Below, in pieces: positions 1-64,000 of a stretch of 64,000 bases of DNA (positions within the stretch are counted from its first letter, which is position 1; every line of letters starts with the position of its first letter). Origin of the DNA: Ruegeria sp. PrR005 (GTDB lineage: Bacteria > Pseudomonadota > Alphaproteobacteria > Rhodobacterales > Rhodobacteraceae); assembly GCF_010500245.1 (NCBI RefSeq), contig NZ_JAAGOX010000022.1, positions 310,001 to 374,000 on the forward strand, written 5' to 3'. The notes under the pieces are model-generated. The model was not told the DNA's origin, searched no databases, and was given only the letters and a program-made list of their open reading frames with translations. The translations under genes were made by a program, and so were the position numbers.

Positions 1-2
1 CG

Positions 3-1736
3 GTCAGCCCCGAGATGGGCACCATGGTGTTCGAGCGCTTCGTCTCCGAGGCGCGCGACGAACCTCCCGACATCGACGTCGATTTCGAACACGAACGGCG
101 CGAGGAGGTGATCCAGCACATCTATGCCCGCTATGGCCGCCACCGCGCCGGGCTCTGCGCCACCGTCATCCATTACCGGGGCAAGCGCGCCATCCGCGAG
201 GTGGGCCGCGCCATGGGCCTGACCGAGGACACGATCAGCGCGCTCAGCTCGCAGCTCTGGGGCTTCTTCTCGACCCAGGGGCTCGAGGCGCAGCGCATGC
301 GCGAGATCGGGCTCGACCCGACCGACCGCCGCCTGCAACAGACCATGGCGCTGGTCTACGAGATCGTGGGCTTTCCCCGCCACCTCAGCCAGCATGTCGG
401 CGGCTTCATCATCACCGAGGGGCGGCTCGACGAGCTGGTGCCGATCGAGAACGCCACGATGGAGGACCGCACCGTCATCTGCTGGGACAAGGACGATATC
501 GACAGCCTCGGCATCCTCAAGGTCGATGTGCTCAGCCTTGGCATGCTCACCTGCATCCGCAAGGCCTTCGATCTGATCGCGCGGCATCACCAGGCCGACT
601 ATACGCTAGCCACCCTGCCGCCCGAGGATCCGGCGGTCTATGACATGCTCTGCCGCGCCGACTCGGTCGGCGTGTTCCAGGTCGAAAGCCGGGCACAGAT
701 GAACTTCCTGCCCCGCATGCGGCCGCGCAATTTCTACGATCTGGTGATCGAGGTCGCCATCATCCGCCCCGGCCCCATTCAGGGCGACATGGTGCATCCC
801 TATATCCGCCGCCGGAATGGCGAGGAAAAGGTCGAGTTTCCCTCGGACGCGCTGGGCGAGGTGCTGGGCAAGACGCTGGGCGTGCCGCTGTTCCAGGAAC
901 AGGCGATGCAGATCGCCATCGTCGGCGCGGGCTTCACCCCCGAACAGGCCGACAGGTTGCGCCGCTCGCTCGCCACCTTCAAGAAACACGGCTCTGTCAG
1001 CGAGTTCCGCGCGCTCTTCCTGCGTGGCATGGCCCGCAACGGCTATGACCCGGATTTTGCCGAGCGCTGCTTTTCCCAGATCGAGGGGTTCGGCAGCTAT
1101 GGCTTTCCCGAAAGCCACGCCGCCTCCTTCGCGCTGCTGGTCTATGCCAGCGCCTGGATCAAGTGCCACCATCCCGGCATCTTCGCCTGCGCGCTTCTCA
1201 ACAGCCAGCCGATGGGCTTCTACGCCCCGGCCCAGATCGTCCGCGACGCCCGCGAACACGGGGTCACGGTGCGCCCTGTCTGCATCAATTCCAGCTACTG
1301 GGACAATGTGATGGAACCCGACGGGCGCGGCGGGCTGGCGCTGCGGCTGGGCTTCCGCCAGATCAGGGGGCTCAGCGAAGAGGACGCCAGCTGGCTCACC
1401 GCCGCGCGCGGCAATGGCTATGGCACGGTCGAGGATGTCTGGCGGCGCGCGGGGCTGGGCCCCGCGATCCTGTCCCGGCTGGCCGAGGCCGATGCCTTCG
1501 CCGATTGCGGCCTCAGCCGCCGCGCCGCGCTCTGGGCCGCCAAGGCGATCACCACCGCCCGGCCGCTGCCGCTCTTCGCGCAGGATATCGACGGCGAGAT
1601 GATCGACGAGCCCGCCGCGCATCTGCCGCAGATGGCGCTGGGCGAGCAGGTGGTCGAGGATTACGTCGCCATGCGCCTCAGCCTCAAGGCGCACCCGGTC
1701 GCGCTGCTCCGCCACCTGCTGACACCGGCGGCGTGA
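3..1736 (+). CDS. dnaE2: Error-prone DNA polymerase DnaE2 (ImuC), C-terminal part, 5' truncated by window edge
   Basis: The reading frame is open to the left edge, so only about the last 577 residues of a roughly 1,080-residue protein are present. The catalytic-palm signature PDIDVDFEHERREEVIQ is visible near residue 23 of the fragment, carrying the acidic pair that binds metal in C-family polymerases. Finger/thumb motifs follow (for example PGPIQGDMVHPYIRRR and FPESHAASFALLVYASAW). The HERR sequence after the acidic motif and the PESHAASFALLVYAS segment are typical of DnaE2 rather than replicative DnaE. DnaE2 normally acts with ImuA and ImuB in SOS translesion synthesis; those genes would be expected upstream, outside the window. 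The C-terminus is intact (stop at 1736). Confidence 0.95.
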   Translation, partial: VSPEMGTMVFERFVSEARDEPPDIDVDFEHERREEVIQHIYARYGRHRAGLCATVIHYRGKRAIREVGRAMGLTEDTISALSSQLWGFFSTQGLEAQRMREIGLDPTDRRLQQTMALVYEIVGFPRHLSQHVGGFIITEGRLDELVPIENATMEDRTVICWDKDDIDSLGILKVDVLSLGMLTCIRKAFDLIARHHQADYTLATLPPEDPAVYDMLCRADSVGVFQVESRAQMNFLPRMRPRNFYDLVIEVAIIRPGPIQGDMVHPYIRRRNGEEKVEFPSDALGEVLGKTLGVPLFQEQAMQIAIVGAGFTPEQADRLRRSLATFKKHGSVSEFRALFLRGMARNGYDPDFAERCFSQIEGFGSYGFPESHAASFALLVYASAWIKCHHPGIFACALLNSQPMGFYAPAQIVRDAREHGVTVRPVCINSSYWDNVMEPDGRGGLALRLGFRQIRGLSEEDASWLTAARGNGYGTVEDVWRRAGLGPAILSRLAEADAFADCGLSRRAALWAAKAITTARPLPLFAQDIDGEMIDEPAAHLPQMALGEQVVEDYVAMRLSLKAHPVALLRHLLTPAA

Positions 1737-1856
1737 AAGGGAAGGGGAGAGGCCAGCGCCGGCATCCCAAGACCCAGCTACCAGTTTCTCGTAGGAAAAG
1801 CATGCAGGCGAACTTTAACATTCAGGGGACGGCAATCGAGTCGCAGACGAGGCCCC

Positions 1857-2402
1857 ATGACCGGCGTTGCAGATATTATCTCCACCTACATCCTTGCAAA
1901 GGACAACAACCGACCTTGGTTGATGCAAAGGGCCTTTTCCGAGAGGGCTCGGTTGGAGATGGATGTAAGGACCGATGCAATCGCCTTCCCATCCGTTGCT
2001 GTCGGCTTGGATGAGATTACTCAAACGCTGGTCCGCCGGTTCTCTTCCGAAAACGAGAATGTCTATACATTCTGCCTGACCAAGGCGCCCACCGACGATG
2101 CACTACAGTTTACCTGTAACTGGTTGGTGGGAATGACGCGAAAGGAGACCGGCGAAGTCCGGGTCGGATGCGGATCTTACGCGTGGACATTCCTGAACCA
2201 ACCCGAACCCCTTGTTGGTGCACTCAAGATTACGATTGAGGTGATGGCGTTACTGAACCAGCACCATACACACAGCATCATGCGTTGGTTGTCAGCCCTT
2301 CCCTATCCCTGGTGTCCGGCCGAGGCGGCATTGCGGGGCGCACCTCGGTCAAGGGCGCTCGCACCGGTTACAGACTTTCTGGCGCAGGCTGTTCCAGGCT
2401 GA
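1857..2402 (+). CDS. NTF2/SnoaL-like small protein (hypothetical)
   Basis: 181-residue protein. The N-terminal ~120 residues have the pattern of the SnoaL/NTF2-like alpha+beta barrel: a helix rich in A/R (FSERARLEMDVRTDAIAF), then GLDEITQTLVRRF, then beta-strand stretches with a conserved aromatic core (VYTFCLTKAP, FTCNWLVGM, CGSYAWTFLN). The C-terminal ~60 residues are Pro/Ala/Arg rich and probably disordered. No catalytic residue can be assigned. The ATG follows a weak ribosome site (ACGAGG). Codon use is less GC3-biased than in its neighbours, and the gene stands alone between dnaE2 and a convergent exporter, so it may be a recent arrival. Function unknown. Confidence 0.7.
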   Translation: MTGVADIISTYILAKDNNRPWLMQRAFSERARLEMDVRTDAIAFPSVAVGLDEITQTLVRRFSSENENVYTFCLTKAPTDDALQFTCNWLVGMTRKETGEVRVGCGSYAWTFLNQPEPLVGALKITIEVMALLNQHHTHSIMRWLSALPYPWCPAEAALRGAPRSRALAPVTDFLAQAVPG

Positions 2403-2504
2403 CCATTGCGCATGGCGCGCACCACTGCCGGGCAAAGGAAACGCCACTTCGACACCGGTCGGGTACAACCGGCTGTCGGCCATAGAATCAAGGCGCACCC
2501 GGGG

Positions 2505-2521
2505 GCGGGGCTGCGCCCCGC
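2505..2521. terminator. GC hairpin between convergent genes
   Basis: GCGGGGC-TGC-GCCCCGC, a perfect 7-bp stem with a 3-nt loop, lies between the stop codons of the NTF2-like gene (+) and the DMT exporter (-). There is no T-tract on either side, so terminator function is a guess from position. Confidence 0.4.
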
Positions 2522-2554
2522 GATCCTGCCCTGGCGGGCCGAGGCGCCCGCTCG

Positions 2555-3418
2555 TCAGGACAGCGAGATCGACAGGACCCCCAGACCGATCAGGCTGGCC
2601 CAGCCGATCCGGTGCAGAAACCGGGGCTCCTTCAGCACCACTGCCGCCAGGATCACCGAAACCGGGATCGACGCCTGCCGCACGGCGCTGACCGTGGCGG
2701 CCTCGGCCCCCAGTCCAAAGGCGCTCAGGATCAGCAGGTACGACAGATAAGACGCGACCCCGGCAAAGACGATCCGCCCGGGCGCCAGCGCCCAGCCGCG
2801 CACCACGCCCAGAAACGGCGCCTCGGCGGCGCGATCCTCCCAGGCGCGGATGCCCGACAGCATCAGCACCACCAGGATATAGGTAAAGAACAGAAAAGGC
2901 GCGGGCGAAACCTGCTGCATGGCCGCCGCATCGCTCAGCGAATAGGCGGCCGAGCCCAGCATCGCCAGCACCGCCAGGCCAAAGGCCCGGCGATCCTGCA
3001 ACAGCCCGCCCGGCGATTTCTGGATCATCAGGCTGCCCAGCAGCACCAGCGCGATCCCCAAGAGGGCCAGCGAGGCATAGTCCCGCTCCAGCACCAGCCA
3101 GCTGAACGCGACGATGGCCACCGGCGAGGACCGGACGATCGGGTAATAGACCGACAGATTGCCCCGCCGCAGCGCCGACAATGTGCCATAGTAATACAAG
3201 GCCAGCCCCAGCGCCGAGACGATCACAAACGGCCAGGTCTCCCGCGGCAGGCTCAGCGCGGTCCCGCTGATCCATGCATGGCCCGCCGCAAGCAGCACCC
3301 AGATCACCGACACCCCGACATAGCACGACACCGGATGCGCCGCGCCCTTCAGCGTCAGGTCGCGCAACGGGTGGGTCGCGGCCGAGACCAGGACGAGGGC
3401 GGTCCAGTACGCCTCCAT
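2555..3418 (-). CDS. EamA-family (DMT superfamily) membrane transporter
   Basis: 287 residues with about ten hydrophobic segments in two repeats (for example LVLVSAATHPLRDLTLKG and, in the second half, FLFFTYILVVLMLSGI and VSAVRQASIPVSVILAAVVLKE). The last of these, a P-V-x-x-x-L-A-x-x-x-L-x-E pattern, is the hallmark of the C-terminal EamA repeat. Family members export metabolites or amino acids; the substrate cannot be read from sequence. The start at 3418 leaves a 3-nt gap to the stop of the phosphodiesterase gene upstream in transcription, so the two are almost certainly cotranscribed. Confidence 0.9.
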   Translation of the reverse strand: MEAYWTALVLVSAATHPLRDLTLKGAAHPVSCYVGVSVIWVLLAAGHAWISGTALSLPRETWPFVIVSALGLALYYYGTLSALRRGNLSVYYPIVRSSPVAIVAFSWLVLERDYASLALLGIALVLLGSLMIQKSPGGLLQDRRAFGLAVLAMLGSAAYSLSDAAAMQQVSPAPFLFFTYILVVLMLSGIRAWEDRAAEAPFLGVVRGWALAPGRIVFAGVASYLSYLLILSAFGLGAEAATVSAVRQASIPVSVILAAVVLKEPRFLHRIGWASLIGLGVLSISLS

Positions 3419-3421
3419 GCC

Positions 3422-4207
3422 TCAGGTCTGGTGCAGCGGGTTGCGCTGAAGGAAAGTGTTGAAATGCACCGTCATCTGATCGTCCGCGATCTGCACGATA
3501 CCATAGGCGGGCGGCTCGTCGCAGAACTCGCCCGCCACGCTGGCCGGGATCAGCGGCACCTGGTGGTTCAGGCTGGGCAGGCTGGTGAACGGGATGCCGC
3601 GCCAGTTCACATAGGTCATGCGATGCACATGCCCGTAGAACACGTGCCGGATATTGCGCCCATGCCCCAGTACCTCGGCAAAGGCATCCGCGTCGGCCAG
3701 GCGGATATCATCGACATAAGAAATGCCGATGCCAAAGGGCGGGTGATGCAGGAACAGGTAAGTGGGTCTGTCCCCGGCCTCCTCCAGCCGCGTGCGAAGC
3801 CAGCTCAGCCGCGCCGGGCACAACTGCCCGTCGTGATTGTCGCGCCCGTCGCGGGTGGTGTCGAGGAACAGGAAAACGCCTTCGCCGGTCTCGAACCGGT
3901 GCTGGATGAACCCGTGCTCGTCTTTCGGATGGTCTGGAAACACCGACAGGAACACGTCGCGGTCGTCGTGGTTGCCGATCATCAGGAAACAGGGCAGGGC
4001 GAAACGGTCGAGCCGAGCCTTGAGCACCCGGTAGGCCTCGGCCTCGGCAAACTCGGCCAGATCCCCCGAGATCACGCAGAACGCGGCGTCGCCATGCCAG
4101 CGCGCGATGTCATCCAGACAGGCATCCAGCCGCGCCGACGGCACCCCGCCATTCAACGGCTGACCGTCGCCGACAAGATGGGTGTCTGTAATGTGAATGA
4201 ACTTCAT
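3422..4207 (-). CDS. Calcineurin-like metallophosphoesterase (cyclic/glycerophosphodiester phosphodiesterase type)
   Basis: 261 residues from the ATG at 4207, chosen because GGGAAGG lies just upstream and the metallophosphatase fold begins at once with MKFIHITDTHL. The full metal-binding set is present in order: D-x-H (TDTHL), GD (ISGDLAEF), GNHDDR, HHPPFG and a terminal GHVHR. This order matches the Icc/CpdA-GpdQ class, which hydrolyses cyclic nucleotides or glycerophosphodiesters in the cytoplasm. Substrate not resolved. First gene of a two-gene minus-strand operon with the DMT transporter; the adjacent 314-bp gap separates it from the divergent gpmI. Confidence 0.9.
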   Translation of the reverse strand: MKFIHITDTHLVGDGQPLNGGVPSARLDACLDDIARWHGDAAFCVISGDLAEFAEAEAYRVLKARLDRFALPCFLMIGNHDDRDVFLSVFPDHPKDEHGFIQHRFETGEGVFLFLDTTRDGRDNHDGQLCPARLSWLRTRLEEAGDRPTYLFLHHPPFGIGISYVDDIRLADADAFAEVLGHGRNIRHVFYGHVHRMTYVNWRGIPFTSLPSLNHQVPLIPASVAGEFCDEPPAYGIVQIADDQMTVHFNTFLQRNPLHQT

Positions 4208-4521
4208 CCGAACCTTCCCTGAATGCTTTCGGCGACCATGACTGACGACAGCCGCCACTTGCCGCCACTTGACCCGCGATTGCAAGCGGCGGCTTGCCGG
4301 AACACGACAGTTGGCGGTCGGAAAACCGCGCCGGGGCCGCGACCTCGCGGTCGCTTTTGCGCCGGAAAAACCCGCTGGAAAACCTGTACAAAACGGTCAA
4401 TCGGGTCCCGGAATGCTGTACAAAACGGTCAATATCCAAAAATGTGCGGGACAAAAAAGCAGGTTCACCCCCGCGCGGCCACAGGGTAGAAGTCGCCCAG
4501 AGCAGTTTCCGGAGACCTGAA
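4208..4521. other. Divergent intergenic region, metallophosphatase / gpmI
   Basis: 314 bp without a gene. It contains a tandem 10-bp repeat (GCCGCCACTT at 4251-4270), a GCGACC/GGTCGC hairpin near 4340-4356 and the 18-bp direct repeat listed separately. AT-rich sequence around 4434-4460 probably contains the gpmI promoter; no confident -35/-10 pair was assigned. Confidence 0.6.
4384..4433. repeat. Exact 18-bp direct repeat, 32-bp period, upstream of gpmI
   Basis: CTGTACAAAACGGTCAAT occurs at 4384-4401 and again at 4416-4433, identical, start-to-start 32 bp (about three helical turns), ending ~90 bp before the gpmI ATG. Spacing on one DNA face suggests a pair of regulator sites, but it could also be a simple duplication. 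Confidence 0.75.
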
Positions 4522-6039
4522 ATGACCGCCCCCAAACCCGTTGTCCTGTGCATTCTCGATGGCTGGGGCCTCTCCGACGACACCCGCGCCAACGCGCCCC
4601 ACCTTGCGCATACCCCGACCTTTGACGCGATCATGAGCAAGGGGCCCCATGCAAAACTGATCACCCACGGTCCCGACGTTGGCTTGCCCAGCGGGCAGAT
4701 GGGCAACTCCGAGGTCGGCCACACCAATATCGGTGCTGGCCGGGTGGTGGCGATGGACCTTGGCCAGATCGACCTCGCGATCGAGGACGGGTCGTTTTTC
4801 GACAATGCGGCACTTCAGGATTTCATTGCAAAAACAAAGTCTTCCGGTGGGACGGCACATCTGATGGGGCTGGTCTCGGATGGGGGGGTGCATGGCCATA
4901 TCAACCATATCGTGGCCGCGGCGCAGGCGATCACCCGTGCCGGAGTGCCGGTGGCGCTGCACGCCGTGACCGACGGGCGCGATGTGGCGCCGAAATCGGC
5001 CTATGGCTATATGGCCGAGCTTGAAGACCGCCTGCCCGAGGGCGCCCGCGTCGTTACCGTCACCGGGCGCTATTTCGCGATGGACCGCGACAACCGCTGG
5101 GAACGGGTGCAGGAAGCCTATGACGCGATGATCAAGGGGCAGGGCCGTCAGGTCATGACCGCCCATTCGGCCATCGACCATGCCTATAACCAGTCGGAAA
5201 GCGACGAGTTTATCTCGGCCACGATTTTGAAGGGATATCAAGGCGTTAAGGATGGCGATAGCTTCTTTTGCCTGAACTTCCGTGCCGACCGCGCCCGCGA
5301 GATCCTGCGCGCCATCGGCGAGCCGGGCTTTGCCGATTTCGACACCGGGCAGCGACCCTCGCTGGCCGCGCTCCTTGGGATGGTCGAATACTCCGAGGGC
5401 CACAACGCCTATATGACCACGGTCTTTCCCAAGCGCGATATCGTCAACACGCTGGGCGAATGGGTGGCCAAACACGGGCGGCGCCAGTTCCGGCTGGCCG
5501 AGACCGAGAAATATCCCCATGTCACTTTCTTTCTGAACGGCGGCAAGGAAGATCCCGAACCGGGCGAAGACCGGTTCATGCCGAAATCGCCCAAGGTGGC
5601 GACCTATGATCTGCAACCCGAGATGAGCGCGCCCGAGGTCACCGACAAGTTCGTCGAGGCGATCGGAGCGGGCTATGACCTGATCGTCACCAATTACGCC
5701 AACCCCGACATGGTCGGCCATACCGGCGATCTGAAAGCCGCGATCAAGGCCTGCGAGGCCGTAGACCAAGGGCTTACACGCGTCATCGCCGCGCTTGAGC
5801 AGGCGGGCGGTGCCATGATCGTCACCGCTGATCACGGCAATTGCGAGATGATGGTCGACCCGGTCACCGGTGGCCCGCACACCGCGCACACGCTGAACCC
5901 GGTGCCGGTGGCGCTGGTCGGCGGCCCGGAGGGGACCACTTTGCGTGACGGTCGCCTGAGTGACCTCGCCCCAACCGTTCTGGCGCTGATGGGCTTGCCG
6001 AAACCGCCCGAGATGACGGGCAAGAGCCTTTTGTCATGA
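4522..6039 (+). CDS. gpmI: 2,3-bisphosphoglycerate-independent phosphoglycerate mutase
   Basis: 505 residues, the normal length for the family. Cytoplasmic glycolysis/gluconeogenesis enzyme interconverting 3- and 2-phosphoglycerate using two Mn ions and a phosphoserine intermediate. The start ATG at 4522 (MTAPKPVVLCILDGWG) follows a GGAG site; extension further upstream in the same frame has no family similarity. Key residues: metal Asp13 in LDGWG, nucleophile Ser63 in GNSEVGH, DGRDVAP, RYFAMDRDNRW, NPDMVGHTGD and TADHGNCE near the C-terminus. The stop codon overlaps the next start by 4 bp (ATGA), indicating coupling with the EnvC-like gene. Confidence 0.97.
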   Translation: MTAPKPVVLCILDGWGLSDDTRANAPHLAHTPTFDAIMSKGPHAKLITHGPDVGLPSGQMGNSEVGHTNIGAGRVVAMDLGQIDLAIEDGSFFDNAALQDFIAKTKSSGGTAHLMGLVSDGGVHGHINHIVAAAQAITRAGVPVALHAVTDGRDVAPKSAYGYMAELEDRLPEGARVVTVTGRYFAMDRDNRWERVQEAYDAMIKGQGRQVMTAHSAIDHAYNQSESDEFISATILKGYQGVKDGDSFFCLNFRADRAREILRAIGEPGFADFDTGQRPSLAALLGMVEYSEGHNAYMTTVFPKRDIVNTLGEWVAKHGRRQFRLAETEKYPHVTFFLNGGKEDPEPGEDRFMPKSPKVATYDLQPEMSAPEVTDKFVEAIGAGYDLIVTNYANPDMVGHTGDLKAAIKACEAVDQGLTRVIAALEQAGGAMIVTADHGNCEMMVDPVTGGPHTAHTLNPVPVALVGGPEGTTLRDGRLSDLAPTVLALMGLPKPPEMTGKSLLS

Positions 6040-7172
6040 TCCGGTGCGCCGCCCTGATGCTCAGTTTTGGCCTGTGGGCGGGAACGGCCGTTGCCGAGAC
6101 CGATCCGGCCGAAGCAGCGCGCGCGGCGGCGCAGATGCTAGAGGATGCGTCGATTGCCCTGTCCGAGGCCGAAAGCGCCCGCGACAGGGTTCGCGCCCTG
6201 ACTGATACCGTTCAGGCGTTCGAGGCCGGGCTAGCCGCCATGCGCGACGGGTTACGGCGCGCCAGCGTGCGCGAAGGCCAGATTTCCGCGCAACTCAAGG
6301 CGCGCGAAAACGAGGTTTCTCAACTGCTTGGCGTCTTGCAGACCATCGAGACCTCGCCGCCGCCGGTCCTGCTGCTGCATCCCTCCGGCCCCCTGGGCGC
6401 GGCGCGCTCGGCCATGATGGTGGCCGAGGTGACCCCGGCCCTGAAAGCGCAGGTTGACCGGCTGTCGCGCGATCTGGACGAGGTGCGCACCCTGCGCGAG
6501 TTGCAGCAGAACGCCGCCGAAACGCTGCAAGAGGGTCTGGCAGGTATCCAGCAGGCGCGTGCGGATCTGAGCCAGGCGATTGCCGACCGAACCGACCTGC
6601 CGCGCCGCTTTACCGAAGACCCGGTGCGCACCGCGATCCTGGTCTCGTCGACCGAGACGCTGGATGGGTTCGCCAGCGGTCTGGCCGAGATTGCCGAGGG
6701 AGAGATTGCCGAGACCTCTGCCGATATCAGCGCGCTCAAAGGCGAACTGCCGCTGCCGGTGCAGGGTGTCCTGCTGCGCAAGGCCGGGCAGGCCGATGCT
6801 GCTGGCGTCACCCGCAGTGGAATATTGATTGCCACTCGGCCCCGCGCGCTGGTCTCTGCGCCCACGGCCGCGACCATACGATATCGCGGTCCGCTCTTGG
6901 ACCTTGGCAATGTGGTGATCCTGGAACCGCAACCCGACCTGCTGATCGTGCTGTCCGGGCTGCAAGAGGTCTATGGGCAAGCAGGCGAGGTCATTCCGGC
7001 GGGCTCGCCGGTTGGATTGATGGGCGGCGCAAACCAGGAAATTGGTGCAATTCTGTCAACAAGCGGTGATGGCACTGGTACAGAGCGTACAGAAACGCTC
7101 TATATAGAGATCAGAGAGGGCGAAAGCCCAGTGGACCCCGAAATGTGGTTTCGAACCGACAAGGATGGATAG
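6036..7172 (+). CDS. EnvC-like murein hydrolase activator (degenerate LytM/M23 domain)
   Basis: 378 residues: signal peptide (MIRCAALMLSFGLWAGTAVAE), a long Ala/Glu/Arg-rich coiled coil (about residues 25-210) and a C-terminal LytM fold (about 265-375). In the LytM region the histidines that bind zinc in active M23 peptidases are missing: the usual H-x-H strand reads as VLSGLQEVYGQ, and GNVVILEPQPDLL lacks a ligand. It therefore belongs to the non-enzymatic EnvC class, which activates periplasmic amidases at the division septum rather than cutting peptidoglycan itself. Located between gpmI and ctpA, the usual alphaproteobacterial order. Confidence 0.9.
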   Translation: MIRCAALMLSFGLWAGTAVAETDPAEAARAAAQMLEDASIALSEAESARDRVRALTDTVQAFEAGLAAMRDGLRRASVREGQISAQLKARENEVSQLLGVLQTIETSPPPVLLLHPSGPLGAARSAMMVAEVTPALKAQVDRLSRDLDEVRTLRELQQNAAETLQEGLAGIQQARADLSQAIADRTDLPRRFTEDPVRTAILVSSTETLDGFASGLAEIAEGEIAETSADISALKGELPLPVQGVLLRKAGQADAAGVTRSGILIATRPRALVSAPTAATIRYRGPLLDLGNVVILEPQPDLLIVLSGLQEVYGQAGEVIPAGSPVGLMGGANQEIGAILSTSGDGTGTERTETLYIEIREGESPVDPEMWFRTDKDG

Positions 7173-7178
7173 ACGAGC

Positions 7179-8510
7179 ATGAGAAGATTCGTTGTGGCCG
7201 GTCTGGCCGGAACCCTGGCGGGTATCATTGCAACGACACAGGTGGCCGGTCCGCTGGTGGCGCAAGAGGCAAAGAGCAATTCCAAGGTCTACGAACAGTT
7301 GGACCTGTTTGGTGACATTTTCGAACGCATCCGTGCGCAGTACGTTGAAGAGGTCGACGCGGGCGAACTGATCGAGGCGGCGATTGACGGAATGCTGACC
7401 TCGCTCGATCCGCATTCCTCGTACCTGTCGCCCGAGGATGCGGCCCAGATGCGGGTGCAGACACGGGGTGAGTTCGGGGGGCTAGGGATCGAGGTCACCC
7501 AGGAAGAGGGCTTCGTCAAGGTGGTGTCGCCGATTGATGGCACCCCGGCCGATGAGGCTGGGATCGAGGCGGGCGATTTCATTACCCATGTGGATGGTGA
7601 AAGCGTGCTGGGCCTGACGCTGGACAAGGCGGTGGAACTGATGCGCGGCCCGGTGGGCAGCGAGATCGTGATCACCGTGGTGCGCGAGGGCGAGGACGAG
7701 CCGTTCGACGTTTCGATCATCCGCGACACCATCAAGCTGACCGCCGTGCGTGCCCGAACCCAGGGCACCTCGGTTGTTTTGCGGGTCACCACGTTTAACG
7801 ATCAGACCTATCCTAACCTGGAAGAGGGGCTGAAGAAGCAGGTCGAAGCAGCTGGTGGTATCGACAAGATCAACGGTATCGTTCTGGACCTGCGCAACAA
7901 TCCCGGCGGACTGCTGACCCAGGCGATCAAGGTTTCGGACGCGTTCCTGAACAGCGGTGAAATCGTGTCGACCCGCGGCCGCAACCCGGAGGACGGCGAA
8001 CGGTTCAACGCCACCGATGGCGATCTGGCGCAGGGTAAGCCGGTGGTCGTGTTGATCAACGGGGGCTCGGCTTCGGCCTCTGAAATCGTCGCCGGTGCAT
8101 TGCAGGATCATCGCCGGGCGATTGTCGTCGGGACCAAGAGCTTTGGCAAAGGGTCGGTCCAGACGGTGATGCCGCTGCGGGGCGATGGCGCCATGCGTCT
8201 GACCACCGCACGCTATTATACGCCGTCGGGCCGCTCGATCCAGGCGCTGGGCGTCAGCCCGGACATCGTGGTTGAACAGCCGCGCCGTCGCACCGAGGCC
8301 GAGGAAGAGGCGACCTCGCCCCGCGCCCGGTCCGAGGCCGATCTGCGTGGCCGTCTGAACAATGACAGCCTGAGCGAGGATGAAATCCGCCAGATTGAGG
8401 AAGATCGGGCCAAGGCCGAGGCCACCGCCGAACTGCGGCAGGAAGATTACCAGCTGGCCTATGCGATCGACATCCTCAAGGGCCTGTCGGCTTTCACACC
8501 GGCAAAGTAA
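7179..8510 (+). CDS. ctpA: Carboxy-terminal processing protease (S41 family, CtpA-like)
   Basis: 443 residues. An N-terminal signal/anchor (VVAGLAGTLAGIIATTQVAG) places it in the periplasm. A PDZ domain (about 85-170: GGLGIEVTQEEGFVKVVSPIDG onward) precedes the S41 core. The catalytic dyad is visible: Ser299 within GGSASASEIVAGAL and Lys324 within SFGKGSVQ, separated by the family's 25 residues. The C-terminal ~80 residues are charged and probably disordered. Cleaves substrates at exposed C-termini. Only 6 bp separate it from the EnvC-like gene, consistent with joint action in cell-envelope remodelling. Confidence 0.96.
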   Translation: MRRFVVAGLAGTLAGIIATTQVAGPLVAQEAKSNSKVYEQLDLFGDIFERIRAQYVEEVDAGELIEAAIDGMLTSLDPHSSYLSPEDAAQMRVQTRGEFGGLGIEVTQEEGFVKVVSPIDGTPADEAGIEAGDFITHVDGESVLGLTLDKAVELMRGPVGSEIVITVVREGEDEPFDVSIIRDTIKLTAVRARTQGTSVVLRVTTFNDQTYPNLEEGLKKQVEAAGGIDKINGIVLDLRNNPGGLLTQAIKVSDAFLNSGEIVSTRGRNPEDGERFNATDGDLAQGKPVVVLINGGSASASEIVAGALQDHRRAIVVGTKSFGKGSVQTVMPLRGDGAMRLTTARYYTPSGRSIQALGVSPDIVVEQPRRRTEAEEEATSPRARSEADLRGRLNNDSLSEDEIRQIEEDRAKAEATAELRQEDYQLAYAIDILKGLSAFTPAK

Positions 8511-8531
8511 GCCACGCACCGTGAATACGAC

Positions 8532-8560
8532 AGGAGCCGCGCCCGACGGGCGCGGCTCCT
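8532..8560 (+). terminator. Rho-independent terminator after ctpA
   Basis: AGGAGCCGCGCCC, loop GAC, GGGCGCGGCTCCT: a perfect 13-bp stem starting 22 bp after the ctpA stop, followed by TCGTTT. Strong hairpin with a short T-run; ends the gpmI-envC-ctpA transcript. Confidence 0.85.
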
Positions 8561-8585
8561 TCGTTTCCAAGCCGGTTTATCGGGG

Positions 8586-8963
8586 CTAAAGGGTCTCCAG
8601 ACAATGACGCCGAAAGGCGCGCTTCAACATGTCCAGTTCGGCCCGCAACAGCTCGACTTCAGCGCGCAGATCGTCGGGCACGCTTTCTCCGGCGATGATG
8701 GTGAAGCTGCCAAGCTTTGCATCTGCATCGACGTCCCGGATCAGGAATGTCTGCACGCCGTCGGCGATGGCGTACTCCGGAACAGGAACGGTCAGGGTCC
8801 AGAACGTACTGTCGGTGCCTTCGACCAGTTCAACCCCGTCTACCGGTTGATCCAGATGCGTGACCTCGATCCGTGGCCGCTTGCCGGTGGTGGGTGCTCC
8901 GGCGATGCGCCCTTCCCAAACCGAATTGCGGAACCGGATTTTGGTGAGTGTAAGTTCGCTCAT
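8586..8963 (-). CDS. Conserved hypothetical protein, C-terminal coiled coil
   Basis: 125 residues. The first ~90 residues look like a small beta-rich domain (TLTKIRFRNSVWEGRI, RPRIEVTHLDQPVDGVELV, FWTLTVPVPEYAIADGVQTF); the end is a short coiled coil (PDDLRAEVELLRAELDMLKRAF). No known catalytic motif. Starts 13 bp after the stop of the 253-residue gene and is surely cotranscribed with it. The coiled coil suggests oligomerisation. Function unknown. Confidence 0.8.
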   Translation of the reverse strand: MSELTLTKIRFRNSVWEGRIAGAPTTGKRPRIEVTHLDQPVDGVELVEGTDSTFWTLTVPVPEYAIADGVQTFLIRDVDADAKLGSFTIIAGESVPDDLRAEVELLRAELDMLKRAFRRHCLETL

Positions 8964-8976
8964 GTCATGTTCCCGT

Positions 8977-9738
8977 TCACAAGGCGGCGCGGCGGTGCCG
9001 GCAGAACGTCAGGTCGCGGATCACCACCTGGTTCATTTCGGGTGCTTCAAAGATCAGGTCCAGCCAGATCTTTTCGATCCGCTTCTCATTGAGCCGCGAA
9101 TAGGCCAGATCGAATTCGACCATCACATCCTGCTCGTGCAGTGGCAATTCCCGAACGATCTGTTCGGTGTTGGGCCCGTGCCGGATGTTGAGGCGGGCGA
9201 AGATCTCCAGCGGTTTCTCCGTTTCGATGATCGTGTCCACCCGCAACAGGTGCGCGCGGGTCAATCCGTCCACCGCATCCTCGGGGAGGTCGATCACCAG
9301 CGAGAGGAAGGACCCGTCGAATTTGAAAACGTCCATCCGCAAGCCGTAGGGCGCCAGATCCGCCTCGCGCAAGTTGCGCAACTGCCGGAGTGTCAGTTCT
9401 GAGAACTCGCAGTCGTGAAACAGGGTCACCTCATTTCCGAGCATGGAACGTGTCGGGACCGAGGACAGGCCGGGCGTCGGCAGCGGCCCACGCCACAATT
9501 CGGGCCGCCAGGACCAATCGGTTCCATGCGGCTTGGGAAAGTAGGATGACCCGATCAATGGCAGGGCAAGGCGACCGTCGGCCACATTGATCAGACGGTC
9601 CAGATGAGTCCGAAGGTCACGGGCGCGATTACGCTGGCGGCGCAATTCGGACAGCGGCGCGGCAGGCGAATTGCGCGCCGCCGCGCGCCAGCGCCGCATC
9701 TCGCGCAAGTGAAACAATCTGTCCAGTAGCCTGCCCAT
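8977..9738 (-). CDS. Conserved hypothetical protein (possibly the Rhodobacterales DUF6478 type)
   Basis: 253 residues with a basic N-terminus (LREMRRWRAAARN, RRQRNRARDLRTHLDRL) followed by a region with alternating strands and several Trp/His (GTDWSWRPELWRGPLP). No transmembrane segment and no recognised active-site motif. From memory it resembles a family restricted to Rhodobacterales (DUF6478), an assignment I cannot verify here. First gene of a two-gene minus-strand unit, divergent from the ABC-like gene across a 271-bp AT-rich gap (GTTTAAC and GTTAAC repeats near 9776-9798) that should hold promoters for both. Confidence 0.75.
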   Translation of the reverse strand: MGRLLDRLFHLREMRRWRAAARNSPAAPLSELRRQRNRARDLRTHLDRLINVADGRLALPLIGSSYFPKPHGTDWSWRPELWRGPLPTPGLSSVPTRSMLGNEVTLFHDCEFSELTLRQLRNLREADLAPYGLRMDVFKFDGSFLSLVIDLPEDAVDGLTRAHLLRVDTIIETEKPLEIFARLNIRHGPNTEQIVRELPLHEQDVMVEFDLAYSRLNEKRIEKIWLDLIFEAPEMNQVVIRDLTFCRHRRAAL

Positions 9739-10009
9739 TTCCGCCCGTCAAAAGTGGTGACTTGGTATTTTCTCTGTTTAACGAAAGGATGTTAACTAAT
9801 TAAGCCCAAGAACCGAGTTTGGGCGCTTTTTTTCAACCGGGTGGAAACAATCGCGGGGCTGGCGGGATTGTCGGCAAAGGTGACGTCGATCCCGCACCGG
9901 TCGAAGCGCTTGAATTTGCAGCCTTCAATGCTTACCGTCCTTATTCCGGGAATAGCCGCGTTTCAGACGCTGGGCCGTGGGTTTGCAGTGCGGTGACGAA
10001 AGGTGGGAC

Positions 10010-13000
10010 ATGGAGCCCAGTCTGTTTTCCTTCATCTGGAAGTACTCGAGGAAACAGCAACTCACCCTGCTGGCCCTGACGCTGGTTTCCTTTCCCTTTC
10101 TCTATGCCTCGCTGGAATTGCCCAAGCGGATCATCAACGATGCCATTGGCGCCGAGTTGAACCGCGTCACCGTCTGGGGCGTGGAACTGACCCAGATCCA
10201 GTACCTGTTTGCCCTGTGCCTGGCGTTTTTGGCAATGGTGCTGATCAGCGGGCTGATGAAGATGAAACTCAACACCATGAAAGGGGTGTTGAGCGAACGG
10301 ATGCTCCGGCGGTTGCGATACATGCTGATCGGTCGGATGATGCGGTTCCCGCGCAGCTATTACCAGACCACCAGCCAGGGCGAGCTGGTTTCGATGATCA
10401 CGTCCGAGGCCGAGCCCATGGGCGGGTTGATGGGCGATGCCATCGCCCAACCCGTGTTCCAGGCGGGCCAGATGCTGACAATCGTCACGTTCCTGTTCAT
10501 GCAAAACGTCTGGTTCGGGCTTGCCTCAGTCGCGCTGATCCCGTTGCAGGCCTGGATCATTCCCAAGCTTCAGCGCCAGATCAACCTCTTGAACAAGGCC
10601 CGCATTCAGGAAGTCAGGCGGCTGAGTTCCGAGATCGGCGAAACCGCCGCCGGAATCTCGGATCTGCGCGCCAACGGCGGGTGGCGCTACCGGCTGGCGC
10701 AGGTGACAGATCGGCTCGGGCGGCTCTACGATATCCGGTTCAGGATCTATCAGAAGAAATTCTTCATGAAGTTCCTGAACAACCTGATTTCTCAGATGAC
10801 GCCGTTCCTGTTCTATTCGGTGGGCGGTTATCTGGCGATCCAGGGGCAGATCACCGTTGGGGCGCTTGTGGCGGCGCTGGCGGCCTACAAGGATCTCTCC
10901 AGCCCTTGGAAGGAACTTCTCGATTACTACAACCAGGTGCAGGACATGTCGTTGCGCTGGCAGGTGGTGACCGAACGGTTTGCGCCGCTCGACATGATAC
11001 CGGCTGAACTGTTCGAGGGCGAGCCTGAGACCATTCCGCGGCTGGATGGGCCGATCGAGCTGCGCGATGTCACCGTGCGGGATCAGGATGGCAACACGAT
11101 TCTGGAAGATATCAACCTGACCATTCCGCCCGCCGCGCGGGTTGCGATCCAGTCCGATCGTCCGGCGGAACGCGCAGCACTTGCGCAGTTGCTGACCCGA
11201 GAGATCCTGCCCTCGCGGGGGCAGGTGCTGTTGTCTGGACACCCGATCAACGAATTGCATCAGTCCGTGATCGCGGCGAGGATCGGGCATGCGCATTCCC
11301 GACCCTACCTGTTCGACGGAACGCTGGGTGACAATCTGATGATGCCGCTGCGCGTCCGCCCGCAGCAGGGTGACGCATCGGAGATGCGGCCGACGAGCCG
11401 GCAGATCGAAGCAATTCAGGCCGGGAACAGCAGCGACGGGTTGGATGGGGATTGGATCGATCCCTCTCTGGCCGGGTTGGAGGATGTCGATCAGATCAGG
11501 GACTGGTGGTTTCAGCTGGTCGAGGCGATGGGCACCGACGAGTTCATGTTTCGCCGCACCTTGCGGTCGATGATCGACGTTCGCGCCCATGCCGCACTTG
11601 CCGACGAGATCGTGGCGCTTCGCGATACGGTCGCGCACCGGTTGGCCGAGCGCGGCCTGGCCGATCTGGTCTACCGATTTGATCCGGAGCGTTTCAATCC
11701 TGCGGTGCCGCTGGGCGGCAACCTTTTGTATGCTGCTCCCGCCCGCAAGATTTCCCAGGATCAACTGGTCTCGGATGGCCGTTTCATCCCGATGCTGTAC
11801 GAGGAGGGGCTGGCTGACGAGGCGATGTCGATGGCGCTGGGTGTTGTCGCGACATTGCGGCAAACCTTTGGCCGGGACGGAACCCAGCACCCGCTGTTCC
11901 GCAAACTCGGGCTGGAAGACGAAACCTATCTGCACCTGCTCGACATCGCGGACAGGCACGCGGCCCGTGGGGCAGAGGCGCTGAGTACGGATGACCGGGC
12001 GCTGTTGATGACAGTTCCCTTCCTGCTTACCGCCGAGCAGATTGGCCCCGCGTTCCCAGAGGAATACAAGGAAAAGATCCTTGCCATACGCCGCACCCGT
12101 GCGGACCGGCTGCGCGGACTGGTTGGCAGCGATTTTGTTGCGGTTGACCCGTCCACCTATATTCCACGCCTGACAGTTCTGGAAAACGCGCTTTTCGGGC
12201 GCGTTTCGATCATGGCGGGCGCGCGTGCCGAAGAGATCGAAGACGCCGTGGCCGAGATCATGAACGAAGCGGGGTTGAGGCGGAAACTGGCGGCCATCAT
12301 CTATGACCTGCCTGCGGGTCTGGGCGGCGCGAACCTTCCGACGGTGTTTCAGGAACGCGCGGCCTTTTCCCGGGCCGCGATCAAGCGGCCCGACATTCTG
12401 ATTCTGGACAAGGTGTTGGCCAGCCACGATTCGGAAAGCCGTTTGCGCACGCGCCAGAAGCTGCGCGACCTGCTGCCGAACGCGATCATCCTTTTTATGG
12501 AAGACCGTTTTGCCCATCCCGAAGCCTATGATCTTTTCGTCGACATCCGGCATGGCCGGATAGATGGCATTTCCGATGCGCATGTGGATCTGGGTGAAAC
12601 GGCGGGGGTCGATCTGGATCGCAAGCTCAAGATCATCTCCGCAACCCCGCTGTTTGCGCGGCTCGACACCCGTAACCAGCGGCTGCTGGCGTTTTCGGCG
12701 CAATGGTACGATGTCCCGGCCGGACAGGTGATCTTTTCGCACGGGCAGACGGCGGATGCGGCCTATCTCTGCCTCGAAGGCCGTGCCGCGCTGCGCTGGC
12801 CGGACGATGCCCCGGGCGAACGACCGATTACCCTGGTCGGGCCGGGTCGGTTGATCGGAGATCTGTCGATCATCACGCGTCAACCCAGGCCGATGGACCT
12901 GATTGCCGAAACCGACAGCAAGTTCCTTCGGATCGGCGCGGAAGAGTTCAGGGCGGTGATCGAGCATGATGCCACCGTATCGCTACAGCTTCTTCAGACC

Positions 13001-13126
13001 GTTTCCGGGCACCTGGTCGAAGCGGGTGACATTCTGCGTGCCGCGCGCCTCAATATTACCGATTTTACCGACCCGGATATGAAAACGCGACTCCCCGATG
13101 TTCGAGGAGTTTCCCCCGATGTCTAA
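10010..13126 (+). CDS. ABC-exporter-like membrane protein with degenerate nucleotide-binding domain and C-terminal cyclic-nucleotide-binding-like domain
   Basis: 1,038 residues; the ATG at 10010 follows AAAGGTGGG. Residues ~1-320 form a six-helix ABC exporter transmembrane domain. Residues ~345-460 start an NBD, but the Walker A position (381-388) reads QSDRPAER with no GxxGxGKS/T. A ~250-residue insertion (about 460-710) follows. The second half of the NBD resumes at about 710; the Walker B strand ILILD ends at D800, with Lys801 where the catalytic Glu should be, and no LSGGQ is visible. Residues ~872-1005 match a CAP-ED/cNMP-binding fold (VPAGQVIFSHGQTADAAYLCLEGRAAL, GRLIGDLSII). ATP hydrolysis therefore looks unlikely. 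Its stop overlaps the CPBP protease start. Confidence 0.9.
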   Translation: MEPSLFSFIWKYSRKQQLTLLALTLVSFPFLYASLELPKRIINDAIGAELNRVTVWGVELTQIQYLFALCLAFLAMVLISGLMKMKLNTMKGVLSERMLRRLRYMLIGRMMRFPRSYYQTTSQGELVSMITSEAEPMGGLMGDAIAQPVFQAGQMLTIVTFLFMQNVWFGLASVALIPLQAWIIPKLQRQINLLNKARIQEVRRLSSEIGETAAGISDLRANGGWRYRLAQVTDRLGRLYDIRFRIYQKKFFMKFLNNLISQMTPFLFYSVGGYLAIQGQITVGALVAALAAYKDLSSPWKELLDYYNQVQDMSLRWQVVTERFAPLDMIPAELFEGEPETIPRLDGPIELRDVTVRDQDGNTILEDINLTIPPAARVAIQSDRPAERAALAQLLTREILPSRGQVLLSGHPINELHQSVIAARIGHAHSRPYLFDGTLGDNLMMPLRVRPQQGDASEMRPTSRQIEAIQAGNSSDGLDGDWIDPSLAGLEDVDQIRDWWFQLVEAMGTDEFMFRRTLRSMIDVRAHAALADEIVALRDTVAHRLAERGLADLVYRFDPERFNPAVPLGGNLLYAAPARKISQDQLVSDGRFIPMLYEEGLADEAMSMALGVVATLRQTFGRDGTQHPLFRKLGLEDETYLHLLDIADRHAARGAEALSTDDRALLMTVPFLLTAEQIGPAFPEEYKEKILAIRRTRADRLRGLVGSDFVAVDPSTYIPRLTVLENALFGRVSIMAGARAEEIEDAVAEIMNEAGLRRKLAAIIYDLPAGLGGANLPTVFQERAAFSRAAIKRPDILILDKVLASHDSESRLRTRQKLRDLLPNAIILFMEDRFAHPEAYDLFVDIRHGRIDGISDAHVDLGETAGVDLDRKLKIISATPLFARLDTRNQRLLAFSAQWYDVPAGQVIFSHGQTADAAYLCLEGRAALRWPDDAPGERPITLVGPGRLIGDLSIITRQPRPMDLIAETDSKFLRIGAEEFRAVIEHDATVSLQLLQTVSGHLVEAGDILRAARLNITDFTDPDMKTRLPDVRGVSPDV

Positions 13127-14009
13127 GCCAGACGCCTATGCCGCGCATGAGGCATTGGTTGCGCCAGGCAGGTCGAAGCCCGAGATATGGCGGCTGTTTC
13201 TGGGGCTGGCGCTGATCTCGGTGTTTGTATTGGCCTGCAATACGGCGGTCCTGGCTGCGGTTTCCAGGTTTGCCTCGCCAGAATGGACGGAAAGCTTTCT
13301 GGCGGGAACGACGCCCTCAGGACTTCTCCTGCTGTTGAGCAGTTTTCTGTTTGTTACCCTGGGCGTTGCCCTGGCCGCACGGTTTGTCAACAAGCGGAGG
13401 TTTTGGGGAATCCTGGGCCAACCGCACCTTGCGGCTTCGCAGTTCTGGCGGGTGTTCCGGACACTGGTTGGCCTTGGTGTGGTTCTGCTTATCTTGCCGC
13501 CCTACGACATGGGCGAACCACTGGAGGACAATCTGTCGCTTGGGCTCTGGCTGCCGCTGCTTCCATTGTCGCTTGTCGCCATCGGCCTCCAGACCAGCGC
13601 CGAGGAAATCCTGTTCCGGGGCTATGTTCAGCAGGCCATTGCCGCGCGGTTCCGGAGCCGGATTGTCTGGATGGTGCTGCCATCCTTGTTGTTTGCCCTG
13701 GGTCATTACCTGCCTGCTGAGGCGGGTGAAAACGCGCTGCTGATTGCGCTTTGGTCGTTTGTATTCGGAATGTTCACTGCCGATATCACGGCCCGGTCGG
13801 GTACGCTTGGCCCGGCCATTGCCATGCATCTGTTCAACAACATGGTGGCGCTGCTGATCGTCGCCTTGCCGGGCAGCCTCAGCGGATTGTCGCTCTACCT
13901 GTTGCCCTATGACATGGCCGATACCGAAAGCCTGCGTGCCTGGCTGGCGGTCGACTTTGCGGTGATGTTCGTGGCCTGGCTTGCTGCGCGGGTTGCATTG
14001 CGTCGCTGA
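13119..14009 (+). CDS. CPBP family intramembrane glutamic endopeptidase (CAAX/bacteriocin-processing type)
   Basis: 296 residues from ATG 13119, which overlaps the previous stop by 8 bp; a GAGGAG site lies 15 bp upstream. About eight hydrophobic segments. Family motifs are present in order: EEILFRGYVQQ (motif 1, EExxxR), FALGH (motif 2) and MHLFNNMV (motif 3, His/Asn), which form the metal-free glutamate-dependent active site inside the membrane. Family roles range from prenyl-protein processing to peptide maturation or immunity. Fixed pairing with the degenerate ABC-like gene suggests they form one membrane complex, with the ABC-like protein handling or presenting a substrate. Confidence 0.93.
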   Translation: MSKPDAYAAHEALVAPGRSKPEIWRLFLGLALISVFVLACNTAVLAAVSRFASPEWTESFLAGTTPSGLLLLLSSFLFVTLGVALAARFVNKRRFWGILGQPHLAASQFWRVFRTLVGLGVVLLILPPYDMGEPLEDNLSLGLWLPLLPLSLVAIGLQTSAEEILFRGYVQQAIAARFRSRIVWMVLPSLLFALGHYLPAEAGENALLIALWSFVFGMFTADITARSGTLGPAIAMHLFNNMVALLIVALPGSLSGLSLYLLPYDMADTESLRAWLAVDFAVMFVAWLAARVALRR

Positions 14010-14067
14010 TTGCATTTCCGGGCACATCACCTTATCTGACCCGAGTGCAGCTTCACAGGGTTTCCAA

Positions 14068-15027
14068 ATGAACTGGATCACGAACTACGTCCGGCCGCGG
14101 ATCAATTCGATCTTCTCTCGTCGCGAGGTGCCCGAGAACCTCTGGCAGAAATGCGATGAATGCGGGACGATGCTGTTCCACCGCGAACTGGCGGAGAACC
14201 TGAACGTCTGCACGCAATGTGGTCACCACATGAACATTTCGCCGCGCGCCCGTTTCACGGGGCTGTTCGATGGCGGCGTGTTTGTCGAGGTGGACGTGCC
14301 GGAGCCAGTGGCCGATCCGCTGCATTTCCGGGATCAGAAGAAGTATCCTGATCGGATGAAGGCGGCCCAAAAGGGGTCCGGCGAGAAAGAGGCCATGCTG
14401 GTCGCCACCGGCGAGATCGGCCGCACGCCGATCGTGGCGGCTGCACAGGACTTTTCCTTTATGGGCGGGTCGATGGGCATGTATGTGGGCAATGCCATCA
14501 TCGCGGCGGCGCAAGAGGCGGTGAAGCTCAAGCGCCCGCTGATCCTGTTCTCGGCTGCTGGCGGCGCCCGCATGCAGGAGGGCATCCTGAGCCTGATGCA
14601 GATGCCGCGTTCCACGGTGGCTGTTCAGATGCTGAAAGAGGCGGGCCTGCCCTATATCGTCGTGTTGACCCATCCCACGACCGGTGGCGTGACGGCTTCC
14701 TATGCCATGTTGGGTGATGTGCATATCGCCGAACCCAATGCGCTGATCTGCTTTGCCGGGCCGCGCGTGATCGAACAAACCATCCGGGAAACTCTGCCCG
14801 AAGGGTTTCAGCGCGCCGAATACCTGCTGGATCACGGCATGCTGGACCGGGTCGTCAAGCGCACGGATTTGCGGGACGAGTTGATCACCATCACCCGGAT
14901 GCTGATGAAACTGCCGCCCGTCGTGCGCGGGGAATTGCCGGCACCGGCGGTCAAGGCCGATGAACCAGCGGCCGAAAAAACCGCCGCGCCCAAACCCACC
15001 GAGTCCAAGGCTGCTGCCAAATCATGA
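14068..15027 (+). CDS. accD: Acetyl-CoA carboxylase carboxyltransferase subunit beta
   Basis: 319 residues starting MNWITNYVRPRI at 14068; the in-frame extension upstream is not family-like. The N-terminal zinc ribbon Cys29-x2-Cys32 ... Cys48-x2-Cys51 is intact, followed by the carboxyltransferase crotonase fold (GGSMGMYVGNA, SAAGGARMQEG, TTGGVTASYA). With AccA it transfers the carboxyl group from carboxybiotin to acetyl-CoA, giving malonyl-CoA for fatty acid synthesis. The C-terminal ~30 residues form an Ala/Lys/Pro tail typical of Rhodobacterales. The stop overlaps the folC start by 4 bp. Confidence 0.97.
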   Translation: MNWITNYVRPRINSIFSRREVPENLWQKCDECGTMLFHRELAENLNVCTQCGHHMNISPRARFTGLFDGGVFVEVDVPEPVADPLHFRDQKKYPDRMKAAQKGSGEKEAMLVATGEIGRTPIVAAAQDFSFMGGSMGMYVGNAIIAAAQEAVKLKRPLILFSAAGGARMQEGILSLMQMPRSTVAVQMLKEAGLPYIVVLTHPTTGGVTASYAMLGDVHIAEPNALICFAGPRVIEQTIRETLPEGFQRAEYLLDHGMLDRVVKRTDLRDELITITRMLMKLPPVVRGELPAPAVKADEPAAEKTAAPKPTESKAAAKS

Positions 15028-16298
15028 CCACACCCGGTTCCGATGTCATCCTTGAACGGATGATGGCGCTCCACCCCAAGATCATCGACCTGACGCTGGA
15101 CCGGGTGTGGCGCCTGCTGGCCGCGCTGGATAATCCGCAGGACCGCCTGCCGCCGGTGATCCATATCGCGGGCACCAACGGCAAGGGATCGACCCAGGCG
15201 ATGATCCGCGCCGGGATCGAAGGCGCGGGCAAGTCGGCCCATGCCTATACCTCGCCGCACCTGGCGCGGTTCCATGAACGTATCCGGGTGGCGGGAGAGC
15301 TGATCTCGGAACCCGATCTGGTGGCGGTTCTGGACGAATGTTATGCCGCAAATGACGGCGAGACGATCACGTATTTCGAGATCACCACCTGCGCGGCGCT
15401 TCTGGCCTTTGCCCGGACGCCTGCGGATTACACCCTGCTCGAAGTGGGCTTGGGCGGCAGGCTGGATGCGACCAATGTGATTGCGCGGCCCGCCTTGTCG
15501 ATCATCACCCCAATCTCGATGGATCACGAGCAATACCTAGGCGACACGCTGGCCAAGATCGCGGGCGAAAAGGCCGGGATCATCAAGCGCGGCGTTCCGG
15601 TGGTGGTTGGTCCCCAGCCCGACGAGGTGATGGAGGTGATCGAAGCCACCGCTGCCCGTCTTGGCGCGCCTCTGATCGCCTATGGCCAACACTGGCATGT
15701 GCGGGAAGAACACGGGCGGCTGGTGTTCGAGGATGAAACCGGCTTGTGCGACCTGCCGCTGCCCAACTTGCTTGGGGGGCACCAGATCCAGAACGCAGGC
15801 GCGGCGCTGGCGGCATTGCGACACCTGAACATGGGTGAGGCTGCGTATGAGGCGGCCGTGACCAACGCCTATTGGCCCGCCCGGATGCAGAGGCTGAAGA
15901 CAGGTCCCCTGACACAAATGGCGCCCCAGGTCGAGTTGTGGCTTGACGGGGGCCACAACCCGGCAGCGGGCGAGGCGCTGGCAGATTTGCTGGCACGTCT
16001 TCCGGCGCGGCCGACACACCTGATCTGCGGCATGCTCAACACCAAGGATGTCTCAGGCTATCTGCGTCCACTTGCAGGTCAGGCAGATAGCCTTACAGCC
16101 GTTTCCATTCCGGGCGAGGCGAACACCCTGTCCGCCGAGCAGACAGCCGCGGCGGCAACAGCCGTCGGTCTAACTGCCTCGACCGCGCCGGATGTCACCG
16201 CCGCGCTGGCCGGTATCGTGTCCAAGGATCCGTCCGCGCGCGTGCTGATCTGCGGCTCGCTTTATTTGGCGGGCAATATCCTGCGCGAGAACGGCTGA
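15024..16298 (+). CDS. folC: Bifunctional folylpolyglutamate synthase / dihydrofolate synthase
   Basis: 424 residues, normal length. The P-loop GTNGKGS lies at residues 50-56, preceded by VIHIA and followed by the FPGS motif SAHAYTSPHLARFHERIRV. Mur-ligase motifs continue (LLEVGLGGRLDATNV, TPISMDHEQYLGDTLAKIAGEKAGI, LWLDGGHNPAA). Cytoplasmic; adds glutamate to dihydropteroate and folates. The ATGA overlap with accD indicates translational coupling, the standard accD-folC order in proteobacteria. Confidence 0.97.
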   Translation: MTTPGSDVILERMMALHPKIIDLTLDRVWRLLAALDNPQDRLPPVIHIAGTNGKGSTQAMIRAGIEGAGKSAHAYTSPHLARFHERIRVAGELISEPDLVAVLDECYAANDGETITYFEITTCAALLAFARTPADYTLLEVGLGGRLDATNVIARPALSIITPISMDHEQYLGDTLAKIAGEKAGIIKRGVPVVVGPQPDEVMEVIEATAARLGAPLIAYGQHWHVREEHGRLVFEDETGLCDLPLPNLLGGHQIQNAGAALAALRHLNMGEAAYEAAVTNAYWPARMQRLKTGPLTQMAPQVELWLDGGHNPAAGEALADLLARLPARPTHLICGMLNTKDVSGYLRPLAGQADSLTAVSIPGEANTLSAEQTAAAATAVGLTASTAPDVTAALAGIVSKDPSARVLICGSLYLAGNILRENG

Positions 16299-16351
16299 TC
16301 TGACGCCTGGATATTGGGCGATACACCCGAAAGGCCGAAGTCATGACGCAA

Positions 16352-16377
16352 GAAAGGCGCCCCGCAAGGCGCCTTTC
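16352..16377. terminator. Bidirectional hairpin between folC and a small gene
   Basis: GAAAGGCGCC, 6-nt loop, GGCGCCTTTC: perfect 10-bp stem between the folC stop (+) and the 63-residue gene (-). On the minus strand the stem runs into TTTCTTGCG. Placed to end both transcripts. Confidence 0.75.
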
Positions 16378-16402
16378 CTGAATTCTTGGCCAGGGTGGGG
16401 TG

Positions 16403-16594
16403 TCAGGCCGCGATCCGCTCGTCGTCCATCCGGGCACGCACCGAGAAGAACACCGGTTTCGCCTTTTCCCGCGCCCGATGGGCGAAAAAGTTCAGCACCT
16501 CACCTTCGGCCTCGGCGCCTTGCTTGGTGCGGCGCAGATACTCCAGCGCGGCGATGCGGTTCTGGCGGGCTTTCTGTGCGAGAGAGATGTTCAT
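16403..16594 (-). CDS. Small basic protein, function unknown (63 aa)
   Basis: Start MNISLAQKARQNRIAALEYL; a good CAGGAG site lies 7 nt before the ATG. Rich in Arg/Ala/Glu with two predicted helices and no membrane segment; no known domain. It sits 45 bp downstream of a second small gene on the same strand and upstream of a clear hairpin, so the pair looks like a genuine two-gene transcript. No homology-based function can be offered. Confidence 0.6.
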   Translation of the reverse strand: MNISLAQKARQNRIAALEYLRRTKQGAEAEGEVLNFFAHRAREKAKPVFFSVRARMDDERIAA

Positions 16595-16639
16595 CTGGGT
16601 GCTCCTGGTGTTCTGAATGGCTGAATTCTATGGTTGGGC

Positions 16640-16819
16640 TCAGGCGGCGTCGCCGGATGTGCCCCAAGGGTTGGTGACGAAGAAAACGCCGGTCGCGGTG
16701 CGCAGCGGATGGGCCTGTGCGCGCCATTCGGCCATCGACAGGACATTGTCCGACCGGCCGTGGCTTTCGCCGACCAGGTTTTGCGCTTCGGGGCGACGGA
16801 AGGTGATGATGGTTGCCAT
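16640..16819 (-). CDS. Small protein, function unknown (59 aa)
   Basis: Reads MATIITFRRPEAQNLVGESH at the start and ends NPWGTSGDAA. Found by direct translation of the minus strand: an AGAGG site stands about 8 nt upstream of the ATG, the codon pattern is GC3-rich like real genes here, and the 63-residue gene follows closely. The strand-like opening and the FFVTNPWG motif near the end suggest a small folded domain. Could be an artefact; no family recognised. Confidence 0.55.
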   Translation of the reverse strand: MATIITFRRPEAQNLVGESHGRSDNVLSMAEWRAQAHPLRTATGVFFVTNPWGTSGDAA

Positions 16820-17250
16820 TTTCGTTTTCCTCTTTGGTCAGAGGCGATACCGCCTTGCGTTTCGATTTTTTAGGGGCCCAGGCTTGGGAAACTTCGTCTC
16901 GTCGCCTTGAACCGGACTTGTTACTCTTGTCGTGCCTTCGGCTGCGGCGCGTCGGCGGATACAACTTTACCGGTACCTCTTTTGAGGTCTGTTCCGGCTG
17001 CCGCTGCCGTTTGGGCCGAAGGGTTAATTTCCTGATGCTCTAATGTTTGGCTGAGATTCGGTCGGGAATCGCGCAATTTTGTGGCGAAAAAGTGGAAAAT
17101 CACAATTAAAACAAAAGTTTGTCCACGTCTTGGCCCAAGTTTGTCTTGTTCCGGACAGATTTTCGCTCGCTGGGAAACACACGGTTTCTGGAAGGGATTT
17201 AGTGATTCTCTCCCGGATTCGCACAATCAATGATTGCACCACCTCTCAGA
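16820..17250. other. Intergenic region with no clear gene
   Basis: About 430 bp of mixed composition, AT-rich from 17060 to 17130 (runs of A on the plus strand). Short open frames on both strands lack ribosome sites and normal codon bias. Presumably contains the minus-strand promoter of the two small genes; no confident promoter or RNA gene seen. Confidence 0.5.
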
Positions 17251-17288
17251 CAAAAGAAAACCGCCCCCATCCATCTGGACGGGGGCGG
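17251..17288 (-). terminator. Rho-independent terminator of asd
   Basis: On the minus strand CCGCCCCC, a 12-nt loop containing a small inner TCC/GGA pair, GGGGGCGG, then TTTTCTTTTG. Begins 22 bp after the asd stop codon. Stem of 8 GC pairs plus a U-tract: a textbook terminator. Confidence 0.9.
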
Positions 17289-17310
17289 CGCATATCGTGT
17301 CACGGCGGTG

Positions 17311-18333
17311 TCAGCCCTTCTTCAGAACCTCGCGGCCCAGCAACTCGGCGATCTGAACCGCGTTCAGTGCCGCGCCCTTGCGCAGGTTGTCGGACACGCA
17401 CCACAGGTTCAGCCCGTTTTCGACGGTGGAATCCTGCCGGATGCGGCTGATGAAGGTGGCGAAATCGCCAACGCATTCCTTGGGCGTGACGTAGCCACCG
17501 GGTTCGCGCTTGTCGATCACCATGATACCCGGCGCCTCGCGCAGGATGTCGCGGGCCTCGTCCTCGTCCAGGAACTCCTCGAACTCGATGTTGATCGCCT
17601 CGGAATGGCCGACAAAGACCGGCACCCGCACGCAGGTTGCGGTGACCTTGATCGAGGGATCGACGATCTTCTTGGTCTCGGCGACCATCTTCCATTCTTC
17701 CTTGGTCGAGCCGTCTTCCATGAAGACGTCGATATGGGGAATGACGTTGAAGGCGATTTCCTTCTGGAACTTCTTCGGGGGCACGTCCGAGGTCGGGTTA
17801 TAGACAGCCTTGGTCTGCTCCCACAGCTCGTCCATACCTTCCTTGCCCGCGCCCGACACCGACTGATAGGTCGAGACGACGACGCGCTTGATCGTGGCGC
17901 GGTCATGCAGCGGCTTCAGTGCCACCACCATCTGCGCGGTCGAGCAGTTGGGGTTGGCGATGATGTTCTTCTTGGCGTAGCCGTGGACCGCCTGCGGGTT
18001 CACTTCGGGCACGATCAGCGGGATCTCGGGGTCGTAGCGGTAGAGCGAGCTGTTGTCGATCACCACGCAACCGGCAGCGGCCGCTTTGGGCGCATAGATC
18101 TTGGTCGCGTCCGAGCCGATGGCGAACAGTGCCATATCCCAGCTGGTGAAATCGAAAGTGTCCAGATCCTGGGTCTTGATAGTCTTGTCGCCAAAGCTGA
18201 CTTCGGTGCCCAGGGATTTACGGCTTGCCAGCGCGGCAATCTCATCCACGGGGAACTGGCGCTCGGCCAGGATATTCAGCATTTCGCGGCCCACATTGCC
18301 CGTGGCGCCAGCGACGACGACGCGATAACCCAT
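17311..18333 (-). CDS. asd: Aspartate-semialdehyde dehydrogenase
   Basis: 340 residues from the ATG at 18333 (CTGGAG site upstream; sequence MGYRVVVAGATGNVGREM). NADP-binding GATGNVG lies at residues 9-15; the active-site nucleophile is Cys130 in NPNCSTAQM, and RVPVFVGHSEAINIEFE carries the substrate-binding/His region. Reduces aspartyl phosphate to aspartate semialdehyde, the branch point to lysine, methionine, threonine and diaminopimelate; dapB lies 38 kb away in this window. Lies 83 bp downstream of an MFS gene, probably with its own promoter, and ends at a strong terminator. Confidence 0.97.
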   Translation of the reverse strand: MGYRVVVAGATGNVGREMLNILAERQFPVDEIAALASRKSLGTEVSFGDKTIKTQDLDTFDFTSWDMALFAIGSDATKIYAPKAAAAGCVVIDNSSLYRYDPEIPLIVPEVNPQAVHGYAKKNIIANPNCSTAQMVVALKPLHDRATIKRVVVSTYQSVSGAGKEGMDELWEQTKAVYNPTSDVPPKKFQKEIAFNVIPHIDVFMEDGSTKEEWKMVAETKKIVDPSIKVTATCVRVPVFVGHSEAINIEFEEFLDEDEARDILREAPGIMVIDKREPGGYVTPKECVGDFATFISRIRQDSTVENGLNLWCVSDNLRKGAALNAVQIAELLGREVLKKG

Positions 18334-18416
18334 TTTCTTGTTTCTCCAGATATACCCGGTCGCCTTGACCGGCGGCGGTTCCATACAGGGAAAGTGAGGG
18401 CGAGGAAAGGCCCCAG

Positions 18417-19589
18417 TCAGGCCAGACTGTCGCGGCTGAACAGATAGATCACGAGACCGGCCGCCAGAGACACCGCAAAAAAGGTCACGATCGCGGTATA
18501 GGGGGCGGCGGCGCCAGCAGCGGCATAGCTTTCATGCAGGCGCCCGGTGACGAATTGCATCAGCCCCACGCCGCCAATGCCAAAGAGGTTGAGCAGAGTG
18601 ACTCCGCGCCCCACCAGATGGGCCGGGATAAAGGCGCGGCCATGCGCCATGATTACCGGGAACGAGGCGCCGAGAAAGCCGATCGCCGCCAACAGTGCGA
18701 CCGAAGACCAGACGCCAAGGTCGATCCACAGAACGAGCAGAGCCAGAGCCAGTACTCCGCCCAGATTGCCGCCGAAGATCACCCATTTGCGGGTCTTCAG
18801 AATCCGGTCAAGCGGCCCATAGGCAAAGGTTCCCGCAATCATTGCCGCACCCATGATCAGTGTCGCTTGCCCGATCTGCCCGGTGTCGAGGCCGTAAACA
18901 TCACGCAGATATGGCCCCGCCCACAGCCCGCGCAGCGCCGCGGCCGGTGCGTAGGCGACCAGCATCAGCGGCAGGATGGTCCACAAAAGGGGCTGTTTCA
19001 GCAGGTCGAGAAGCGACCCCTTGCTGTCATGCTGCACCATCTCGGGGTCGCGCACCGATAGCCAGATACCCGCTGCCACCGCCGCCGATATCGCCGCAAG
19101 TCCAGCGAGTGTCGCGCGCCAGCCCATCAGCTCCACCGCCAGCGCGGTGGGGTACGAGGCCACCAGATTGCCAACCGACCCCACCCCCAGCATCACGGCG
19201 GCCAAGGTGGCAAAGCGCGCGGGCGGGTATTCGCGCGCAAAGATGTAGTAAGACGCCATCAGCACCGGCGAACAGCCGATCCCGATCAGTACCATTGCGG
19301 CGCTGATATGGAGGGGCGCCGTGGCTGCCGCAAACAGCGCCGCGCCCCCGCCGCCACCCACCAGCAGCAATGCCGCCGCCGTCCGGCGCGGTCCGATCCG
19401 GTCCAGCGCCCAGCCCACCGGGATCTGCATCGCGGCAAAGGTCAGGAACCACAGGCCCGAGGCAAAGGCCAGATCGTCGGGTCGCGCGCCGATATCACGG
19501 GCCAGATCGGCGGTCAGCACCGCCAGAAAGGCACGAAAGAACTGGCTGAGCACATAGGCCAGACACAGAATGATCAGACCGGCCTGCAT
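18417..19589 (-). CDS. Major facilitator superfamily transporter
   Basis: 390 residues with about 12 hydrophobic segments. ATG 19589 preferred over an upstream GTG because GGGAGGAAGG lies immediately before it. The MFS loop 2-3 signature is recognisable as GWALDRIGPRRTAAALL (motif A: G-x-x-x-D-R-x-G-x-R-x). Substrate unknown. Divergent from the DUF3095 gene (137-bp gap). Confidence 0.9.
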   Translation of the reverse strand: MQAGLIILCLAYVLSQFFRAFLAVLTADLARDIGARPDDLAFASGLWFLTFAAMQIPVGWALDRIGPRRTAAALLLVGGGGGAALFAAATAPLHISAAMVLIGIGCSPVLMASYYIFAREYPPARFATLAAVMLGVGSVGNLVASYPTALAVELMGWRATLAGLAAISAAVAAGIWLSVRDPEMVQHDSKGSLLDLLKQPLLWTILPLMLVAYAPAAALRGLWAGPYLRDVYGLDTGQIGQATLIMGAAMIAGTFAYGPLDRILKTRKWVIFGGNLGGVLALALLVLWIDLGVWSSVALLAAIGFLGASFPVIMAHGRAFIPAHLVGRGVTLLNLFGIGGVGLMQFVTGRLHESYAAAGAAAPYTAIVTFFAVSLAAGLVIYLFSRDSLA

Positions 19590-19725
19590 GCGCCTTCCTC
19601 CCACATATACGCGTGCGTGATGGTTGCCATGTTATCGGCTTGCGCACAAGCGCGCCGACTGCACAGCAAGGCACTGGATTTCGCTGGAAGGCTGCTATCT
19701 AGAATGGTGTTGTCATGAGGGCCAA

Positions 19726-20871
19726 ATGGTTGAAGATCCGGATTCGTTTTATGCCTCTCTGCGCCCGGTGATGGAATTCCCCGAGCTGTCGGAACCATCT
19801 CGGTTCACGCCCCTCCCTGATGACTGGGTGCTGGGCACCGCCGATATTGTCGACAGTACCGGAGAGATCGCGCGCGGGCGCTACAAGACCGTGAACATGG
19901 TTGGCGCGGCGGTGATCTCGGCCATGATAAACGCGATGGGCGACCTGCGCTTTCCCTATGTGTTCGGCGGTGACGGCGCTGGTTTCGCGGTGCCTGGCGA
20001 CAAGGCCGGACAGGTGCGCGCGGTGTTGGCCGATCTGCGCCGCTGGGCGGAAGAGGAGTTCGGCATCGCCCTGCGCGCCGCGCTGGTGCCGGTGGCCGAC
20101 ATCCGTGCGGCCCGTCGGGATGTCCGGGTGGCCCGCTATGCGGCTTCGCAAGGTGTCGATTATGCCATGTTCTCGGGCCGGGGGCTGGCCTGGGCCGAGG
20201 CACGGATGAAGGCCGGGGAGTTCGCCGTTGACCCAAGTCCGCCCGGTGCGCAGCCGGATCTGACCGGGCTGTCCTGCCGCTGGTCCAACATGCGTGCCCG
20301 CAATGGGCAAATCCTGTCCATGGTGGTGCATCCAAGCGACAAGGCGACCGAGCGCGACTTTGCCGATCTGGCGCGCCGGGTCGTTGCCGCCGCCAACGGG
20401 TTGGAGCGAGGCGGCCATCCCGTCCCGCCCGGCGGCCCCGGCGTGACCTGGCCGCCGCCGGGCCTGTTGCTGGATGCGCATGTGTCGCGCGAAGGCCGCA
20501 ATCTGAGCCGGCACAAACTGAAGCTTCTGGGCCAGAACCTGCTGATCTGGCTGCTGTTCCGCACTGGTTTGCGGCTGGGTGACTTCCAACCCGACCATTA
20601 TGCCCGCATGGTCAGCCGCAACGCCGATTTCCGCAAATTCGATGACGGGTTGAAGATGACCCTCGACTGCGACGCCGAAACACGCGCACGGATCGAGGCG
20701 ATCCTTGAAGAGGCCCGCCAACGCGGCAAGATCCGCTATGGTCTGTTTGCTCAGGACGAGGCGATGATGACCTGTTTCGTACCTTCGGCCATGCGCGACG
20801 ATCACGTGCATTTCATCGACGGGGCGGCGGGTGGCTATGCCGCCGCCGCCGAGCGTATCCGCCGGGCCTAA
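19726..20871 (+). CDS. DUF3095 family protein, class III nucleotidyl cyclase-like
   Basis: 381 residues from ATG 19726 (GAGGG upstream). The N-terminal ~200 residues resemble a class III cyclase core: GTADIVDSTGEIARGRYKTV (position of the first metal-binding Asp) and FGGDGAGFAVP (the GDG turn). The C-terminal half contains a second, unassigned domain (LKLLGQNLLIWLLFRTGLRLGDF). The family is annotated from its cyclase similarity; activity and product are unproven. It converges on the liv operon, with which it overlaps by 4 bp. Confidence 0.85.
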   Translation: MVEDPDSFYASLRPVMEFPELSEPSRFTPLPDDWVLGTADIVDSTGEIARGRYKTVNMVGAAVISAMINAMGDLRFPYVFGGDGAGFAVPGDKAGQVRAVLADLRRWAEEEFGIALRAALVPVADIRAARRDVRVARYAASQGVDYAMFSGRGLAWAEARMKAGEFAVDPSPPGAQPDLTGLSCRWSNMRARNGQILSMVVHPSDKATERDFADLARRVVAAANGLERGGHPVPPGGPGVTWPPPGLLLDAHVSREGRNLSRHKLKLLGQNLLIWLLFRTGLRLGDFQPDHYARMVSRNADFRKFDDGLKMTLDCDAETRARIEAILEEARQRGKIRYGLFAQDEAMMTCFVPSAMRDDHVHFIDGAAGGYAAAAERIRRA

Positions 20872-21920
20872 CCCCGCCGCAGACGCCCCACCACGCCGGT
20901 GGGAAAGAAATAGACGCTGAGGATGAACAGAACACCCAGCCACAGAAGCCAGCGGTCGGCATCCAGCAACTGCGGCAGCACCGGCAGAGCCTCGACCAGA
21001 GACCCGGCAGCCCCCATCAGGTTTTGCAGATAGTTCTGCGCCAGAACCAGCAGCGTCGCCCCGATCACCGCGCCATACATGGTACCCATGCCGCCGATCA
21101 CCACCATCAGCAGGATGTCGATCATGATCTCCATGCTCAGCGTGGTGTCCGGCCCCACATAGCGCAGCCAGATCGCATAGAGACTGCCCGCCAGCGCCGC
21201 CACCGCCGCCGACAGGCAGGTCGCGGCAACCCGGTAATAGACCACACGATAACCGATCGCCTCGGCCCGGAAATCATTCTCGCGGATGGCCTGCAATACC
21301 CTGCCAAAGGGCGAATTCACCACCCGCAGCATCAGCAAGAACAGAACCAGACTGCCCAAGAAGACCACGTAATAGGACAACAGCTTGCCGTTCAGTTTCA
21401 CCCCGAACAGCTCATCCCCGAACTTGAAGGCCGGACCCAGAGTGCGCGGCGTCTGAAAGGTCAGCCCATCCTCGCCCCCGGTCAGGCCCGACAGTTGGCT
21501 GACCAGCACCGCCACCGCCGAGGCCACCGCCAGCGTGATCATGGCGAAGAAGATCGCCCTTACCCGCAGACTGAAGAGGCCAATGACAAAGGCCAGCGCC
21601 GCCGCGAGCAGTGCGCCCGCACCCGCGCCCACAAGGATCGCGTCGAATCCGCGGCCCATATGAGTCAGGGCCAACGCCACCCCATATGCGCCGATGCCAA
21701 AGAACATGGTATGGGCGAAACTGACGATACCGCCATACCCCAAGAGCAGATCGTAACTGGCCACCAGCACGATGAACACGCAGATCCGTGCCGCCGTGTC
21801 GACGGTACGCACGCCGGGAAACAGGAACGGCGCCAGCGCCAGACAGATCAGGATCAGCCCCAGGACCAGAGCCAGCACCGATGAGCGGGGCATGTCGCCC
21901 GAAAGAACCGCCTTGATCAT
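20868..21920 (-). CDS. livM: Branched-chain amino acid-type ABC transporter permease LivM
   Basis: 350 residues from the ATG at 21920, which overlaps the livH stop (ATGA). About 9-10 membrane segments; the BPD_transp_2 signature is seen in LGYGGIVSFAHTMFFGIGAYG and IRENDFRAEAIGY (EAA-like cytoplasmic loop). Works with LivH, LivG, LivF and the periplasmic LivJ-like protein. The family imports branched-chain amino acids, but many members take up aromatic acids, urea or amides. Neighbouring aromatic-catabolism genes make an aromatic substrate plausible. Last gene of the liv operon. Confidence 0.93.
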   Translation of the reverse strand: MIKAVLSGDMPRSSVLALVLGLILICLALAPFLFPGVRTVDTAARICVFIVLVASYDLLLGYGGIVSFAHTMFFGIGAYGVALALTHMGRGFDAILVGAGAGALLAAALAFVIGLFSLRVRAIFFAMITLAVASAVAVLVSQLSGLTGGEDGLTFQTPRTLGPAFKFGDELFGVKLNGKLLSYYVVFLGSLVLFLLMLRVVNSPFGRVLQAIRENDFRAEAIGYRVVYYRVAATCLSAAVAALAGSLYAIWLRYVGPDTTLSMEIMIDILLMVVIGGMGTMYGAVIGATLLVLAQNYLQNLMGAAGSLVEALPVLPQLLDADRWLLWLGVLFILSVYFFPTGVVGRLRRG

Positions 21921-22948
21921 TTTGCCTTCACCACCGGAATCATGCCCATCGGGCGCCACATCAGGATCGCGACCATCAGGCCGATATTGGAAATCAGCGC
22001 CACCTTGGGTTCCAGGAAGGCAACATAGTTCTGCATCAGGCCGACAAGCAGCGCGCCGATGAAACAGCCCTCGACACTGCCCAGCCCGCCGATGATGACG
22101 ACGATAAAGATCAGGATCATCGCCTGATTGCCCATATGGGCACTTACCACCTCTTGATAGAGACCCCACATGACGCCACCCAGCCCGGCCAGCGCGGATC
22201 CGGCGATGAAGACACCAACAAAGACCAGCCGCAGCCGGTAACCCAGCGCCTGCACCATCTCGCCATTCTCGACGCCGGCGCGCACGATCAGCCCGATCTT
22301 GGTGCGCCTGAGTGTCCAGCGCATACCCGCAAAGACCACAAGACCCAGGCCCACCGCCACCAGCCGGTATTTCTCCAGCGCGGCGCCGGCGAATGTGATC
22401 GCGCCCTTCAACGCCTCGGGGCGCGAGATATAGATCTCTTCGGGGCCCCAGAGCACGATGATCAGCTGCTCGACCACGATCAGCCCGCCCATGGTGACCA
22501 GGATCTGTTTCAGGTGATGGCCATAGACCGGCTCGACGATGACCTTTTCAAAGGCCCAGCCCATGGCGCCGGTGGCCAGCATCGCCCCGATCACTGCCAG
22601 TCCCATCGCCGCAAGGTTGAGCGCCAGCGAGGGCGCGCCGGTCAAGCCGCCCAGCATGAGCAGCACCGAAACACCGACAAATGCGCCCACCGAGACAAAC
22701 GCGCCATGACCGAAGTTGATGACATCCATCAGGCCAAAGACCAGCGTCAGGCCCGAGGCCATGAGAAAGATCATCATCCCCATGGCCAGTCCCGATACCG
22801 TCAGCGTCAGCCAGGACGAGGTGTTCGGGATCGCCAGCAGCCCGGCCACGACAAGCAGCGGCACCAGCAGCACCGGCATCCAGGGCGCCAGCCGCTGCGC
22901 CAGCGACAGCCGCGCCATCGTGGGCGCGTGTTCCGGGGCCATGCTCAT
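21917..22948 (-). CDS. livH: Branched-chain amino acid-type ABC transporter permease LivH
   Basis: 343 residues, longer than the common ~290-310 because of an N-terminal hydrophobic extension (PWMPVLLVPLLVVAGLLAI). The permease core shows LVFGLMDVINFGHGAFVSVGA and the EAA-like loop RAGVENGEMVQALGY. Start at 22948 follows CTGGAGG. Between it and livF lie 60 bp that carry a copy of a short intergenic repeat (22962-22984). Partner of LivM in the membrane channel. Confidence 0.93.
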   Translation of the reverse strand: MSMAPEHAPTMARLSLAQRLAPWMPVLLVPLLVVAGLLAIPNTSSWLTLTVSGLAMGMMIFLMASGLTLVFGLMDVINFGHGAFVSVGAFVGVSVLLMLGGLTGAPSLALNLAAMGLAVIGAMLATGAMGWAFEKVIVEPVYGHHLKQILVTMGGLIVVEQLIIVLWGPEEIYISRPEALKGAITFAGAALEKYRLVAVGLGLVVFAGMRWTLRRTKIGLIVRAGVENGEMVQALGYRLRLVFVGVFIAGSALAGLGGVMWGLYQEVVSAHMGNQAMILIFIVVIIGGLGSVEGCFIGALLVGLMQNYVAFLEPKVALISNIGLMVAILMWRPMGMIPVVKAK

Positions 22949-22961
22949 GACATGCCTCCAG

Positions 22962-22984
22962 CTTCTTTCTGGTCAAAAATACTC
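22962..22984. repeat. Short intergenic repeat copy 1
   Basis: CTTCTTTCTGGT-CAA-AAATACTC, closely matching the sequence at 46063-46085 (CTTCTTTCTGGT-TGG-AAATACTC). It lies between livF and livH. Probably a dispersed extragenic element of this lineage. Confidence 0.6.
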
Positions 22985-23008
22985 ATCTCCAACCTCTCCA
23001 CGCGCATC

Positions 23009-23731
23009 TCAATGGGCCTCCATGCTCAGACCCATCAACCGCTCCTGTAGGGCGGCATCGGTGGCCAGTTCGCGCATCTCTCCGGACCAGATGATGCGCC
23101 CGTCATCCATCACGCAGGCGCTGTCGCCCAGCGCCCGCGCGACCGAGAAGTTCTGCTCCACCAGCAGGATAGAGGCGCCCTGCGCCTTCAGCTCGCGCAG
23201 AGCCCGCGCCATGGTCGACACGATGGCCGGCGCAAGGCCCTTGGTGGGTTCGTCGATCAGGTAGAGCCGCCGCTCCTCGACCATTGCGCGCGCGATCGAC
23301 AGCATCTGTTTCTGTCCGCCCGAGAGGTTCCCGGCCTCGGACTTCCAGAATGTCTTGAGCGGCGGAAAGGCCTGGAACACCCAGTCGAGCCGCGCGCTGT
23401 CGATGGGGCCGGACACGGCGGCCAGTACCATGTTTTCCTCGACCGTGAGATTGGCAAAGATGCCCATATCCTCGGGCACAAACCCGACACCGGCCCGCGC
23501 GATGGCGGGTGTCGGCATCTGGGTGATGTCCTGCCCGTCCAGCAGGATCCGGCCCTGACGCGCACGCCAATGCCCGATGATCGTGCGCAAGGTGGTGGTC
23601 TTGCCTACCCCGTTGCGCCCCAAGAGCATCGTCACCGCGCCGCGCGGCACCTCCAGTTCTACCCCTTGCAGGATGTGATACTGGGCGATGTTGGTATAGA
23701 CGCCTTCCAGCCGCAGGATCGGATCAGACAT
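23009..23731 (-). CDS. livF: Branched-chain amino acid-type ABC transporter ATP-binding protein LivF
   Basis: 240 residues. Walker A GRNGVGKTT (about residues 38-46), signature LSGGQKQMLSIARAM and Walker B LYLIDEPTKGLAP are intact, and a C-terminal LivF-type tail is present. Its ATG overlaps the livG stop by 8 bp, so translation of the two ATPases is coupled. Provides half of the ATP-driven motor for the LivHM permease. Confidence 0.95.
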   Translation of the reverse strand: MSDPILRLEGVYTNIAQYHILQGVELEVPRGAVTMLLGRNGVGKTTTLRTIIGHWRARQGRILLDGQDITQMPTPAIARAGVGFVPEDMGIFANLTVEENMVLAAVSGPIDSARLDWVFQAFPPLKTFWKSEAGNLSGGQKQMLSIARAMVEERRLYLIDEPTKGLAPAIVSTMARALRELKAQGASILLVEQNFSVARALGDSACVMDDGRIIWSGEMRELATDAALQERLMGLSMEAH

Positions 23732-24488
23732 CTTCCAGCTCCCGGCCCATATAGGCCTCTTGCACCACGTCCGAGGCCATCACCGTGGCCGGATCGCCAT
23801 CGGCGGCCAGCGCGCCGTTATGCAGCACGATGATGCGGTCGGCCAGCGTGCGGATCACGTCCATCTTGTGTTCCACCAGCAGGATCGTCCGGTCGCGCTG
23901 CTCTTTCAGCTCGGCAATCAGGTCCAGCACCACGGGTGCCTCGTCCACGCTCATGCCCGCCGTGGGTTCGTCGAACATATAGACGGCAGGGTCGAGCGCG
24001 ATCAGCAATGCGACCTCCAGCTTGCGCTGGTTACCATGGCTCAGCTCGGACACGGTCTGGTCGCGGTTTGCGATCAGCCGCACCCGGGTCAGGATCGCTT
24101 CGGCCGCCTCGGTCAGTTCGGTGTGACGGCTGGCCATCGACCACAGGTTCATCCCCTGGCCTGCCTTGGACTGCACCACCAGGCGCACGTTTTCCAGCAC
24201 GCTGAGATTGGGAAACAGGTTGGTCAGCTGGAACGCGCGCCCAATCCCGGCGCGGGTGCGTTGGGACACCGACTGGCCCGAGATATCACGCCCACGCAGC
24301 AGGACACGACCCGCGCTGGCCGGGATCTGGCCCGAGATCAGGTTGAAATAGGTGGTCTTGCCGGCACCGTTCGGACCCACGATCGCGGTGAGTTCCCCGG
24401 TGTGAAAGGCGCACGAGACCGCGTCAACGGCCACATGGCCGCCAAACCGCACGGTCAGCCCCTCGGTCGCGAGGATGGGGGATGTCAT
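23724..24488 (-). CDS. livG: Branched-chain amino acid-type ABC transporter ATP-binding protein LivG
   Basis: 254 residues from ATG 24488 (MTSPILATEGLTVRFGGHVAV). Walker A GPNGAGKTT, LivG-specific IGRAFQLTNLFPNLSVLENV after the Q-loop, signature LSHGNQRKLEVALLIA and Walker B YMFDEPTAGMS are all present. First of four tightly packed genes livG-F-H-M, lying downstream of a strong hairpin that follows the binding-protein gene. Confidence 0.95.
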   Translation of the reverse strand: MTSPILATEGLTVRFGGHVAVDAVSCAFHTGELTAIVGPNGAGKTTYFNLISGQIPASAGRVLLRGRDISGQSVSQRTRAGIGRAFQLTNLFPNLSVLENVRLVVQSKAGQGMNLWSMASRHTELTEAAEAILTRVRLIANRDQTVSELSHGNQRKLEVALLIALDPAVYMFDEPTAGMSVDEAPVVLDLIAELKEQRDRTILLVEHKMDVIRTLADRIIVLHNGALAADGDPATVMASDVVQEAYMGRELEDV

Positions 24489-24507
24489 GGCTTTGTCTTC
24501 CGCTTGC

Positions 24508-24549
24508 AAAAAGGCCGGTCCCGGCGCGTGGCGCGCCATGGGACCGGCC
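24508..24549 (-). terminator. Long hairpin plus T-tract between livJ and livG (partial terminator/attenuator)
   Basis: On the minus strand, outer arms GGCCGGTCCC/GGGACCGGCC enclose inner arms GGCGCG/CGCGCC with a 3-nt loop; a TTTTT run follows at 24512-24508. It starts 11 bp after the livJ stop and ends ~20 bp before the livG ATG. Such elements commonly lower expression of permease/ATPase genes relative to the binding protein. Confidence 0.8.
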
Positions 24550-24560
24550 AGGTCGGGGAG

Positions 24561-25736
24561 TTAGTTGTTGCGGATCGGGATCGGCAGGTCGTCGATCGTC
24601 AGTTCACGCACCAGTTCGGGGATGGCCCAATCGACATTCGGGTCGACCTTGATCTTGAAGTGGTACATGGATTGCAGCGCCTGGTGATCCTCGGGGCGGA
24701 AGACCATCTTGCCCTTGGGCGTCTCCCATTCCATGCCTTCCATGGCCGAGATCAGCGCCTCGGTGTCGGTGGAGCTTGCCTTCTTGATGGCCTCGACCAC
24801 GGCGATACCCGCTGCCATGCCACCCGCGGTGAAGAAATCGGGCGGGGTGCCGAAGCGGTCCTGATGGGTCTTGACCAGCCAGTCGTTCACCGGGTTCTGC
24901 GGGATCTCGTAGTAATAATAGGTCGCGCCCTGCATGCCCGGGAAATCCTTGTAGGCCGCCATTGCCGCCAGGATGTTGCCGCCGGTCGCGATCTCGATGC
25001 CGAAACGGCTGGGATCCATCGCCTGGATCTTGCCCATCGGATTGCCGCCACCGGCCCAGATGATGAACAGGCGTTTTTCGCCGTCCAGATCCTTCATCGC
25101 GTTAAAGATACGCTCGGCCGCTGCGGTAAAGTCGGTGGTGTCGGTTGGCACGTATTCCTCGTGCACGATGCCCGAGCCTGCGCCCTCCAGTGCTTCCTTG
25201 AAGGCGGCGATGCCGTCGCGGCCAAAGGCGTAGTCCTGCGCCAGCGTCGCGATATGCACATTCTCGCCCGCCAGTGCGATGGCGTTCGACACCGCGTCCT
25301 GGCTGCTGTTGCGTCCGGTGCGGAAGATATAGCGGTTCCAGTTGGCCCCGGTGATGGAATCCGCCACCGCCGGTTCGACGATCAGGATCTTTTCGTATTC
25401 CTCGGCCACCGGCAGCATCGCCAGCGCCACGCCCGAGCTGACCGGGCCCACGGCCAGATCAACTTCGTCGTCGCCATAGGCCTCTTCCAGCAGCGCCTTG
25501 CCGTTTTCCGGCTTGAGCTGGGTGTCTTTCTCGATCACCACGATCTTTTCGCCATTGATCTCCATCGACCCGCCGGTGGCATATTCCAGCCCCAGCATCA
25601 GCCCGTCATGGGACTGTTTGGCATAGGCCTCGAACGGGCCGGTCTTGCCATAGACATGGGCGATCTTGATGTCGGCGGCCGCAGCGGATGCCAGTGCCAA
25701 GACGGACACTGCCCCTGCGCACAGAATGCGTTTCAT
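24561..25736 (-). CDS. livJ: LivJ-type periplasmic substrate-binding protein
   Basis: 391 residues from ATG 25736 (GGGGAGGAG upstream): signal peptide MKRILCAGAVSVLALASAAAA, then a type I periplasmic binding fold (IKIAHVYGKTGPFEAYAKQSHDG; VDLAVGPVSSGVALAMLPVAEE; HIATLAQDYAFGRDGIAAFK). The Peripla_BP_6 pattern resembles proteins that bind aromatic acids or amides as often as true Leu/Ile/Val binders, so ligand identity is open. Next to the HpaD/decarboxylase/aldolase operon on the same strand, suggesting uptake of an aromatic amino acid or phenylacetate-like compound. Confidence 0.92.
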   Translation of the reverse strand: MKRILCAGAVSVLALASAAAADIKIAHVYGKTGPFEAYAKQSHDGLMLGLEYATGGSMEINGEKIVVIEKDTQLKPENGKALLEEAYGDDEVDLAVGPVSSGVALAMLPVAEEYEKILIVEPAVADSITGANWNRYIFRTGRNSSQDAVSNAIALAGENVHIATLAQDYAFGRDGIAAFKEALEGAGSGIVHEEYVPTDTTDFTAAAERIFNAMKDLDGEKRLFIIWAGGGNPMGKIQAMDPSRFGIEIATGGNILAAMAAYKDFPGMQGATYYYYEIPQNPVNDWLVKTHQDRFGTPPDFFTAGGMAAGIAVVEAIKKASSTDTEALISAMEGMEWETPKGKMVFRPEDHQALQSMYHFKIKVDPNVDWAIPELVRELTIDDLPIPIRNN

Positions 25737-25833
25737 GTTTCTCCTCCCCAATGTGCGCCTTGGGTGTCGGCGCGTCGTGCTTAGAATGGCAACAGGCTAG
25801 TTGTGAGGAGCGGTTTCGGTCAATTATGCGGAA

Positions 25834-25847
25834 ATACGTACCCGTAT
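25834..25847. promoter_or_regulatory. Inverted repeat upstream of the liv operon
   Basis: ATACG-TACC-CGTAT, a perfect 5-bp inverted repeat with a 4-nt spacer about 98 bp upstream of the livJ ATG and 38 bp from the aldolase stop. Candidate operator; no regulator can be named. Confidence 0.35.
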
Positions 25848-25884
25848 CGGATGCGTGTGGGCGGCGCCGGGTATCTTGTTTGAG

Positions 25885-26655
25885 TCAGGCAGATTTCCAC
25901 TGCGCCGACAGCCGCCGCGCGGAATTGGCCAGCAGCATCACGTCCAGCCCGACAGCCACGAACTGAGCGCCCATGTCCAGATAGGCCTGAGTTGCCTCGT
26001 CGGTTGTTCCCAGGATGCCCGGTGCCTTGCCCGCCGCCCGGATACGTTGAATGGCATCGGCGATCACCGCCCGCACCTCGGGCGCGGCGCTATTGCCTTG
26101 GAACCCCATGTCGGTCGACAGGTCGGCGGGGCCGATGAAGACACCGTCCACCCCGTCGACGGTCAGGATCTCGTCCAATGCTGCGATGCCGGCGCGGTTC
26201 TCGACCTGCACCAGCAGACAGATCTCCTGGTCAGCGGTCTGGATGTATTCGCTGATACTGCCAAACATGGTGGCCCGGGCCGCAGTGGCGCCGACACCGC
26301 GTACGCCCGTCGGTGGATAGCGGCAGGCGCGCACCAGTTGACGCGCCTGATCGGCGCTTTCCACGATAGGTACCAGAACCGTCTGGGCGCCAGCGTCCAG
26401 CGCCTGTTTGATGATCCAATCCTCGCCCACCGGCACCCGCACCACCGGGTGCGAGGGGCTGGCCGCCAGCGCGGTCAACTGGTCGCGGATCGAGCGGATG
26501 TCATTGGGCGCATGTTCGCCATCCACCACCAGCCAGTCGAACCCGCATGTACCCATAATCTCGGCGACGCTGGGTTCGGCAAAGCTCATCCAGCAGCCGA
26601 TCTGGCGTCTGCCCTCGGCGAGGGCCTGTTTGAACGGGTTCTTCGGGGCGGGCAT
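25885..26655 (-). CDS. hpaI: HpcH/HpaI family class II pyruvate aldolase (4-hydroxy-2-oxoheptane-1,7-dioate aldolase type)
   Basis: 256 residues. Residues equivalent to the E. coli HpaI active site are present at a constant +3 offset: His48 (DGEHAPND), Arg73 (VVRVPVGE), Glu152 and Asp178 (VQVENRAG, IGPADLS). The enzyme uses a divalent metal to cleave 4-hydroxy-2-oxo acids to pyruvate (or a related oxo acid) and an aldehyde; the family is promiscuous. Last gene of an operon after the decarboxylase (57-bp gap). HpaE, HpaF, HpaG and HpaH are not in the window, so its role in a complete homoprotocatechuate pathway is unproven. Confidence 0.88.
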   Translation of the reverse strand: MPAPKNPFKQALAEGRRQIGCWMSFAEPSVAEIMGTCGFDWLVVDGEHAPNDIRSIRDQLTALAASPSHPVVRVPVGEDWIIKQALDAGAQTVLVPIVESADQARQLVRACRYPPTGVRGVGATAARATMFGSISEYIQTADQEICLLVQVENRAGIAALDEILTVDGVDGVFIGPADLSTDMGFQGNSAAPEVRAVIADAIQRIRAAGKAPGILGTTDEATQAYLDMGAQFVAVGLDVMLLANSARRLSAQWKSA

Positions 26656-26712
26656 GGGGGTCTCCTTGGGTCTTGCGCAAGGCGGCGTTGCGGCGCCGCT
26701 GCTGTTCAGCTC

Positions 26713-28122
26713 TCAGGTCAGGGCGCGGGCGATTTCGGTGATCACGTCAAAGGCTATCATCACGTCACCTTCGGTGGTTTCGAACTGCCCCGCCTGGAAC
26801 CGGATCACCAGCGCGCCATCGACGCGGGTCTGCGTCAGATAGATGCGCCCGTCATCGTTGATCGCGTTGACCAGCCGCTGGTTCAACTCGTCCGGGTCGG
26901 CGCCCTTGCGCAGATAGCGAAAGGTCCAGAGCGACCACATCGGCGGCGTCACGATCTCGAAATCGGGTTCGGCAGCCAGCCGGTCATGCAATGCGCTCGA
27001 CCAGGCGATATGGTTGCGCAGCCGCTGGCGCAGCCCCTCCATCCCGTAACTGCGCATCAGGAACCACAGTTTCAGCGCACGGAACCGGCGGCCTAGCGGT
27101 ACCGACCATTCAGAGTAATTGATGATGCCGTCGCGCCCGTGAGTTTTGAGATACTCAGGCTGGATTGCCAGAGTGCGCACCAGGTCGTCAGGGTTTTTCA
27201 GGAAATGCGCGGAGCAATCGAACTGAACGCCCAGCCATTTATGCGGGTTGAAGACGATGCTGTCGGCGCGCGCGATGCCGGGCCAGTAATGGCGGAACTC
27301 GGGGCAGATCATCGCCGACCCTGCCCAGGCCGCATCCACATGGGTGTAGAGCCCGTATTTCTCGGCGACGTCCAGACAGCGATCCACCGGGTCGGTGGCC
27401 CCGGTGCCGGTGCCGCCCACACACAGGATCAGGCCAGCCGGGTGCAGCCCCGCCGCAAGATCGGTCTTGATCGCTGCCTCGAGCGCGTCGGGATCCATGC
27501 CGCGCCAACTGCCCTTGATCGGCACCCGCACCAGATTGTCCTGCCCGATCCCGGCTACCCAGATGGCGCGGTCGACCGAAGTATGAACCTCGGACGAGCA
27601 ATAGACCCGCAGCGGCTTCTGGCCGAAAAGCCCCTGCCGGTTCCCCTGCCAACCCAGCGCCTTTTCCCTAAGTGTCAGGACCGCCGCCAGCGTCGCCGAC
27701 GAGGCGCTGTCCTGGATCACGCCCGCGAATCCTTCGGGCAGGTCCAGTGCCTGACGCAGCCAGTCCATCATCCGCGTTTCCATCTCGGTCGCGGCGGGCG
27801 AGGTCTGCCACAACATGCATTGCGGCGCGATGGCCGAGGCCAGGAATTCGGCCAGCACCGAGGGCGCCGAGGCGTTCGAGTTGAAATAGGCAAAGAAGCG
27901 CGGGTGCTGCCAATGGGTGATCCCAGGCATCACGATATCCTCGAAATCGCGAAAGATATCTTCCATCGCTTCGGGTGTCTCGGGCGGTGTTGCGGGCAGG
28001 GCGTTCAACACTGCGCCCGGCTCTGTCCGGGCGCGCACGGGGCGGTCGCCCACGGTCAGGTGATAATCCTGCGTCCAGTCGGCAACCCTGCGGCCCCAAT
28101 CGGCGAATTCATCCCATTTCAT
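26713..28122 (-). CDS. Pyridoxal-phosphate-dependent aromatic-L-amino-acid decarboxylase family
   Basis: 469 residues, group II PLP decarboxylase length. The PLP lysine is Lys295 in NPHKWLGVQFDCSAHF, the ring-stacking/charge pair region contains HVDAAW (Asp263), and PGITHWQHPRFFAYFNSN at 66-83 is the substrate-entry motif typical of aromatic amino-acid decarboxylases (tyrosine, DOPA, tryptophan, phenylalanine). Converts an L-amino acid to its amine and CO2. Located between an extradiol dioxygenase and an HpaI aldolase (21-bp and 57-bp gaps), it may start an amino-acid-to-amine-to-phenylacetate route. Some relatives are aldehyde synthases; sequence alone does not separate these. Confidence 0.9.
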   Translation of the reverse strand: MKWDEFADWGRRVADWTQDYHLTVGDRPVRARTEPGAVLNALPATPPETPEAMEDIFRDFEDIVMPGITHWQHPRFFAYFNSNASAPSVLAEFLASAIAPQCMLWQTSPAATEMETRMMDWLRQALDLPEGFAGVIQDSASSATLAAVLTLREKALGWQGNRQGLFGQKPLRVYCSSEVHTSVDRAIWVAGIGQDNLVRVPIKGSWRGMDPDALEAAIKTDLAAGLHPAGLILCVGGTGTGATDPVDRCLDVAEKYGLYTHVDAAWAGSAMICPEFRHYWPGIARADSIVFNPHKWLGVQFDCSAHFLKNPDDLVRTLAIQPEYLKTHGRDGIINYSEWSVPLGRRFRALKLWFLMRSYGMEGLRQRLRNHIAWSSALHDRLAAEPDFEIVTPPMWSLWTFRYLRKGADPDELNQRLVNAINDDGRIYLTQTRVDGALVIRFQAGQFETTEGDVMIAFDVITEIARALT

Positions 28123-28143
28123 CTATCGTATCCTCGCCTGCCC

Positions 28144-29124
28144 TCAGGGGGCAATGATCGGTTGCGCTTTGAGGGCGCTCGGCACCGGCTCAGTGCCTTC
28201 GAAGGTTGACCCTTCGTCGAACCAGCTTTTGGGCGCGGGTGCCCCCCATAGCGTCTGGCGCTGCGGGTCGGTCAGCGACCAGCGGATCGGTTCCAGATCC
28301 GGATCGACGGTCTGATAGTCCGAGCAGTAGATCTCGATCCGGTGCCCGTCGGGGTCGCGGACATAAAGGAAGAAGGCGTTCGAGATCCCGTGCCGCCCCG
28401 GCCCGCGCTCGATATTGGCGACATAGCCGGTGGTGCTCATCAGATCGAGCAGGTCGATGATGTTGAGCGGGGTCGGCACCCAGAAGGCGGTGTGATGCAG
28501 GCGCGGGCCCAGCCCGTTGGTAAAGGCCACGTCATGCACGCCGCCCTTGCGGTGCATCCAGGCGGCCCAGAGGCGACCGCTTTCATCATCTTCTGTGTAT
28601 TCAGTGACGCGAAACCCCATCTCGCCGTAAAAGGCGACACTGGCATCCACATCGGCCGAGAACATGTTGAAATGGTCGATGCGAAGCGGCTTCACCCCGT
28701 TATACAGTCGGTATTTCTGATGGATCGGCGGCAGCCGGTCCATCCGCACATAGAATTCCAGCGGAATGCCCCAAGGATCGCGGGTGCGCAGCGTCCGGCC
28801 CATATGCGGGCGCTCGACCCAGGCGGTGGGCAAAGATTTTTCGGCGAAAAAGCTTTCGGCCCGCTCTAGGTCTGGTTCGTCATACAGCTTGAAGCCCAGC
28901 ACGCCGACATCGGCCGTATCGGCCTGAACCAGAACGATGCAGTGGTGACCGCGCTCTTCCATCGCGCGCACATACAGACGCCCTGTCTCTTCATGCGTAA
29001 CCTGAAGACCCAGGATGTCGACATAGAAGGCGCGGCTGGCCGCCAGGTCCCTCACCCGGTATTCCACATGGCTGAGACGCACGATGTTGAACGGCGGGTA
29101 CAGGTTCGGTGCGGGAACTGGCAT
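28144..29124 (-). CDS. hpaD: Extradiol ring-cleavage dioxygenase, homoprotocatechuate 2,3-dioxygenase type (VOC fold)
   Basis: 326 residues from the ATG at 29124. Two vicinal-oxygen-chelate modules. Measured against the well-studied Brevibacterium enzyme, the metal ligands are conserved (His151, His211, Glu264), as are second-sphere residues (Asn153, His197, Arg240, His245, Tyr254, Arg289), at a near-constant offset. The enzyme would open 3,4-dihydroxyphenylacetate or a similar catechol next to a hydroxyl using Fe(II) or Mn(II) and O2. First gene of the operon with the PLP decarboxylase and aldolase; divergent from the MarR regulator with palindromes between. Confidence 0.9.
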   Translation of the reverse strand: MPVPAPNLYPPFNIVRLSHVEYRVRDLAASRAFYVDILGLQVTHEETGRLYVRAMEERGHHCIVLVQADTADVGVLGFKLYDEPDLERAESFFAEKSLPTAWVERPHMGRTLRTRDPWGIPLEFYVRMDRLPPIHQKYRLYNGVKPLRIDHFNMFSADVDASVAFYGEMGFRVTEYTEDDESGRLWAAWMHRKGGVHDVAFTNGLGPRLHHTAFWVPTPLNIIDLLDLMSTTGYVANIERGPGRHGISNAFFLYVRDPDGHRIEIYCSDYQTVDPDLEPIRWSLTDPQRQTLWGAPAPKSWFDEGSTFEGTEPVPSALKAQPIIAP

Positions 29125-29163
29125 CTGAGTCCTGCTTGGCTGAGGGTTGATTTTTATTAACAT

Positions 29164-29179
29164 GTGAAATTAATTTCAC
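29164..29179. promoter_or_regulatory. Perfect 16-bp palindrome, candidate HpaR operator
   Basis: GTGAAATTAATTTCAC, a perfect 8+8 palindrome in the 133-bp gap between the divergent hpaD and hpaR starts. Size and symmetry fit MarR-family dimer sites. Position allows repression of both genes. Confidence 0.75.
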
Positions 29180-29182
29180 CTT

Positions 29183-29199
29183 GTCAAATCCGTTTTGAC
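29183..29199. promoter_or_regulatory. Second inverted repeat in the hpaD/hpaR gap
   Basis: GTCAAA-N5-TTTGAC, directly beside the 16-bp palindrome on the hpaR side. Could be a second operator or part of a promoter. Confidence 0.5.
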
Positions 29200-29257
29200 C
29201 GGCGTCCTGAGGCCATTCGCCCGTTGCGGGGCGCAGAGATTTCGGCAAGACTTCGTT

Positions 29258-29695
29258 ATGAACTCCGATTTGCCCTTAACTTCAAGGTCCTTGCCGATTG
29301 CGCTGCTCAGGGCGCGCGAACGTGTGATGGGACCGATCCGTGCCATTCTGATGGACGTCGGGATTACCGAACAACAATGGCGCGTCCTTCGTGTCCTCGA
29401 AGAGGAGGGGCCGCAGGACCCGACTCGAATCGCGGATCAGGCGTGTCTGCTGTTGCCCAGCCTGACCCGGATTCTTCAGAAACTGGAAGAGAAGGATCTG
29501 ATCACGCGGCAGCCGGATCCCGGAGACAGGCGCAAGCAGATTGTCAGCATTACGCCGGCAGGAGCCAAGATCATTCGCGACAACCTGGGCGCAAGCCAGG
29601 CTGTATTTGATGACATCCGAACGCAGTTGGGGGCCGGTCGTTTCGAAACCCTGCTTGACCTGCTGAATGAGCTTTACCAGGAAAAATCCAGCTGA
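29258..29695 (+). CDS. hpaR: MarR-family regulator, HpaR type (homoprotocatechuate degradation repressor)
   Basis: 145 residues from ATG 29258. The winged helix is evident: WRVLRVLEEEGPQDPTRIADQACLLLPSLTRILQKLEEKDLI (recognition region) followed by the wing TRQPDPGDRRKQIVSITPAG. HpaR proteins repress the meta-cleavage operon for 4-hydroxyphenylacetate and release DNA upon binding the aromatic acid. The gene is divergent from hpaD. Ends at a hairpin about 20 bp after the stop. Confidence 0.9.
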   Translation: MNSDLPLTSRSLPIALLRARERVMGPIRAILMDVGITEQQWRVLRVLEEEGPQDPTRIADQACLLLPSLTRILQKLEEKDLITRQPDPGDRRKQIVSITPAGAKIIRDNLGASQAVFDDIRTQLGAGRFETLLDLLNELYQEKSS

Positions 29696-29714
29696 GTCCG
29701 GGCAGATAGGTGAA

Positions 29715-29747
29715 TCTGCCGGAGAGGAGGGGGTTCTCTCCGGCAGA
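29715..29747. terminator. Hairpin after hpaR
   Basis: TCTGCCGGAGAG, 9-nt loop, CTCTCCGGCAGA: perfect 12-bp stem starting 20 bp after the hpaR stop. No clear T-run follows, so strength is uncertain. Confidence 0.6.
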
Positions 29748-30150
29748 AGGGCCAGGCCAGATGTAGCTGCGCCGCCTGACCTTCCAGCAGAAATCGGACG
29801 TAATGGTCACCGTCCATGCCGCTGGGTCGTCGGAACATCTGCGTGCCGGTAGGGACGGCACCTTTCAAAACTGAGCGGGACGAGGGGGTCTGCCCGTCAG
29901 CACGATGTTCCGAGATCTCCGAAATTGTCTCTGTCTCACCTTTGCTACCAGAAAGACGCACAACCAAAAGTAGCGCAATATTGATTTTACCGCTTTGAAA
30001 CATAAAGGCAAGGATTGCGCGAAAAAGCGCCGATGCAATTTTCGGTTGCGGGCGAGATGCCGCGCATCGGTGCCGGGCACTGTTCTGGGACAAGCCAGTT
30101 GCCAGAACGTCAGACCGGCCTAAGATGGCGGCATCACTTCGAGAGGGAAA
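29748..30150. other. Intergenic region before the gentisate dioxygenase gene
   Basis: About 400 bp. AT-rich around 29930-30030, otherwise GC-rich; short open frames lack ribosome sites. GAGAGGGA just before 30151 is the ribosome site of the dioxygenase gene. No operator resembling the hpaR palindrome is visible. Confidence 0.5.
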
Positions 30151-31185
30151 ATGACCGAGCAGCTTGGCACACTAGAGGAACTGCCGCAGGACTATCGGGA
30201 TCAGATGGCTGCGGCAGGTGTTGCGCCGCTTTGGCCGATGATGCGCAATGTGCTGCCGCATGATGCGCCGAAGCCCGTGACACGCTCGGGGCATTGGTCC
30301 TATCCGGCGGTGCGGCCCCTCTTGCTGCGTGCCGGAGAGCTGACGCCGGTGGAAAAGGCCGAGCGTCGGGTGCTGGTTCTGTCTGATCCGGGGCGCGGTG
30401 CGGGGGCGATGCAGGCGACCGCGACTATTTATCTGGGACTGCAACTGTTGCTTCCGGGAGAGTCTGCGCCGGCCCATCGCCACACGCCGTCGGCCGTGCG
30501 GATCGTGGTCGAGGGGCAGGGCGGATATACGGTCGTGGATGGTGAGCGTCTGCCGATGCAGCCGGGCGATCTGGTGCTGACGCCGGGCGGCGAATGGCAC
30601 GATCACGGGCATGACGGAGACGAGCCCGTGATCTGGCTCGACGCGCTCGACCTGCCTCTTTTCGTGCAGCTCGAAGGGTCTTATGCGATCGAGGGCGACT
30701 TGCAGGCGCAGCGCAACCGCCCCGATGCCAGTCAGGTCGAATACAGGGCCGCCGGGCTGGCACCATCTCGGCGACCGGGACGCGGCGCGCGGCGCTATCC
30801 GATGATGCGCTATCCCTGGGCCGCGACCGAGGCGGCGCTGCGCCAGATGGCAGCCTATGGCGAGGGGATTGCTGAGCTGGACTATATCAACCCCGAAACG
30901 GGCGAGGATGTGCTGCCGGCGCTGGGCTTTACCGCCATGATGTTCAGGGCCGGTCAGGTCGAGACGCCGCCGCTGCGGTCATGTTCCTCGGCCTTTCACG
31001 TGATCGCCGGGGCTGGTCGCAGCGAGATCGACGGGCAGGTGATCGAATGGGGTCCAAAGGACACGTTCACCGCGCCAGTCTTTGCCCGCATTCGGCACGA
31101 GTCAGAACGCGAGGCGTTCCTGGTCCGCATCCACGACCGCCCGCTGCAAGAGAAACTTGGTTACTACGAGGAACGCGCCAGATGA
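30151..31185 (+). CDS. Gentisate 1,2-dioxygenase-like bicupin
   Basis: 344 residues, normal length. N-terminal cupin iron ligands His109, His111 (SAPAHRHTPSAVR) and His150 (GGEWHDHGHD) match the family's His-x-His...His set at a +5 shift from the E. coli enzyme. The second cupin (around 265-325) has lost these histidines (TPPLRSCSSAFHVI), as usual. Opens the ring of 2,5-dihydroxybenzoate with O2 to give maleylpyruvate. Its stop overlaps the start of a FAH-family hydrolase by 4 bp, the expected downstream step, although a maleylpyruvate isomerase is not present here. Confidence 0.92.
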   Translation: MTEQLGTLEELPQDYRDQMAAAGVAPLWPMMRNVLPHDAPKPVTRSGHWSYPAVRPLLLRAGELTPVEKAERRVLVLSDPGRGAGAMQATATIYLGLQLLLPGESAPAHRHTPSAVRIVVEGQGGYTVVDGERLPMQPGDLVLTPGGEWHDHGHDGDEPVIWLDALDLPLFVQLEGSYAIEGDLQAQRNRPDASQVEYRAAGLAPSRRPGRGARRYPMMRYPWAATEAALRQMAAYGEGIAELDYINPETGEDVLPALGFTAMMFRAGQVETPPLRSCSSAFHVIAGAGRSEIDGQVIEWGPKDTFTAPVFARIRHESEREAFLVRIHDRPLQEKLGYYEERAR

Positions 31186-31880
31186 GCGACAGCCTGTTCA
31201 CCCTTCCCCCGATACCGGGCATCCCGGTCCGGGGCGAAAGCGCCACCTATCCTATTGGTCGTATATTCTGCGTCGGGCGCAATTATGCCGCCCATGCCGC
31301 CGAGATGGGCAACGAGGTCGACCGCGAGGCGCCGTTCTATTTCACCAAATCCCCCGCCAATGCGATCCTGACCGGGGCCACCGTGCCTTATCCGCCGGGC
31401 ACCGAGAATTTCCATTACGAGATGGAGCTGGCCTTTGCCATCGGCAAGCCGGTGTTCCGTGCCAGCCGGGCCGAGGCCTGGGACGCGGTCTATGCCTATG
31501 GCTGCGCGCTGGACATGACCCGGCGCGACCAGCAGATCCGCGAGCGCGATAAAAAACGCCCCTGGGATCTGGGCAAGGATGTCGAGAACGCGGCGGTCTT
31601 TGCCCCTCTGACCCGGGTGGCAGACTGGTCGCCCGAAGATGGCAAGCGCATCCATCTCGAAGTGAATGGCGCGGTCAAACAGGACGCCACCCTGTCCGAG
31701 CTGATCTGGAAGATTGACGAGATCGTCAGCCACCTGTCGGGCTATTACCATTTGCGTCCCGGCGATCTGGTAATGACGGGCACGCCTGCCGGGGTTGGCC
31801 CGGTCGTGGCCGGGGATGTGATCATCGGCGGCATTGACGGGCTGGATCCGATCGCGCTGACGCTTGGGCCGGCAGAGTAG
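31182..31880 (+). CDS. Fumarylacetoacetate hydrolase family (fumarylpyruvate hydrolase type)
   Basis: 232 residues from the coupled ATG at 31182. The FAH core is intact: FCVGRNYAAHAAEMGN, then the metal-binding E-x-E (NFHYEMELAFAIGK) and a later Asp (YGCALDMTRRDQQ), ending with GDLVMTGTPAGVGPV. Short, single-domain FAH proteins next to gentisate dioxygenase hydrolyse fumarylpyruvate to fumarate and pyruvate. Since the isomerase gene is absent, direct maleylpyruvate hydrolysis or an isomerase elsewhere are both possible. Confidence 0.9.
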   Translation: MSDSLFTLPPIPGIPVRGESATYPIGRIFCVGRNYAAHAAEMGNEVDREAPFYFTKSPANAILTGATVPYPPGTENFHYEMELAFAIGKPVFRASRAEAWDAVYAYGCALDMTRRDQQIRERDKKRPWDLGKDVENAAVFAPLTRVADWSPEDGKRIHLEVNGAVKQDATLSELIWKIDEIVSHLSGYYHLRPGDLVMTGTPAGVGPVVAGDVIIGGIDGLDPIALTLGPAE

Positions 31881-32039
31881 CCTATGATTGCGAGGGCATC
31901 CTTGCTGCGTTTGAAAAGAATGGTGGGCGGGTCGCTGATTCCAGCCTGTCCAGAGGGGCATTAAACATGGCGCCAATCAAGTGATGAGCCAGATCGCATC
32001 CAAAATCACGCTGGCCTATTAGTGACGATCCAAAATGCA

Positions 32040-32053
32040 ATGGTACGCACCAT
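32040..32053. promoter_or_regulatory. Inverted repeat ATGGT-N4-ACCAT with downstream half-site
   Basis: ATGGTACGCACCAT at 32040-32053; the half TGGTACG recurs at 32067-32073 (26 bp period). TGGT/ACCA symmetry is reminiscent of GntR/FadR-type sites, but no such regulator is encoded nearby. Confidence 0.35.
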
Positions 32054-32133
32054 GTCGGAAGAAAAGTGGTACGATTCGATCAAGCTGTTTTTTGGCGGCG
32101 CCCGTCTGATCGGGGCCTTTTGAGAGGAGTGTA

Positions 32134-32145
32134 GCAATATATTGC
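32134..32145. promoter_or_regulatory. Box-type 12-mer operator a1
   Basis: GCAATATATTGC, a perfect palindrome 67 bp before the dctP ATG, one of eight related 12-mers (consensus GCAWTATWTTGC) confined to the benzoate block. Confidence 0.7.
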
Positions 32146-32162
32146 AAATATGAGATAAATGA

Positions 32163-32174
32163 GCATTATATTGC
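32163..32174. promoter_or_regulatory. Box-type 12-mer operator a2
   Basis: GCATTATATTGC, 29 bp after copy a1 (start to start), 27 bp before the dctP ATG. Confidence 0.7.
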
Positions 32175-32200
32175 TTAGAGAGGGTCAAAGGGAGGATAAC

Positions 32201-33259
32201 ATGACCTATCGGAGAAAGATTCTGGGTCTGATCGGTGGTGCTGCGGTTGCGGCTCTGGCGACCGGGTTCGGCGCCGGCACCGCGCTGGCGCAAGAGGTTA
32301 CGCTGAAGCTGCACCAGTTCCTGCCGGCGCAGGCCAATGTGCCGAAACTGGTGCTGGATGTCTGGGCGGACAATGTCGAGAAGGATTCGGGCGGCCGCAT
32401 CAAGGTCGAGCGCTATCCCTCGATGCAACTCGGCGGCAAGCCACCGGAGCTGATGGACCAGGCCATAGACGGTGTGGCGGATGTGGTCTGGACTGTGGTC
32501 GGCTATACGCCGGGCCGCTTCCCCTCGACCGAGGTGTTCGAACTACCCTTCATGATGACAAATGCCCGTGCGGTCAGCCGTGCCTATTGGGAGATGTTCG
32601 AAAAACACATGAAGGACACCGAGTTCAAGGATGTGCACATTCTTGGCACCTGGGTTCACGGACCCGGCATGATCCATACCAAGGATCCGGTGGAAAAACC
32701 CGAGGACCTGCAAGGCATGAAGATCCGCGGCGGTTCGCGGTCGGTCAACTCGCTGCTGACCAAACTAGGCGCGACCCCGGTCGGCATGCCGGTTCCCGCC
32801 GTTCCCGAAGGACTCAGCAAGGGTGTGATCGACGGCACCACTATTCCGTGGGAAGTCACCACTGCGCTCAAGGTTCCGGAATTGGTGGAGAACCACACCG
32901 AGTTCTCCGGAAAGGCGCTCTATACCCTGACTTTCGTTCTGGCGATGAACAAGGCCAAGTACGACAGCCTGCCGGATGATCTGAAAGCCGCTGTCGACAA
33001 GAACTCGGGTCTTGATTTCTCGGTGTTTGCGGGCGGCACACAGGCCGATTCCGATGGGCCAGCCCGCAAGGTTGCCGAAGACCTGGGCAACAACATCATC
33101 ACCATCGACGAGGCCGGGGTGGCCGAATGGCGCGCGCTGGCGCAGCCCATTTATGATGAGTGGGTCGCCGACATGAACAGCAAGGGCATCGACGGTCAGG
33201 CGCTGATCGACGAAGCGCAGATGCTGATCGAGAAGTACACACCGGATTACGCGAACTGA
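32201..33259 (+). CDS. dctP: TRAP transporter substrate-binding protein DctP
   Basis: 352 residues from ATG 32201 (GGGAGGA upstream). The signal peptide ends at ALAQ|EVTLKL; the DctP fold follows (LKLHQFLPAQANVPKLVLDVWADNVEK, PSTEVFELPFMM, GMKIRGGSRSVNSLLTKLGATPVGMPVP). The Arg in KIRGG is the conserved carboxylate-binding residue, so the ligand is an organic acid anion. The gene carries two copies of the box-type operator in its promoter and heads the block leading to benzoate activation, so benzoate or a related aromatic acid is a reasoned guess. Confidence 0.93.
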   Translation: MTYRRKILGLIGGAAVAALATGFGAGTALAQEVTLKLHQFLPAQANVPKLVLDVWADNVEKDSGGRIKVERYPSMQLGGKPPELMDQAIDGVADVVWTVVGYTPGRFPSTEVFELPFMMTNARAVSRAYWEMFEKHMKDTEFKDVHILGTWVHGPGMIHTKDPVEKPEDLQGMKIRGGSRSVNSLLTKLGATPVGMPVPAVPEGLSKGVIDGTTIPWEVTTALKVPELVENHTEFSGKALYTLTFVLAMNKAKYDSLPDDLKAAVDKNSGLDFSVFAGGTQADSDGPARKVAEDLGNNIITIDEAGVAEWRALAQPIYDEWVADMNSKGIDGQALIDEAQMLIEKYTPDYAN

Positions 33260-33273
33260 TCCGGAGAAGAACC

Positions 33274-33303
33274 GACCCCGCGGCACGCAACTGCTGCGGG
33301 GTC
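33274..33303 (+). terminator. Hairpin between dctP and dctQ
   Basis: GACCCCGC-G-GCA, 6-nt loop, TGC-T-GCGGGGTC: 11 Watson-Crick pairs plus one G-T, 15 bp after the dctP stop, followed by CCCTTTC. Likely a processing/attenuation element giving more binding protein than permease. Confidence 0.65.
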
Positions 33304-33331
33304 CCCTTTCGGCGAAAGACGAAAAGAACAG

Positions 33332-33916
33332 ATGCACAAGCTGATGATGGGGCTGGCCAAGGCCATGGCCATTTTGGGTGGGATCGTGCTCAGCGCCCTG
33401 ATCATGCTGACCTGCGTGTCCATTCTGGGCCGTCTGCTCAACGGTGCGTTTCACGGCAGTTTCATGACCGGGATCGCGCCGGAATTTTCTCACTGGATGA
33501 TCCAGCTGGGCGTGGGTCCGGTGAACGGCGATTTTGAACTTGTCGAGGCGGGGGTTGCCTTTGCGATCTTCTGCTTCCTGCCGTTCTGTCAGATTACCGC
33601 TGGCCATGCATCTGTCGACATCCTGACGAATTCTTTTTCGCAGGGCGTAAACCGGTTCTTGCGCATGGTCACCGAGACCGTGTTCGCCGCCGTCCTGATC
33701 CTGATCGCGTGGAAGCTGGGCGACGGGATGATCAGTAAACGAAGTTACGGCGAGACGACCCTGCTATTGGAATTCCCGATCTGGTGGGCCTATGCGCTGA
33801 GCTTTCTCGCCTCTCTAGCTGCGGCCGTGGTCGGCTGTTACATGGCTGGCGTGCGTTTTGTCGAGTTCTTCACCGGGCGCGTGATCGTCTGGGATGGTGT
33901 GGAGACAGGCCATTGA
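33332..33916 (+). CDS. dctQ: TRAP transporter small permease DctQ
   Basis: 194 residues, four hydrophobic segments (GIVLSALIMLTCVSILGRLL; FAIFCFLPFCQITAGHA; TVFAAVLILIAWKLG; WWAYALSFLASLAAAVVG), with the family's conserved F-C-Q-I-T-A-G-H-A-S-V-D segment. Scaffold for DctM. Its stop codon TGA overlaps the TTG start of dctM. Confidence 0.93.
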   Translation: MHKLMMGLAKAMAILGGIVLSALIMLTCVSILGRLLNGAFHGSFMTGIAPEFSHWMIQLGVGPVNGDFELVEAGVAFAIFCFLPFCQITAGHASVDILTNSFSQGVNRFLRMVTETVFAAVLILIAWKLGDGMISKRSYGETTLLLEFPIWWAYALSFLASLAAAVVGCYMAGVRFVEFFTGRVIVWDGVETGH

Positions 33917-35409
33917 CCACGCTTGAAATCGGGATCGCGTCGTTCCCTGCCCTGATGGTTCTGATCTTTCTGCGCGTGCCGATCGGGCTTGCCATGTTCC
34001 TTGTCGGCCTGATCGGGCTGGTGCTGGTGACCGACGGAACTCAGGTCGCTTTTGCCCGGTTGAAGAACGAGACCTATACGACCTTTTCCAGCTACTCGCT
34101 GACCATCGTGCCGATGTTCCTGCTGATGGGCCATTTCGCCACCCTTGGCGGTATGTCGAACGCCCTGTTCAAGGCGGCCGAAGGCTGGCTGGGCCACCGC
34201 AAGGGTGGTGTTGCCATGGCCGCTATTGGCGCCTGCGCGGGGTTTGGCGCGATCTGTGGATCGTCACTGGCCACTGCGGCCACCATGGGCCGTGTCGCCC
34301 TGCCAGAGTTGCGGCAGTATGGCTATGCCGGCGGGTTTTCTACCGCCACGCTGGCCGCGGGCGGTACGCTGGGCATCCTGATCCCGCCATCGGTAGTGCT
34401 GGTGATCTATGCCATTCTGACCGAACAGAACATTGCCAAGCTGTTTCTCGCGGCTTTCATTCCCGGCATCATGGCGGCGGTCGGCTACCTGATCGCTATC
34501 TCTGTCTACGTGCGGCTCTACCCCGAAAGCGCAGGCACCCGGCCACCGGTGCCCTATTCCGAACGGTTTGCTGCTTTGGTCCAGGTCTGGCCAGTTCTTC
34601 TGGTGTTTGGTCTCGTTGTCGGCGGTATCTACCTTGGCTGGTTCACACCAACTGAAGGTGCCGCCGTCGGAGCGCTGGGGACCGGCGTGATTGCTTGGCT
34701 GAACGGCGGCTTGACGCGGGCCTCGCTGACCGAAAGCTTTCTGGTGACAGCGCGTTCTACAGCGATGATCTTTTTCATCGTGCTGGGTGCGGCCTTTTAC
34801 AACGGGTTCCTTGCCCTGACCCAGGTGCCGCAGGAACTCTCGAACTTCGTGGTCAGTCAGGGATACAGCCCGTGGACGGTACTGGCGCTGATCCTCGTCT
34901 TCTATCTGGTGTTCGGCTGCCTGATGGACAGTCTCAGCATGATCCTGTTGACCATCCCGATCTTCTTTCCGGTGATATCCGCCATGGACTTCGACCTTGT
35001 GTCGCTGGCCGCCATGCAGGCCGACGCCGCGATGGAGGTTCTCAAGGCCGGCGTTCCCGACGGGATGAGCGCTGAGACCCTGGCAGGCATCAAGGATGCC
35101 ATCGCCAGCGGTGCCGAACTGACTCGCGACCAGATGAAGGAGTTGGGCATCCGCGTCACCCGTAGCATGGCCAACCGGATGGAGGCCGAGCACGTGGCGA
35201 TCTGGTTCGGCATTCTGGTGCTGATCGTGGTCGAAGTCGGACTGATCACGCCACCTGTCGGCATGAACCTGTTCATCATCAACGCGATGGATCGGGCGAC
35301 CCGTATGGTCGATACCTACAAGGCGGTAATGTTCTTTGTTGCGACGGACCTGATCCGTGTTGTCATTCTGGTCGCGTTTCCCGCGATCACACTGTTTCTG
35401 CTGGGATAG
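33913..35409 (+). CDS. dctM: TRAP transporter large permease DctM with a ~60-residue insertion
   Basis: 498 residues from a TTG start at 33913 that overlaps the dctQ stop (TTGA); ATG starts further in would remove the first helix. The DctM fold is clear (IGACAGFGAICGSSLATAATMGRVALPEL; GTLGILIPPSVVLVIYAILTEQNIAKLF; VEVGLITPPVGMNLFII). The family is usually 425-435 residues. Here residues ~362-430 hold a soluble, Ala/Glu/Met-rich segment (QADAAMEVLKAGVPDGMSAE onward) between the FDL and WFG elements that normally join directly. Ion-driven import of an organic acid. Confidence 0.93.
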   Translation: MTTLEIGIASFPALMVLIFLRVPIGLAMFLVGLIGLVLVTDGTQVAFARLKNETYTTFSSYSLTIVPMFLLMGHFATLGGMSNALFKAAEGWLGHRKGGVAMAAIGACAGFGAICGSSLATAATMGRVALPELRQYGYAGGFSTATLAAGGTLGILIPPSVVLVIYAILTEQNIAKLFLAAFIPGIMAAVGYLIAISVYVRLYPESAGTRPPVPYSERFAALVQVWPVLLVFGLVVGGIYLGWFTPTEGAAVGALGTGVIAWLNGGLTRASLTESFLVTARSTAMIFFIVLGAAFYNGFLALTQVPQELSNFVVSQGYSPWTVLALILVFYLVFGCLMDSLSMILLTIPIFFPVISAMDFDLVSLAAMQADAAMEVLKAGVPDGMSAETLAGIKDAIASGAELTRDQMKELGIRVTRSMANRMEAEHVAIWFGILVLIVVEVGLITPPVGMNLFIINAMDRATRMVDTYKAVMFFVATDLIRVVILVAFPAITLFLLG

Positions 35410-35478
35410 GTCAGGTCTGCCCCGGCTCTGCGCGACCGGCCTGACCGCAGGCCGCGACGCGGCATGTGGGAGGAGAAG

Positions 35479-37266
35479 ATGACGCATTACCTGGCGCATG
35501 ATGTCCGGCGCGAGGATCGCGCGGATGGCGCGGTCCTGCTGCGATCCGGGCATGAAGCAGTATCGCCTGACCGAAAGACTGCCGATTGGTTGCACCGCTG
35601 GGCCGGGCGCACGCCCGATGCTGTGTTTCTGGCAGAACGCAGCGGGGCGGGCTGGGCCGAGTTGCGCTATGACGCGGCGCTGGAGCGGGTTCGCGCCGTG
35701 GCGGCAGGTCTGCTGGCGCGTGGGCTGATGCCTGGGGATCGTATCCTGATCATCTCGGGCAACAGCGTCAATCATGGGGTTTTGGCACTTGCGGCGCAGT
35801 ATGTGGGTCTGGTGCCGGTCCCGGTGGCCGAACAGTATTCACTGATCCCCGGTGCACTGAAACAGCTACGCTATGTGATCGGGCTGATCGACCCGGCGAT
35901 GGTTTACGCCGAGGATGGTGCGCAGTTCGCAAATGCGCTGGCGATGGACGAGATAACAAGCCACCGGATCGTTGTCGGGCGAAATCCCGGGCCGAGTATG
36001 AGCCTTCTTGCCGATCTCGAACGCGAAACCGCCGATATTGATACCGCAGCCAAGGCCGTCGGCCCCGAGACGGTTGCCAAGATCCTGATGACCTCGGGCT
36101 CGACCTCGAACCCCAAGGGTGTACTGACCACGCAAAAGATGCTCTGCGCCAATCAGGCACAATACACCCGCGCCTTGCCGTTTCTGTCGGAACGTCCCCC
36201 GCGACTGGTTGATTGGCTGCCTTGGAATCACGTCTTTGGCGGATCGAATAATTTCAACCAGATGCTGGCTTTTGGCGGTGCGCTTTACATCGACGGGGGC
36301 AAGCCCGCCCCGGCCCTGATCGGCAAGACGTTTGAGAACAACCGCCTGATGAACGGCACCATCGCCTATAACGTACCGGTGGGTTTTGCCCAGCTGCGTG
36401 ACGAGATGCGTCGGGACCCTGCGTTGAAGCGCCATTTCTTTGCCGATCTCGACATGCTCTTCTATGCGGGCGCATCTCTGCCCGCGGATGTCTGGCGCGA
36501 CCTGAGCGATATGGCCGCCGAAGTGCGCGACACCCAGCCCCTGATCACCACCTGCTGGGGCATGACCGAAACCGCGCCCGCCTGTATCTTTCAGCACGTA
36601 CCGGCGAATCTGCCCGGTATCATCGGTGTGCCGCTGACCGGTGTGACGGCCAAGCTTGTTCCGGCAGATGGTGGCGGCCACGAGTTGCGTGTGCAGGGGC
36701 CCAACGTCTTCTCCGGCTATCTGGGCAACCCGGAAAAGACAGCCGAGGCCTTTGACGAAGAGGGTTTCTTTCGCACCGGCGACAAGGTTTCGCTGGTTGA
36801 CGCCGAGGATCCGAACAAGGGGCTTCGGTTCGACGGGCGGATCGCCGAGGAGTTCAAGTTGACTACCGGGATATGGGTGCCTGCCTCCGATCTGCGGCTA
36901 GAGGTTCTGGAGGCATTGGCCCCCTTGGCGGCGGATGTGGTCTTGACCGGCGAGGGACGTGGCGAGGTTGGCGCGATGATTGTTCCGTCGCCCGCGCTGG
37001 TGCAGGGCCTCGACGCGCGCGATGGCGCTTGTCTACCTGGGGAACAGGCTGAGGAGATCGCCAAGCGCCTGTCTCGTTTGAATGCGGGTCGTGGCAGCGC
37101 CACGACCGTTGCACGCGCCCTGATTCTCTCGGATCCGCCATCAATGGCCGATGGTGAGATCACAGCCAAAGGAAACCTGAATTTCCGCAAAATCTTGATG
37201 CTCCGGGCAGAACTGGTGACCCGATTGCACGAGAATCCGGACGAAACAGTCATTTTTGTGCATTAA
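35479..37266 (+). CDS. Feruloyl-CoA synthase-like acyl/aryl-CoA ligase
   Basis: 595 residues from ATG 35479 (GGGAGGAGAAG). Adenylate-forming enzyme: AMP-binding P-loop MTSGSTSNPKGVL, then WLPWNHVFGGSNNFN, YAGASLPADVWRDL and TCWGMTETAP; the C-terminal region carries GKGNLNFRKI-like catalytic Lys (AKGNLNFRKILML). Length and the PWNHVFG motif match the feruloyl-CoA synthase/Fcs group, which activates hydroxycinnamates to CoA thioesters. Lies 69 bp after dctM and so probably in the same transcript. The matching hydratase/lyase (Ech) is not here, so its true acid could differ. Confidence 0.85.
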   Translation: MTHYLAHDVRREDRADGAVLLRSGHEAVSPDRKTADWLHRWAGRTPDAVFLAERSGAGWAELRYDAALERVRAVAAGLLARGLMPGDRILIISGNSVNHGVLALAAQYVGLVPVPVAEQYSLIPGALKQLRYVIGLIDPAMVYAEDGAQFANALAMDEITSHRIVVGRNPGPSMSLLADLERETADIDTAAKAVGPETVAKILMTSGSTSNPKGVLTTQKMLCANQAQYTRALPFLSERPPRLVDWLPWNHVFGGSNNFNQMLAFGGALYIDGGKPAPALIGKTFENNRLMNGTIAYNVPVGFAQLRDEMRRDPALKRHFFADLDMLFYAGASLPADVWRDLSDMAAEVRDTQPLITTCWGMTETAPACIFQHVPANLPGIIGVPLTGVTAKLVPADGGGHELRVQGPNVFSGYLGNPEKTAEAFDEEGFFRTGDKVSLVDAEDPNKGLRFDGRIAEEFKLTTGIWVPASDLRLEVLEALAPLAADVVLTGEGRGEVGAMIVPSPALVQGLDARDGACLPGEQAEEIAKRLSRLNAGRGSATTVARALILSDPPSMADGEITAKGNLNFRKILMLRAELVTRLHENPDETVIFVH

Positions 37267-37271
37267 GATGC
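37260..37271. promoter_or_regulatory. Box-type 12-mer operator b1
   Basis: GCATTAAGATGC; it overlaps the last codon and stop (TAA at 37264-37266) of the feruloyl-CoA-synthase-like gene. A further related GCATAATTTTTGC follows at 37270-37282. Confidence 0.6.
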
Positions 37272-37293
37272 ATAATTTTTGCGAGATGAATAG

Positions 37294-37305
37294 GCAATAT
37301 CTTGC
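37294..37305. promoter_or_regulatory. Box-type 12-mer operator b2
   Basis: GCAATATCTTGC, 34 bp after b1 and 108 bp before the benzoate-CoA ligase ATG. Confidence 0.7.
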
Positions 37306-37412
37306 ATAAATGACTTTTGAATGCATGATGACTGTCTAAGAGGGAGGCGCGCGGGACCGTGGAGGAGAGCCGTCCGCGTGCGGCCCTGGGTATTCACCGG
37401 GAGGAGAACGGG

Positions 37413-38942
37413 ATGAGCGGAAACGCCGCGCATTACTTTGTGGATCGGCACATTGACGAAGGGCAGGGCGATCGTCCCGCCTTTCGCGAAGCCGCAGGGA
37501 AAAAGCGTCGGATCACTTATGGCGAGCTGGCCACGGAGAGCGGCCGTGTCGCGGGTGCCCTCGCCCGCGCCGGTATCCCGCGCGAGGCGCGCGCCGCGAT
37601 GCTGGTGTTGGACCAGGTGGAATTTCCGACTTTGTTCTGGGGGTGCCTGAAGGCGGGCGTGGTGCCGGTGCCGCTGAATACGTTGCTGGCGACCTCTGTC
37701 TACGATGTCATCCTGAACGATAGCCGGGCCAGCATTCTGTTCGTGTCCGAAGAGCTTTGGCCGGTGGTGCAAGCCGCTGCCGAGGCGTCTCCGTATCTGA
37801 CCAAGGTTGTGGTCATCGGTGCGGCGCCCGAGGGCACGCAGGGTTATGAGGATTTCGTGCGTGACGCCGATATCCTGCCCACGGTTCAAAGCTCGTCCGA
37901 CGATGTCGCCTTCTGGCTCTACTCCTCGGGGTCGACGGGGCAACCCAAAGGCGTTCGGCATGTGCATGGCAGCCTCAAGGCGACGGCGGATACTTACGGC
38001 GCGCAGGTGCTGGGAATCGAGGCTGACGATGTGGTGTTCTCTGCGGCCAAACTGTTCTTTGCCTATGGGCTGGGCAATGGCATGACCTTTCCCATGTCGG
38101 TCGGGGCAGAGACGATCCTGTTCAACGGGCGCCCGACGCCAGACGGGGTGCGCGACATCATCGCCGCCGAAAAACCTACAGTTTTCTGCGGTGTCCCGAC
38201 ACTTTATGCCGCGATGGTTGCCATGCTCGACCGCGAGGGCGTGCCGGACGTGACGCTCCGCCGCTGCATCTCGGCAGGTGAGGCGCTGCCGGAAGAGATC
38301 GGGCGGTCGTGGCACCGGCAATGGGGCGTCGACATTCTGGATGGCGTCGGCTCGACCGAGATGCTGCATATCTTTCTGTCGAACGCGCCGGGCGATGTGG
38401 TTTATGGCACCTCGGGTCGCGCCGTGCCAGGTTATGAGGTGCGGCTGGTGGACGAAAGCGGCGCAAATGTCGGGCCCGGTGGCCTTGGCGAACTGCTGGT
38501 GCGTGGTGCCTCGGCGGCGGACGGCTATTGGAACAAGCGCGACAAGAGCCGCGCCACGTTCGAGGGCGAGTGGACCCGCACGGGCGACAAATACGAACTG
38601 ACACCCGAAGGCCGCTATATCTATTGCGGGCGTACCGACGACATGTTCAAGGTTTCGGGCATCTGGCTGTCGCCGTTTGAGGTGGAGCAGGCGTTGGTCG
38701 CGCATCCGGCCGTCCTCGAAGCGGCGGTGGTGGCGGCCCGCGATGCCGACGGGCTGGAAAAGCCAAAGGCCTTTATCGTACTCAAGGCGGCAGAGACCGA
38801 AGGGCTGGCCGATACGTTGCGTGATTTCGTCAAGGAGAAGGTGGGCAAGTGGAAATACCCCCGCTGGATCGAGTTCGTTGACGACCTGCCCAAGACCGCC
38901 ACGGGCAAGATCCAGCGATTCAAGCTGCGCCATGAGGGGTGA
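37413..38942 (+). CDS. Benzoate-CoA ligase
   Basis: 509 residues from ATG 37413 (GGGAGGAG). Adenylate-forming ligase: P-loop YSSGSTGQPKG at residues 170-180, A5 motif DGVGSTEMLH, A8 hinge YCGRTDDMFKVSG, and catalytic C-terminal Lys in KTATGKIQRFKLR. The benzoate-specific block FFAYGLGNGMTFPMSVGAE near 215-235 is typical of BadA/BclA-type enzymes. Makes benzoyl-CoA, the substrate of BoxAB. Has its own operator-bearing promoter; the hydrolase and DUF309 genes follow with 3-bp gaps. Confidence 0.92.
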   Translation: MSGNAAHYFVDRHIDEGQGDRPAFREAAGKKRRITYGELATESGRVAGALARAGIPREARAAMLVLDQVEFPTLFWGCLKAGVVPVPLNTLLATSVYDVILNDSRASILFVSEELWPVVQAAAEASPYLTKVVVIGAAPEGTQGYEDFVRDADILPTVQSSSDDVAFWLYSSGSTGQPKGVRHVHGSLKATADTYGAQVLGIEADDVVFSAAKLFFAYGLGNGMTFPMSVGAETILFNGRPTPDGVRDIIAAEKPTVFCGVPTLYAAMVAMLDREGVPDVTLRRCISAGEALPEEIGRSWHRQWGVDILDGVGSTEMLHIFLSNAPGDVVYGTSGRAVPGYEVRLVDESGANVGPGGLGELLVRGASAADGYWNKRDKSRATFEGEWTRTGDKYELTPEGRYIYCGRTDDMFKVSGIWLSPFEVEQALVAHPAVLEAAVVAARDADGLEKPKAFIVLKAAETEGLADTLRDFVKEKVGKWKYPRWIEFVDDLPKTATGKIQRFKLRHEG

Positions 38943-38945
38943 GAG

Positions 38946-39761
38946 ATGGAATGGAGTTCTGCGCCAACCGAAAAGCTGCGCGTCAACGGCGCGGCGCTGG
39001 AATACGCCTGTTACGGCCCGGCACCGTCCGAGGCGCCGACAATTGTCCTGTTGCACGAGGGATTGGGCTGTACTGCCCTGTGGCGGGATTTTCCAAGTCG
39101 GCTTGCCGAACGCACGGGGCTTGGCGTGCTTGTCTATTCGCGTCAGGGCTATGGCAAGTCCGATCCGATATCCTTGCCGCGACCGTTGGACTTTCAGACG
39201 CGCGAGGCGTTGGATGTCCTGCCAAGGGTTCTGGACGTTACGGGCGTCGATCGCGCCATTCTCTTTGGGCATTCCGACGGGGCGACAATAGCGGCGATCT
39301 ATGCCGGTAGCGTCGAGGACCGGCGCGTGCGCGGTCTGATCCTTGAGGCGCCGCATTTCTTTACCGAACCGAGCGGGCTGGCTTCGATTGCGGCCGCGCG
39401 CGAGGCATATGAGAGCGTCGATCTGAAAGCGAAGATGGCCAAGTACCATCTTGACCCTGACGGAGCCTTCAAGGGTTGGAATGGCGCCTGGTTGGATCCG
39501 GGTTTTGCCGCATGGAACGTGGCTGAGGTGATCGACTATATCCGGGTTCCAATACTGGCCATTCAGGGGCGGCAGGACCAATACGGCACCATGGCGCAGA
39601 TCGAAGAGATCGAAAACCGCGCTTACTGCCCGGTCGATACGCTGATCCTCGATTGCGAGCATGCGCCGCATCAGGAGTCCCCGGAACCGGTACTGGATGC
39701 GGTGGGCGAGTATTGTGCCCGGCTGATCCGTATTGAGGCCGCCCAGGTCATTCCCGCCTGA
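38946..39761 (+). CDS. Alpha/beta hydrolase of the box cluster
   Basis: 271 residues, starts 4 nt after the ligase stop. Catalytic triad: nucleophile Ser in GHSDG, acid Asp in GRQDQYG, and His in HAPHQESPE near the C-terminus; oxyanion strand LLHEGLGCTALW. The family includes thioesterases and C-C hydrolases. It is often found with box genes, where a thioesterase releasing CoA from stalled intermediates is one suggestion; there is no direct proof here. Confidence 0.88.
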   Translation: MEWSSAPTEKLRVNGAALEYACYGPAPSEAPTIVLLHEGLGCTALWRDFPSRLAERTGLGVLVYSRQGYGKSDPISLPRPLDFQTREALDVLPRVLDVTGVDRAILFGHSDGATIAAIYAGSVEDRRVRGLILEAPHFFTEPSGLASIAAAREAYESVDLKAKMAKYHLDPDGAFKGWNGAWLDPGFAAWNVAEVIDYIRVPILAIQGRQDQYGTMAQIEEIENRAYCPVDTLILDCEHAPHQESPEPVLDAVGEYCARLIRIEAAQVIPA

Positions 39762-39764
39762 GCT

Positions 39765-40202
39765 ATGGCGTTGTGTCTGTCATATCCGGCTTATGTCCCC
39801 GGTCGGACAGCTCGCCCGCCTGAGGACACGTTTCTCGATTTGCGCAAAAGCGTAACGGCGGGAATGATGGAGGAAGAATTGGCCGCCAGCCCAGCCTGGA
39901 GGGCGGGTTGGCAATTCTACGGCGCGGGCTACTTCTGGGAGGCGCATGAAGTCTGGGAACCCGTCTGGATGCAGTTGCCGCCGAATTCCGCCGCGCGTCA
40001 TATTGCGCAGGCGGCAATTCAACTGGCGAATGCAGAGCTCAAGATTAGGATGGAGCGCACCCGGGCTGCACGGCGTCTATGTGCTCTGGTCCGGGAACAT
40101 GCCGGCAGGACCGGGGGAGAACGGGTGATGGGGCTGTGTTCTGACGATCTGGTGGCGCTCGTCGAAAAGGTAGAAAATCGACTCACGAGTAATGCAAAAT
40201 AA
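39765..40202 (+). CDS. DUF309 family protein
   Basis: 145 residues. The DUF309 helical core is clear: WQFYGAGYFWEAHEVWEPVWMQLP followed by RHIAQAAIQLANAELKIRM; the G-Y-x-x-E-A-H-E-x-W-E-x-x-W pattern could hold a metal or small ligand. Biochemical role unknown. Closely linked to benzoate-CoA ligase and hydrolase in one transcript. Its last codons (GCA AAA TAA) lie inside box-type operator c1. Confidence 0.85.
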   Translation: MALCLSYPAYVPGRTARPPEDTFLDLRKSVTAGMMEEELAASPAWRAGWQFYGAGYFWEAHEVWEPVWMQLPPNSAARHIAQAAIQLANAELKIRMERTRAARRLCALVREHAGRTGGERVMGLCSDDLVALVEKVENRLTSNAK

Positions 40203-40205
40203 TGC
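40194..40205. promoter_or_regulatory. Box-type 12-mer operator c1
   Basis: GCAAAATAATGC, overlapping the stop codon of the DUF309 gene, followed at once by GCATAAAATGC; 154 bp before the boxC ATG (end to start). Confidence 0.6.
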
Positions 40206-40278
40206 ATAAAATGCCTGCTCTGCTATGAGATACTTTGGCTTTTCGCGTAAGACATTGATATTAATAAAAACAAAATAT

Positions 40279-40290
40279 GCATTATTTTGC
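40279..40290. promoter_or_regulatory. Box-type 12-mer operator c2
   Basis: GCATTATTTTGC followed by TCAAA in an AT-rich stretch (40240-40300) that likely contains the boxC promoter. Confidence 0.7.
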
Positions 40291-40318
40291 TCAAAACCTA
40301 TTGCCAAAGCGCATGTGA

Positions 40319-40330
40319 GCATTAAAATGC
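40319..40330. promoter_or_regulatory. Box-type 12-mer operator c3
   Basis: GCATTAAAATGC, 28 bp before the boxC ATG; a position likely to block transcription when occupied. Confidence 0.7.
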
Positions 40331-40358
40331 ACCTCAACCTCAAGTTTTGGAGTCTAAC

Positions 40359-42020
40359 ATGACCCACCGTATCGACTTTCAAACCGATCCCTCCCGCTAT
40401 CGCCATTGGCGCGTGGAGTACGAGGGCGAGATCGCCAATCTCTACATGGATGTGGATGAGCAGGGTGGGTTGTTCCCGGGATATGAGCTGAAGCTCAACT
40501 CTTATGACCTCGGGGTCGACATTGAGCTTGCCGATGTTGTCCAGCGGATGCGGTTTGAGCATCCCGAGGTCAAGGTGGTGGTCATGCAATCGGCCAAGGA
40601 CCGCGTGTTCTGCGCCGGTGCCAATATCCGCATGCTTGGGGGCGCTAGTCACGCGCACAAGGTCAATTTCTGCAAGTTCACCAACGAAACGCGAAACACG
40701 TTCGAGGCCGCCGAGGCCGACAGCGGCCAGAAATACATCGCCGCAGTCAAGGGCGCCTGCGCGGGTGGCGGGTACGAACTGGCGCTGGCCTGCAACTATA
40801 TCATGCTTACCAATGACAGCTCTTCTTCGGTGGCCTTGCCCGAGGTTCCGCTGCTTGCCGTGCTGCCGGGCACTGGCGGACTGACCCGTGTCACGGACAA
40901 GCGCAAGGTGCGTCGCGATCTGGCCGATGTGTTCTGCTCGGTCGAAGAAGGTGTGAAGGGCCAGCGCGCCGTAGATTGGCGGCTGGTGGACGAGATCGCG
41001 CCGAATTCGAAATTCGACGAGGTCGTGCAGGAACGCGCCCGCGAATTCGCCGCAGCCAGCGCCAAGCCTACTGGTCTGACGGGGATCGAACTTACGCCGC
41101 TCGACCGCCGCTTTGACGAGGATGGATCGGTCACCTATTCCACAGTTGAAGTCGCAATCGATCGCGCAGGAGGTAGGGCAACGCTGACCATCACAGGCCC
41201 ATCCGATCCGGCTCCGGCCTCGGTGGCGGAATTGCAGGAGCAGGGGGCGCAAGCATGGATCCTGCGTGCCGCCCGCGAACTGGACGACGCCATCCTGCAT
41301 CTACGCCTGAATGAACGCCAGATCGGCACCCTGGTGTTCAAGACGCAAGGCGACCCGACTGCGGTTCTGGCGCATGAGTCGCTTTTGCTAGCCAACCGTG
41401 ACAACTGGCTGGCCAACGAAATCCTGCACTATTGGAAGCGCGTCCTGAAGCGTGTGGACATGACCTCGCGAAGCCTGGTCGCCATCGTCGAGCATGGCTC
41501 TTGCTTTGCCGGGCCCTTGGCGGAACTGCTCTGGGCCGTGGATCGGTCCTATATGATGCTGGACGAGTTCGAAGGCGACAATCGCCCGCTTGCGACGGTC
41601 ACTCTGAGTGAAGGAAATTTCGGCCCCTACCCGATGGGGAACGACCTGACGCGTTTGCAGACCCGGTTCCTGGGTACTCCGGAAACCGTCGATACCCTGC
41701 GTGGCCATGTCGGCGAGGCGCTGGAAGCCTCTGAAGCCGAACAACTGGGTCTGGTGACCTATGCTTATGACGATATCGACTGGGAGGATGAAGTGCGCAT
41801 CTTCCTGGAAGAGCGCGCGAGTTTCTCGCCCGATGCGATGACGGGGATGGAGGCTAACCTTCGGTTTGCCGGTCCCGAAACGATGGAAACACGCATCTTT
41901 GGCCGCCTGACTGCCTGGCAGAACTGGATCTTCCAGCGCCCGAACGCGGTCGGTCCGGATGGTGCGCTGCAACGCTACGGCACCGGGGTGCGTGGCGACT
42001 ACAACATGGAACGTGTCTGA
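40359..42020 (+). CDS. boxC: 2,3-epoxybenzoyl-CoA dihydrolase BoxC
   Basis: 553 residues, full BoxC length, from ATG 40359 (TTTGGAG site). Two crotonase-type modules: in the first, KDRVFCAGANIRMLGG and CAGGGYELALACNYIM form the oxyanion hole and CoA pocket; the second lies around residues 340-440 (SLVAIVEHGSCFAGPLAELL). Opens the non-aromatic 2,3-epoxide of benzoyl-CoA, releasing formate and yielding 3,4-dehydroadipyl-CoA semialdehyde. Heads the boxC-boxB-boxA transcript with three operator copies in its promoter. Confidence 0.95.
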   Translation: MTHRIDFQTDPSRYRHWRVEYEGEIANLYMDVDEQGGLFPGYELKLNSYDLGVDIELADVVQRMRFEHPEVKVVVMQSAKDRVFCAGANIRMLGGASHAHKVNFCKFTNETRNTFEAAEADSGQKYIAAVKGACAGGGYELALACNYIMLTNDSSSSVALPEVPLLAVLPGTGGLTRVTDKRKVRRDLADVFCSVEEGVKGQRAVDWRLVDEIAPNSKFDEVVQERAREFAAASAKPTGLTGIELTPLDRRFDEDGSVTYSTVEVAIDRAGGRATLTITGPSDPAPASVAELQEQGAQAWILRAARELDDAILHLRLNERQIGTLVFKTQGDPTAVLAHESLLLANRDNWLANEILHYWKRVLKRVDMTSRSLVAIVEHGSCFAGPLAELLWAVDRSYMMLDEFEGDNRPLATVTLSEGNFGPYPMGNDLTRLQTRFLGTPETVDTLRGHVGEALEASEAEQLGLVTYAYDDIDWEDEVRIFLEERASFSPDAMTGMEANLRFAGPETMETRIFGRLTAWQNWIFQRPNAVGPDGALQRYGTGVRGDYNMERV

Positions 42021-42029
42021 GGAGGGAAG

Positions 42030-42052
42030 CAGATTTTTCGCTGAAAAATCTG
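42030..42052 (+). other. AT-rich hairpin 1 between boxC and boxB
   Basis: CAGATTTTTC-GCT-GAAAAATCTG: perfect 10-bp stem, 3-nt loop, 9 bp after the boxC stop. Its arms can also pair with hairpin 2. Confidence 0.8.
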
Positions 42053-42054
42053 TT

Positions 42055-42077
42055 GAAAAATCTTTGCAAGATTTTTC
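42055..42077 (+). other. AT-rich hairpin 2 just before the boxB ribosome site
   Basis: GAAAAATCTT-TGC-AAGATTTTTC: perfect 10-bp stem, 3-nt loop, ending 5 nt before the boxB site AAGGAGGAA. Shares the arm AGATTTTTC with hairpin 1, giving mutually exclusive pairings. Confidence 0.8.
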
Positions 42078-42094
42078 CCGCAAGGAGGAAAGCA

Positions 42095-43546
42095 ATGCTC
42101 GACCTGATCAACGTAAGCTACGACACCCAGATCCCCAACAACGTGGGGCTGAGCCAGGACAAGAAAGTGCTGAAGGCGCTGGAGAAATGGCACCCCGGCT
42201 ATATCAACTGGTGGAACGACCTGATCCCGCAGAATTTCCAGCAAAGCATGGTGTATCTGCGCACCGCCGTTTCGGTGGACCCGAAAGGCTGGGCCAAGTT
42301 CGACTATGTGAAGATGCCCGAATACCGTTGGGGCGTGCTGCTGGCGCCGCAGGTTGAAAACCGCACAATTCCCTGTGGAGAGCACTACGGGCAACCTGCC
42401 TGGCAGGAAGTGCCGGGTGAGTACCGCAATCTGCTCAAGCGGCTGATCGTGATCCAGGGCGATACAGAGCCGGCCTCGGTCGAACAGCAGCGCTTGCTGG
42501 CGCTGACCGCGCCTTCGCTCTATGACATGCGCAACCTGTTCCAGGTGAACGTCGAAGAGGGCCGCCACCTCTGGGCGATGGTCTATCTGCTGCACAAGTA
42601 CTTTGGCCGTGATGGGCGCGAAGAGGCCGATGACCTGTTGCGCCGCCAGTCGGGCAGCGAAGAGGCCCCGCGGATGCTGGGCGCCTTCAACGAGGAAACG
42701 CCGGACTGGCTCTCGTTCTTCATGTTCACCTATTTCACCGACCGCGACGGCAAGATGCAGTTGGAAAGCCTGGCGCAGTCGGGTTTCGATCCGCTCAGCC
42801 GCACCTGCCGCTTCATGCTGACCGAGGAAGCACACCACATGTTCGTGGGTGAAACCGGCGTCGGCCGCACTATCGAGCGGACCTGCCAGGTGATGAAAGA
42901 GAACGGGATCGACGATCCGTTCGATGTGGACCGTATCCGTGGCCTCGGCGTGATCGACCTGCCGCTGATCCAGAAGAAGCTCAATCTGCATTACACGCTG
43001 TCGCTGGATCTCTTCGGTCAGGAAGTTTCGACCAACGCCGCAAACGCATTCAACGCCGGTATCAAGGGCCGCTACATGGAGGCGCGCATCACCGACGATC
43101 ACCAGTTGCAAAGCGATACCTACGTGGTCTGGGATCTGGTCGACGGCAAGGCAGTGCAAAAGGAAGTACCTGCCCTTACCGCGATCAACATGCGCCTGCG
43201 GGATGATTACACAAAGGACGCCGCGGGTGGCGTCGGCCGCTGGAACAAGATCATCGAGAAATACGGCATCGACTTTGAATTTAAGCTGCCGCACGAAGCG
43301 TTCCATCGCAAGATCGGCGTCTTTGCCAACCTTCCTTTCGATCCCGAAGGCAAGGTTGTGACCGGGGCCGAGTATGACAAAGGCCTGCCCGAGTGGCTGC
43401 CGACCCACGCCGATGGCGACTATATCCAGTCGCTGATGAAGCCGTGCTACGAAGCTGGCCAATATGCTCGCTGGATCGCCCCGCCGAAGGTCGGCATCGA
43501 CAACAAGCCGGGCGATTTCGAGTATGTGAAGCTTCACATGGCCTGA
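42095..43546 (+). CDS. boxB: Benzoyl-CoA 2,3-epoxidase subunit BoxB
   Basis: 483 residues from ATG 42095, preceded by a strong AAGGAGGAA. Diiron oxygenase: ligands by family alignment are Glu125, Glu155 and His158 (VNVEEGRHLWAM), Asp216 (FTDRDGK), Glu245 and His248 (TEEAHHMF), all at +5 relative to the Azoarcus enzyme. Uses electrons from BoxA and O2 to epoxidise benzoyl-CoA. Cotranscribed with boxC through a hairpin-bearing gap. Confidence 0.96.
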   Translation: MLDLINVSYDTQIPNNVGLSQDKKVLKALEKWHPGYINWWNDLIPQNFQQSMVYLRTAVSVDPKGWAKFDYVKMPEYRWGVLLAPQVENRTIPCGEHYGQPAWQEVPGEYRNLLKRLIVIQGDTEPASVEQQRLLALTAPSLYDMRNLFQVNVEEGRHLWAMVYLLHKYFGRDGREEADDLLRRQSGSEEAPRMLGAFNEETPDWLSFFMFTYFTDRDGKMQLESLAQSGFDPLSRTCRFMLTEEAHHMFVGETGVGRTIERTCQVMKENGIDDPFDVDRIRGLGVIDLPLIQKKLNLHYTLSLDLFGQEVSTNAANAFNAGIKGRYMEARITDDHQLQSDTYVVWDLVDGKAVQKEVPALTAINMRLRDDYTKDAAGGVGRWNKIIEKYGIDFEFKLPHEAFHRKIGVFANLPFDPEGKVVTGAEYDKGLPEWLPTHADGDYIQSLMKPCYEAGQYARWIAPPKVGIDNKPGDFEYVKLHMA

Positions 43547-43666
43547 GTTGAATCACAGGCGGGAACCGTGGGCGGAAACAATTTGTGACCCGCCCGCGGA
43601 TTGACGGACAGGGGTATTCTCCTGTTCGCTGATCCCAGCCTGATCGGAAAATGCGAGGACCCGACC

Positions 43667-43843
43667 ATGCAGATTGACCGTTCGAAATCCGATACCCCAC
43701 GCCTTCAGGCGCTGGCCGGCCAGATATCTGCATTGCAAGGTCCGTGTGTTGGGTGCTCTGACTGTGTGGGTCTGTGCAAGGCGCTGATCGATACGCTGAT
43801 CGTTCCCGACATCGTTCTGACCAGGAAACAAGAGACCCCATGA
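43667..43843 (+). CDS. 58-residue cysteine-motif protein coupled to boxA
   Basis: Starts MQIDRSKSDT at ATG 43667 (GAGGAC upstream) and ends 4 bp into boxA (ATGA). Carries Cys27-x2-Cys30-x2-Cys33-x3-Cys37 (PCVGCSDCVGLCKAL), the spacing of a [4Fe-4S] ferredoxin motif without the usual Pro after the last Cys, followed by a helical tail. Could hold a cluster or zinc and act as electron carrier or assembly factor for BoxAB. A longer in-frame start at 43601 exists but lacks a good ribosome site. Function not known. Confidence 0.7.
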   Translation: MQIDRSKSDTPRLQALAGQISALQGPCVGCSDCVGLCKALIDTLIVPDIVLTRKQETP

Positions 43844-45024
43844 CACAGCCGATCAAGCAGCACCTGATCGACCCCGAAATCTGTATCCGCTGCTATACAT
43901 GTGAAATGACCTGTCCCGAGCAGGCCATCGAACATGACGACATGAATGTCGTCGTGGACGTGGACAAGTGCAAATTCTGCATGGATTGCATTCCGGTCTG
44001 TCCGACGGGATCCATCGACAACTGGCGCGTGGTGGCCGAGCCATATTCGTTGGAAGACCAATATGCCTGGACGGATTTGCCCGCTCAGGAAGATGTGGCG
44101 GGTGACGATGCCGGGCTCGAGGCTCTGGACGACGCGGTCGCGGCGCTCTTGGCCGAGGCTCACAAGGGGGTCGGTGGCAAGTCACGCGCACCCGCCACGG
44201 CGGCCAAACCGACAATCAATCTCTATACGCTGGGCAAACCTGCCGAAGCGCGGGTGACCGGGAATTTCCGCCTGACTGCCGAAGGCAGTGACAGCGATGT
44301 GCGTCACATCATCCTGGATTTTGGCGGACAGCCTTTTCCCGTGCTCGAAGGTCAAAGCATCGGGATCATTCCACCCGGAACAGATGCCGAAGGCAAAGCG
44401 CATCTGCCGCGACTGTACTCGGTTTCAAGCCCCCGAGATGGCGAAAGACCCAATTTCAACAACCTCTCGCTGACGGTCAAACGCGAACCACATGGCGTGT
44501 GCTCGAACTTTGTCTGCGATCTGACACCGGGCGATACCGTGCGGGTGACCGGCCCGTTTGGTGCGACCTTCCTGATGCCATCGGATCCGAATGCGCATTT
44601 GCTGATGATCTGCACCGGAACCGGTTCGGCCCCCTTCCGCGCTTTCACCATGCGGCGGCAACGGGAGAACCCCAAGCTCAAGGACTCCCTGACCCTCGTT
44701 TTCGGCGCTCGCCGGCAACAGGAGTTGCCCTATTTCGGCCCATTGGGAAAGGTGCCAGAGAGCTTCATGGCCAAGCATTTTGCTTTTTCCCGGCAGGATG
44801 GAGAGCCCAAGCACTATGTGCAGGACAAGCTGCGCGCCGAGGCAGACCGCATTGGCCAGTTGCTGCTGGATCCGTCGACCCATATCTATGTCTGCGGTCT
44901 GAAGGCGATGGAGCAGGGCGTGGAAGAAGCGCTAAAGGACATCGCGCGGGCACGGGGCATTGTCTGGACCGAATTGCGCGACCAGATGCGCGACCAGGGA
45001 CGTTTCCATGTGGAGACCTACTAA
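43840..45024 (+). CDS. boxA: Benzoyl-CoA 2,3-epoxidase reductase subunit BoxA
   Basis: 394 residues from ATG 43840. Two [4Fe-4S] motifs at the N-terminus (Cys15, 18, 21, 25 and Cys44, 47, 50, 54, each ending Cys-Pro), a short linker, then a ferredoxin-NADP reductase module: FAD-binding RLYSVSSPRDGE and GVCSNFVCDL, NADPH-binding ICTGTGSAPFRAFTMRR, VFGARRQQELPYF, and IYVCGLKAMEQGVEEAL near the end. Passes electrons from NADPH to BoxB. Last structural box gene before boxR. Confidence 0.95.
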   Translation: MTQPIKQHLIDPEICIRCYTCEMTCPEQAIEHDDMNVVVDVDKCKFCMDCIPVCPTGSIDNWRVVAEPYSLEDQYAWTDLPAQEDVAGDDAGLEALDDAVAALLAEAHKGVGGKSRAPATAAKPTINLYTLGKPAEARVTGNFRLTAEGSDSDVRHIILDFGGQPFPVLEGQSIGIIPPGTDAEGKAHLPRLYSVSSPRDGERPNFNNLSLTVKREPHGVCSNFVCDLTPGDTVRVTGPFGATFLMPSDPNAHLLMICTGTGSAPFRAFTMRRQRENPKLKDSLTLVFGARRQQELPYFGPLGKVPESFMAKHFAFSRQDGEPKHYVQDKLRAEADRIGQLLLDPSTHIYVCGLKAMEQGVEEALKDIARARGIVWTELRDQMRDQGRFHVETY

Positions 45025-45091
45025 GGGCCTGCTCTGGGGCCATCTGCTTGCGGATTGGATTGCACCCGTGGGCCTCCTGCCGTAGTATTGC

Positions 45092-45103
45092 GCAATATTT
45101 TGC
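45092..45103. promoter_or_regulatory. Box-type 12-mer operator d
   Basis: GCAATATTTTGC, 17 bp before the boxR ATG, overlapping a perfect palindrome TATTGCGCAATA (45086-45097). Suggests autoregulation of boxR. Confidence 0.7.
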
Positions 45104-45120
45104 ACAAAGCTGCAGGTAGC

Positions 45121-46038
45121 ATGACCGAGATAACCAATTTCCGCGGCGAAACGGCGTCAAACGGACCGGCAGAAAGTGCAGAAGCCCAGGTTTCGGCCCT
45201 GATCGCCAGGGTTGGGGACCGGGTTCGGGCCGCCCGGCAGCGGCGGGGAATCCCACGGCGTGTTCTGTCCGAGGCCTCCGGCGTCTCGCCGCGCTATCTG
45301 GCGCAACTCGAAGCGGGCGAAGGGAATATCTCGATCGGTCTCTTGCTGCGTGTTGCAATAGCGCTTGATCACCGGATCGAATGGCTTGTGGGCCAGGATG
45401 ATCCGTGGACCTCCGAAGCGCTGCGCGTCGCTGACCTGTATCGGGTTGCCAAATCCGACGTGCAACAGGCTGTCCTGCGCGCGCTCAGTCCTGAACCGGC
45501 CGAGGCGATCCGGGCCCAACGGATCTGCCTCGTTGGTCTGCGCGGCGCGGGAAAGTCCACTCTTGGGGTCCGATTGGGGGCCGAGTACGGTTTGCCCTTT
45601 GTGGAGCTTAATGACGAGATCGAGGAACAGGCCGGCATGCCTGTGGGCGAAGTCATGGCGCTCTACGGTCAGGAAGGATACCGCAAGCTCGAAGCGCAGG
45701 CGGTCAGTCGGGTCGTGGCCAAACACGAGGCGATGGTTCTGGCCGTGGCGGGCGGCATCGTTGCCGAGCCCGAAACCTACAACATGCTCTTGACCCATTT
45801 CCACACGATCTGGCTGCGCGCCGACCCTGAGGAGCACATGGAACGGGTCCGCGCCCAGGGAGACGAGCGCCCGATGGCTGGAAACCCCGAGGCGATGGAG
45901 CAGCTGAAATCCATCCTTGCCAGCCGCGAAATCCTCTACGGCAAGGCACTGGCCCAACTCGATACATCGGGTCAGTCCGTCGAAACATCTCTTACGCAAC
46001 TAAAGGCATTGGTAAACGACCGCGGCTACCTTGGATAG
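45121..46038 (+). CDS. boxR: BoxR-type regulator: XRE helix-turn-helix fused to shikimate kinase-like domain
   Basis: 305 residues from ATG 45121. HTH at about residues 28-90 (RVRAARQRRGIPRRVLSEASGVSPRYLAQLEAGEGNISI), linker, then a shikimate-kinase-like domain with P-loop GLRGAGKS at 139-146 and FVELNDEIEEQAG in the shikimate-binding position. BoxR/BzdR proteins bind benzoyl-CoA through this domain and release their TGCA-type operators. The likely operator set in this window is the eight 12-mers listed. Directly downstream of boxA, with its own site in front. Confidence 0.94.
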   Translation: MTEITNFRGETASNGPAESAEAQVSALIARVGDRVRAARQRRGIPRRVLSEASGVSPRYLAQLEAGEGNISIGLLLRVAIALDHRIEWLVGQDDPWTSEALRVADLYRVAKSDVQQAVLRALSPEPAEAIRAQRICLVGLRGAGKSTLGVRLGAEYGLPFVELNDEIEEQAGMPVGEVMALYGQEGYRKLEAQAVSRVVAKHEAMVLAVAGGIVAEPETYNMLLTHFHTIWLRADPEEHMERVRAQGDERPMAGNPEAMEQLKSILASREILYGKALAQLDTSGQSVETSLTQLKALVNDRGYLG

Positions 46039-46061
46039 GTCCTGGCAGGCAGCCGGTTCAT

Positions 46062-46085
46062 GCTTCTTTCTGGTTGGAAATACTC
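46062..46085. repeat. Short intergenic repeat copy 2
   Basis: GCTTCTTTCTGGTTGGAAATACTC, matching the copy at 22961-22984 except for three bases. It is followed immediately by G-rich sequence and a hairpin, and sits between convergent genes. Confidence 0.6.
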
Positions 46086-46093
46086 CTGGGGGT

Positions 46094-46113
46094 CTGGGGG
46101 GCTGGCCCCCCAG
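46094..46113. terminator. Hairpin between convergent boxR and ycaQ-like gene
   Basis: CTGGGGGG-CTGG-CCCCCCAG, 8-bp stem with a 4-nt loop, in the 84-bp gap between the two stop codons. No T-tract; likely a bidirectional transcription barrier. Confidence 0.6.
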
Positions 46114-46122
46114 CCTCAACGC

Positions 46123-47337
46123 TCAATGTGGTGCCCTGATCCAGTCCGCAGCAAACACGACCCGTTCGACGCCTGCCAAGCGACGAACTCGGTCAAGTTC
46201 GGCTTCCAGCTTCCGGGTACGGGCCTCTGACCAGCGCAAACCACGCTCTGGCCAAAACGCTCTGACCCGCAACTCGCTACAGTCTCGATGTGCCTTCATG
46301 TCGATGCGACCGACTAGGCGGTCACCCTCAAGCAAAGGGAAGACGTAGTAACCATAGACCCGCTTCGGTTCCGGGACAAAAACCTCGATCCGATAATGGA
46401 AGTCAAACAGTCGTTCCGCGCGTTTCCGGTCTCGCAGAGCGGGGTCAAAGGGGCTAAGCACCCGGATCCGGCCCGGCGCCTGCGGAGCGATGGCCGCCTG
46501 CTCGCTCACATCCGGCCTGGCCAATACCTTGCGCCAGCTGCCGTCGGCGCTCTGAATCTCGATCTGTTCCAGATTTCCGCGCGACAGTTCGCCTTCCGCC
46601 CAAACCTTCGTCTCGGCCGGGCTGGCGCTGTCCCAGAACGCGGCCAGCTCGCCCGTGGTGGCAAAGCCCAGACGGTCAAGGGCCGCGTTGCAGAGCCAGT
46701 CGATCGTAATAGCCGGGTCGCAGTCGATTGCCCCGGGGCAGAGGTGCTCTTCGATCACGCGTTCGGTCAGGTCATAGCGTTTCTGAAACCCTTCCCGCCC
46801 GATCACCGTCAGCGCCCCTGAGCGCCAGAGATATTCCAGCGCGGTTTTGGAAGGGTGCCAGTCCCACCAGCCGCCAGATGACTTCTCTTCGTCCTTGCCG
46901 ACATCCGAGGAACCGACCGGTCCGTGATCGCGGATATGATCCAGCACCGCGGCGAACTTGGCCTCGAAACCGTCCCGACGCCAGTTCTTCCAGCGCGCGC
47001 GCAGCAAGTCGGCATCGCGTTCAAACCGCATATGCCAATGCGGGTAGAACGCCATCGGGATGACGGCGGCATCATGGGTCCAATGTTCGAACAGCGCCCG
47101 GTCATGTTCGTAAAGCCGTTTCAGATCGGGCGGGCGATAGGTGGGGCGACGCGAGAACAGGATCATGTCATGCGCCCGCGCAACGGTGTTGATGCTGTCG
47201 AGCTGCACAAAGCCAAGCCGGGTGATCAGGTCCAGCAAGTCAGCACCGCGCGCCGGGCCTCTGGGCTGTTCCGCCAGCCCGTGCCGGTCCAGGAACAGTG
47301 CCCGCGCCGCGCGGTTGTCGAGCCGTTGCAGCGCCAC
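46123..47337 (-). CDS. ycaQ: Winged-helix DNA glycosylase, YcaQ/AlkZ family
   Basis: 404 residues. Family motif Gln45-Leu-Asp47 (FVQLDSINTVARAHDMILFSR) is the catalytic QxD of YcaQ, which unhooks alkylated bases and interstrand crosslinks; winged-helix repeats follow. Other signatures: HWTHDAAVIPM and YYVFPLLEGDRLVGRIDMKAHR. Starts 4 bp after the LacI-type gene stop, so cotranscribed with that regulator. Confidence 0.9.
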   Translation of the reverse strand: MALQRLDNRAARALFLDRHGLAEQPRGPARGADLLDLITRLGFVQLDSINTVARAHDMILFSRRPTYRPPDLKRLYEHDRALFEHWTHDAAVIPMAFYPHWHMRFERDADLLRARWKNWRRDGFEAKFAAVLDHIRDHGPVGSSDVGKDEEKSSGGWWDWHPSKTALEYLWRSGALTVIGREGFQKRYDLTERVIEEHLCPGAIDCDPAITIDWLCNAALDRLGFATTGELAAFWDSASPAETKVWAEGELSRGNLEQIEIQSADGSWRKVLARPDVSEQAAIAPQAPGRIRVLSPFDPALRDRKRAERLFDFHYRIEVFVPEPKRVYGYYVFPLLEGDRLVGRIDMKAHRDCSELRVRAFWPERGLRWSEARTRKLEAELDRVRRLAGVERVVFAADWIRAPH

Positions 47338-47341
47338 AGCC

Positions 47342-48367
47342 TCAGCGCCGCTTCAGCGTGTCGCCATAGCTGATCTTGGGCTCGAGCGTGATCCGGGTTT
47401 CGATTTCGGCCTCCGGGTCCTCCAGTCGTTTTGCGATGATCTCGGCGGCCTTGCGCCCAATCTCCAGCCGACAGGCATCCATCGTGGCCAGCTTGCGCGG
47501 CAGACCCTGGAGAAGCTCCACATTGTTGAAGCCGGCCAGGCCGATCTGGCCGGGAATGTCGATCCCCTGTTCGAGCAGATAGAGCAGACCGCCCGCCGCG
47601 ATCATGTCATTGGAGTAATAGAGGAAATCGAGGTCCGGCGAGCGTTCCAGCATGGCCTGCGTCATCTCGCGCCCCTTGGCCAGCGCCGAACCGCCGGAGT
47701 AGAACTCGCGATCCTCGATCTCGACCCCGTTCTTGCCCAACACCTCGGTGAAGCCTTCGAACCGTTTGCGGGCGCGGTAATCGAGCGGCATCTTGGTGCC
47801 CATGAAGCCGATCCGGCGATAACCCGCCTTGAGGATCGCCTGTGCCATCTCGCGCCCGGCGCGGCGGTGCGAAATACCCACCATCGCATCGACCGGCTTG
47901 CCGTCGCTATCCATGATCTCGACCACCGGAATGCCGGCTGCATCCAGCATGGCGCGCGCCGCTTCGGAATGCTCCAGCCCTGCGATGATCACGCCCGAGG
48001 GGCGCCACGAGAGCATCTCGTAAAGCACCTTTTCCTCTTTTTCGGGGAGATAGTCGGTGACCCCGACCACCGGTTGCAACTCAGTGTCTTCCAGCACCTG
48101 GTTGATGCCGGTCAACACCTCGGGGAACACCATGTTCGACAGGGACGGGATGATCACTGCCACCAGATTGACCCGGTTCGACGCCAGCGCGCCGGCGATC
48201 TTGTTGGGGACGTATCCCAGTTCCTTGGCCGCGGCGAGCACGCGGGCACGGGTTGCATCCGAAACATCCCCCCGATTGCGCAATACGCGGCTGACGGTCA
48301 TTTCCGAAACCCCCGAAGCTTCGGAGACATCGCGAAGGGTGAGCGGGCGTTTTGTGTCGGTTGTCAA
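47342..48367 (-). CDS. LacI-family transcriptional regulator (GntR/gluconate-like)
   Basis: 341 residues: N-terminal LacI HTH (TLRDVSEASGVSEMTVSRVLRNRGDVSDATRARVLAAAKELGYVPN), then a periplasmic-binding-type effector domain (NLVAVIIPSLSNMVFPEVLTG; GLAGFNNVELLQGLPRKLATM). The GFNN segment and LSNMVFPEV resemble gluconate-type repressors. No sugar genes are adjacent in the window, only the YcaQ gene downstream, so the target regulon is unknown. Confidence 0.92.
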   Translation of the reverse strand: MTTDTKRPLTLRDVSEASGVSEMTVSRVLRNRGDVSDATRARVLAAAKELGYVPNKIAGALASNRVNLVAVIIPSLSNMVFPEVLTGINQVLEDTELQPVVGVTDYLPEKEEKVLYEMLSWRPSGVIIAGLEHSEAARAMLDAAGIPVVEIMDSDGKPVDAMVGISHRRAGREMAQAILKAGYRRIGFMGTKMPLDYRARKRFEGFTEVLGKNGVEIEDREFYSGGSALAKGREMTQAMLERSPDLDFLYYSNDMIAAGGLLYLLEQGIDIPGQIGLAGFNNVELLQGLPRKLATMDACRLEIGRKAAEIIAKRLEDPEAEIETRITLEPKISYGDTLKRR

Positions 48368-48400
48368 CGGCGTACCTGCACTGATTTGATTTATACTTGG

Positions 48401-48416
48401 ATGCTAGCGCGAACAG
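48401..48416. promoter_or_regulatory. Degenerate palindrome upstream of the LacI-type gene
   Basis: ATGCTAGCGCGAACAG shares the TAGCGC centre of LacI-family operators and is roughly symmetric (TG-T-GC/GC-A-CA). 34 bp before the start; possible autoregulatory site. Confidence 0.3.
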
Positions 48417-48486
48417 GTCGGCACGTTCAACTGCTACGCATTGTCCGATGACAAGCCTCTCAAACCTCGTTAGAGAGGGCCCCGGC

Positions 48487-48563
48487 GGCCCCGTGGCTCA
48501 ATTGGATAGAGCAGCCCCCTCCTAAGGGGCAGGTTACAGGTTCGAATCCTGTCGGGGTCACCA
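48487..48563 (+). tRNA. tRNA-Arg (anticodon CCT)
   Basis: 77 nt including an encoded CCA. Acceptor GGCCCCG/CGGGGTC (with one G-T), D-arm GCTC/GAGC, anticodon arm GCCCC-CTCCTAA-GGGGC with anticodon CCT, 5-nt variable loop, T-arm ACAGG-TTCGAAT-CCTGT, discriminator A. Decodes AGG, a rare Arg codon in GC-rich genomes. Confidence 0.95.
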
Positions 48564-48586
48564 GTATCTGGCGAAGAGAATATCCC

Positions 48587-49516
48587 TCAGGGGGCGCTCA
48601 CCCAGGCGATGAAGGCCGGAACGGTCAGGATGGATGCGGCTGTCGACAGCAGGATCGCGGCCGAGACACGTTGCGGGGCGACGCCGTAATGCGCGGCCAG
48701 CATATAGACGTTGCCAGCGACCGGAAGCGCTGCTGCGGAAATGGCCACCGAGGCGGTGAACGCATCGACCGGAAACACCCACAGTACCGCAAGCGCCACC
48801 AGCATTGGGTGTACGATCAGCTTACAGAAACTCAGCCAGGCCGCGATCTGTACCCGTTCGGCCGACCGCTCGGCCAGAGAAGCACCGATGGCGAACAAGG
48901 CGCCGGGGGTTGCAGCACCCCCAAGGATGGTCAGGAAATCGTTCATCGGGGCGGGTACCGGTAAGCCGATGGCCGACCACGCCAAGCCAGCAGAGATTGA
49001 GACGATCATCGGATTCTTGACCAGCCCGATACCGATCAGGCGTAGGGTGGCAAGGGTCAGACGCCCGTCGCGTCCGCCGTTGATCAGGATCACGATGAGA
49101 GACGAGAACACGACCAGATCGACCGAAAGGATCAGCATGATCGGCCCGATCGCCGCTTCGCCAAACAAGAGCGCCAGCATCGGCAGCCCCAGAAATCCGG
49201 TATTGCCAATGGCTGCACATTGCGCCTCGACCGCCGCCGTCGGGACGTCGAGACGCCTCAGAAAAGCGACCAGCATCCCGATGCCGTAAACGCCTGCGGT
49301 ACCCCAAAGATACCCGGCGACGAGCTGGCCATCGAAAATCTCGTTGAATGGCAGGTTGGCGGAGAACCGGAATAGCATCGCTGAAAGAGCGAAGAAGAAC
49401 ACGAACTTGGTCAGATAAGCGGTGGCTTCAGGGCTGAAGAAACGGCTGCGCCCGGCCCAGAAGCCCAAGCCAATAATGGCAAAGAACGGGAGTGTGCGCA
49501 GAAAGATCTCGACCAT
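48587..49516 (-). CDS. AEC (auxin efflux carrier) family transporter
   Basis: 309 residues, about ten hydrophobic segments (FLRTLPFFAIIGLGFWAGRS; YLTKFVFFFALSAMLFRF; VQIAAWLSFCKLIVHPMLVALAVLWVF). The K-L-x-x-H-P motif is typical of the AEC C-terminal half. Substrates in bacteria are often dicarboxylates or malonate. Ends 24 bp from the tRNA-Arg gene, convergent with it. Confidence 0.9.
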   Translation of the reverse strand: MVEIFLRTLPFFAIIGLGFWAGRSRFFSPEATAYLTKFVFFFALSAMLFRFSANLPFNEIFDGQLVAGYLWGTAGVYGIGMLVAFLRRLDVPTAAVEAQCAAIGNTGFLGLPMLALLFGEAAIGPIMLILSVDLVVFSSLIVILINGGRDGRLTLATLRLIGIGLVKNPMIVSISAGLAWSAIGLPVPAPMNDFLTILGGAATPGALFAIGASLAERSAERVQIAAWLSFCKLIVHPMLVALAVLWVFPVDAFTASVAISAAALPVAGNVYMLAAHYGVAPQRVSAAILLSTAASILTVPAFIAWVSAP

Positions 49517-49561
49517 GTTCGATCTGGTAACATTTTCTGACCTGATGGCAAGAGTGGCCGT

Positions 49562-50536
49562 CTAGCCGCTGCCGATCAGGACACCAGCGGCCAAGACCAG
49601 CGCACCGCCAAGAACAACCTGGAAGGCCGCGCGAAAGAACGGGGTCTCCATGTACCGGTTCTGAATCCAGGCGATGGCCCAAAGCTCGAAGAAAACGATG
49701 ATCACTGCGATCGTCGTTGCGGTCCAGAAATCAGGGATCAGGTAAGGCAGCGCGTGACCCAGGCCGCCGAGTGTGGTCATCACGCCGGACGCGATACCGC
49801 GTTTGACCGGGGAACCGCGCCCCGAAAGCTCGCCATCGTCCGAGGCGGCCTCGGTAAAGCCCATCGAGATACCGGCGCCGACAGATGCGGCCACGCCCAC
49901 CAGGAACGTGGTCCAGGTGTCCTGCGTCGCGAATGCCGTGGCAAAGATCGGGGCCAGGGTCGAAACCGATCCGTCCATCAGGCCGGCCAGGCCCGGCTGC
50001 ACCCAGGTCAGAATGAACTGGCGCCGCGCGGTGGCTTCCTCTTGTGCGCGGCTGTCCTCATCAAGATGGGCCTCCTCCAACTCGGTTGCGGTGGCTTGAT
50101 GGCCGGCTTCCGCCGCTGCCAGATCCCCCAACAGCTTGCGCGTGGCCGCATCGGTCGAGCGCGCTGCGGCGGCAAGATAGAAACGTTCGGCGTCACGCTC
50201 CATTGCTTCGGCCTCGGTCCGGATACGTTCGATCCCGAGGTTCTCAACCAGCCAGACAGGGCGGCGTGCGTAGTAGCCCGCCACATGCTCGCGTCGGATC
50301 AGCGGAATTACCGAACCAAACCGTCGCTCGTGCAGGGCGATCAACTGGGCGCGATGTTCATCCTCTTCTGCGGCCATGCCATCGAACATGCGGGCCGACG
50401 CCGGAAAGTCGGCGCGCAAAAGCTCGGCATAGGACCGGTAGATGCGCGCGTCGTCCTCTTCCGAGGAAATCGCAAGTGCGATGACTTCCTGCTCGGACAG
50501 GTCGCGGAAATGTTTGCGATAGGAAAGAAAGCGCAT
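49562..50536 (-). CDS. mbfA: Membrane-bound ferritin-like iron exporter MbfA
   Basis: 324 residues from ATG 50536. The N-terminal ferritin-like (erythrin) diiron module (about 1-150) shows Glu-rich helices (LAISSEEDDARIYRSYAE; AAEEDEHRAQLIALHERRF; MERDAERFYLAAAA; AAAEAGHQATATELEEAH). The C-terminal VIT1/CCC1-type membrane domain carries GLAGLMDGSVSTLAPIFATAF and GAGISMGFTEAASDDG. MbfA exports iron and protects against H2O2 in alphaproteobacteria; it is repressed by Irr. An ICE/Irr-type palindrome lies 17 bp upstream. Confidence 0.93.
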   Translation of the reverse strand: MRFLSYRKHFRDLSEQEVIALAISSEEDDARIYRSYAELLRADFPASARMFDGMAAEEDEHRAQLIALHERRFGSVIPLIRREHVAGYYARRPVWLVENLGIERIRTEAEAMERDAERFYLAAAARSTDAATRKLLGDLAAAEAGHQATATELEEAHLDEDSRAQEEATARRQFILTWVQPGLAGLMDGSVSTLAPIFATAFATQDTWTTFLVGVAASVGAGISMGFTEAASDDGELSGRGSPVKRGIASGVMTTLGGLGHALPYLIPDFWTATTIAVIIVFFELWAIAWIQNRYMETPFFRAAFQVVLGGALVLAAGVLIGSG

Positions 50537-50552
50537 CCGGCACCCCAATTGG

Positions 50553-50567
50553 TTAGAATGATTCTAA
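50553..50567. promoter_or_regulatory. ICE / Irr box of mbfA
   Basis: TTAGAAT-G-ATTCTAA, a perfect 7+7 palindrome, matching the alphaproteobacterial iron-control element core (TTTAGAA-N3-TTCTAAA). Located 17 bp upstream of the mbfA ATG, a repressing position. Confidence 0.8.
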
Positions 50568-50668
50568 GATATCATCGACCCGCAGGCTTGCAACCCGTTC
50601 GGCCCGAATCGTTGAAACTCTAGCCCCTGCTCCATACGTTGGAAAAACGGAATATCTGAGGAGTGAGG

Positions 50669-51286
50669 ATGACGCAGGCCGCGACCATCGTGCGTACCGG
50701 GCGCAAGTTCGAGCAGGTGCTGAGAGGTGCGCGCGAGGTCTTTATGGCGGACGGCTTCGAAGGTGCAAATGTCGACGACATCGCACGGGCCGCCGGCGTG
50801 TCCAAGGCAACGCTCTACAGCTATTTTCCCGACAAACGGCTGCTGTTCATCGAGGTGGCGCAGACTGAATGCCAGTTGATGGCCGAACGCATCCTGTCGA
50901 TGATCGACGAATCCCGCCCCGTTCGCGAAGTGCTGACAATCACTGCGACGCAGCTGGTTGCATTTCTTACATCCGATTTCGCACAACAGGTTTTTCGCAT
51001 CTGTCTTGCAGAGCGCGACCGCTTTCCGGAATTGGCCCGCGCCTTTTACGCGGCGGGCCCAGAGAACGGTCAGCGCCGTATCTGCGAATATCTTGAAAAG
51101 GCGGTCGCCAAGGGCGAACTGGTTATCGAAGACATCCCGATGGCCGCCGAGCAGTTCTCGGAGCTTTGTAAGACGCGGCTTTGGACCCGGGCGGTGTTCG
51201 GCATCCAGAACCGCTTTACCCAGACGGAAATAGACGAAGTGGCGCTGCAAGCCGTCGACATGTTCATGGCGCGCTACGGCGCCTGA
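50669..51286 (+). CDS. TetR-family transcriptional regulator
   Basis: 205 residues from ATG 50669 (TGAGGAG upstream). HTH DDIARAAGVSKATLYSYFPDKRLLF is standard TetR; the remainder is a helical effector domain of the TetR_C type. Divergent from mbfA across 132 bp, but the Irr box there points to iron control of mbfA rather than TetR control. Targets unknown. Confidence 0.93.
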   Translation: MTQAATIVRTGRKFEQVLRGAREVFMADGFEGANVDDIARAAGVSKATLYSYFPDKRLLFIEVAQTECQLMAERILSMIDESRPVREVLTITATQLVAFLTSDFAQQVFRICLAERDRFPELARAFYAAGPENGQRRICEYLEKAVAKGELVIEDIPMAAEQFSELCKTRLWTRAVFGIQNRFTQTEIDEVALQAVDMFMARYGA

Positions 51287-51293
51287 ACGCAAA

Positions 51294-51316
51294 AACGCCC
51301 GCCAAAGGCGGGCGTT
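51294..51316. terminator. Bidirectional terminator between the TetR gene and rpsO
   Basis: AACGCCCGCC-AAA-GGCGGGCGTT, perfect 10-bp stem. On the minus strand it is followed by TTTTTGCG, giving rpsO a strong Rho-independent terminator; on the plus strand it lies 8 bp after the TetR stop. Confidence 0.9.
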
Positions 51317-51347
51317 CCAGCAAATCCGTTTCCGGGTTTGATCCGGA

Positions 51348-51617
51348 TCAGCGACGCAGGCCCAGACGTTCGATCAGCGACGCATAACGTGCTTCGTCCT
51401 TGCCCTTCAGGTAATCCAGCAGCTTGCGGCGCTGAGCCACCAGCTTGAGCAGACCACGGCGGCCGTGGTTGTCTTTCTTGTGGGTCTTGAAGTGCTCGGT
51501 CAGGGTCGCGATGCGCGAGCTGAGGATTGCAACCTGGACTTCCGGCGAACCAGTGTCACCGTCCTTGGTTGCATATTCTTTCATCACGCGTGCTTTTTCT
51601 TCAGCGGTAATCGACAT
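51348..51617 (-). CDS. rpsO: 30S ribosomal protein S15
   Basis: 89 residues, exact family length. S15 signature [33 protein letters not shown] intact. Primary 16S rRNA binder in platform assembly. Start follows AAGGAG. Lies downstream of truB and rbfA on the same strand, but separated by three other genes. Confidence 0.98.
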
Positions 51618-51771
51618 CGGGGTCTCCTTGTGAGGTTAGAGTGAATGGCGCAGGCCGGGATGTCGTCCAGCACAGGCCCATGGAGATTGACCGCATAGGA
51701 CGGGAATCCATGGCGGATGCGGGCGTATACGCGTTTATTTTTCGAAGGGCAAAGAGAAATTTCCCGAACCT

Positions 51772-52785
51772 TCAGTTCGGCCAGTTTTGTTGTGCAAGAA
51801 CGTTCTCGCGGATCAGCAGAACATCGGACGGAAGGACTTCGTTCTCGCTGTGCAGAACTGCGACCTGCTCGCCCTCGACGATCACCCGGGTCAAACCGGG
51901 CTGGTCCGGGTCCTTGCTGATCTCGATGACGGGATTGGTATCGCTTTCGGTATTCCAGATGACCTGCAATTGATCGACGCCCGGTTCGAAATCCATGATC
52001 TGGACAGGGTCTCCGTCGGCAACCCAATGACCGGCAAAAACCGCATCTTCACCTTCGCCGGTTGTGACGATATCGCCTGCGCCGGCAAAGATCGTGTCCT
52101 GTCCGTCTCCACCATTCAGGTAGTCGACATCCTGATCGCCTGCGGCAAGTGGTGCATGGTTGGGCCCCTCGACCCCGAACAGGACATCGTTTCCGAAACC
52201 GCCGAACAGGCTGTCCGCCCCGGTCCCTCCGGCCAACGTGTCATCGCCGTGTCCGCCGTGCAGCGCATCATTGTCCGCGCCCCCGTCGAGCCGGTCGTCA
52301 TCCTGTCCGCCATGAAGACTGTCCTGGCCTGAACCACCTTCCAGCAGATCGTCACCAAAATGCCCGAACAGGCTATCGTCCCCGCCCCCGCCGTCGAGCA
52401 TGTCATCGCCATCCTCGCCATGGAGCAGATCATCGCCCGCATCGCCGTCGATCAGATCGTCACCTTCCGACCCAAAGATCGTGTCGTTTCCATCCTGGCC
52501 GGACAGCGTGTCGTCCGCGTCGTATCCGTTGATCTGGTCATTGCCGGCGCCGCCGGTGATCGTGTCCGTCTCTTCCGTTCCGGGAAGCACGAGGTATTCG
52601 GTCAGGTCGCCGGTTTCGTTGCCCATCGCGGCGCCTGAATTCTGTTCCACCGAAAGTTCGGTGCCAGGCTTCAGGGCAAGGTCGTCGTCACTGTCTTCGT
52701 CCGACAGATCGTCATCGGTGCCCGACGACATGAGAACCATTCCCCCGACGGCGGCCAGCCCCAACAGACTTGCGAGCATCAACAT
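51772..52785 (-). CDS. RTX-type calcium-binding repeat protein with N-terminal hydrophobic segment
   Basis: 337 residues from ATG 52785 (GGAG upstream). N-terminus MLMLASLLGLAAVGGMVLMS is one hydrophobic segment (signal peptide or anchor), then an acidic linker (DDDLSDEDSDDDLAL), then about 15 GGxGxDxhx nonapeptide repeats at about residues 75-215. These bind Ca2+ as a parallel beta-roll. The final ~110 residues resemble the beta-rich C-terminal region of RTX secretion substrates. No type I secretion genes are adjacent. It lies between DUF1643 and rpsO, an unusual place. Confidence 0.88.
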   Translation of the reverse strand: MLMLASLLGLAAVGGMVLMSSGTDDDLSDEDSDDDLALKPGTELSVEQNSGAAMGNETGDLTEYLVLPGTEETDTITGGAGNDQINGYDADDTLSGQDGNDTIFGSEGDDLIDGDAGDDLLHGEDGDDMLDGGGGDDSLFGHFGDDLLEGGSGQDSLHGGQDDDRLDGGADNDALHGGHGDDTLAGGTGADSLFGGFGNDVLFGVEGPNHAPLAAGDQDVDYLNGGDGQDTIFAGAGDIVTTGEGEDAVFAGHWVADGDPVQIMDFEPGVDQLQVIWNTESDTNPVIEISKDPDQPGLTRVIVEGEQVAVLHSENEVLPSDVLLIRENVLAQQNWPN

Positions 52786-52882
52786 CGTGAACTCCGAACA
52801 CACCTCACCCCACACCGGCAATATCTCATGACGGGGCCAGGCGGGTCAAAGTGCTTTGGATCAATTGGTTAACGGATTTGGC

Positions 52883-53389
52883 TCAGACCCAGGGGGCGGG
52901 CTGCTGGTTGTATCCGATGTACAGCGGATGTTTGGGGTGGCCATCCTTGGTCAGCCCAAGGTGAAACAACGGCAGGCCGGTTTCCCGCAACAGACGTTCG
53001 ACATTCGGGCCGCGGTCCAGATGCGCGCCATGCGTGCCCCAGGCGGCCACGATCTGGTCCGCCCAGTCCGCGCCCTCCAGGATGGCCCGGTCATTCTCCG
53101 GCCCAACCGGATCCTGCGCTGCGCGCATCTTGCGCGGATCCGTGTCGCGCCAGGCAAAGATGTTGGTGACCCGGAAGGCGCCAAATCCAAGCGTTCTTGC
53201 CCGCCGCTCACAGCGTTCGACCGTGGGGTCGTTCTGCACTTCGGTCGCGGTCGAGGGGTTGAGCATCACGAACAGCGCCTTGGACCCGGCCGGGTCCCAC
53301 ACGCGGGTCAGGCTGTAGCGGTAGCGCTCGCAATCCGAGTAGACGGCGGTCGAGGGCGCATCGCCCTTGGTATGGCTGCGGGTGATCAT
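52883..53389 (-). CDS. DUF1643 family protein
   Basis: 168 residues. DUF1643 signature: LFVMLNPSTATEVQNDPTVERCERRARTLGFGAFRVTNIFAWR followed by AAWGTHGAHLDR. Unknown biochemical function, small globular cytosolic protein. On the same strand as truB, 228 bp away, and upstream of the RTX gene. Confidence 0.9.
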   Translation of the reverse strand: MITRSHTKGDAPSTAVYSDCERYRYSLTRVWDPAGSKALFVMLNPSTATEVQNDPTVERCERRARTLGFGAFRVTNIFAWRDTDPRKMRAAQDPVGPENDRAILEGADWADQIVAAWGTHGAHLDRGPNVERLLRETGLPLFHLGLTKDGHPKHPLYIGYNQQPAPWV

Positions 53390-53616
53390 GCGTGATCCGT
53401 CAAACTCTCAATTTAGTACCGCAAGATATGGCTATGTTCCCGTTTGTGCCATTGTCGCCTGACTATTCCAATGCAGACTGCAATCCCACCGAATAAGTAA
53501 TCGCGCAATCTAGCTTCAATAGTGCTTTCCGGAACAAAGAAGCCATCCCGAGCAGGTTAAATCTTTAGTCGCTTCTGTGCTGTCTCAAGGCGAAATAAAA
53601 GGTCAACGCAAGTAAG

Positions 53617-54522
53617 TTAGGCGACGAAGACCCGGACCGGGTGCAATTCGCCAGATTTGTAGATCCCAACCGCCACGGCGCGCCCCTCGAACGAGGCCCA
53701 TGCCTCGTCGCCGTACTCTGCCTCACCGGGATAGACCATGCCGGGGTTGCCGTTGCGCAGGCGCACGACTCCCTCGGGTGTGCATCTGAGTTCCGGCAGG
53801 TCGGCCAGCCCGGCCTCCAGAGGCAACAGGTGTTCGTCCAGCGCGGGCGTCTTGGCCAGCGCATCGACTTCTTCAAGGCTGATCCCATCCTCGGCCTCGA
53901 AAGGGCCCGACCAGATCCGGCGCAGCTCTTTCACATGGCCGTGGCAGCCCAGCGCCGCGCCCAGGTCGCGGGCGATGGCGCGGACATATCCACCCTTGCC
54001 ACAGGTCATCTCCAGCACCACGTGGTCGGCGTCGGGGCGGTCCACCAGCACCAGTTCCTCGACCCACAAAGGGCGGGCTGCGATTTCGAACTCGGCGTCG
54101 TCGCGGGCCAGCTTATAGGCGCGCTGGCCGTCGATCTTGACCGCTGAAAACTTGGGCGGAACCTGCATGATTTCACCAAGGAAGGGCAGCAGCGCCTCCT
54201 TGATCTGCTCATCGGTCGGGCGCTGGTCGCTCTCGGCGATCACCTCGCCCTCGGCGTCGTCGGTATTGGTGGCCTGTCCCAGCCGCACGGTGAACACATA
54301 GGCCTTCAGCGCATCGGTGATATAGGGGACGGTCTTGGTCGCCTCGCCCAGGGCGATGGCCAGAACACCCGTGGCCTCGGGGTCGAGCGTGCCCGCATGA
54401 CCGGCCTTGTTGGCGCCCAGCGCCCAGCGCACCTTGTTGACGACGGCGGTCGAGGTGATGCCGGCGGGCTTGTCCACCACCAGCCATCCCGAGATATCGC
54501 GTCCCTTGCGTTTGCGTGCCAT
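53617..54522 (-). CDS. truB: tRNA pseudouridine(55) synthase
   Basis: 301 residues. Catalytic Asp47 lies in [14 protein letters not shown], preceded by [13 protein letters not shown]. Makes pseudouridine 55 in the T-loop of tRNAs. Third gene of rbfA - glycosidase-like - truB on the minus strand. Confidence 0.96.
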
Positions 54523-54593
54523 GTCGTCCTCACTGGGTCCAAGGCGCGCCGGTTAGCCCATTGTGAAGAGGCTGTCAAACCGCGCGGGCGCGG

Positions 54594-55331
54594 TCACGGA
54601 CCGCTTGCCACCACGCCCACGATCGGGCCCATCGAAAAGCCCGGATCCGAGCGCCCAAGCTGTGGAACATAAAGGCGCGAGATGTTGCCGTCGAAGTAAA
54701 GCGCATTGGGCACCTTCAGAACATCCCGGAACAGGCTGCCGAATTCGTGGAATGTCACGGTATTGCCGGAAATGGCAAAAACCGCCCTCGTCCCATCGGC
54801 GCTGGTACCGACCCCGTTGCGGATATAGCGCGATGTCGAATCCGGCAGGAACCGCGGATGCAAGGCGCCGTCGATCACCAGCATCGGCCCGGACTGGGTG
54901 GCAAAGGCGCAATCAGGCCGATCCGCATCATAGGCCAGCGTCTCGATCACATCGGCGCGCCCTGCCCGGATGCAGAAAACACCATTGGGTAACAGACCAA
55001 AGTTGCCCGGCCCCGCATTCGGGATAACGCGTTTCTGTTCCTTGCCGTTTTCGATATAGTGCCCGACCGGAGAACGGTCGGTGTGATACATGCCCGCGTT
55101 CATCGCAAAGGCCAGCCGCGTGCCTTCGGCTCGCAGGGTCGAGTCCACGGCAGAGAACTGGCCCAGAAGCTTGCCCTGGTCATCGTTGAGGAACAGGCGC
55201 AATTCTTCGGCGCGTGGATCGACCTCGCACACGGTGTACAGATTGCCCTGATGCGTCAGGTCGCGACATTCCACCGCCGCCGCAGGCCCCGCCGCGGCAA
55301 ACGCCAGAAAAGCCGCGACACAGCGGATCAC
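54594..55331 (-). CDS. Phosphodiester glycosidase family protein (NAGPA domain), exported
   Basis: 245 residues, signal peptide [19 protein letters not shown]. The NAGPA fold shows [48 protein letters not shown] and FEFG-like strands with [14 protein letters not shown] near the end. Relatives cleave sugar-phosphodiester bonds; the bacterial substrate is usually unknown. Its ATG overlaps the rbfA stop by 4 bp, so it is coupled to ribosome-assembly genes although it is an envelope protein. Confidence 0.88.
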
Positions 55332-55723
55332 TCGTCCAGATCGCGGCGCACCGCGTCCTGATCGAATATCCGCCGTGTCTCATCGAGCCGATCAAAGGTT
55401 TCGTCCAGCCGGAATCGCAGATCCGGGGTGAACTTCAACCCCAGCTTCTTGCCGACCACCCGACGCAGCTCGTTCTTGTTGCGCGCGAGGAGTTGCAGCA
55501 CATCCTCCTGCCCCTTGCCCCCCAGCGGCAACACAAAGGCGGTCGCGATCTTCAAATCGGGCGAGGTGCGCACTTCGCCCACGGTGATCGACAGACGGTT
55601 CAGGTCGGGATCGTGCACGTCGCCGCGCGCCAGCACCTCGGACAAGGTGCGGCGGATTACTTCGCCGACGCGCAGCTGCCGCTGTGACGGGCCGGGACCA
55701 TCATGAAACTTGTTCTTTGCCAT
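55328..55723 (-). CDS. rbfA: Ribosome-binding factor A
   Basis: 131 residues. KH-type RbfA fold: [55 protein letters not shown], and the C-terminal [22 protein letters not shown]. Helps 16S rRNA 5' end maturation and 30S assembly. First of rbfA-NAGPA-truB. Confidence 0.96.
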
Positions 55724-55810
55724 GGTTTCGATCTACGCCCAAAGCCGGGCTTTGCCAAGCGGCCCTGAACAGGCTAGGACGCATAAGGCCAAGGACAGGA
55801 AGGACACGCC

Positions 55811-56620
55811 ATGACCCATATTCCAGGTATCGTGATCACCGGAGCGTCAGGCCGTATGGGGCAGATGCTGGTGCAAACCGTGACCACCAGCGACAAGGTC
55901 CGTCTGGTGGGCGCGGTCGAGCGTCCGGGCCACGACTGGATCGGCCGGGATGTGGGCGAGGCGATGGGCGGGCAGCCTCTGGGCGTCACCGTCACAGACG
56001 ATCCGCTCGAGGCATTTGCGCGCGCCCAGGCGGTGATCGACTTCACCGCGCCCGCCGCCACGCTGGAATTTGCCGCGCTGGCCGCGCAGGCCCGTTGCGT
56101 GCATGTGATCGGCACAACCGGCATGACACCTGAGCAGATCGCGGCGTTGGAGCCCGCATCGCGCCACGCCGTGATCGTGCGTGCCGGCAACATGAGCCTT
56201 GGTGTCAACCTGTTGGTGCAATTGACCAAGAAGGTCGCTGCCGCCCTGGACGAGGATTTCGATATCGAAGTCATCGAGGCGCATCATCACCACAAGGTCG
56301 ATGCGCCCTCGGGCACCGCGCTGATGCTGGGTGAGGCTGCCGCCGAAGGACGCGGCGTGGATCTGAAGGATGTGTCGGATCGCGCCCGCGATGGAATAAC
56401 CGGTGCCCGCACGAGAGGGGCCATCGGTTTTCACGCCATTCGCGGCGGCGATATCGTAGGAGAGCACGACGTGCTGTTTGCCGCGCCGGGCGAGCGAATC
56501 GTGCTCCGCCACATCGCCACCGACCGGGCAGTGTTTGCGCGTGGGGCGCTCAAGGCCGCGTTGTGGGGGCAGGGCAAGACGCCGGGCCATTATGATATGG
56601 TCGATGTTCTGGGGCTTTGA
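55811..56620 (+). CDS. dapB: 4-hydroxy-tetrahydrodipicolinate reductase
   Basis: 269 residues. Nucleotide-binding GASGRMG at 11-17; active-site His158 and Lys162 in [16 protein letters not shown]. Reduces the dipicolinate precursor with NAD(P)H in diaminopimelate/lysine synthesis. Divergent from rbfA; the Anbu operon follows on the same strand after 105 bp. Confidence 0.97.
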
Positions 56621-56725
56621 CACCAGAACCGGAGAATGCCCAGGTTTTAATCGTTTCATGTGAATCGCGGTGACGCGTTCGGCAATGCCATTGTCTTTCG
56701 GTTCGGCTGGCATAAACTGACCCTT

Positions 56726-58150
56726 ATGAAACAAGGTCAATTGTTCGACGAAATGTGGGGGCAGGACGGCGCGCTGCGCGAGGCCTATTCCGATTTCAAC
56801 ACATGGTTCGCGGGCCAAGAGCCCTCTCGATTGCGCAAGAAACAGGCAGAAGCAGAGCGGCTGTTCCGGCTGACTGGCATCACCTTCAACGTCTATGGGC
56901 GGGCCGAGGCGACAGAACGGCTGATCCCCTTCGACATCATTCCGCGCATCATCTCGGGGCGGGAATGGTCGCGCCTTTGCCGTGGCATCGAACAGCGGGT
57001 TCGGGCGATCAACGCCTTCCTGCACGATATCTATCATCGCCAGGAAATCATCCGCGCCGGTCGGTTGCCTGTTGAAATGATCGCCAAGAATGCGGCGTTC
57101 CTGCCGCAGATGATCGGCGTTTCGCCGCCGGGTGGTGTTTATACCCATATCGTCGGTATCGACCTTGTGCGTACCGGCCCTGACGAATTCTTCGTGCTTG
57201 AGGACAATGCGCGCACCCCATCGGGCGTGAGCTACATGCTTGAGAACCGGGAGACCATGTTGCACATGTTCCCCGAGTTGTTCTCGCAAAACCGGGTTCA
57301 GTCGGTTCAGAACTATCCAAGGCAATTGCGACGTTCGTTGGCGGCTTGCGCCCCGGCGATGTCCGGGGACAGGCCCACCGTGGCGGTGTTGACACCGGGC
57401 ATCTACAATTCGGCCTATTACGAACACAGCTTCCTGGCCGACAAGATGGGGGTCGAATTGGTCGAAGGCCATGACCTGCGGGTGGTCGATGGGCGCGTCG
57501 CAATGCGCACGACCCGTGGATACCAGCCAATTGATGTGCTTTACCGCAGGGTCGACGACGATTTTCTGGATCCGCTGAATTTCCGTCCCGATTCGGCGCT
57601 GGGCGTTCCCGGTATCCTGGATGTCTATCGCTCCGGCGGGATCACCATTGCCAACGCCCCGGGAACTGGCATCGCCGATGACAAGGCGATCTATTCCTAC
57701 ATGCCCGAAATCGTCGAGTTTTATACCGGCGAAAAGGCGTTGTTGAAAAACGTGCCAACATGGCGCTGCAATGACCCTGAAAGCCTCGCCTATGTGCTCG
57801 ACAACCTGGCCGAGCTGGTGGTGAAAGAGGTCCATGGTTCGGGTGGCTACGGCATGTTGATCGGCCCGACGTCTTCGAAACGCGAACTGGAGGAGTTCCG
57901 CAGGAAACTCAAAGCCAAGCCCAGCAACTATATCGCCCAGCCGACGCTGTCCTTGTCGACCGTGCCGATCTTTACCAAGGCAGGGCTTGCGCCCCGGCAT
58001 GTCGATTTGCGCCCCTTTGTCCTGGTCTCGCCGCAAGGTGTCGATATCACCCCCGGCGGCCTGACACGTGTGGCGTTGAAAAAGGGCAGCCTTGTGGTGA
58101 ACTCCTCGCAAGGGGGCGGCACCAAGGACACCTGGGTGCTGGAGGACTAG
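56726..58150 (+). CDS. Circularly permuted type 2 ATP-grasp protein (Anbu operon)
   Basis: 474 residues from ATG 56726 (MKQGQLFDEMWGQDG). The CP_ATPgrasp family pattern is clear: FNVYGRAEATERLIPFDIIPRIISGREW, AFLPQMIGVSPPGGVYTHIVGIDLVR, DEFFVLEDNARTPSGVSYMLENR, and a C-terminal VKEVHGSGGYGMLIGP. Expected to form an amide or peptide bond to a carboxylate using ATP. First gene of the conserved ATP-grasp / alpha-E / transglutaminase / Anbu set. Confidence 0.93.
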   Translation: MKQGQLFDEMWGQDGALREAYSDFNTWFAGQEPSRLRKKQAEAERLFRLTGITFNVYGRAEATERLIPFDIIPRIISGREWSRLCRGIEQRVRAINAFLHDIYHRQEIIRAGRLPVEMIAKNAAFLPQMIGVSPPGGVYTHIVGIDLVRTGPDEFFVLEDNARTPSGVSYMLENRETMLHMFPELFSQNRVQSVQNYPRQLRRSLAACAPAMSGDRPTVAVLTPGIYNSAYYEHSFLADKMGVELVEGHDLRVVDGRVAMRTTRGYQPIDVLYRRVDDDFLDPLNFRPDSALGVPGILDVYRSGGITIANAPGTGIADDKAIYSYMPEIVEFYTGEKALLKNVPTWRCNDPESLAYVLDNLAELVVKEVHGSGGYGMLIGPTSSKRELEEFRRKLKAKPSNYIAQPTLSLSTVPIFTKAGLAPRHVDLRPFVLVSPQGVDITPGGLTRVALKKGSLVVNSSQGGGTKDTWVLED

Positions 58151-58153
58151 GAC

Positions 58154-59098
58154 ATGCTGGGAAAAACCGCAGGCGGCCTCTTCTGGATGTTCCGCTACCT
58201 CGAACGCTCGGAAAACACGGCACGCCTGATCGAGGCGGGTCAGCGTATCGCGCTCACCCGCTCCAATTCTGCCGATGACGAATGGGCCAGCGTGCTGCAA
58301 TCGGCAGGCGCCTATGGCGGATTTGTCGATATCCACGGCACCGAGATCAGCCGCGATGGCGCCATCGACTGGATGTTGCGCGACCCGGACAACCCGTCTT
58401 CGGTCCTGAACATGGCCGAAGCCGCGCGCAACAATGGCAAGACGGTCCGCACGGCGCTGACGCGCGAAGTTTGGGAAAGTATCAACGAGAACTGGATGAC
58501 GCTGCGCGATGCGCTGGCGCGCAAGGTCCCTGAACGTGATCTACCCGATGTGCTGGCCCTGATCCGGCAGCGCTCGGCTTTTGTGCGCGGCGCCATGCAT
58601 GGCACCATGCTGCGCAACGACATCTATGATTTCGCCCGGATCGGCACGTTCATGGAGCGGGCCGACAACACCGCTCGGATTCTGGACGTGAAGTATTACG
58701 TGCTGCTGCCCTCGGTGGTCGCGGTTGGAACGTCGATCGACAATGTTCAGTGGCAGACCATCCTGCGCTCGGTCTCGGCCGAAGGCGGGTTCCACATGAC
58801 ATTCGGCCAGGATGCCCGGCCACGGGAGATTGCGCAGTTCCTGATGCTCGACAAACGGATGCCGCGCAGCCTGGCCTTCTGTGTTGGCAAGATCCGGGAC
58901 AACCTGGGATACCTGGCCGATGACTATGGCGCGCGTCTATCCTGCCATGATCTGTGTGACCAGTTGGCCGAACACACCATGTCGCATACCATTGACGAAA
59001 TCATCGAGATGGGACTGCACGAGTTCATCAGCGATTTTCTGAAATCCCTTGCCTCGCTCGGCAGCCAGATCGAAACCGATTACAGGTTCTACAACTGA
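58154..59098 (+). CDS. Alpha-E domain protein (Anbu operon)
   Basis: 314 residues, almost all helical with conserved Arg/Glu patterns (FWMFRYLERSENTARLIEAGQRI; FMERADNTARILDVKYYVLLP), the alpha-E (DUF403) family. Starts 3 nt after the ATP-grasp stop. Always found with COG2308 ATP-grasp proteins; likely assists ligation. Soluble. Confidence 0.92.
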   Translation: MLGKTAGGLFWMFRYLERSENTARLIEAGQRIALTRSNSADDEWASVLQSAGAYGGFVDIHGTEISRDGAIDWMLRDPDNPSSVLNMAEAARNNGKTVRTALTREVWESINENWMTLRDALARKVPERDLPDVLALIRQRSAFVRGAMHGTMLRNDIYDFARIGTFMERADNTARILDVKYYVLLPSVVAVGTSIDNVQWQTILRSVSAEGGFHMTFGQDARPREIAQFLMLDKRMPRSLAFCVGKIRDNLGYLADDYGARLSCHDLCDQLAEHTMSHTIDEIIEMGLHEFISDFLKSLASLGSQIETDYRFYN

Positions 59099-59101
59099 CC
59101 C

Positions 59102-59902
59102 ATGCGCCTCAGTATCAGCCATACCACTCGCTACGCCTATGACCAGCCGGTCCCATATGCCTTGCAGCAATTGCGGGTCACGCCAAAGTCCGGGCATGGA
59201 CAGGCCGTCCACAATTGGACGGTGACCGTCGAGGGCGGGCAAAAGGAAGCAAGTTTCGAAGACCAGCACCACAACATTGTCGACCTGATCAGCTTTGCCC
59301 CGGGCACCACCCAGATCGCAGTGCATTGCAGTGGCGTGGTCGAAGTCGAGGAGAACCACGGCGTCATCGGTCAGCATGGCGGCTATATGCCGATGTGGAT
59401 GTTCCTGCGCGAGACTGATGTCACCAAAGCCGGGCCCATGGTCCGCAAGCTGGTCTCCGGTGTGGACGGCGAGCCGGGCAGTCTGGGCTGGATGCACGCG
59501 CTTTCGGCGGCCATTCACGGGGCGGTGGCCTATGAAACCGGAAGATCCGAGGTCGGCTGGACAACCGAAGATGTGCTCAGCGCCGGGCATGGTGTCTGCC
59601 AGGACCACGCGCATGTGTTCATCGCCTGCTGCCGTCATATGGGCATACCCGCCCGCTATGTCTCGGGCTATCTGATGATGAACGACCGCATCGAGCAGGA
59701 AGCGACCCACGCCTGGGCCGAGGCCAACGTGGACGGGTTGGGCTGGGTCGGCTTTGACGTGTCGAACGGCATTTCCCCCGACACCCGCTATGTGCGTGCT
59801 GCAACAGGGCTGGACTATGCCGAGGCGGCTCCGGTATCAGGGACGCGGTTCGGCACCGCGGGCGAGACCCTTACGGTGCAGGTTCAGGTCCAGCAGCAGT
59901 AA
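59102..59902 (+). CDS. Transglutaminase-like cysteine protease (Anbu operon)
   Basis: 266 residues. N-terminal beta domain MRLSISHTTRYAYDQPV, then a transglutaminase core with catalytic triad Cys166 (GHGVCQDHAHVF), His203 (ATHAWAEANV) and Asp219 (GWVGFDVSNG). Probably cleaves or transfers amide bonds; in this operon type it may act on products of the ATP-grasp protein. 3 nt after alpha-E. Confidence 0.93.
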   Translation: MRLSISHTTRYAYDQPVPYALQQLRVTPKSGHGQAVHNWTVTVEGGQKEASFEDQHHNIVDLISFAPGTTQIAVHCSGVVEVEENHGVIGQHGGYMPMWMFLRETDVTKAGPMVRKLVSGVDGEPGSLGWMHALSAAIHGAVAYETGRSEVGWTTEDVLSAGHGVCQDHAHVFIACCRHMGIPARYVSGYLMMNDRIEQEATHAWAEANVDGLGWVGFDVSNGISPDTRYVRAATGLDYAEAAPVSGTRFGTAGETLTVQVQVQQQ

Positions 59903-59911
59903 AGGCATGCG

Positions 59912-60643
59912 ATGACATATTGCGTAGGGATGCGGCTCGGTCACGGGCTGGTCTTCATGTCGGATACCCGCACCAACGCGGGAGTCGACAACATCTCGAC
60001 CTTTCGCAAGATGTTCACGTTCGAGGAACCTGGCGAGCGTTTCATCACCATCCTGACCGCAGGCAATCTCGCCACAACGCAGGCGGTGATTTCCATCCTC
60101 GAGGAACGCACCAAGGCCCCCGCCGACCGCAGTCCTTCGATCATGGAGGCGCCCTCCATGTTCCAGGTGGCGCGGCTGGTTGGCCAAACCCTACGCGAGG
60201 TGATCGCGGCCAACGCCGAGACCGGGCAGCGGGCCGATGCGGCCTTTAACGCGACGATGATCGTCGGCGGCCAGATCGCGGGCAATCCGCCGCGCCTTTT
60301 CCTGGTCTATCCCGAAGGCAATTTCATCGAGGCCGGCGACGATACCCCCTATTTCCAGATCGGGGAAACCAAGTACGGCCGCCCGATTCTGGTCCGGGCC
60401 TATGAGCCGGATATGAGTTTCGAAGCTGCGGTAAAACTGCTGCTGGTCAGTTTCGATTCCACGATCAAGGCAAACCTGTCCGTTGGTTTACCGCTCGACC
60501 TGCAACTCTACGAGACCGACAGTTGCAAACAGGGGCTGACGCGCCGGATCGACGCCGAAGACCCCTATTTCCAGACCATCTCGACCGGCTGGGGTTCGGC
60601 CCTGAAACTCGCCTTCGACAGTCTGCCTGACATCACGCTCTGA
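59912..60643 (+). CDS. Anbu (ancestral beta subunit), proteasome/HslV-related peptidase
   Basis: 243 residues. After removal of Met1 the protein begins Thr-Tyr-Cys-Val-Gly; Thr1, Asp17 (FMSDTRTNAG) and Lys32 occupy the catalytic places of an Ntn-hydrolase beta-subunit. Family known from structural work to form open helical or ring assemblies; a protease activity is weak or substrate-specific. End of the four-gene operon; convergent with the DEAD-box gene (36-bp gap). Confidence 0.93.
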   Translation: MTYCVGMRLGHGLVFMSDTRTNAGVDNISTFRKMFTFEEPGERFITILTAGNLATTQAVISILEERTKAPADRSPSIMEAPSMFQVARLVGQTLREVIAANAETGQRADAAFNATMIVGGQIAGNPPRLFLVYPEGNFIEAGDDTPYFQIGETKYGRPILVRAYEPDMSFEAAVKLLLVSFDSTIKANLSVGLPLDLQLYETDSCKQGLTRRIDAEDPYFQTISTGWGSALKLAFDSLPDITL

Positions 60644-60679
60644 TCTGCCGCCCACAGGAGTGGACGGCAGCGACAGGCC

Positions 60680-62881
60680 TTATCCCTTCCGGCGCGGCGG
60701 GGCGTCGCCGCCGCGACCTGCCGGTTTGCCCGAGGGGCGTGCGCCAGGCTTGGCTGGTTTGCCGGAACCGGGCTTGGCAAACCGTGCGGGTTTTGTGCCT
60801 TCCGAACTGTTGCTCCGGAAGGGCTTGCCGCCCTCGGGTTTCGCGAAACGCGCCGGTTTTCCACCTTCGGATTTGCTACCGCGAAACGGCTTGTCGCCTC
60901 CCGGTTTACCGGGGCGGGACTGTTTGCTGCCATCCGGCTTGGCGAACCGGGCCGGTTTGTCCCCATCCGGCTTTGCCGCGCGGAAAGGTTTGCCGCCACC
61001 GGGCTTGCCTGCGCGGAATGAACGGCTGCTGTCCGCTGCGGCGAATGAAGCCGGGCGCGCGCTCTTGAACGGTTTCTTGGCTGCGGGCTTCGCCTCGACC
61101 AGTGCCGCGCGCTCGGCAGGTTTGTCCGATACCGGTTTGGGGCGCGGCTTGGCCGTCTCCTGTGCAACTACGTCTTTCTTCGGTTCCGGTGCCGCAACGG
61201 GCGCTTCGCGAGCGGTATCGCGCGGCGGGCGCGATTCCTTTCGGGGTGGCCGGGGTGTCCGCTCTGTATCGCGGTCAAAACGCTTCTTGGGCGCCCGCGC
61301 ACGCGGTTCGTCGGCCGGCGCGCCGTCCATCGCCTTTGCGGTAATCTCGCCTTCGAGCACACCATTCGGACCAATATGGGCAAGGAAACCCTGAAGCGAC
61401 GCCTCAGTCAGTTCCACATGGGTCTCGTCCGCCTGCATCCGGATCTTGCCGATCTGGCTTTTCTCCAGGTTACCGGCGCGGCAGAGCAGCGGCAACAGCC
61501 AGCGCGGTTCTGCCCGCTGATTCCGCCCGACTGACAGAGCGACCCAGGCCGACGGCCCAAAGTTCGCAGCAGGATCGGTGCGCACAGGCGCGCGGTTCAG
61601 TTCCTCGGGCGCAGTCAACCCGGCGCGGTGCAAGCGCAAACAGGCGATCGCGATCTGCTCGGCGCTGAACCTCTGCATCAGATCGGCGGCGAAACGGGTT
61701 TCATCCTCGGCCACTTCGGCGGTCCACATCGGATCGTCCAGCAGCCGGGCCTCGTCCTTGGCCAGAATATCCTCGGGCGTCGGCGCAAAGGTCCATTCCG
61801 CCTCGATCTTGGCCCATTTCAGCAGCCGCTGCGCCTTTTTGGCGATCTTGTCCGACACGATCAGCGCCGAGATCCCCTTGCGCCCGGCCCGGCCGGTCCG
61901 GCCCGAGCGGTGCAGCAGCCCTTCGGTGTTGATGGGCAGATCGGCGTGAATGACCAGATCCAGGTTCGGCAGGTCGATACCACGCGCGGCGACATCGGTC
62001 GCCACGCAGACCCGTGCCCGCCCGTCGCGCATGGCTTGCAGCGCATGGCTGCGCTCGTCCTGACTCAACTCGCCTGACAGGCTGACCACCGCAAACCCAC
62101 GGTTGGCAAACCGCGCGGTCAGACGGGCGACGGCGGCGCGGGTATTGGCAAACACGATCGCCGTGGGCGCATCGTGGAACCGCAGCAGGTTGATGATGGC
62201 ATGTTCGGCGTCATGCGCCGCCACCTGTACCGCCTGATAGGCGATATCGGCGTGCTGGCTCTTGGCCGAAATCGTCGAAACGCGCACGGCCTCGCGCTGA
62301 TAGGTCTTGGCCAGTTCCGCGATGGCGGGCGAAACGGTGGCCGAGAACATGAGCGTGCGGCGACCCTCGGGTGCCTCGCCCAGCATGAACTCCAGATCCT
62401 CGCGAAAGCCGAGGTCGAGCATCTCGTCGGCCTCGTCCAGAACCACGGCGCGAATGTCGCTCAGGTCCAGCGTGCCGCGCTCGATATGGTCACGCAGGCG
62501 GCCCGGCGTGCCGACAACGATATGCGCGCCGCGTTCCAGTGCGCGCCGTTCGGTGCGGGCATCCATGCCGCCGATACAGGTGGCCACGCTGGCGCCCGTG
62601 CGGGCATAGAGCCAGATCAACTCGCGGCTGACCTGCATGGCCAGTTCGCGCGTCGGTGCCACGATCAGCGCCAGCGGCGCGGCAGGCGGGTCCAGGCGAA
62701 GGGCCTCGCCCAGCAGTGTCGGCGCGATTGCCAGGCCAAAGGCCACGGTCTTGCCCGAACCGGTCTGCGCGGAAACAAGCAGGTCCGCTTCGGTCAGTTC
62801 AGGAGCAGTGACGGCCTGTTGCACGTCGGTCAGCGTGTCAAAGCCGCGTTCGGCCAGGGCATCGAAAAGTGGGGAAGTCAT
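60680..62881 (-). CDS. DEAD-box RNA helicase with long repetitive basic tail
   Basis: 733 residues from ATG 62881 (MTSPLFDALAERGF). Motifs: Q-motif TDVQQAV, AQTGSGKT, PTRELAMQ, GTPGRL, VLDEADEMLD, FSATVS, and HRSGRTGRAGR in the second RecA domain. A DbpA-like RNA-binding region (LSVGRNQRAEPRWLLPLLCR... at about 475-540) follows, then ~190 residues of Lys/Arg/Pro/Gly tail with repeats of the form GGKPFRxAKPxGDKPARFAKP. Likely cold/ribosome assembly or RNA decay helicase of the DeaD/CsdA type. Confidence 0.95.
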   Translation of the reverse strand: MTSPLFDALAERGFDTLTDVQQAVTAPELTEADLLVSAQTGSGKTVAFGLAIAPTLLGEALRLDPPAAPLALIVAPTRELAMQVSRELIWLYARTGASVATCIGGMDARTERRALERGAHIVVGTPGRLRDHIERGTLDLSDIRAVVLDEADEMLDLGFREDLEFMLGEAPEGRRTLMFSATVSPAIAELAKTYQREAVRVSTISAKSQHADIAYQAVQVAAHDAEHAIINLLRFHDAPTAIVFANTRAAVARLTARFANRGFAVVSLSGELSQDERSHALQAMRDGRARVCVATDVAARGIDLPNLDLVIHADLPINTEGLLHRSGRTGRAGRKGISALIVSDKIAKKAQRLLKWAKIEAEWTFAPTPEDILAKDEARLLDDPMWTAEVAEDETRFAADLMQRFSAEQIAIACLRLHRAGLTAPEELNRAPVRTDPAANFGPSAWVALSVGRNQRAEPRWLLPLLCRAGNLEKSQIGKIRMQADETHVELTEASLQGFLAHIGPNGVLEGEITAKAMDGAPADEPRARAPKKRFDRDTERTPRPPRKESRPPRDTAREAPVAAPEPKKDVVAQETAKPRPKPVSDKPAERAALVEAKPAAKKPFKSARPASFAAADSSRSFRAGKPGGGKPFRAAKPDGDKPARFAKPDGSKQSRPGKPGGDKPFRGSKSEGGKPARFAKPEGGKPFRSNSSEGTKPARFAKPGSGKPAKPGARPSGKPAGRGGDAPPRRKG

Positions 62882-63030
62882 CAGGGGAATGTCCAGCAGG
62901 GCGCGGGACTCACCCGTCGCAAAGATAGCGCATATAGGGGAGGCAGACGTGTTTGTCCATGCCTTGCGCTCGGGAAGGATTGCGAAACGCAGGCCGCTTC
63001 TGTTTGCTGGCGGTCGGGAGGACAACAAAC

Positions 63031-63771
63031 ATGAAACTGGCAGGAAAGCGGGCCTTTGTCACCGGCGGCAGCCGCGGCATAGGGCGCGGTATCGTCGAGG
63101 CCCTGTGCGCCGAAGGCGCCGAGGTCAGCACCTGCGGGCGCGGAGGCAGGCCAGAGGATCTGCACGTCCATGTCCACTGGCACCAACTCGACGTCGCGGA
63201 TCCGGTGGCGGTCGAGGCGCTGGCCCGTTCCATCGGCGGCACCGATATCCTGATCAACAATGCGGGGGTGCAGGTTGAAAAAACGGTGGTCAGCAGTTCC
63301 GACGCCGATTGGGACGCCGTGATTGGCACCAACTGCCGGGGCGTGTTCAACATGTGTCGCGCCTTCATCCCTCGGATGGGGCCGGGCGGCAGCATCGTGA
63401 ACATCGGCTCTATCTCGGGGCAGTTCGCCGATCCCTCCATGGCTTTGTACAACGCCTCCAAGGCATTTGTGCATGGCCTCACGCGGTCCATCGCCGTCGA
63501 CCATGGCCCGGACATCCGGTGCAACGCGATCTGCCCCGGCTGGATCGAGACCGGCATGCTGGAAGCCGCGTTCGAGGCCTCCTCGGATCGGGCGACGGCA
63601 CGTCGCGATGCGCTGATGCGGCACGCGGCGCGGCGGTTTGGCCGGCCCGAGGACATCGCGGCCATGGCGGTCTGGCTCGCCTCGGATGACGCGTCCTTTG
63701 TCACCGGTCAGCTTTTCACGGTCGATGGCGGGTTGACGGCGGCCTCGCCGATCAACCCCGGGCTTTATTGA
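63031..63771 (+). CDS. Short-chain dehydrogenase/reductase
   Basis: 246 residues from ATG 63031 (GGGAGGA). Rossmann TGGSRGIG at 11-18, NNAGV at 76-80, catalytic Ser/Tyr140/Lys144 in GSISGQ...YNASKAF, and C-terminal DGG near 235. NAD(P)-dependent alcohol/ketone conversion of unknown substrate. Overlaps the 3' end of the convergent ornithine-cyclodeaminase-like gene by 7 bp. Confidence 0.93.
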   Translation: MKLAGKRAFVTGGSRGIGRGIVEALCAEGAEVSTCGRGGRPEDLHVHVHWHQLDVADPVAVEALARSIGGTDILINNAGVQVEKTVVSSSDADWDAVIGTNCRGVFNMCRAFIPRMGPGGSIVNIGSISGQFADPSMALYNASKAFVHGLTRSIAVDHGPDIRCNAICPGWIETGMLEAAFEASSDRATARRDALMRHAARRFGRPEDIAAMAVWLASDDASFVTGQLFTVDGGLTAASPINPGLY

Positions 63772-64000
63772 ACCGCGCGCCAGACGTGATCCGCGCAGGC
63801 GAGATCCTGCGCCGCGATCCCGAGCGAGCGGTAAAGGGTGATCGCGTCGGCGCTGCTGCGCCCCGTCACGCCGCCGGCCAGAACCTCACCGATCTCTCCG
63901 CGCACATGATCCTTGGTCATCGCACCGCTTTCCAGCGCCGAGATGATCTCACGCGCCTGAGCAAAGGCAGAGGGGCGGTAATCGGTGTAAAGCTCGGATT
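63765..64000 (-). CDS. Ornithine cyclodeaminase / mu-crystallin family, C-terminal fragment (5' end beyond window)
   Basis: Minus-strand frame open to the right edge, stop at 63765-63767. The last ~78 residues read GEIGEVLAGGVTGRSSADAI, TLYRSLGIAAQDLACADHVW and end RAVQ, the characteristic C-terminus of this NAD-dependent family (ketimine reductase, ornithine cyclodeaminase, alanine dehydrogenase-like). Only the tail is visible, so substrate is unknown. Overlaps the SDR stop by 7 bp. Confidence 0.85.
   Translation of the reverse strand, partial: SELYTDYRPSAFAQAREIISALESGAMTKDHVRGEIGEVLAGGVTGRSSADAITLYRSLGIAAQDLACADHVWRAVQ

Follow-up and report, generated by a model that had tools for sequence, protein, structure and literature searches.

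Predicted BoxR operators at four promoters of a Ruegeria benzoate block, including that of a TRAP-type importer

A benzoate gene block in Ruegeria sp. PrR005 carries eight copies of an AT-rich palindrome, which raises the question of which regulator reads them and whether the TRAP-type importer encoded in the block belongs to the same regulon. We analysed the block within a window of 64 kb, i.e. the whole stretch of DNA under study. In the best explanation, to which we assign a probability of about 0.92, the eight palindromes are predicted operators of BoxR (45121-46038), which would repress four promoters, that of the TRAP genes included, until induction by an aryl-CoA. The genes of the block are:

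32204..33259, + strand: dctP-type TRAP solute-binding protein (NF037995, 104.7 bits, cut-off 50)
33332..33916, + strand: dctQ-like TRAP small membrane subunit (located after dctP and ahead of dctM, as in relatives)
33913..35409, + strand: dctM-like TRAP large membrane subunit, start approximate (open reading frame; conserved in relatives)
35479..37266, + strand: AMP-binding ligase, feruloyl-CoA-synthase-like (FCS-like) (PF00501; NF009232, 578 bits, under its cut-off of 777)
37413..38942, + strand: benzoate-CoA ligase (TIGR02262, 717 bits, cut-off 375)
38946..39761, + strand: alpha/beta hydrolase, candidate 3-hydroxyadipyl-CoA lactonase (PF00561)
39765..40202, + strand: DUF309 protein (PF03745)
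40359..42020, + strand: boxC, 2,3-epoxybenzoyl-CoA dihydrolase (TIGR03222, 953 bits, cut-off 712)
42095..43546, + strand: boxB, benzoyl-CoA 2,3-epoxidase subunit (TIGR03225, 922 bits, cut-off 499)
43840..45024, + strand: boxA, benzoyl-CoA 2,3-epoxidase subunit (TIGR03224, 535 bits, cut-off 459)
45121..46038, + strand: boxR, XRE-type HTH and shikimate-kinase-like domain (NF006015, 388 bits, cut-off 204)

boxR is the sole copy over cut-off in the genome and stands beside boxCBA and the CoA ligase gene, which are all over cut-off in their families (TIGR03222, TIGR03225, TIGR03224 and TIGR02262). Both domains of BoxR, the N-terminal XRE-type HTH (PF01381) and the C-terminal shikimate-kinase-like domain (PF01202), score over cut-off as well. 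The dctQ-like gene has no match in NCBIfam. The ligase-like gene at 35479..37266, to whose group we take the name feruloyl-CoA-synthase-like to apply, is probably the last gene of the TRAP unit; its product gave no match at 1e-20 among PDB sequences. Judged from the sequence, the benzoate-CoA ligase likely starts at ATG 37413, although its reading frame opens at GTG 37359. The candidate lactonase role of the hydrolase is drawn from its analogy to BoxR regulons described in the accessible text of PMC6449761.

The letters and coordinates of the eight 12-mers, as reported in the preliminary description, are all correct. The 12-bp consensus proposed there, GCAWTATWTTGC, holds exactly for five of the eight (on either strand) and is too narrow for the others, with one mismatch at 37294, two at 40319 and more than two at 37260. 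The sites are better described as (T)GCA-N6-TGC(A) around an AT-rich centre: all eight share the core GCA-N6-TGC, two (37259 and 40193) have the full TGCA-N6-TGCA, and the other six lack the outer T or A on one or both sides. The dctP and benzoate-CoA ligase promoters have two copies each, boxC three and boxR one:

32134..32145, no strand: candidate BoxR operator, dctP promoter, upstream of the pair with 29-bp spacing (22.0 bits; relatives have the same 29-bp pair)
32163..32174, no strand: candidate BoxR operator, dctP promoter (19.9 bits; ends 29 nt ahead of ATG 32204)
37260..37271, no strand: candidate BoxR operator, benzoate-CoA ligase promoter (18.2 bits; overlapping the ligase-like gene at its stop codon)
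37294..37305, no strand: candidate BoxR operator, benzoate-CoA ligase promoter (18.1 bits)
40194..40205, no strand: candidate BoxR operator, boxC promoter, distal (23.6 bits; overlapping the DUF309 gene at its stop)
40279..40290, no strand: candidate BoxR operator, boxC promoter, middle (20.9 bits)
40319..40330, no strand: candidate BoxR operator, boxC promoter, proximal, covering the candidate -10 (19.7 bits)
45092..45103, no strand: candidate BoxR operator, boxR promoter, covering the expected start site (20.2 bits)

A weak second unit at 45102-45113 abuts or shares the end of the 45092 site (9.6 bits; 13.8 bits with the matrix from another class described below). TTGCAA is present within some of the sites.

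The available text of PMC6449761 and PMC6678401 describes BoxR and BzdR as binding TGCA repeats, mainly of the form TGCA-N6-TGCA with the consensus ATGCACTATAGTGCAT and usually in several copies; the TGCA elements named earlier for these operators are right. The copies are several helical turns apart, mainly 3-5, in the accessible part of PMC6449761. Here the start-to-start distances are 29, 34, 85 and 40 bp, about 2.8, 3.2, 8.1 and 3.8 turns, so that two of the four fall within 3-5. The motif corresponds to the operator known for BoxR/BzdR, with a centre rich in T/A, which makes BoxR the leading candidate binder by a wide margin; the eight palindromes are very probably BoxR binding sites. Its earlier designation as the simplest binder is supported by the form of the motif, by the ranking with the other-class matrix and by conservation in relatives.

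To locate sites we used a scoring matrix built from relatives, with the window sequence excluded from training. At 12 bits it returns exactly these eight, at 18.1-23.6 bits, in agreement with the claim that the sites are confined to the four promoter gaps of the block. The reversed window gives no match at this cut-off, and the next-best match below the eight, at 16273 (11.2 bits), apparently lies within coding sequence. A matrix trained only on boxR and boxC promoters from a different class of the phylum places the eight sites at ranks 1-8 in the 64-kb window. With up to two mismatches, GCAWTATWTTGC has 23 matches in the window on both strands, compared with a mean of 8.95 and a maximum of 19 in 100 shuffles.

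In the whole genome (5.07 Mb), for which a scan was proposed in the preliminary description, the strict pattern GCA-W6-TGC occurs nine times (reversed control 2), six times in the 13-kb block and three times elsewhere, with none in the window outside the block. The sites at 37260 and 37294, whose centres each contain a single G or C, are therefore absent from the nine. Among the outside matches, C4:84826 falls in the gap separating two reading frames that apparently converge, C32:12120 inside a reading frame, and C43:281793 ahead of a gene that reads like prpE, amid TTTGCA repeats, a pattern that we take to be a PccR/ScfR-type motif; the site there (C43:281792) is TGCA-N6-TGCA with an all-AT centre. 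DNA similar to this last stretch is present in 5/5 genomes of the genus, a similarity that concerns the stretch as a whole. A scan with one mismatch gave at least 100 matches versus 53 in the reversed control and was set aside as evidence. TGCA-N6-TGCA without the centre rule occurs 37 times versus 13 reversed, with mostly GC-rich centres.

We then compared orthologous promoters in the best 80 of 139 boxR loci. BLAST hits that start late in the query or fall below 45% identity (consensus comparison) or 38% (promoter counts) were dropped, as were promoters cut by a contig end; the denominators are those remaining. In these best 80 of 139 loci the sites are conserved in the orthologous gaps, with matrix sites within 300 bp upstream of boxC in 71/71, boxR in 71/80 (leaving 9/80 without one) and dctP in 5/6 cases. 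For the ligase unit the count is 50/67 within 300 bp and 66/67 within 1 kb: of the 17 promoters without a 300-bp site, 16 carry a site further out, at 450-610 bp upstream, and in at least 10 of those 16 it precedes a short reading frame ahead of the ligase. The internal genes have no site in the 300 bp upstream (boxB 0/70, boxA 0/77, hydrolase 0/62, DUF309 0/57, dctM 0/11, dctQ 0/8), nor do the promoters of FCS-like orthologues carry an operator of their own (0/8). Sites at the ligase promoter become rare in families further removed, where 3/24 carry one within 300 bp. In G120 and G172, where boxR lies apart from the box genes, both locations carry sites; in G125 the distant boxR has no site at 12 bits, though its box genes have sites. 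Sites of this type are also present at the Ruegeria pomeroyi locus (L030).

Among 395 genomes of the family, GCAWWATWWTGC occurs on average 3.41 times in the 86 BoxR+ and 1.77 times in the 309 BoxR- genomes, with a p-value of 2.9e-10 that overstates independence, the genomes being kin. The genome-wide association is loose, as 59% of BoxR- genomes have at least one match and 9% of BoxR+ genomes none. Co-occurrence of BoxR and BoxB is near-perfect (85 with both, one with BoxR only, two with BoxB only), and both BoxB-only genomes, G086 and G344, are fragmented. Because the two are almost always found together, box genes without BoxR are unusable as a control.

The new part is that these sequence comparisons indicate control of the TRAP-type importer dctPQM by BoxR sites as well. 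DctP orthologues of at least 70% identity occur in 61/80 BoxR+ versus 7/80 BoxR- genomes, the search covering 80 of the 86 and 80 of the 309. Among the BoxR+ loci, 19/20 linked and 7/13 unlinked copies of dctP have an operator no more than 350 bp away (1/20 and 6/13 lack one), compared with 0/7 in BoxR- loci; the counts do not change when boxC promoters alone are used to train the matrix. The 20 linked and 13 unlinked loci, a status judged on draft contigs, were hand-picked among the hits of at least 70% identity and are not the full set: second copies were for the most part left out, as was, for instance, G114 (70%, on a contig other than that of boxR). The seven BoxR- loci are all those at this identity in the search. 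The 29-bp spacing and the placement of the dctP operator pair are conserved in relatives. The importer would thus be a true member of the BoxR regulon in many Rhodobacteraceae, within the explanation whose overall probability is given above. The four-promoter regulon proposed earlier (TRAP, ligase unit, boxCBA and boxR) is upheld, with the refinement that the TRAP system may carry a substrate other than benzoate. Among the open-access papers listed in our searches we recognised none that describes a BoxR-controlled TRAP system, and the term TRAP is absent from the accessible part of the main text of PMC6449761.

How BoxR might act is suggested by the position of the sites relative to two candidate promoters:

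40301..40328, + strand: candidate boxC promoter TTGCCA-N16-TAAAAT (sigma-70-like scan; -10 inside the proximal operator)
45060..45088, + strand: candidate boxR promoter TTGCAC-N17-TAGTAT (by eye; not called by the promoter scan)

The boxC match is the sole sigma-70-like one in 32000-46100, where shuffles give 4.4, and the scan found none at dctP, ligase or boxR. The case for occlusion therefore rests on position and conservation: the boxC -10, 36 nt before the ATG, is at one of the commonest positions in relatives, and the boxR -10 starts 38 nt before the ATG, the commonest position being 36-37 nt (best 80 of 139 loci). AT-rich operators by themselves favour promoter-like matches. A dctP promoter TTGCAA-N19-TATATT can be read across the operator pair but is speculative, its spacer being long and the scan not calling it.

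Sites over the likely boxC -10 and boxR start fit repression relieved by benzoyl-CoA. When no aromatic acid is present, BoxR dimers would occupy the operators of each promoter, one to three in number, and keep RNA polymerase out. This would be most direct at boxC, whose candidate -10 lies within the proximal operator, and at boxR, which would repress itself through the operator covering its expected start site. Once a little aryl-CoA is formed, benzoyl-CoA would bind BoxR, probably at the shikimate-kinase-like domain, and release it. The genes for import (dctPQM), for activation with CoA (the benzoate-CoA ligase gene and, behind dctM, the ligase-like gene) and for epoxidation and cleavage of the ring (boxCBA) would then be induced jointly.

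Could a different protein read the sites? XRE acyl-CoA regulators of the ScfR/PccR kind read TTTGCAAA, and such a regulator, or another local one, might bind in place of BoxR; the TTGCAA within some sites and the all-AT-centre site at C43:281792, with its PccR-like surroundings, point that way. This is nevertheless very unlikely, as the other-class matrix from boxR and boxC promoters recovers the eight sites, the sites accompany boxR in 71 of the best 80 of 139 loci, some away from box genes, and all seven BoxR- loci lack sites before dctP. Still less probable, to a negligible level, is that the palindromes are chance or generic promoter or terminator sequence in a GC-rich genome. One of the three outside matches does lie between apparently converging reading frames, but the reversed matrix yields 2 matches versus 378 forward in the best 80 of 139 loci, and the placement and 29-bp spacing are conserved; the whole-genome count and the reversed controls rule out a chance origin.

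A weightier alternative accepts the sites as BoxR operators and holds that the TRAP/ligase-like unit serves not benzoate but phenylpropanoids (cinnamate-type acids) shortened to benzoyl-CoA. The closest solved chain to DctP in a PDB sequence search is 7nr2/7nra (552 bits), presumably a phenylpropanoid-binding TarP homologue from Sagittula stellata. The ligase-like gene also resembles the NF009232 family, and Rhodopseudomonas palustris TarPQM imports coumarate/ferulate-type acids (PMC3610893, available text). However, the tracking of BoxR by DctP and the presence of BoxB in 85 of the 86 BoxR+ genomes fit benzoate at least as well, and several loci have TRAP genes without an adjacent ligase-like gene. 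We regard a phenylpropanoid cargo as possible, though not the favoured choice; it differs from the best explanation in cargo only, and the confidence placed in the two overlaps.

The predicted BoxR regulon resembles the BoxR/BzdR regulons of Betaproteobacteria and Azoarcus, as far as PMC6449761 and PMC6678401 are accessible, in its repressor type (XRE plus shikimate-kinase-like), its multiple TGCA-N6-TGCA operators and its targets (boxCBA, CoA ligase, lactonase-like hydrolase, boxR and a transporter). It differs in the operator centre, which is T/A here (about TGCA-W-TATA-W-TGCA) and C/G in the published beta consensus TGCACTATAGTGCA, and in its co-directional genes with four promoters instead of a divergent cluster. 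The importer is of TRAP type, unlike the described ABC and BenK types, and holds the place of the ABC importers in most betaproteobacterial BoxR regulons described there; the importer class has apparently been swapped by clade under one repressor. As with R. palustris TarPQM, an aromatic-acid-type TRAP system, here with putative cargo, would be under the regulator of the pathway that it feeds, which there is CouR (MarR type, p-coumaroyl-CoA) and here BoxR (PMC3610893, available text). The proposed aryl-CoA-relieved repression of several promoters, including those of a ligase and of the regulator itself, is like the MbdR regulon of Azoarcus sp. CIB, whereas MbdR is of TetR type with ATAC-N10-GTAT operators (PMC4424350, accessible part).

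A broader and more tentative idea, which we consider rather unlikely, is that BoxR of Rhodobacteraceae is more than a switch for benzoate and governs phenylpropanoid entry and CoA activation via a TarP-like TRAP system and the FCS-like ligase, with the importer class swapped by clade (TRAP here, ABC elsewhere) and the operator unchanged. If true, the downstream product benzoyl-CoA would open the gate for upstream plant- or alga-derived aromatics that drain to benzoyl-CoA. The predicted four-promoter regulon itself would extend the BoxR operator code to a large, largely marine bacterial family and link the benzoyl-CoA signal with a TRAP importer of aromatic type. Aromatic-acid uptake in such bacteria could then be predictable from operator sequence.

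The eight putative BoxR operators of the window (12-mers at 32134, 32163, 37260, 37294, 40194, 40279, 40319 and 45092) were verified in every letter and at every position reported in the preliminary description. The consensus GCAWTATWTTGC proposed there proved too narrow: it is matched exactly on either strand in five of the eight sites, with one mismatch in one site, two in another and more at 37260. The core common to all eight is GCA-N6-TGC with an AT-rich centre, and the full TGCA-N6-TGCA is present at 37259 and 40193; at the step adjoining TGCA the matrix shows A or T to be commoner than C or G in the window sites. Two reports (PMC6449761, PMC6678401) give TGCA repeats as the target of BoxR and BzdR, mainly in the form TGCA-N6-TGCA (consensus ATGCACTATAGTGCAT) and nearly always as several sites; in the bzd promoter both OR2 and OR3 have this form, and benzoyl-CoA causes BzdR to leave its promoter. 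The link to BzdR/BoxR operators drawn earlier from TGCA elements agrees with this published form, and by their sequence the window sites fit it.

Features of the block (32134-46038)
32134 and 32163: operators before dctP, TRAP-type binding protein
dctQ-like subunit, then a dctM-like subunit assigned from its position and conservation alone
FCS-like gene behind dctM: AMP-binding family ligase resembling the feruloyl-CoA synthase family NF009232, below its cut-off
37260 and 37294: operators before the benzoate-CoA ligase gene
alpha/beta hydrolase gene
39765-40202: DUF309 protein, in relatives frequently retained at this place between the hydrolase gene and boxC
40194, 40279 and 40319: operators before boxC, with boxB and boxA
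40301-40328: sigma-70-like candidate promoter TTGCCA-N16-TAAAAT, -10 inside operator 40319-40330
45060-45088: candidate boxR promoter TTGCAC-N17-TAGTAT, found by eye, with the -10 beginning 38 nt upstream of the ATG
45092: operator before boxR (HTH and shikimate-kinase-like domains)

In the scanned genome (5,069,803 bases in 57 contigs, the window being G000:C22:310001-374000) GCA-W6-TGC matches nine times, six of them inside the block, and the reversed pattern twice; by our arithmetic the three non-block matches give an expectation of about 0.008 per 13 kb. A main matrix of 14 columns, built without the window from 236 promoter sites in 80 related loci (the best 80 of 139), returned exactly the eight sites at ≥12 bits in the 64 kb (18.1-23.6 bits), the next-best score being 11.2 bits, with no match at this threshold in the reversed window. 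Because some training loci are very close to the window, for example L024 (BoxR 99%), two further matrices were built. The other-class matrix was trained on 16 loci from families that do not belong to the window's class, using their boxR and boxC promoters only (30 in all, with 51 GCA-N6-TGC against none of the reversed form); it placed the eight sites at ranks 1-8 (16.1-20.7 bits), followed at rank 9 by a half-site adjoining boxR (13.8 bits), while the top score in the reversed window was 9.5. The third matrix, from Rhodobacteraceae-type boxC promoters only, put the same eight sites on top. Operator 45092 shares its end with a second, weaker GCA-N6-TGC unit at 45102-45113 (TGCACAAAGCTGCA, flanks included), which makes the site before boxR a tandem one. 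Elsewhere in the genome, L009 (1440-1520, G000:C43) carries TTTGCA repeats and one TGCAAAAATTTGCA site upstream of a gene reading like prpE; this stretch looks more like a PccR/ScfR motif than like a BoxR target.

A single protein of this genome exceeds the BoxR family cut-off, and the nearest locus among the matches listed is that of Ruegeria sp. XHP0148. Of 395 family genomes, 85 encode both BoxR and BoxB, one has BoxR alone, and two fragmented ones have BoxB alone. GCAWWATWWTGC averages 3.41 matches in the 86 genomes with BoxR versus 1.77 in the 309 without; the p value of 2.9e-10 is a guide only, as the compared genomes share ancestry. This genome-wide association is loose, since 59% of the genomes without BoxR have at least one match and 9% of those with BoxR have none. 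In L116 (G345:C2:172000-190000) BoxR exceeds the cut-off in a genome lacking a BoxB match and a close DctP, and a weak site only (11.8 bits) lies 116 bp upstream of the matched BoxR start.

Conservation in orthologous promoters, a check proposed in the preliminary description, is borne out. With the main matrix (≥12 bits, 300 bp upstream, best 80 of 139 boxR loci), sites precede boxC in 71/71 cases, boxR in 71/80, the ligase gene in 50/67 and dctP in 5/6, and none was found before the FCS-like gene (0/8), boxB (0/70), boxA (0/77), the hydrolase (0/62), DUF309 (0/57), dctM (0/11) or dctQ (0/8); the reversed-matrix control on these loci gave 2 matches versus 378. A stricter rule, which required GCA-N6-TGC and five or more A/T among the six central bases, retained 66/71 for boxC, 28/80 for boxR, 47/68 for the ligase and 7/8 for dctP in the same best 80 of 139. 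All but one (L070, with no site within 1 kb) of the 17 site-less ligase promoters have at least one site about 450-610 bp upstream, and in at least ten of these loci (L040, L046, L047, L058, L059, L075, L082, L083, L090 and L096) a short ORF stands between the operator and the benzoate-CoA ligase gene. The one such ORF tested, in L075, is PnbB (PF16155), a family known in BoxR regulons according to PMC6449761. A separate set of 16 loci gave 8/9 for boxC, 6/9 for boxR, 5/6 for the ligase and 2/3 for dctP; a phylum-wide sample of 32 loci gave 19/23 for boxC, 18/32 for boxR and just 3/24 for the ligase. When boxR and the box genes are far apart, both can carry sites, as in G120 (boxR adjoining TRAP genes, box genes about 1 Mb off) and in the draft G172 (on different contigs); the boxR locus of G125 has no site at 12 bits, though its box cluster does. 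In one genus outside the family, BoxR-type sites (L157 6391, L159 16056) precede a Rieske oxygenase-like gene, so assigned by Pfam on the L157 copy only.

The scan of 32000-46100 called one sigma-70-like promoter, at 40301-40328, a call that is weak alone because region shuffles average 4.4. In relatives the best promoter-like match scores 5.70 before 71 boxC genes (4.94 in single-base shuffles) and 5.35 before 80 boxR genes (4.71), scores that the AT-rich operators themselves raise; for boxC the -10 most commonly starts 36-38 nt upstream of the gene, for boxR 36-37 nt. The ligase, boxB and hydrolase upstream regions of relatives show neither a score excess nor a preferred -10 position, and boxA has one frequent position, at 30 nt (24/77), with no clear score excess. 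The boxR operator lies immediately downstream of the candidate -10, at the expected transcription start. BoxR on the proximal boxC operator would block transcription and on the boxR operator would repress its own gene, both being well placed because the operators sit at the -10 and the expected start, respectively. By analogy with the described proteins, benzoyl-CoA would release BoxR. The additional operators farther upstream in the window's promoters are in keeping with the multi-dimer complexes described for BzdR (PMC6678401).

DctP orthologues (≥70% identity) were found in 61 of 80 genomes searched with BoxR (of 86) versus 7 of 80 without it (of 309). Among dctP loci chosen from these matches, with linkage read from draft contigs, the 350 bp upstream contain an operator in 19 of 20 linked to box genes, in 7 of 13 elsewhere in BoxR-containing genomes and in none of 7 in genomes without BoxR, counts unchanged with a matrix whose training lacked dctP promoters. 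The unlinked comparison (7/13 versus 0/7) is modest by itself, at p 0.02. The six unlinked genes with no operator within 350 bp are genuine exceptions; L191, counted as unlinked, may be linked because its short contig also carries a ligase. An operator pair at the exact 29-bp distance of the window recurs in 9/20 linked and 2/13 unlinked loci. Two or three tandem dctP-like genes precede one dctQM in L190, L193, L198, L200, L217 and L106, and in L190 an operator pair lies between the two dctP-like genes.

The accessible part of PMC12442348 makes no mention of BoxR. The repressor type, the operator type and the box targets are already known; the BoxR-controlled TRAP unit and the Rhodobacteraceae operator set appear to be unreported among the open-access papers listed.

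The closest solved protein to the window DctP is 7nr2/7nra, presumably a TarP homologue binding phenylpropanoids. In R. palustris the CouR regulon includes TarPQM along with the coumarate pathway (PMC3610893). The TRAP and FCS-like ligase unit could serve the import of cinnamate-type acids ending as benzoyl-CoA, and benzoate is a possible cargo of the TRAP importer. Strong BoxR-type sites also precede ABC-type periplasmic binding proteins (PF13458) in L086 (11018), L113 (776) and L170 (9534), which suggests, at the level of sequence, that the class of importer switches among loci while the operator stays constant.
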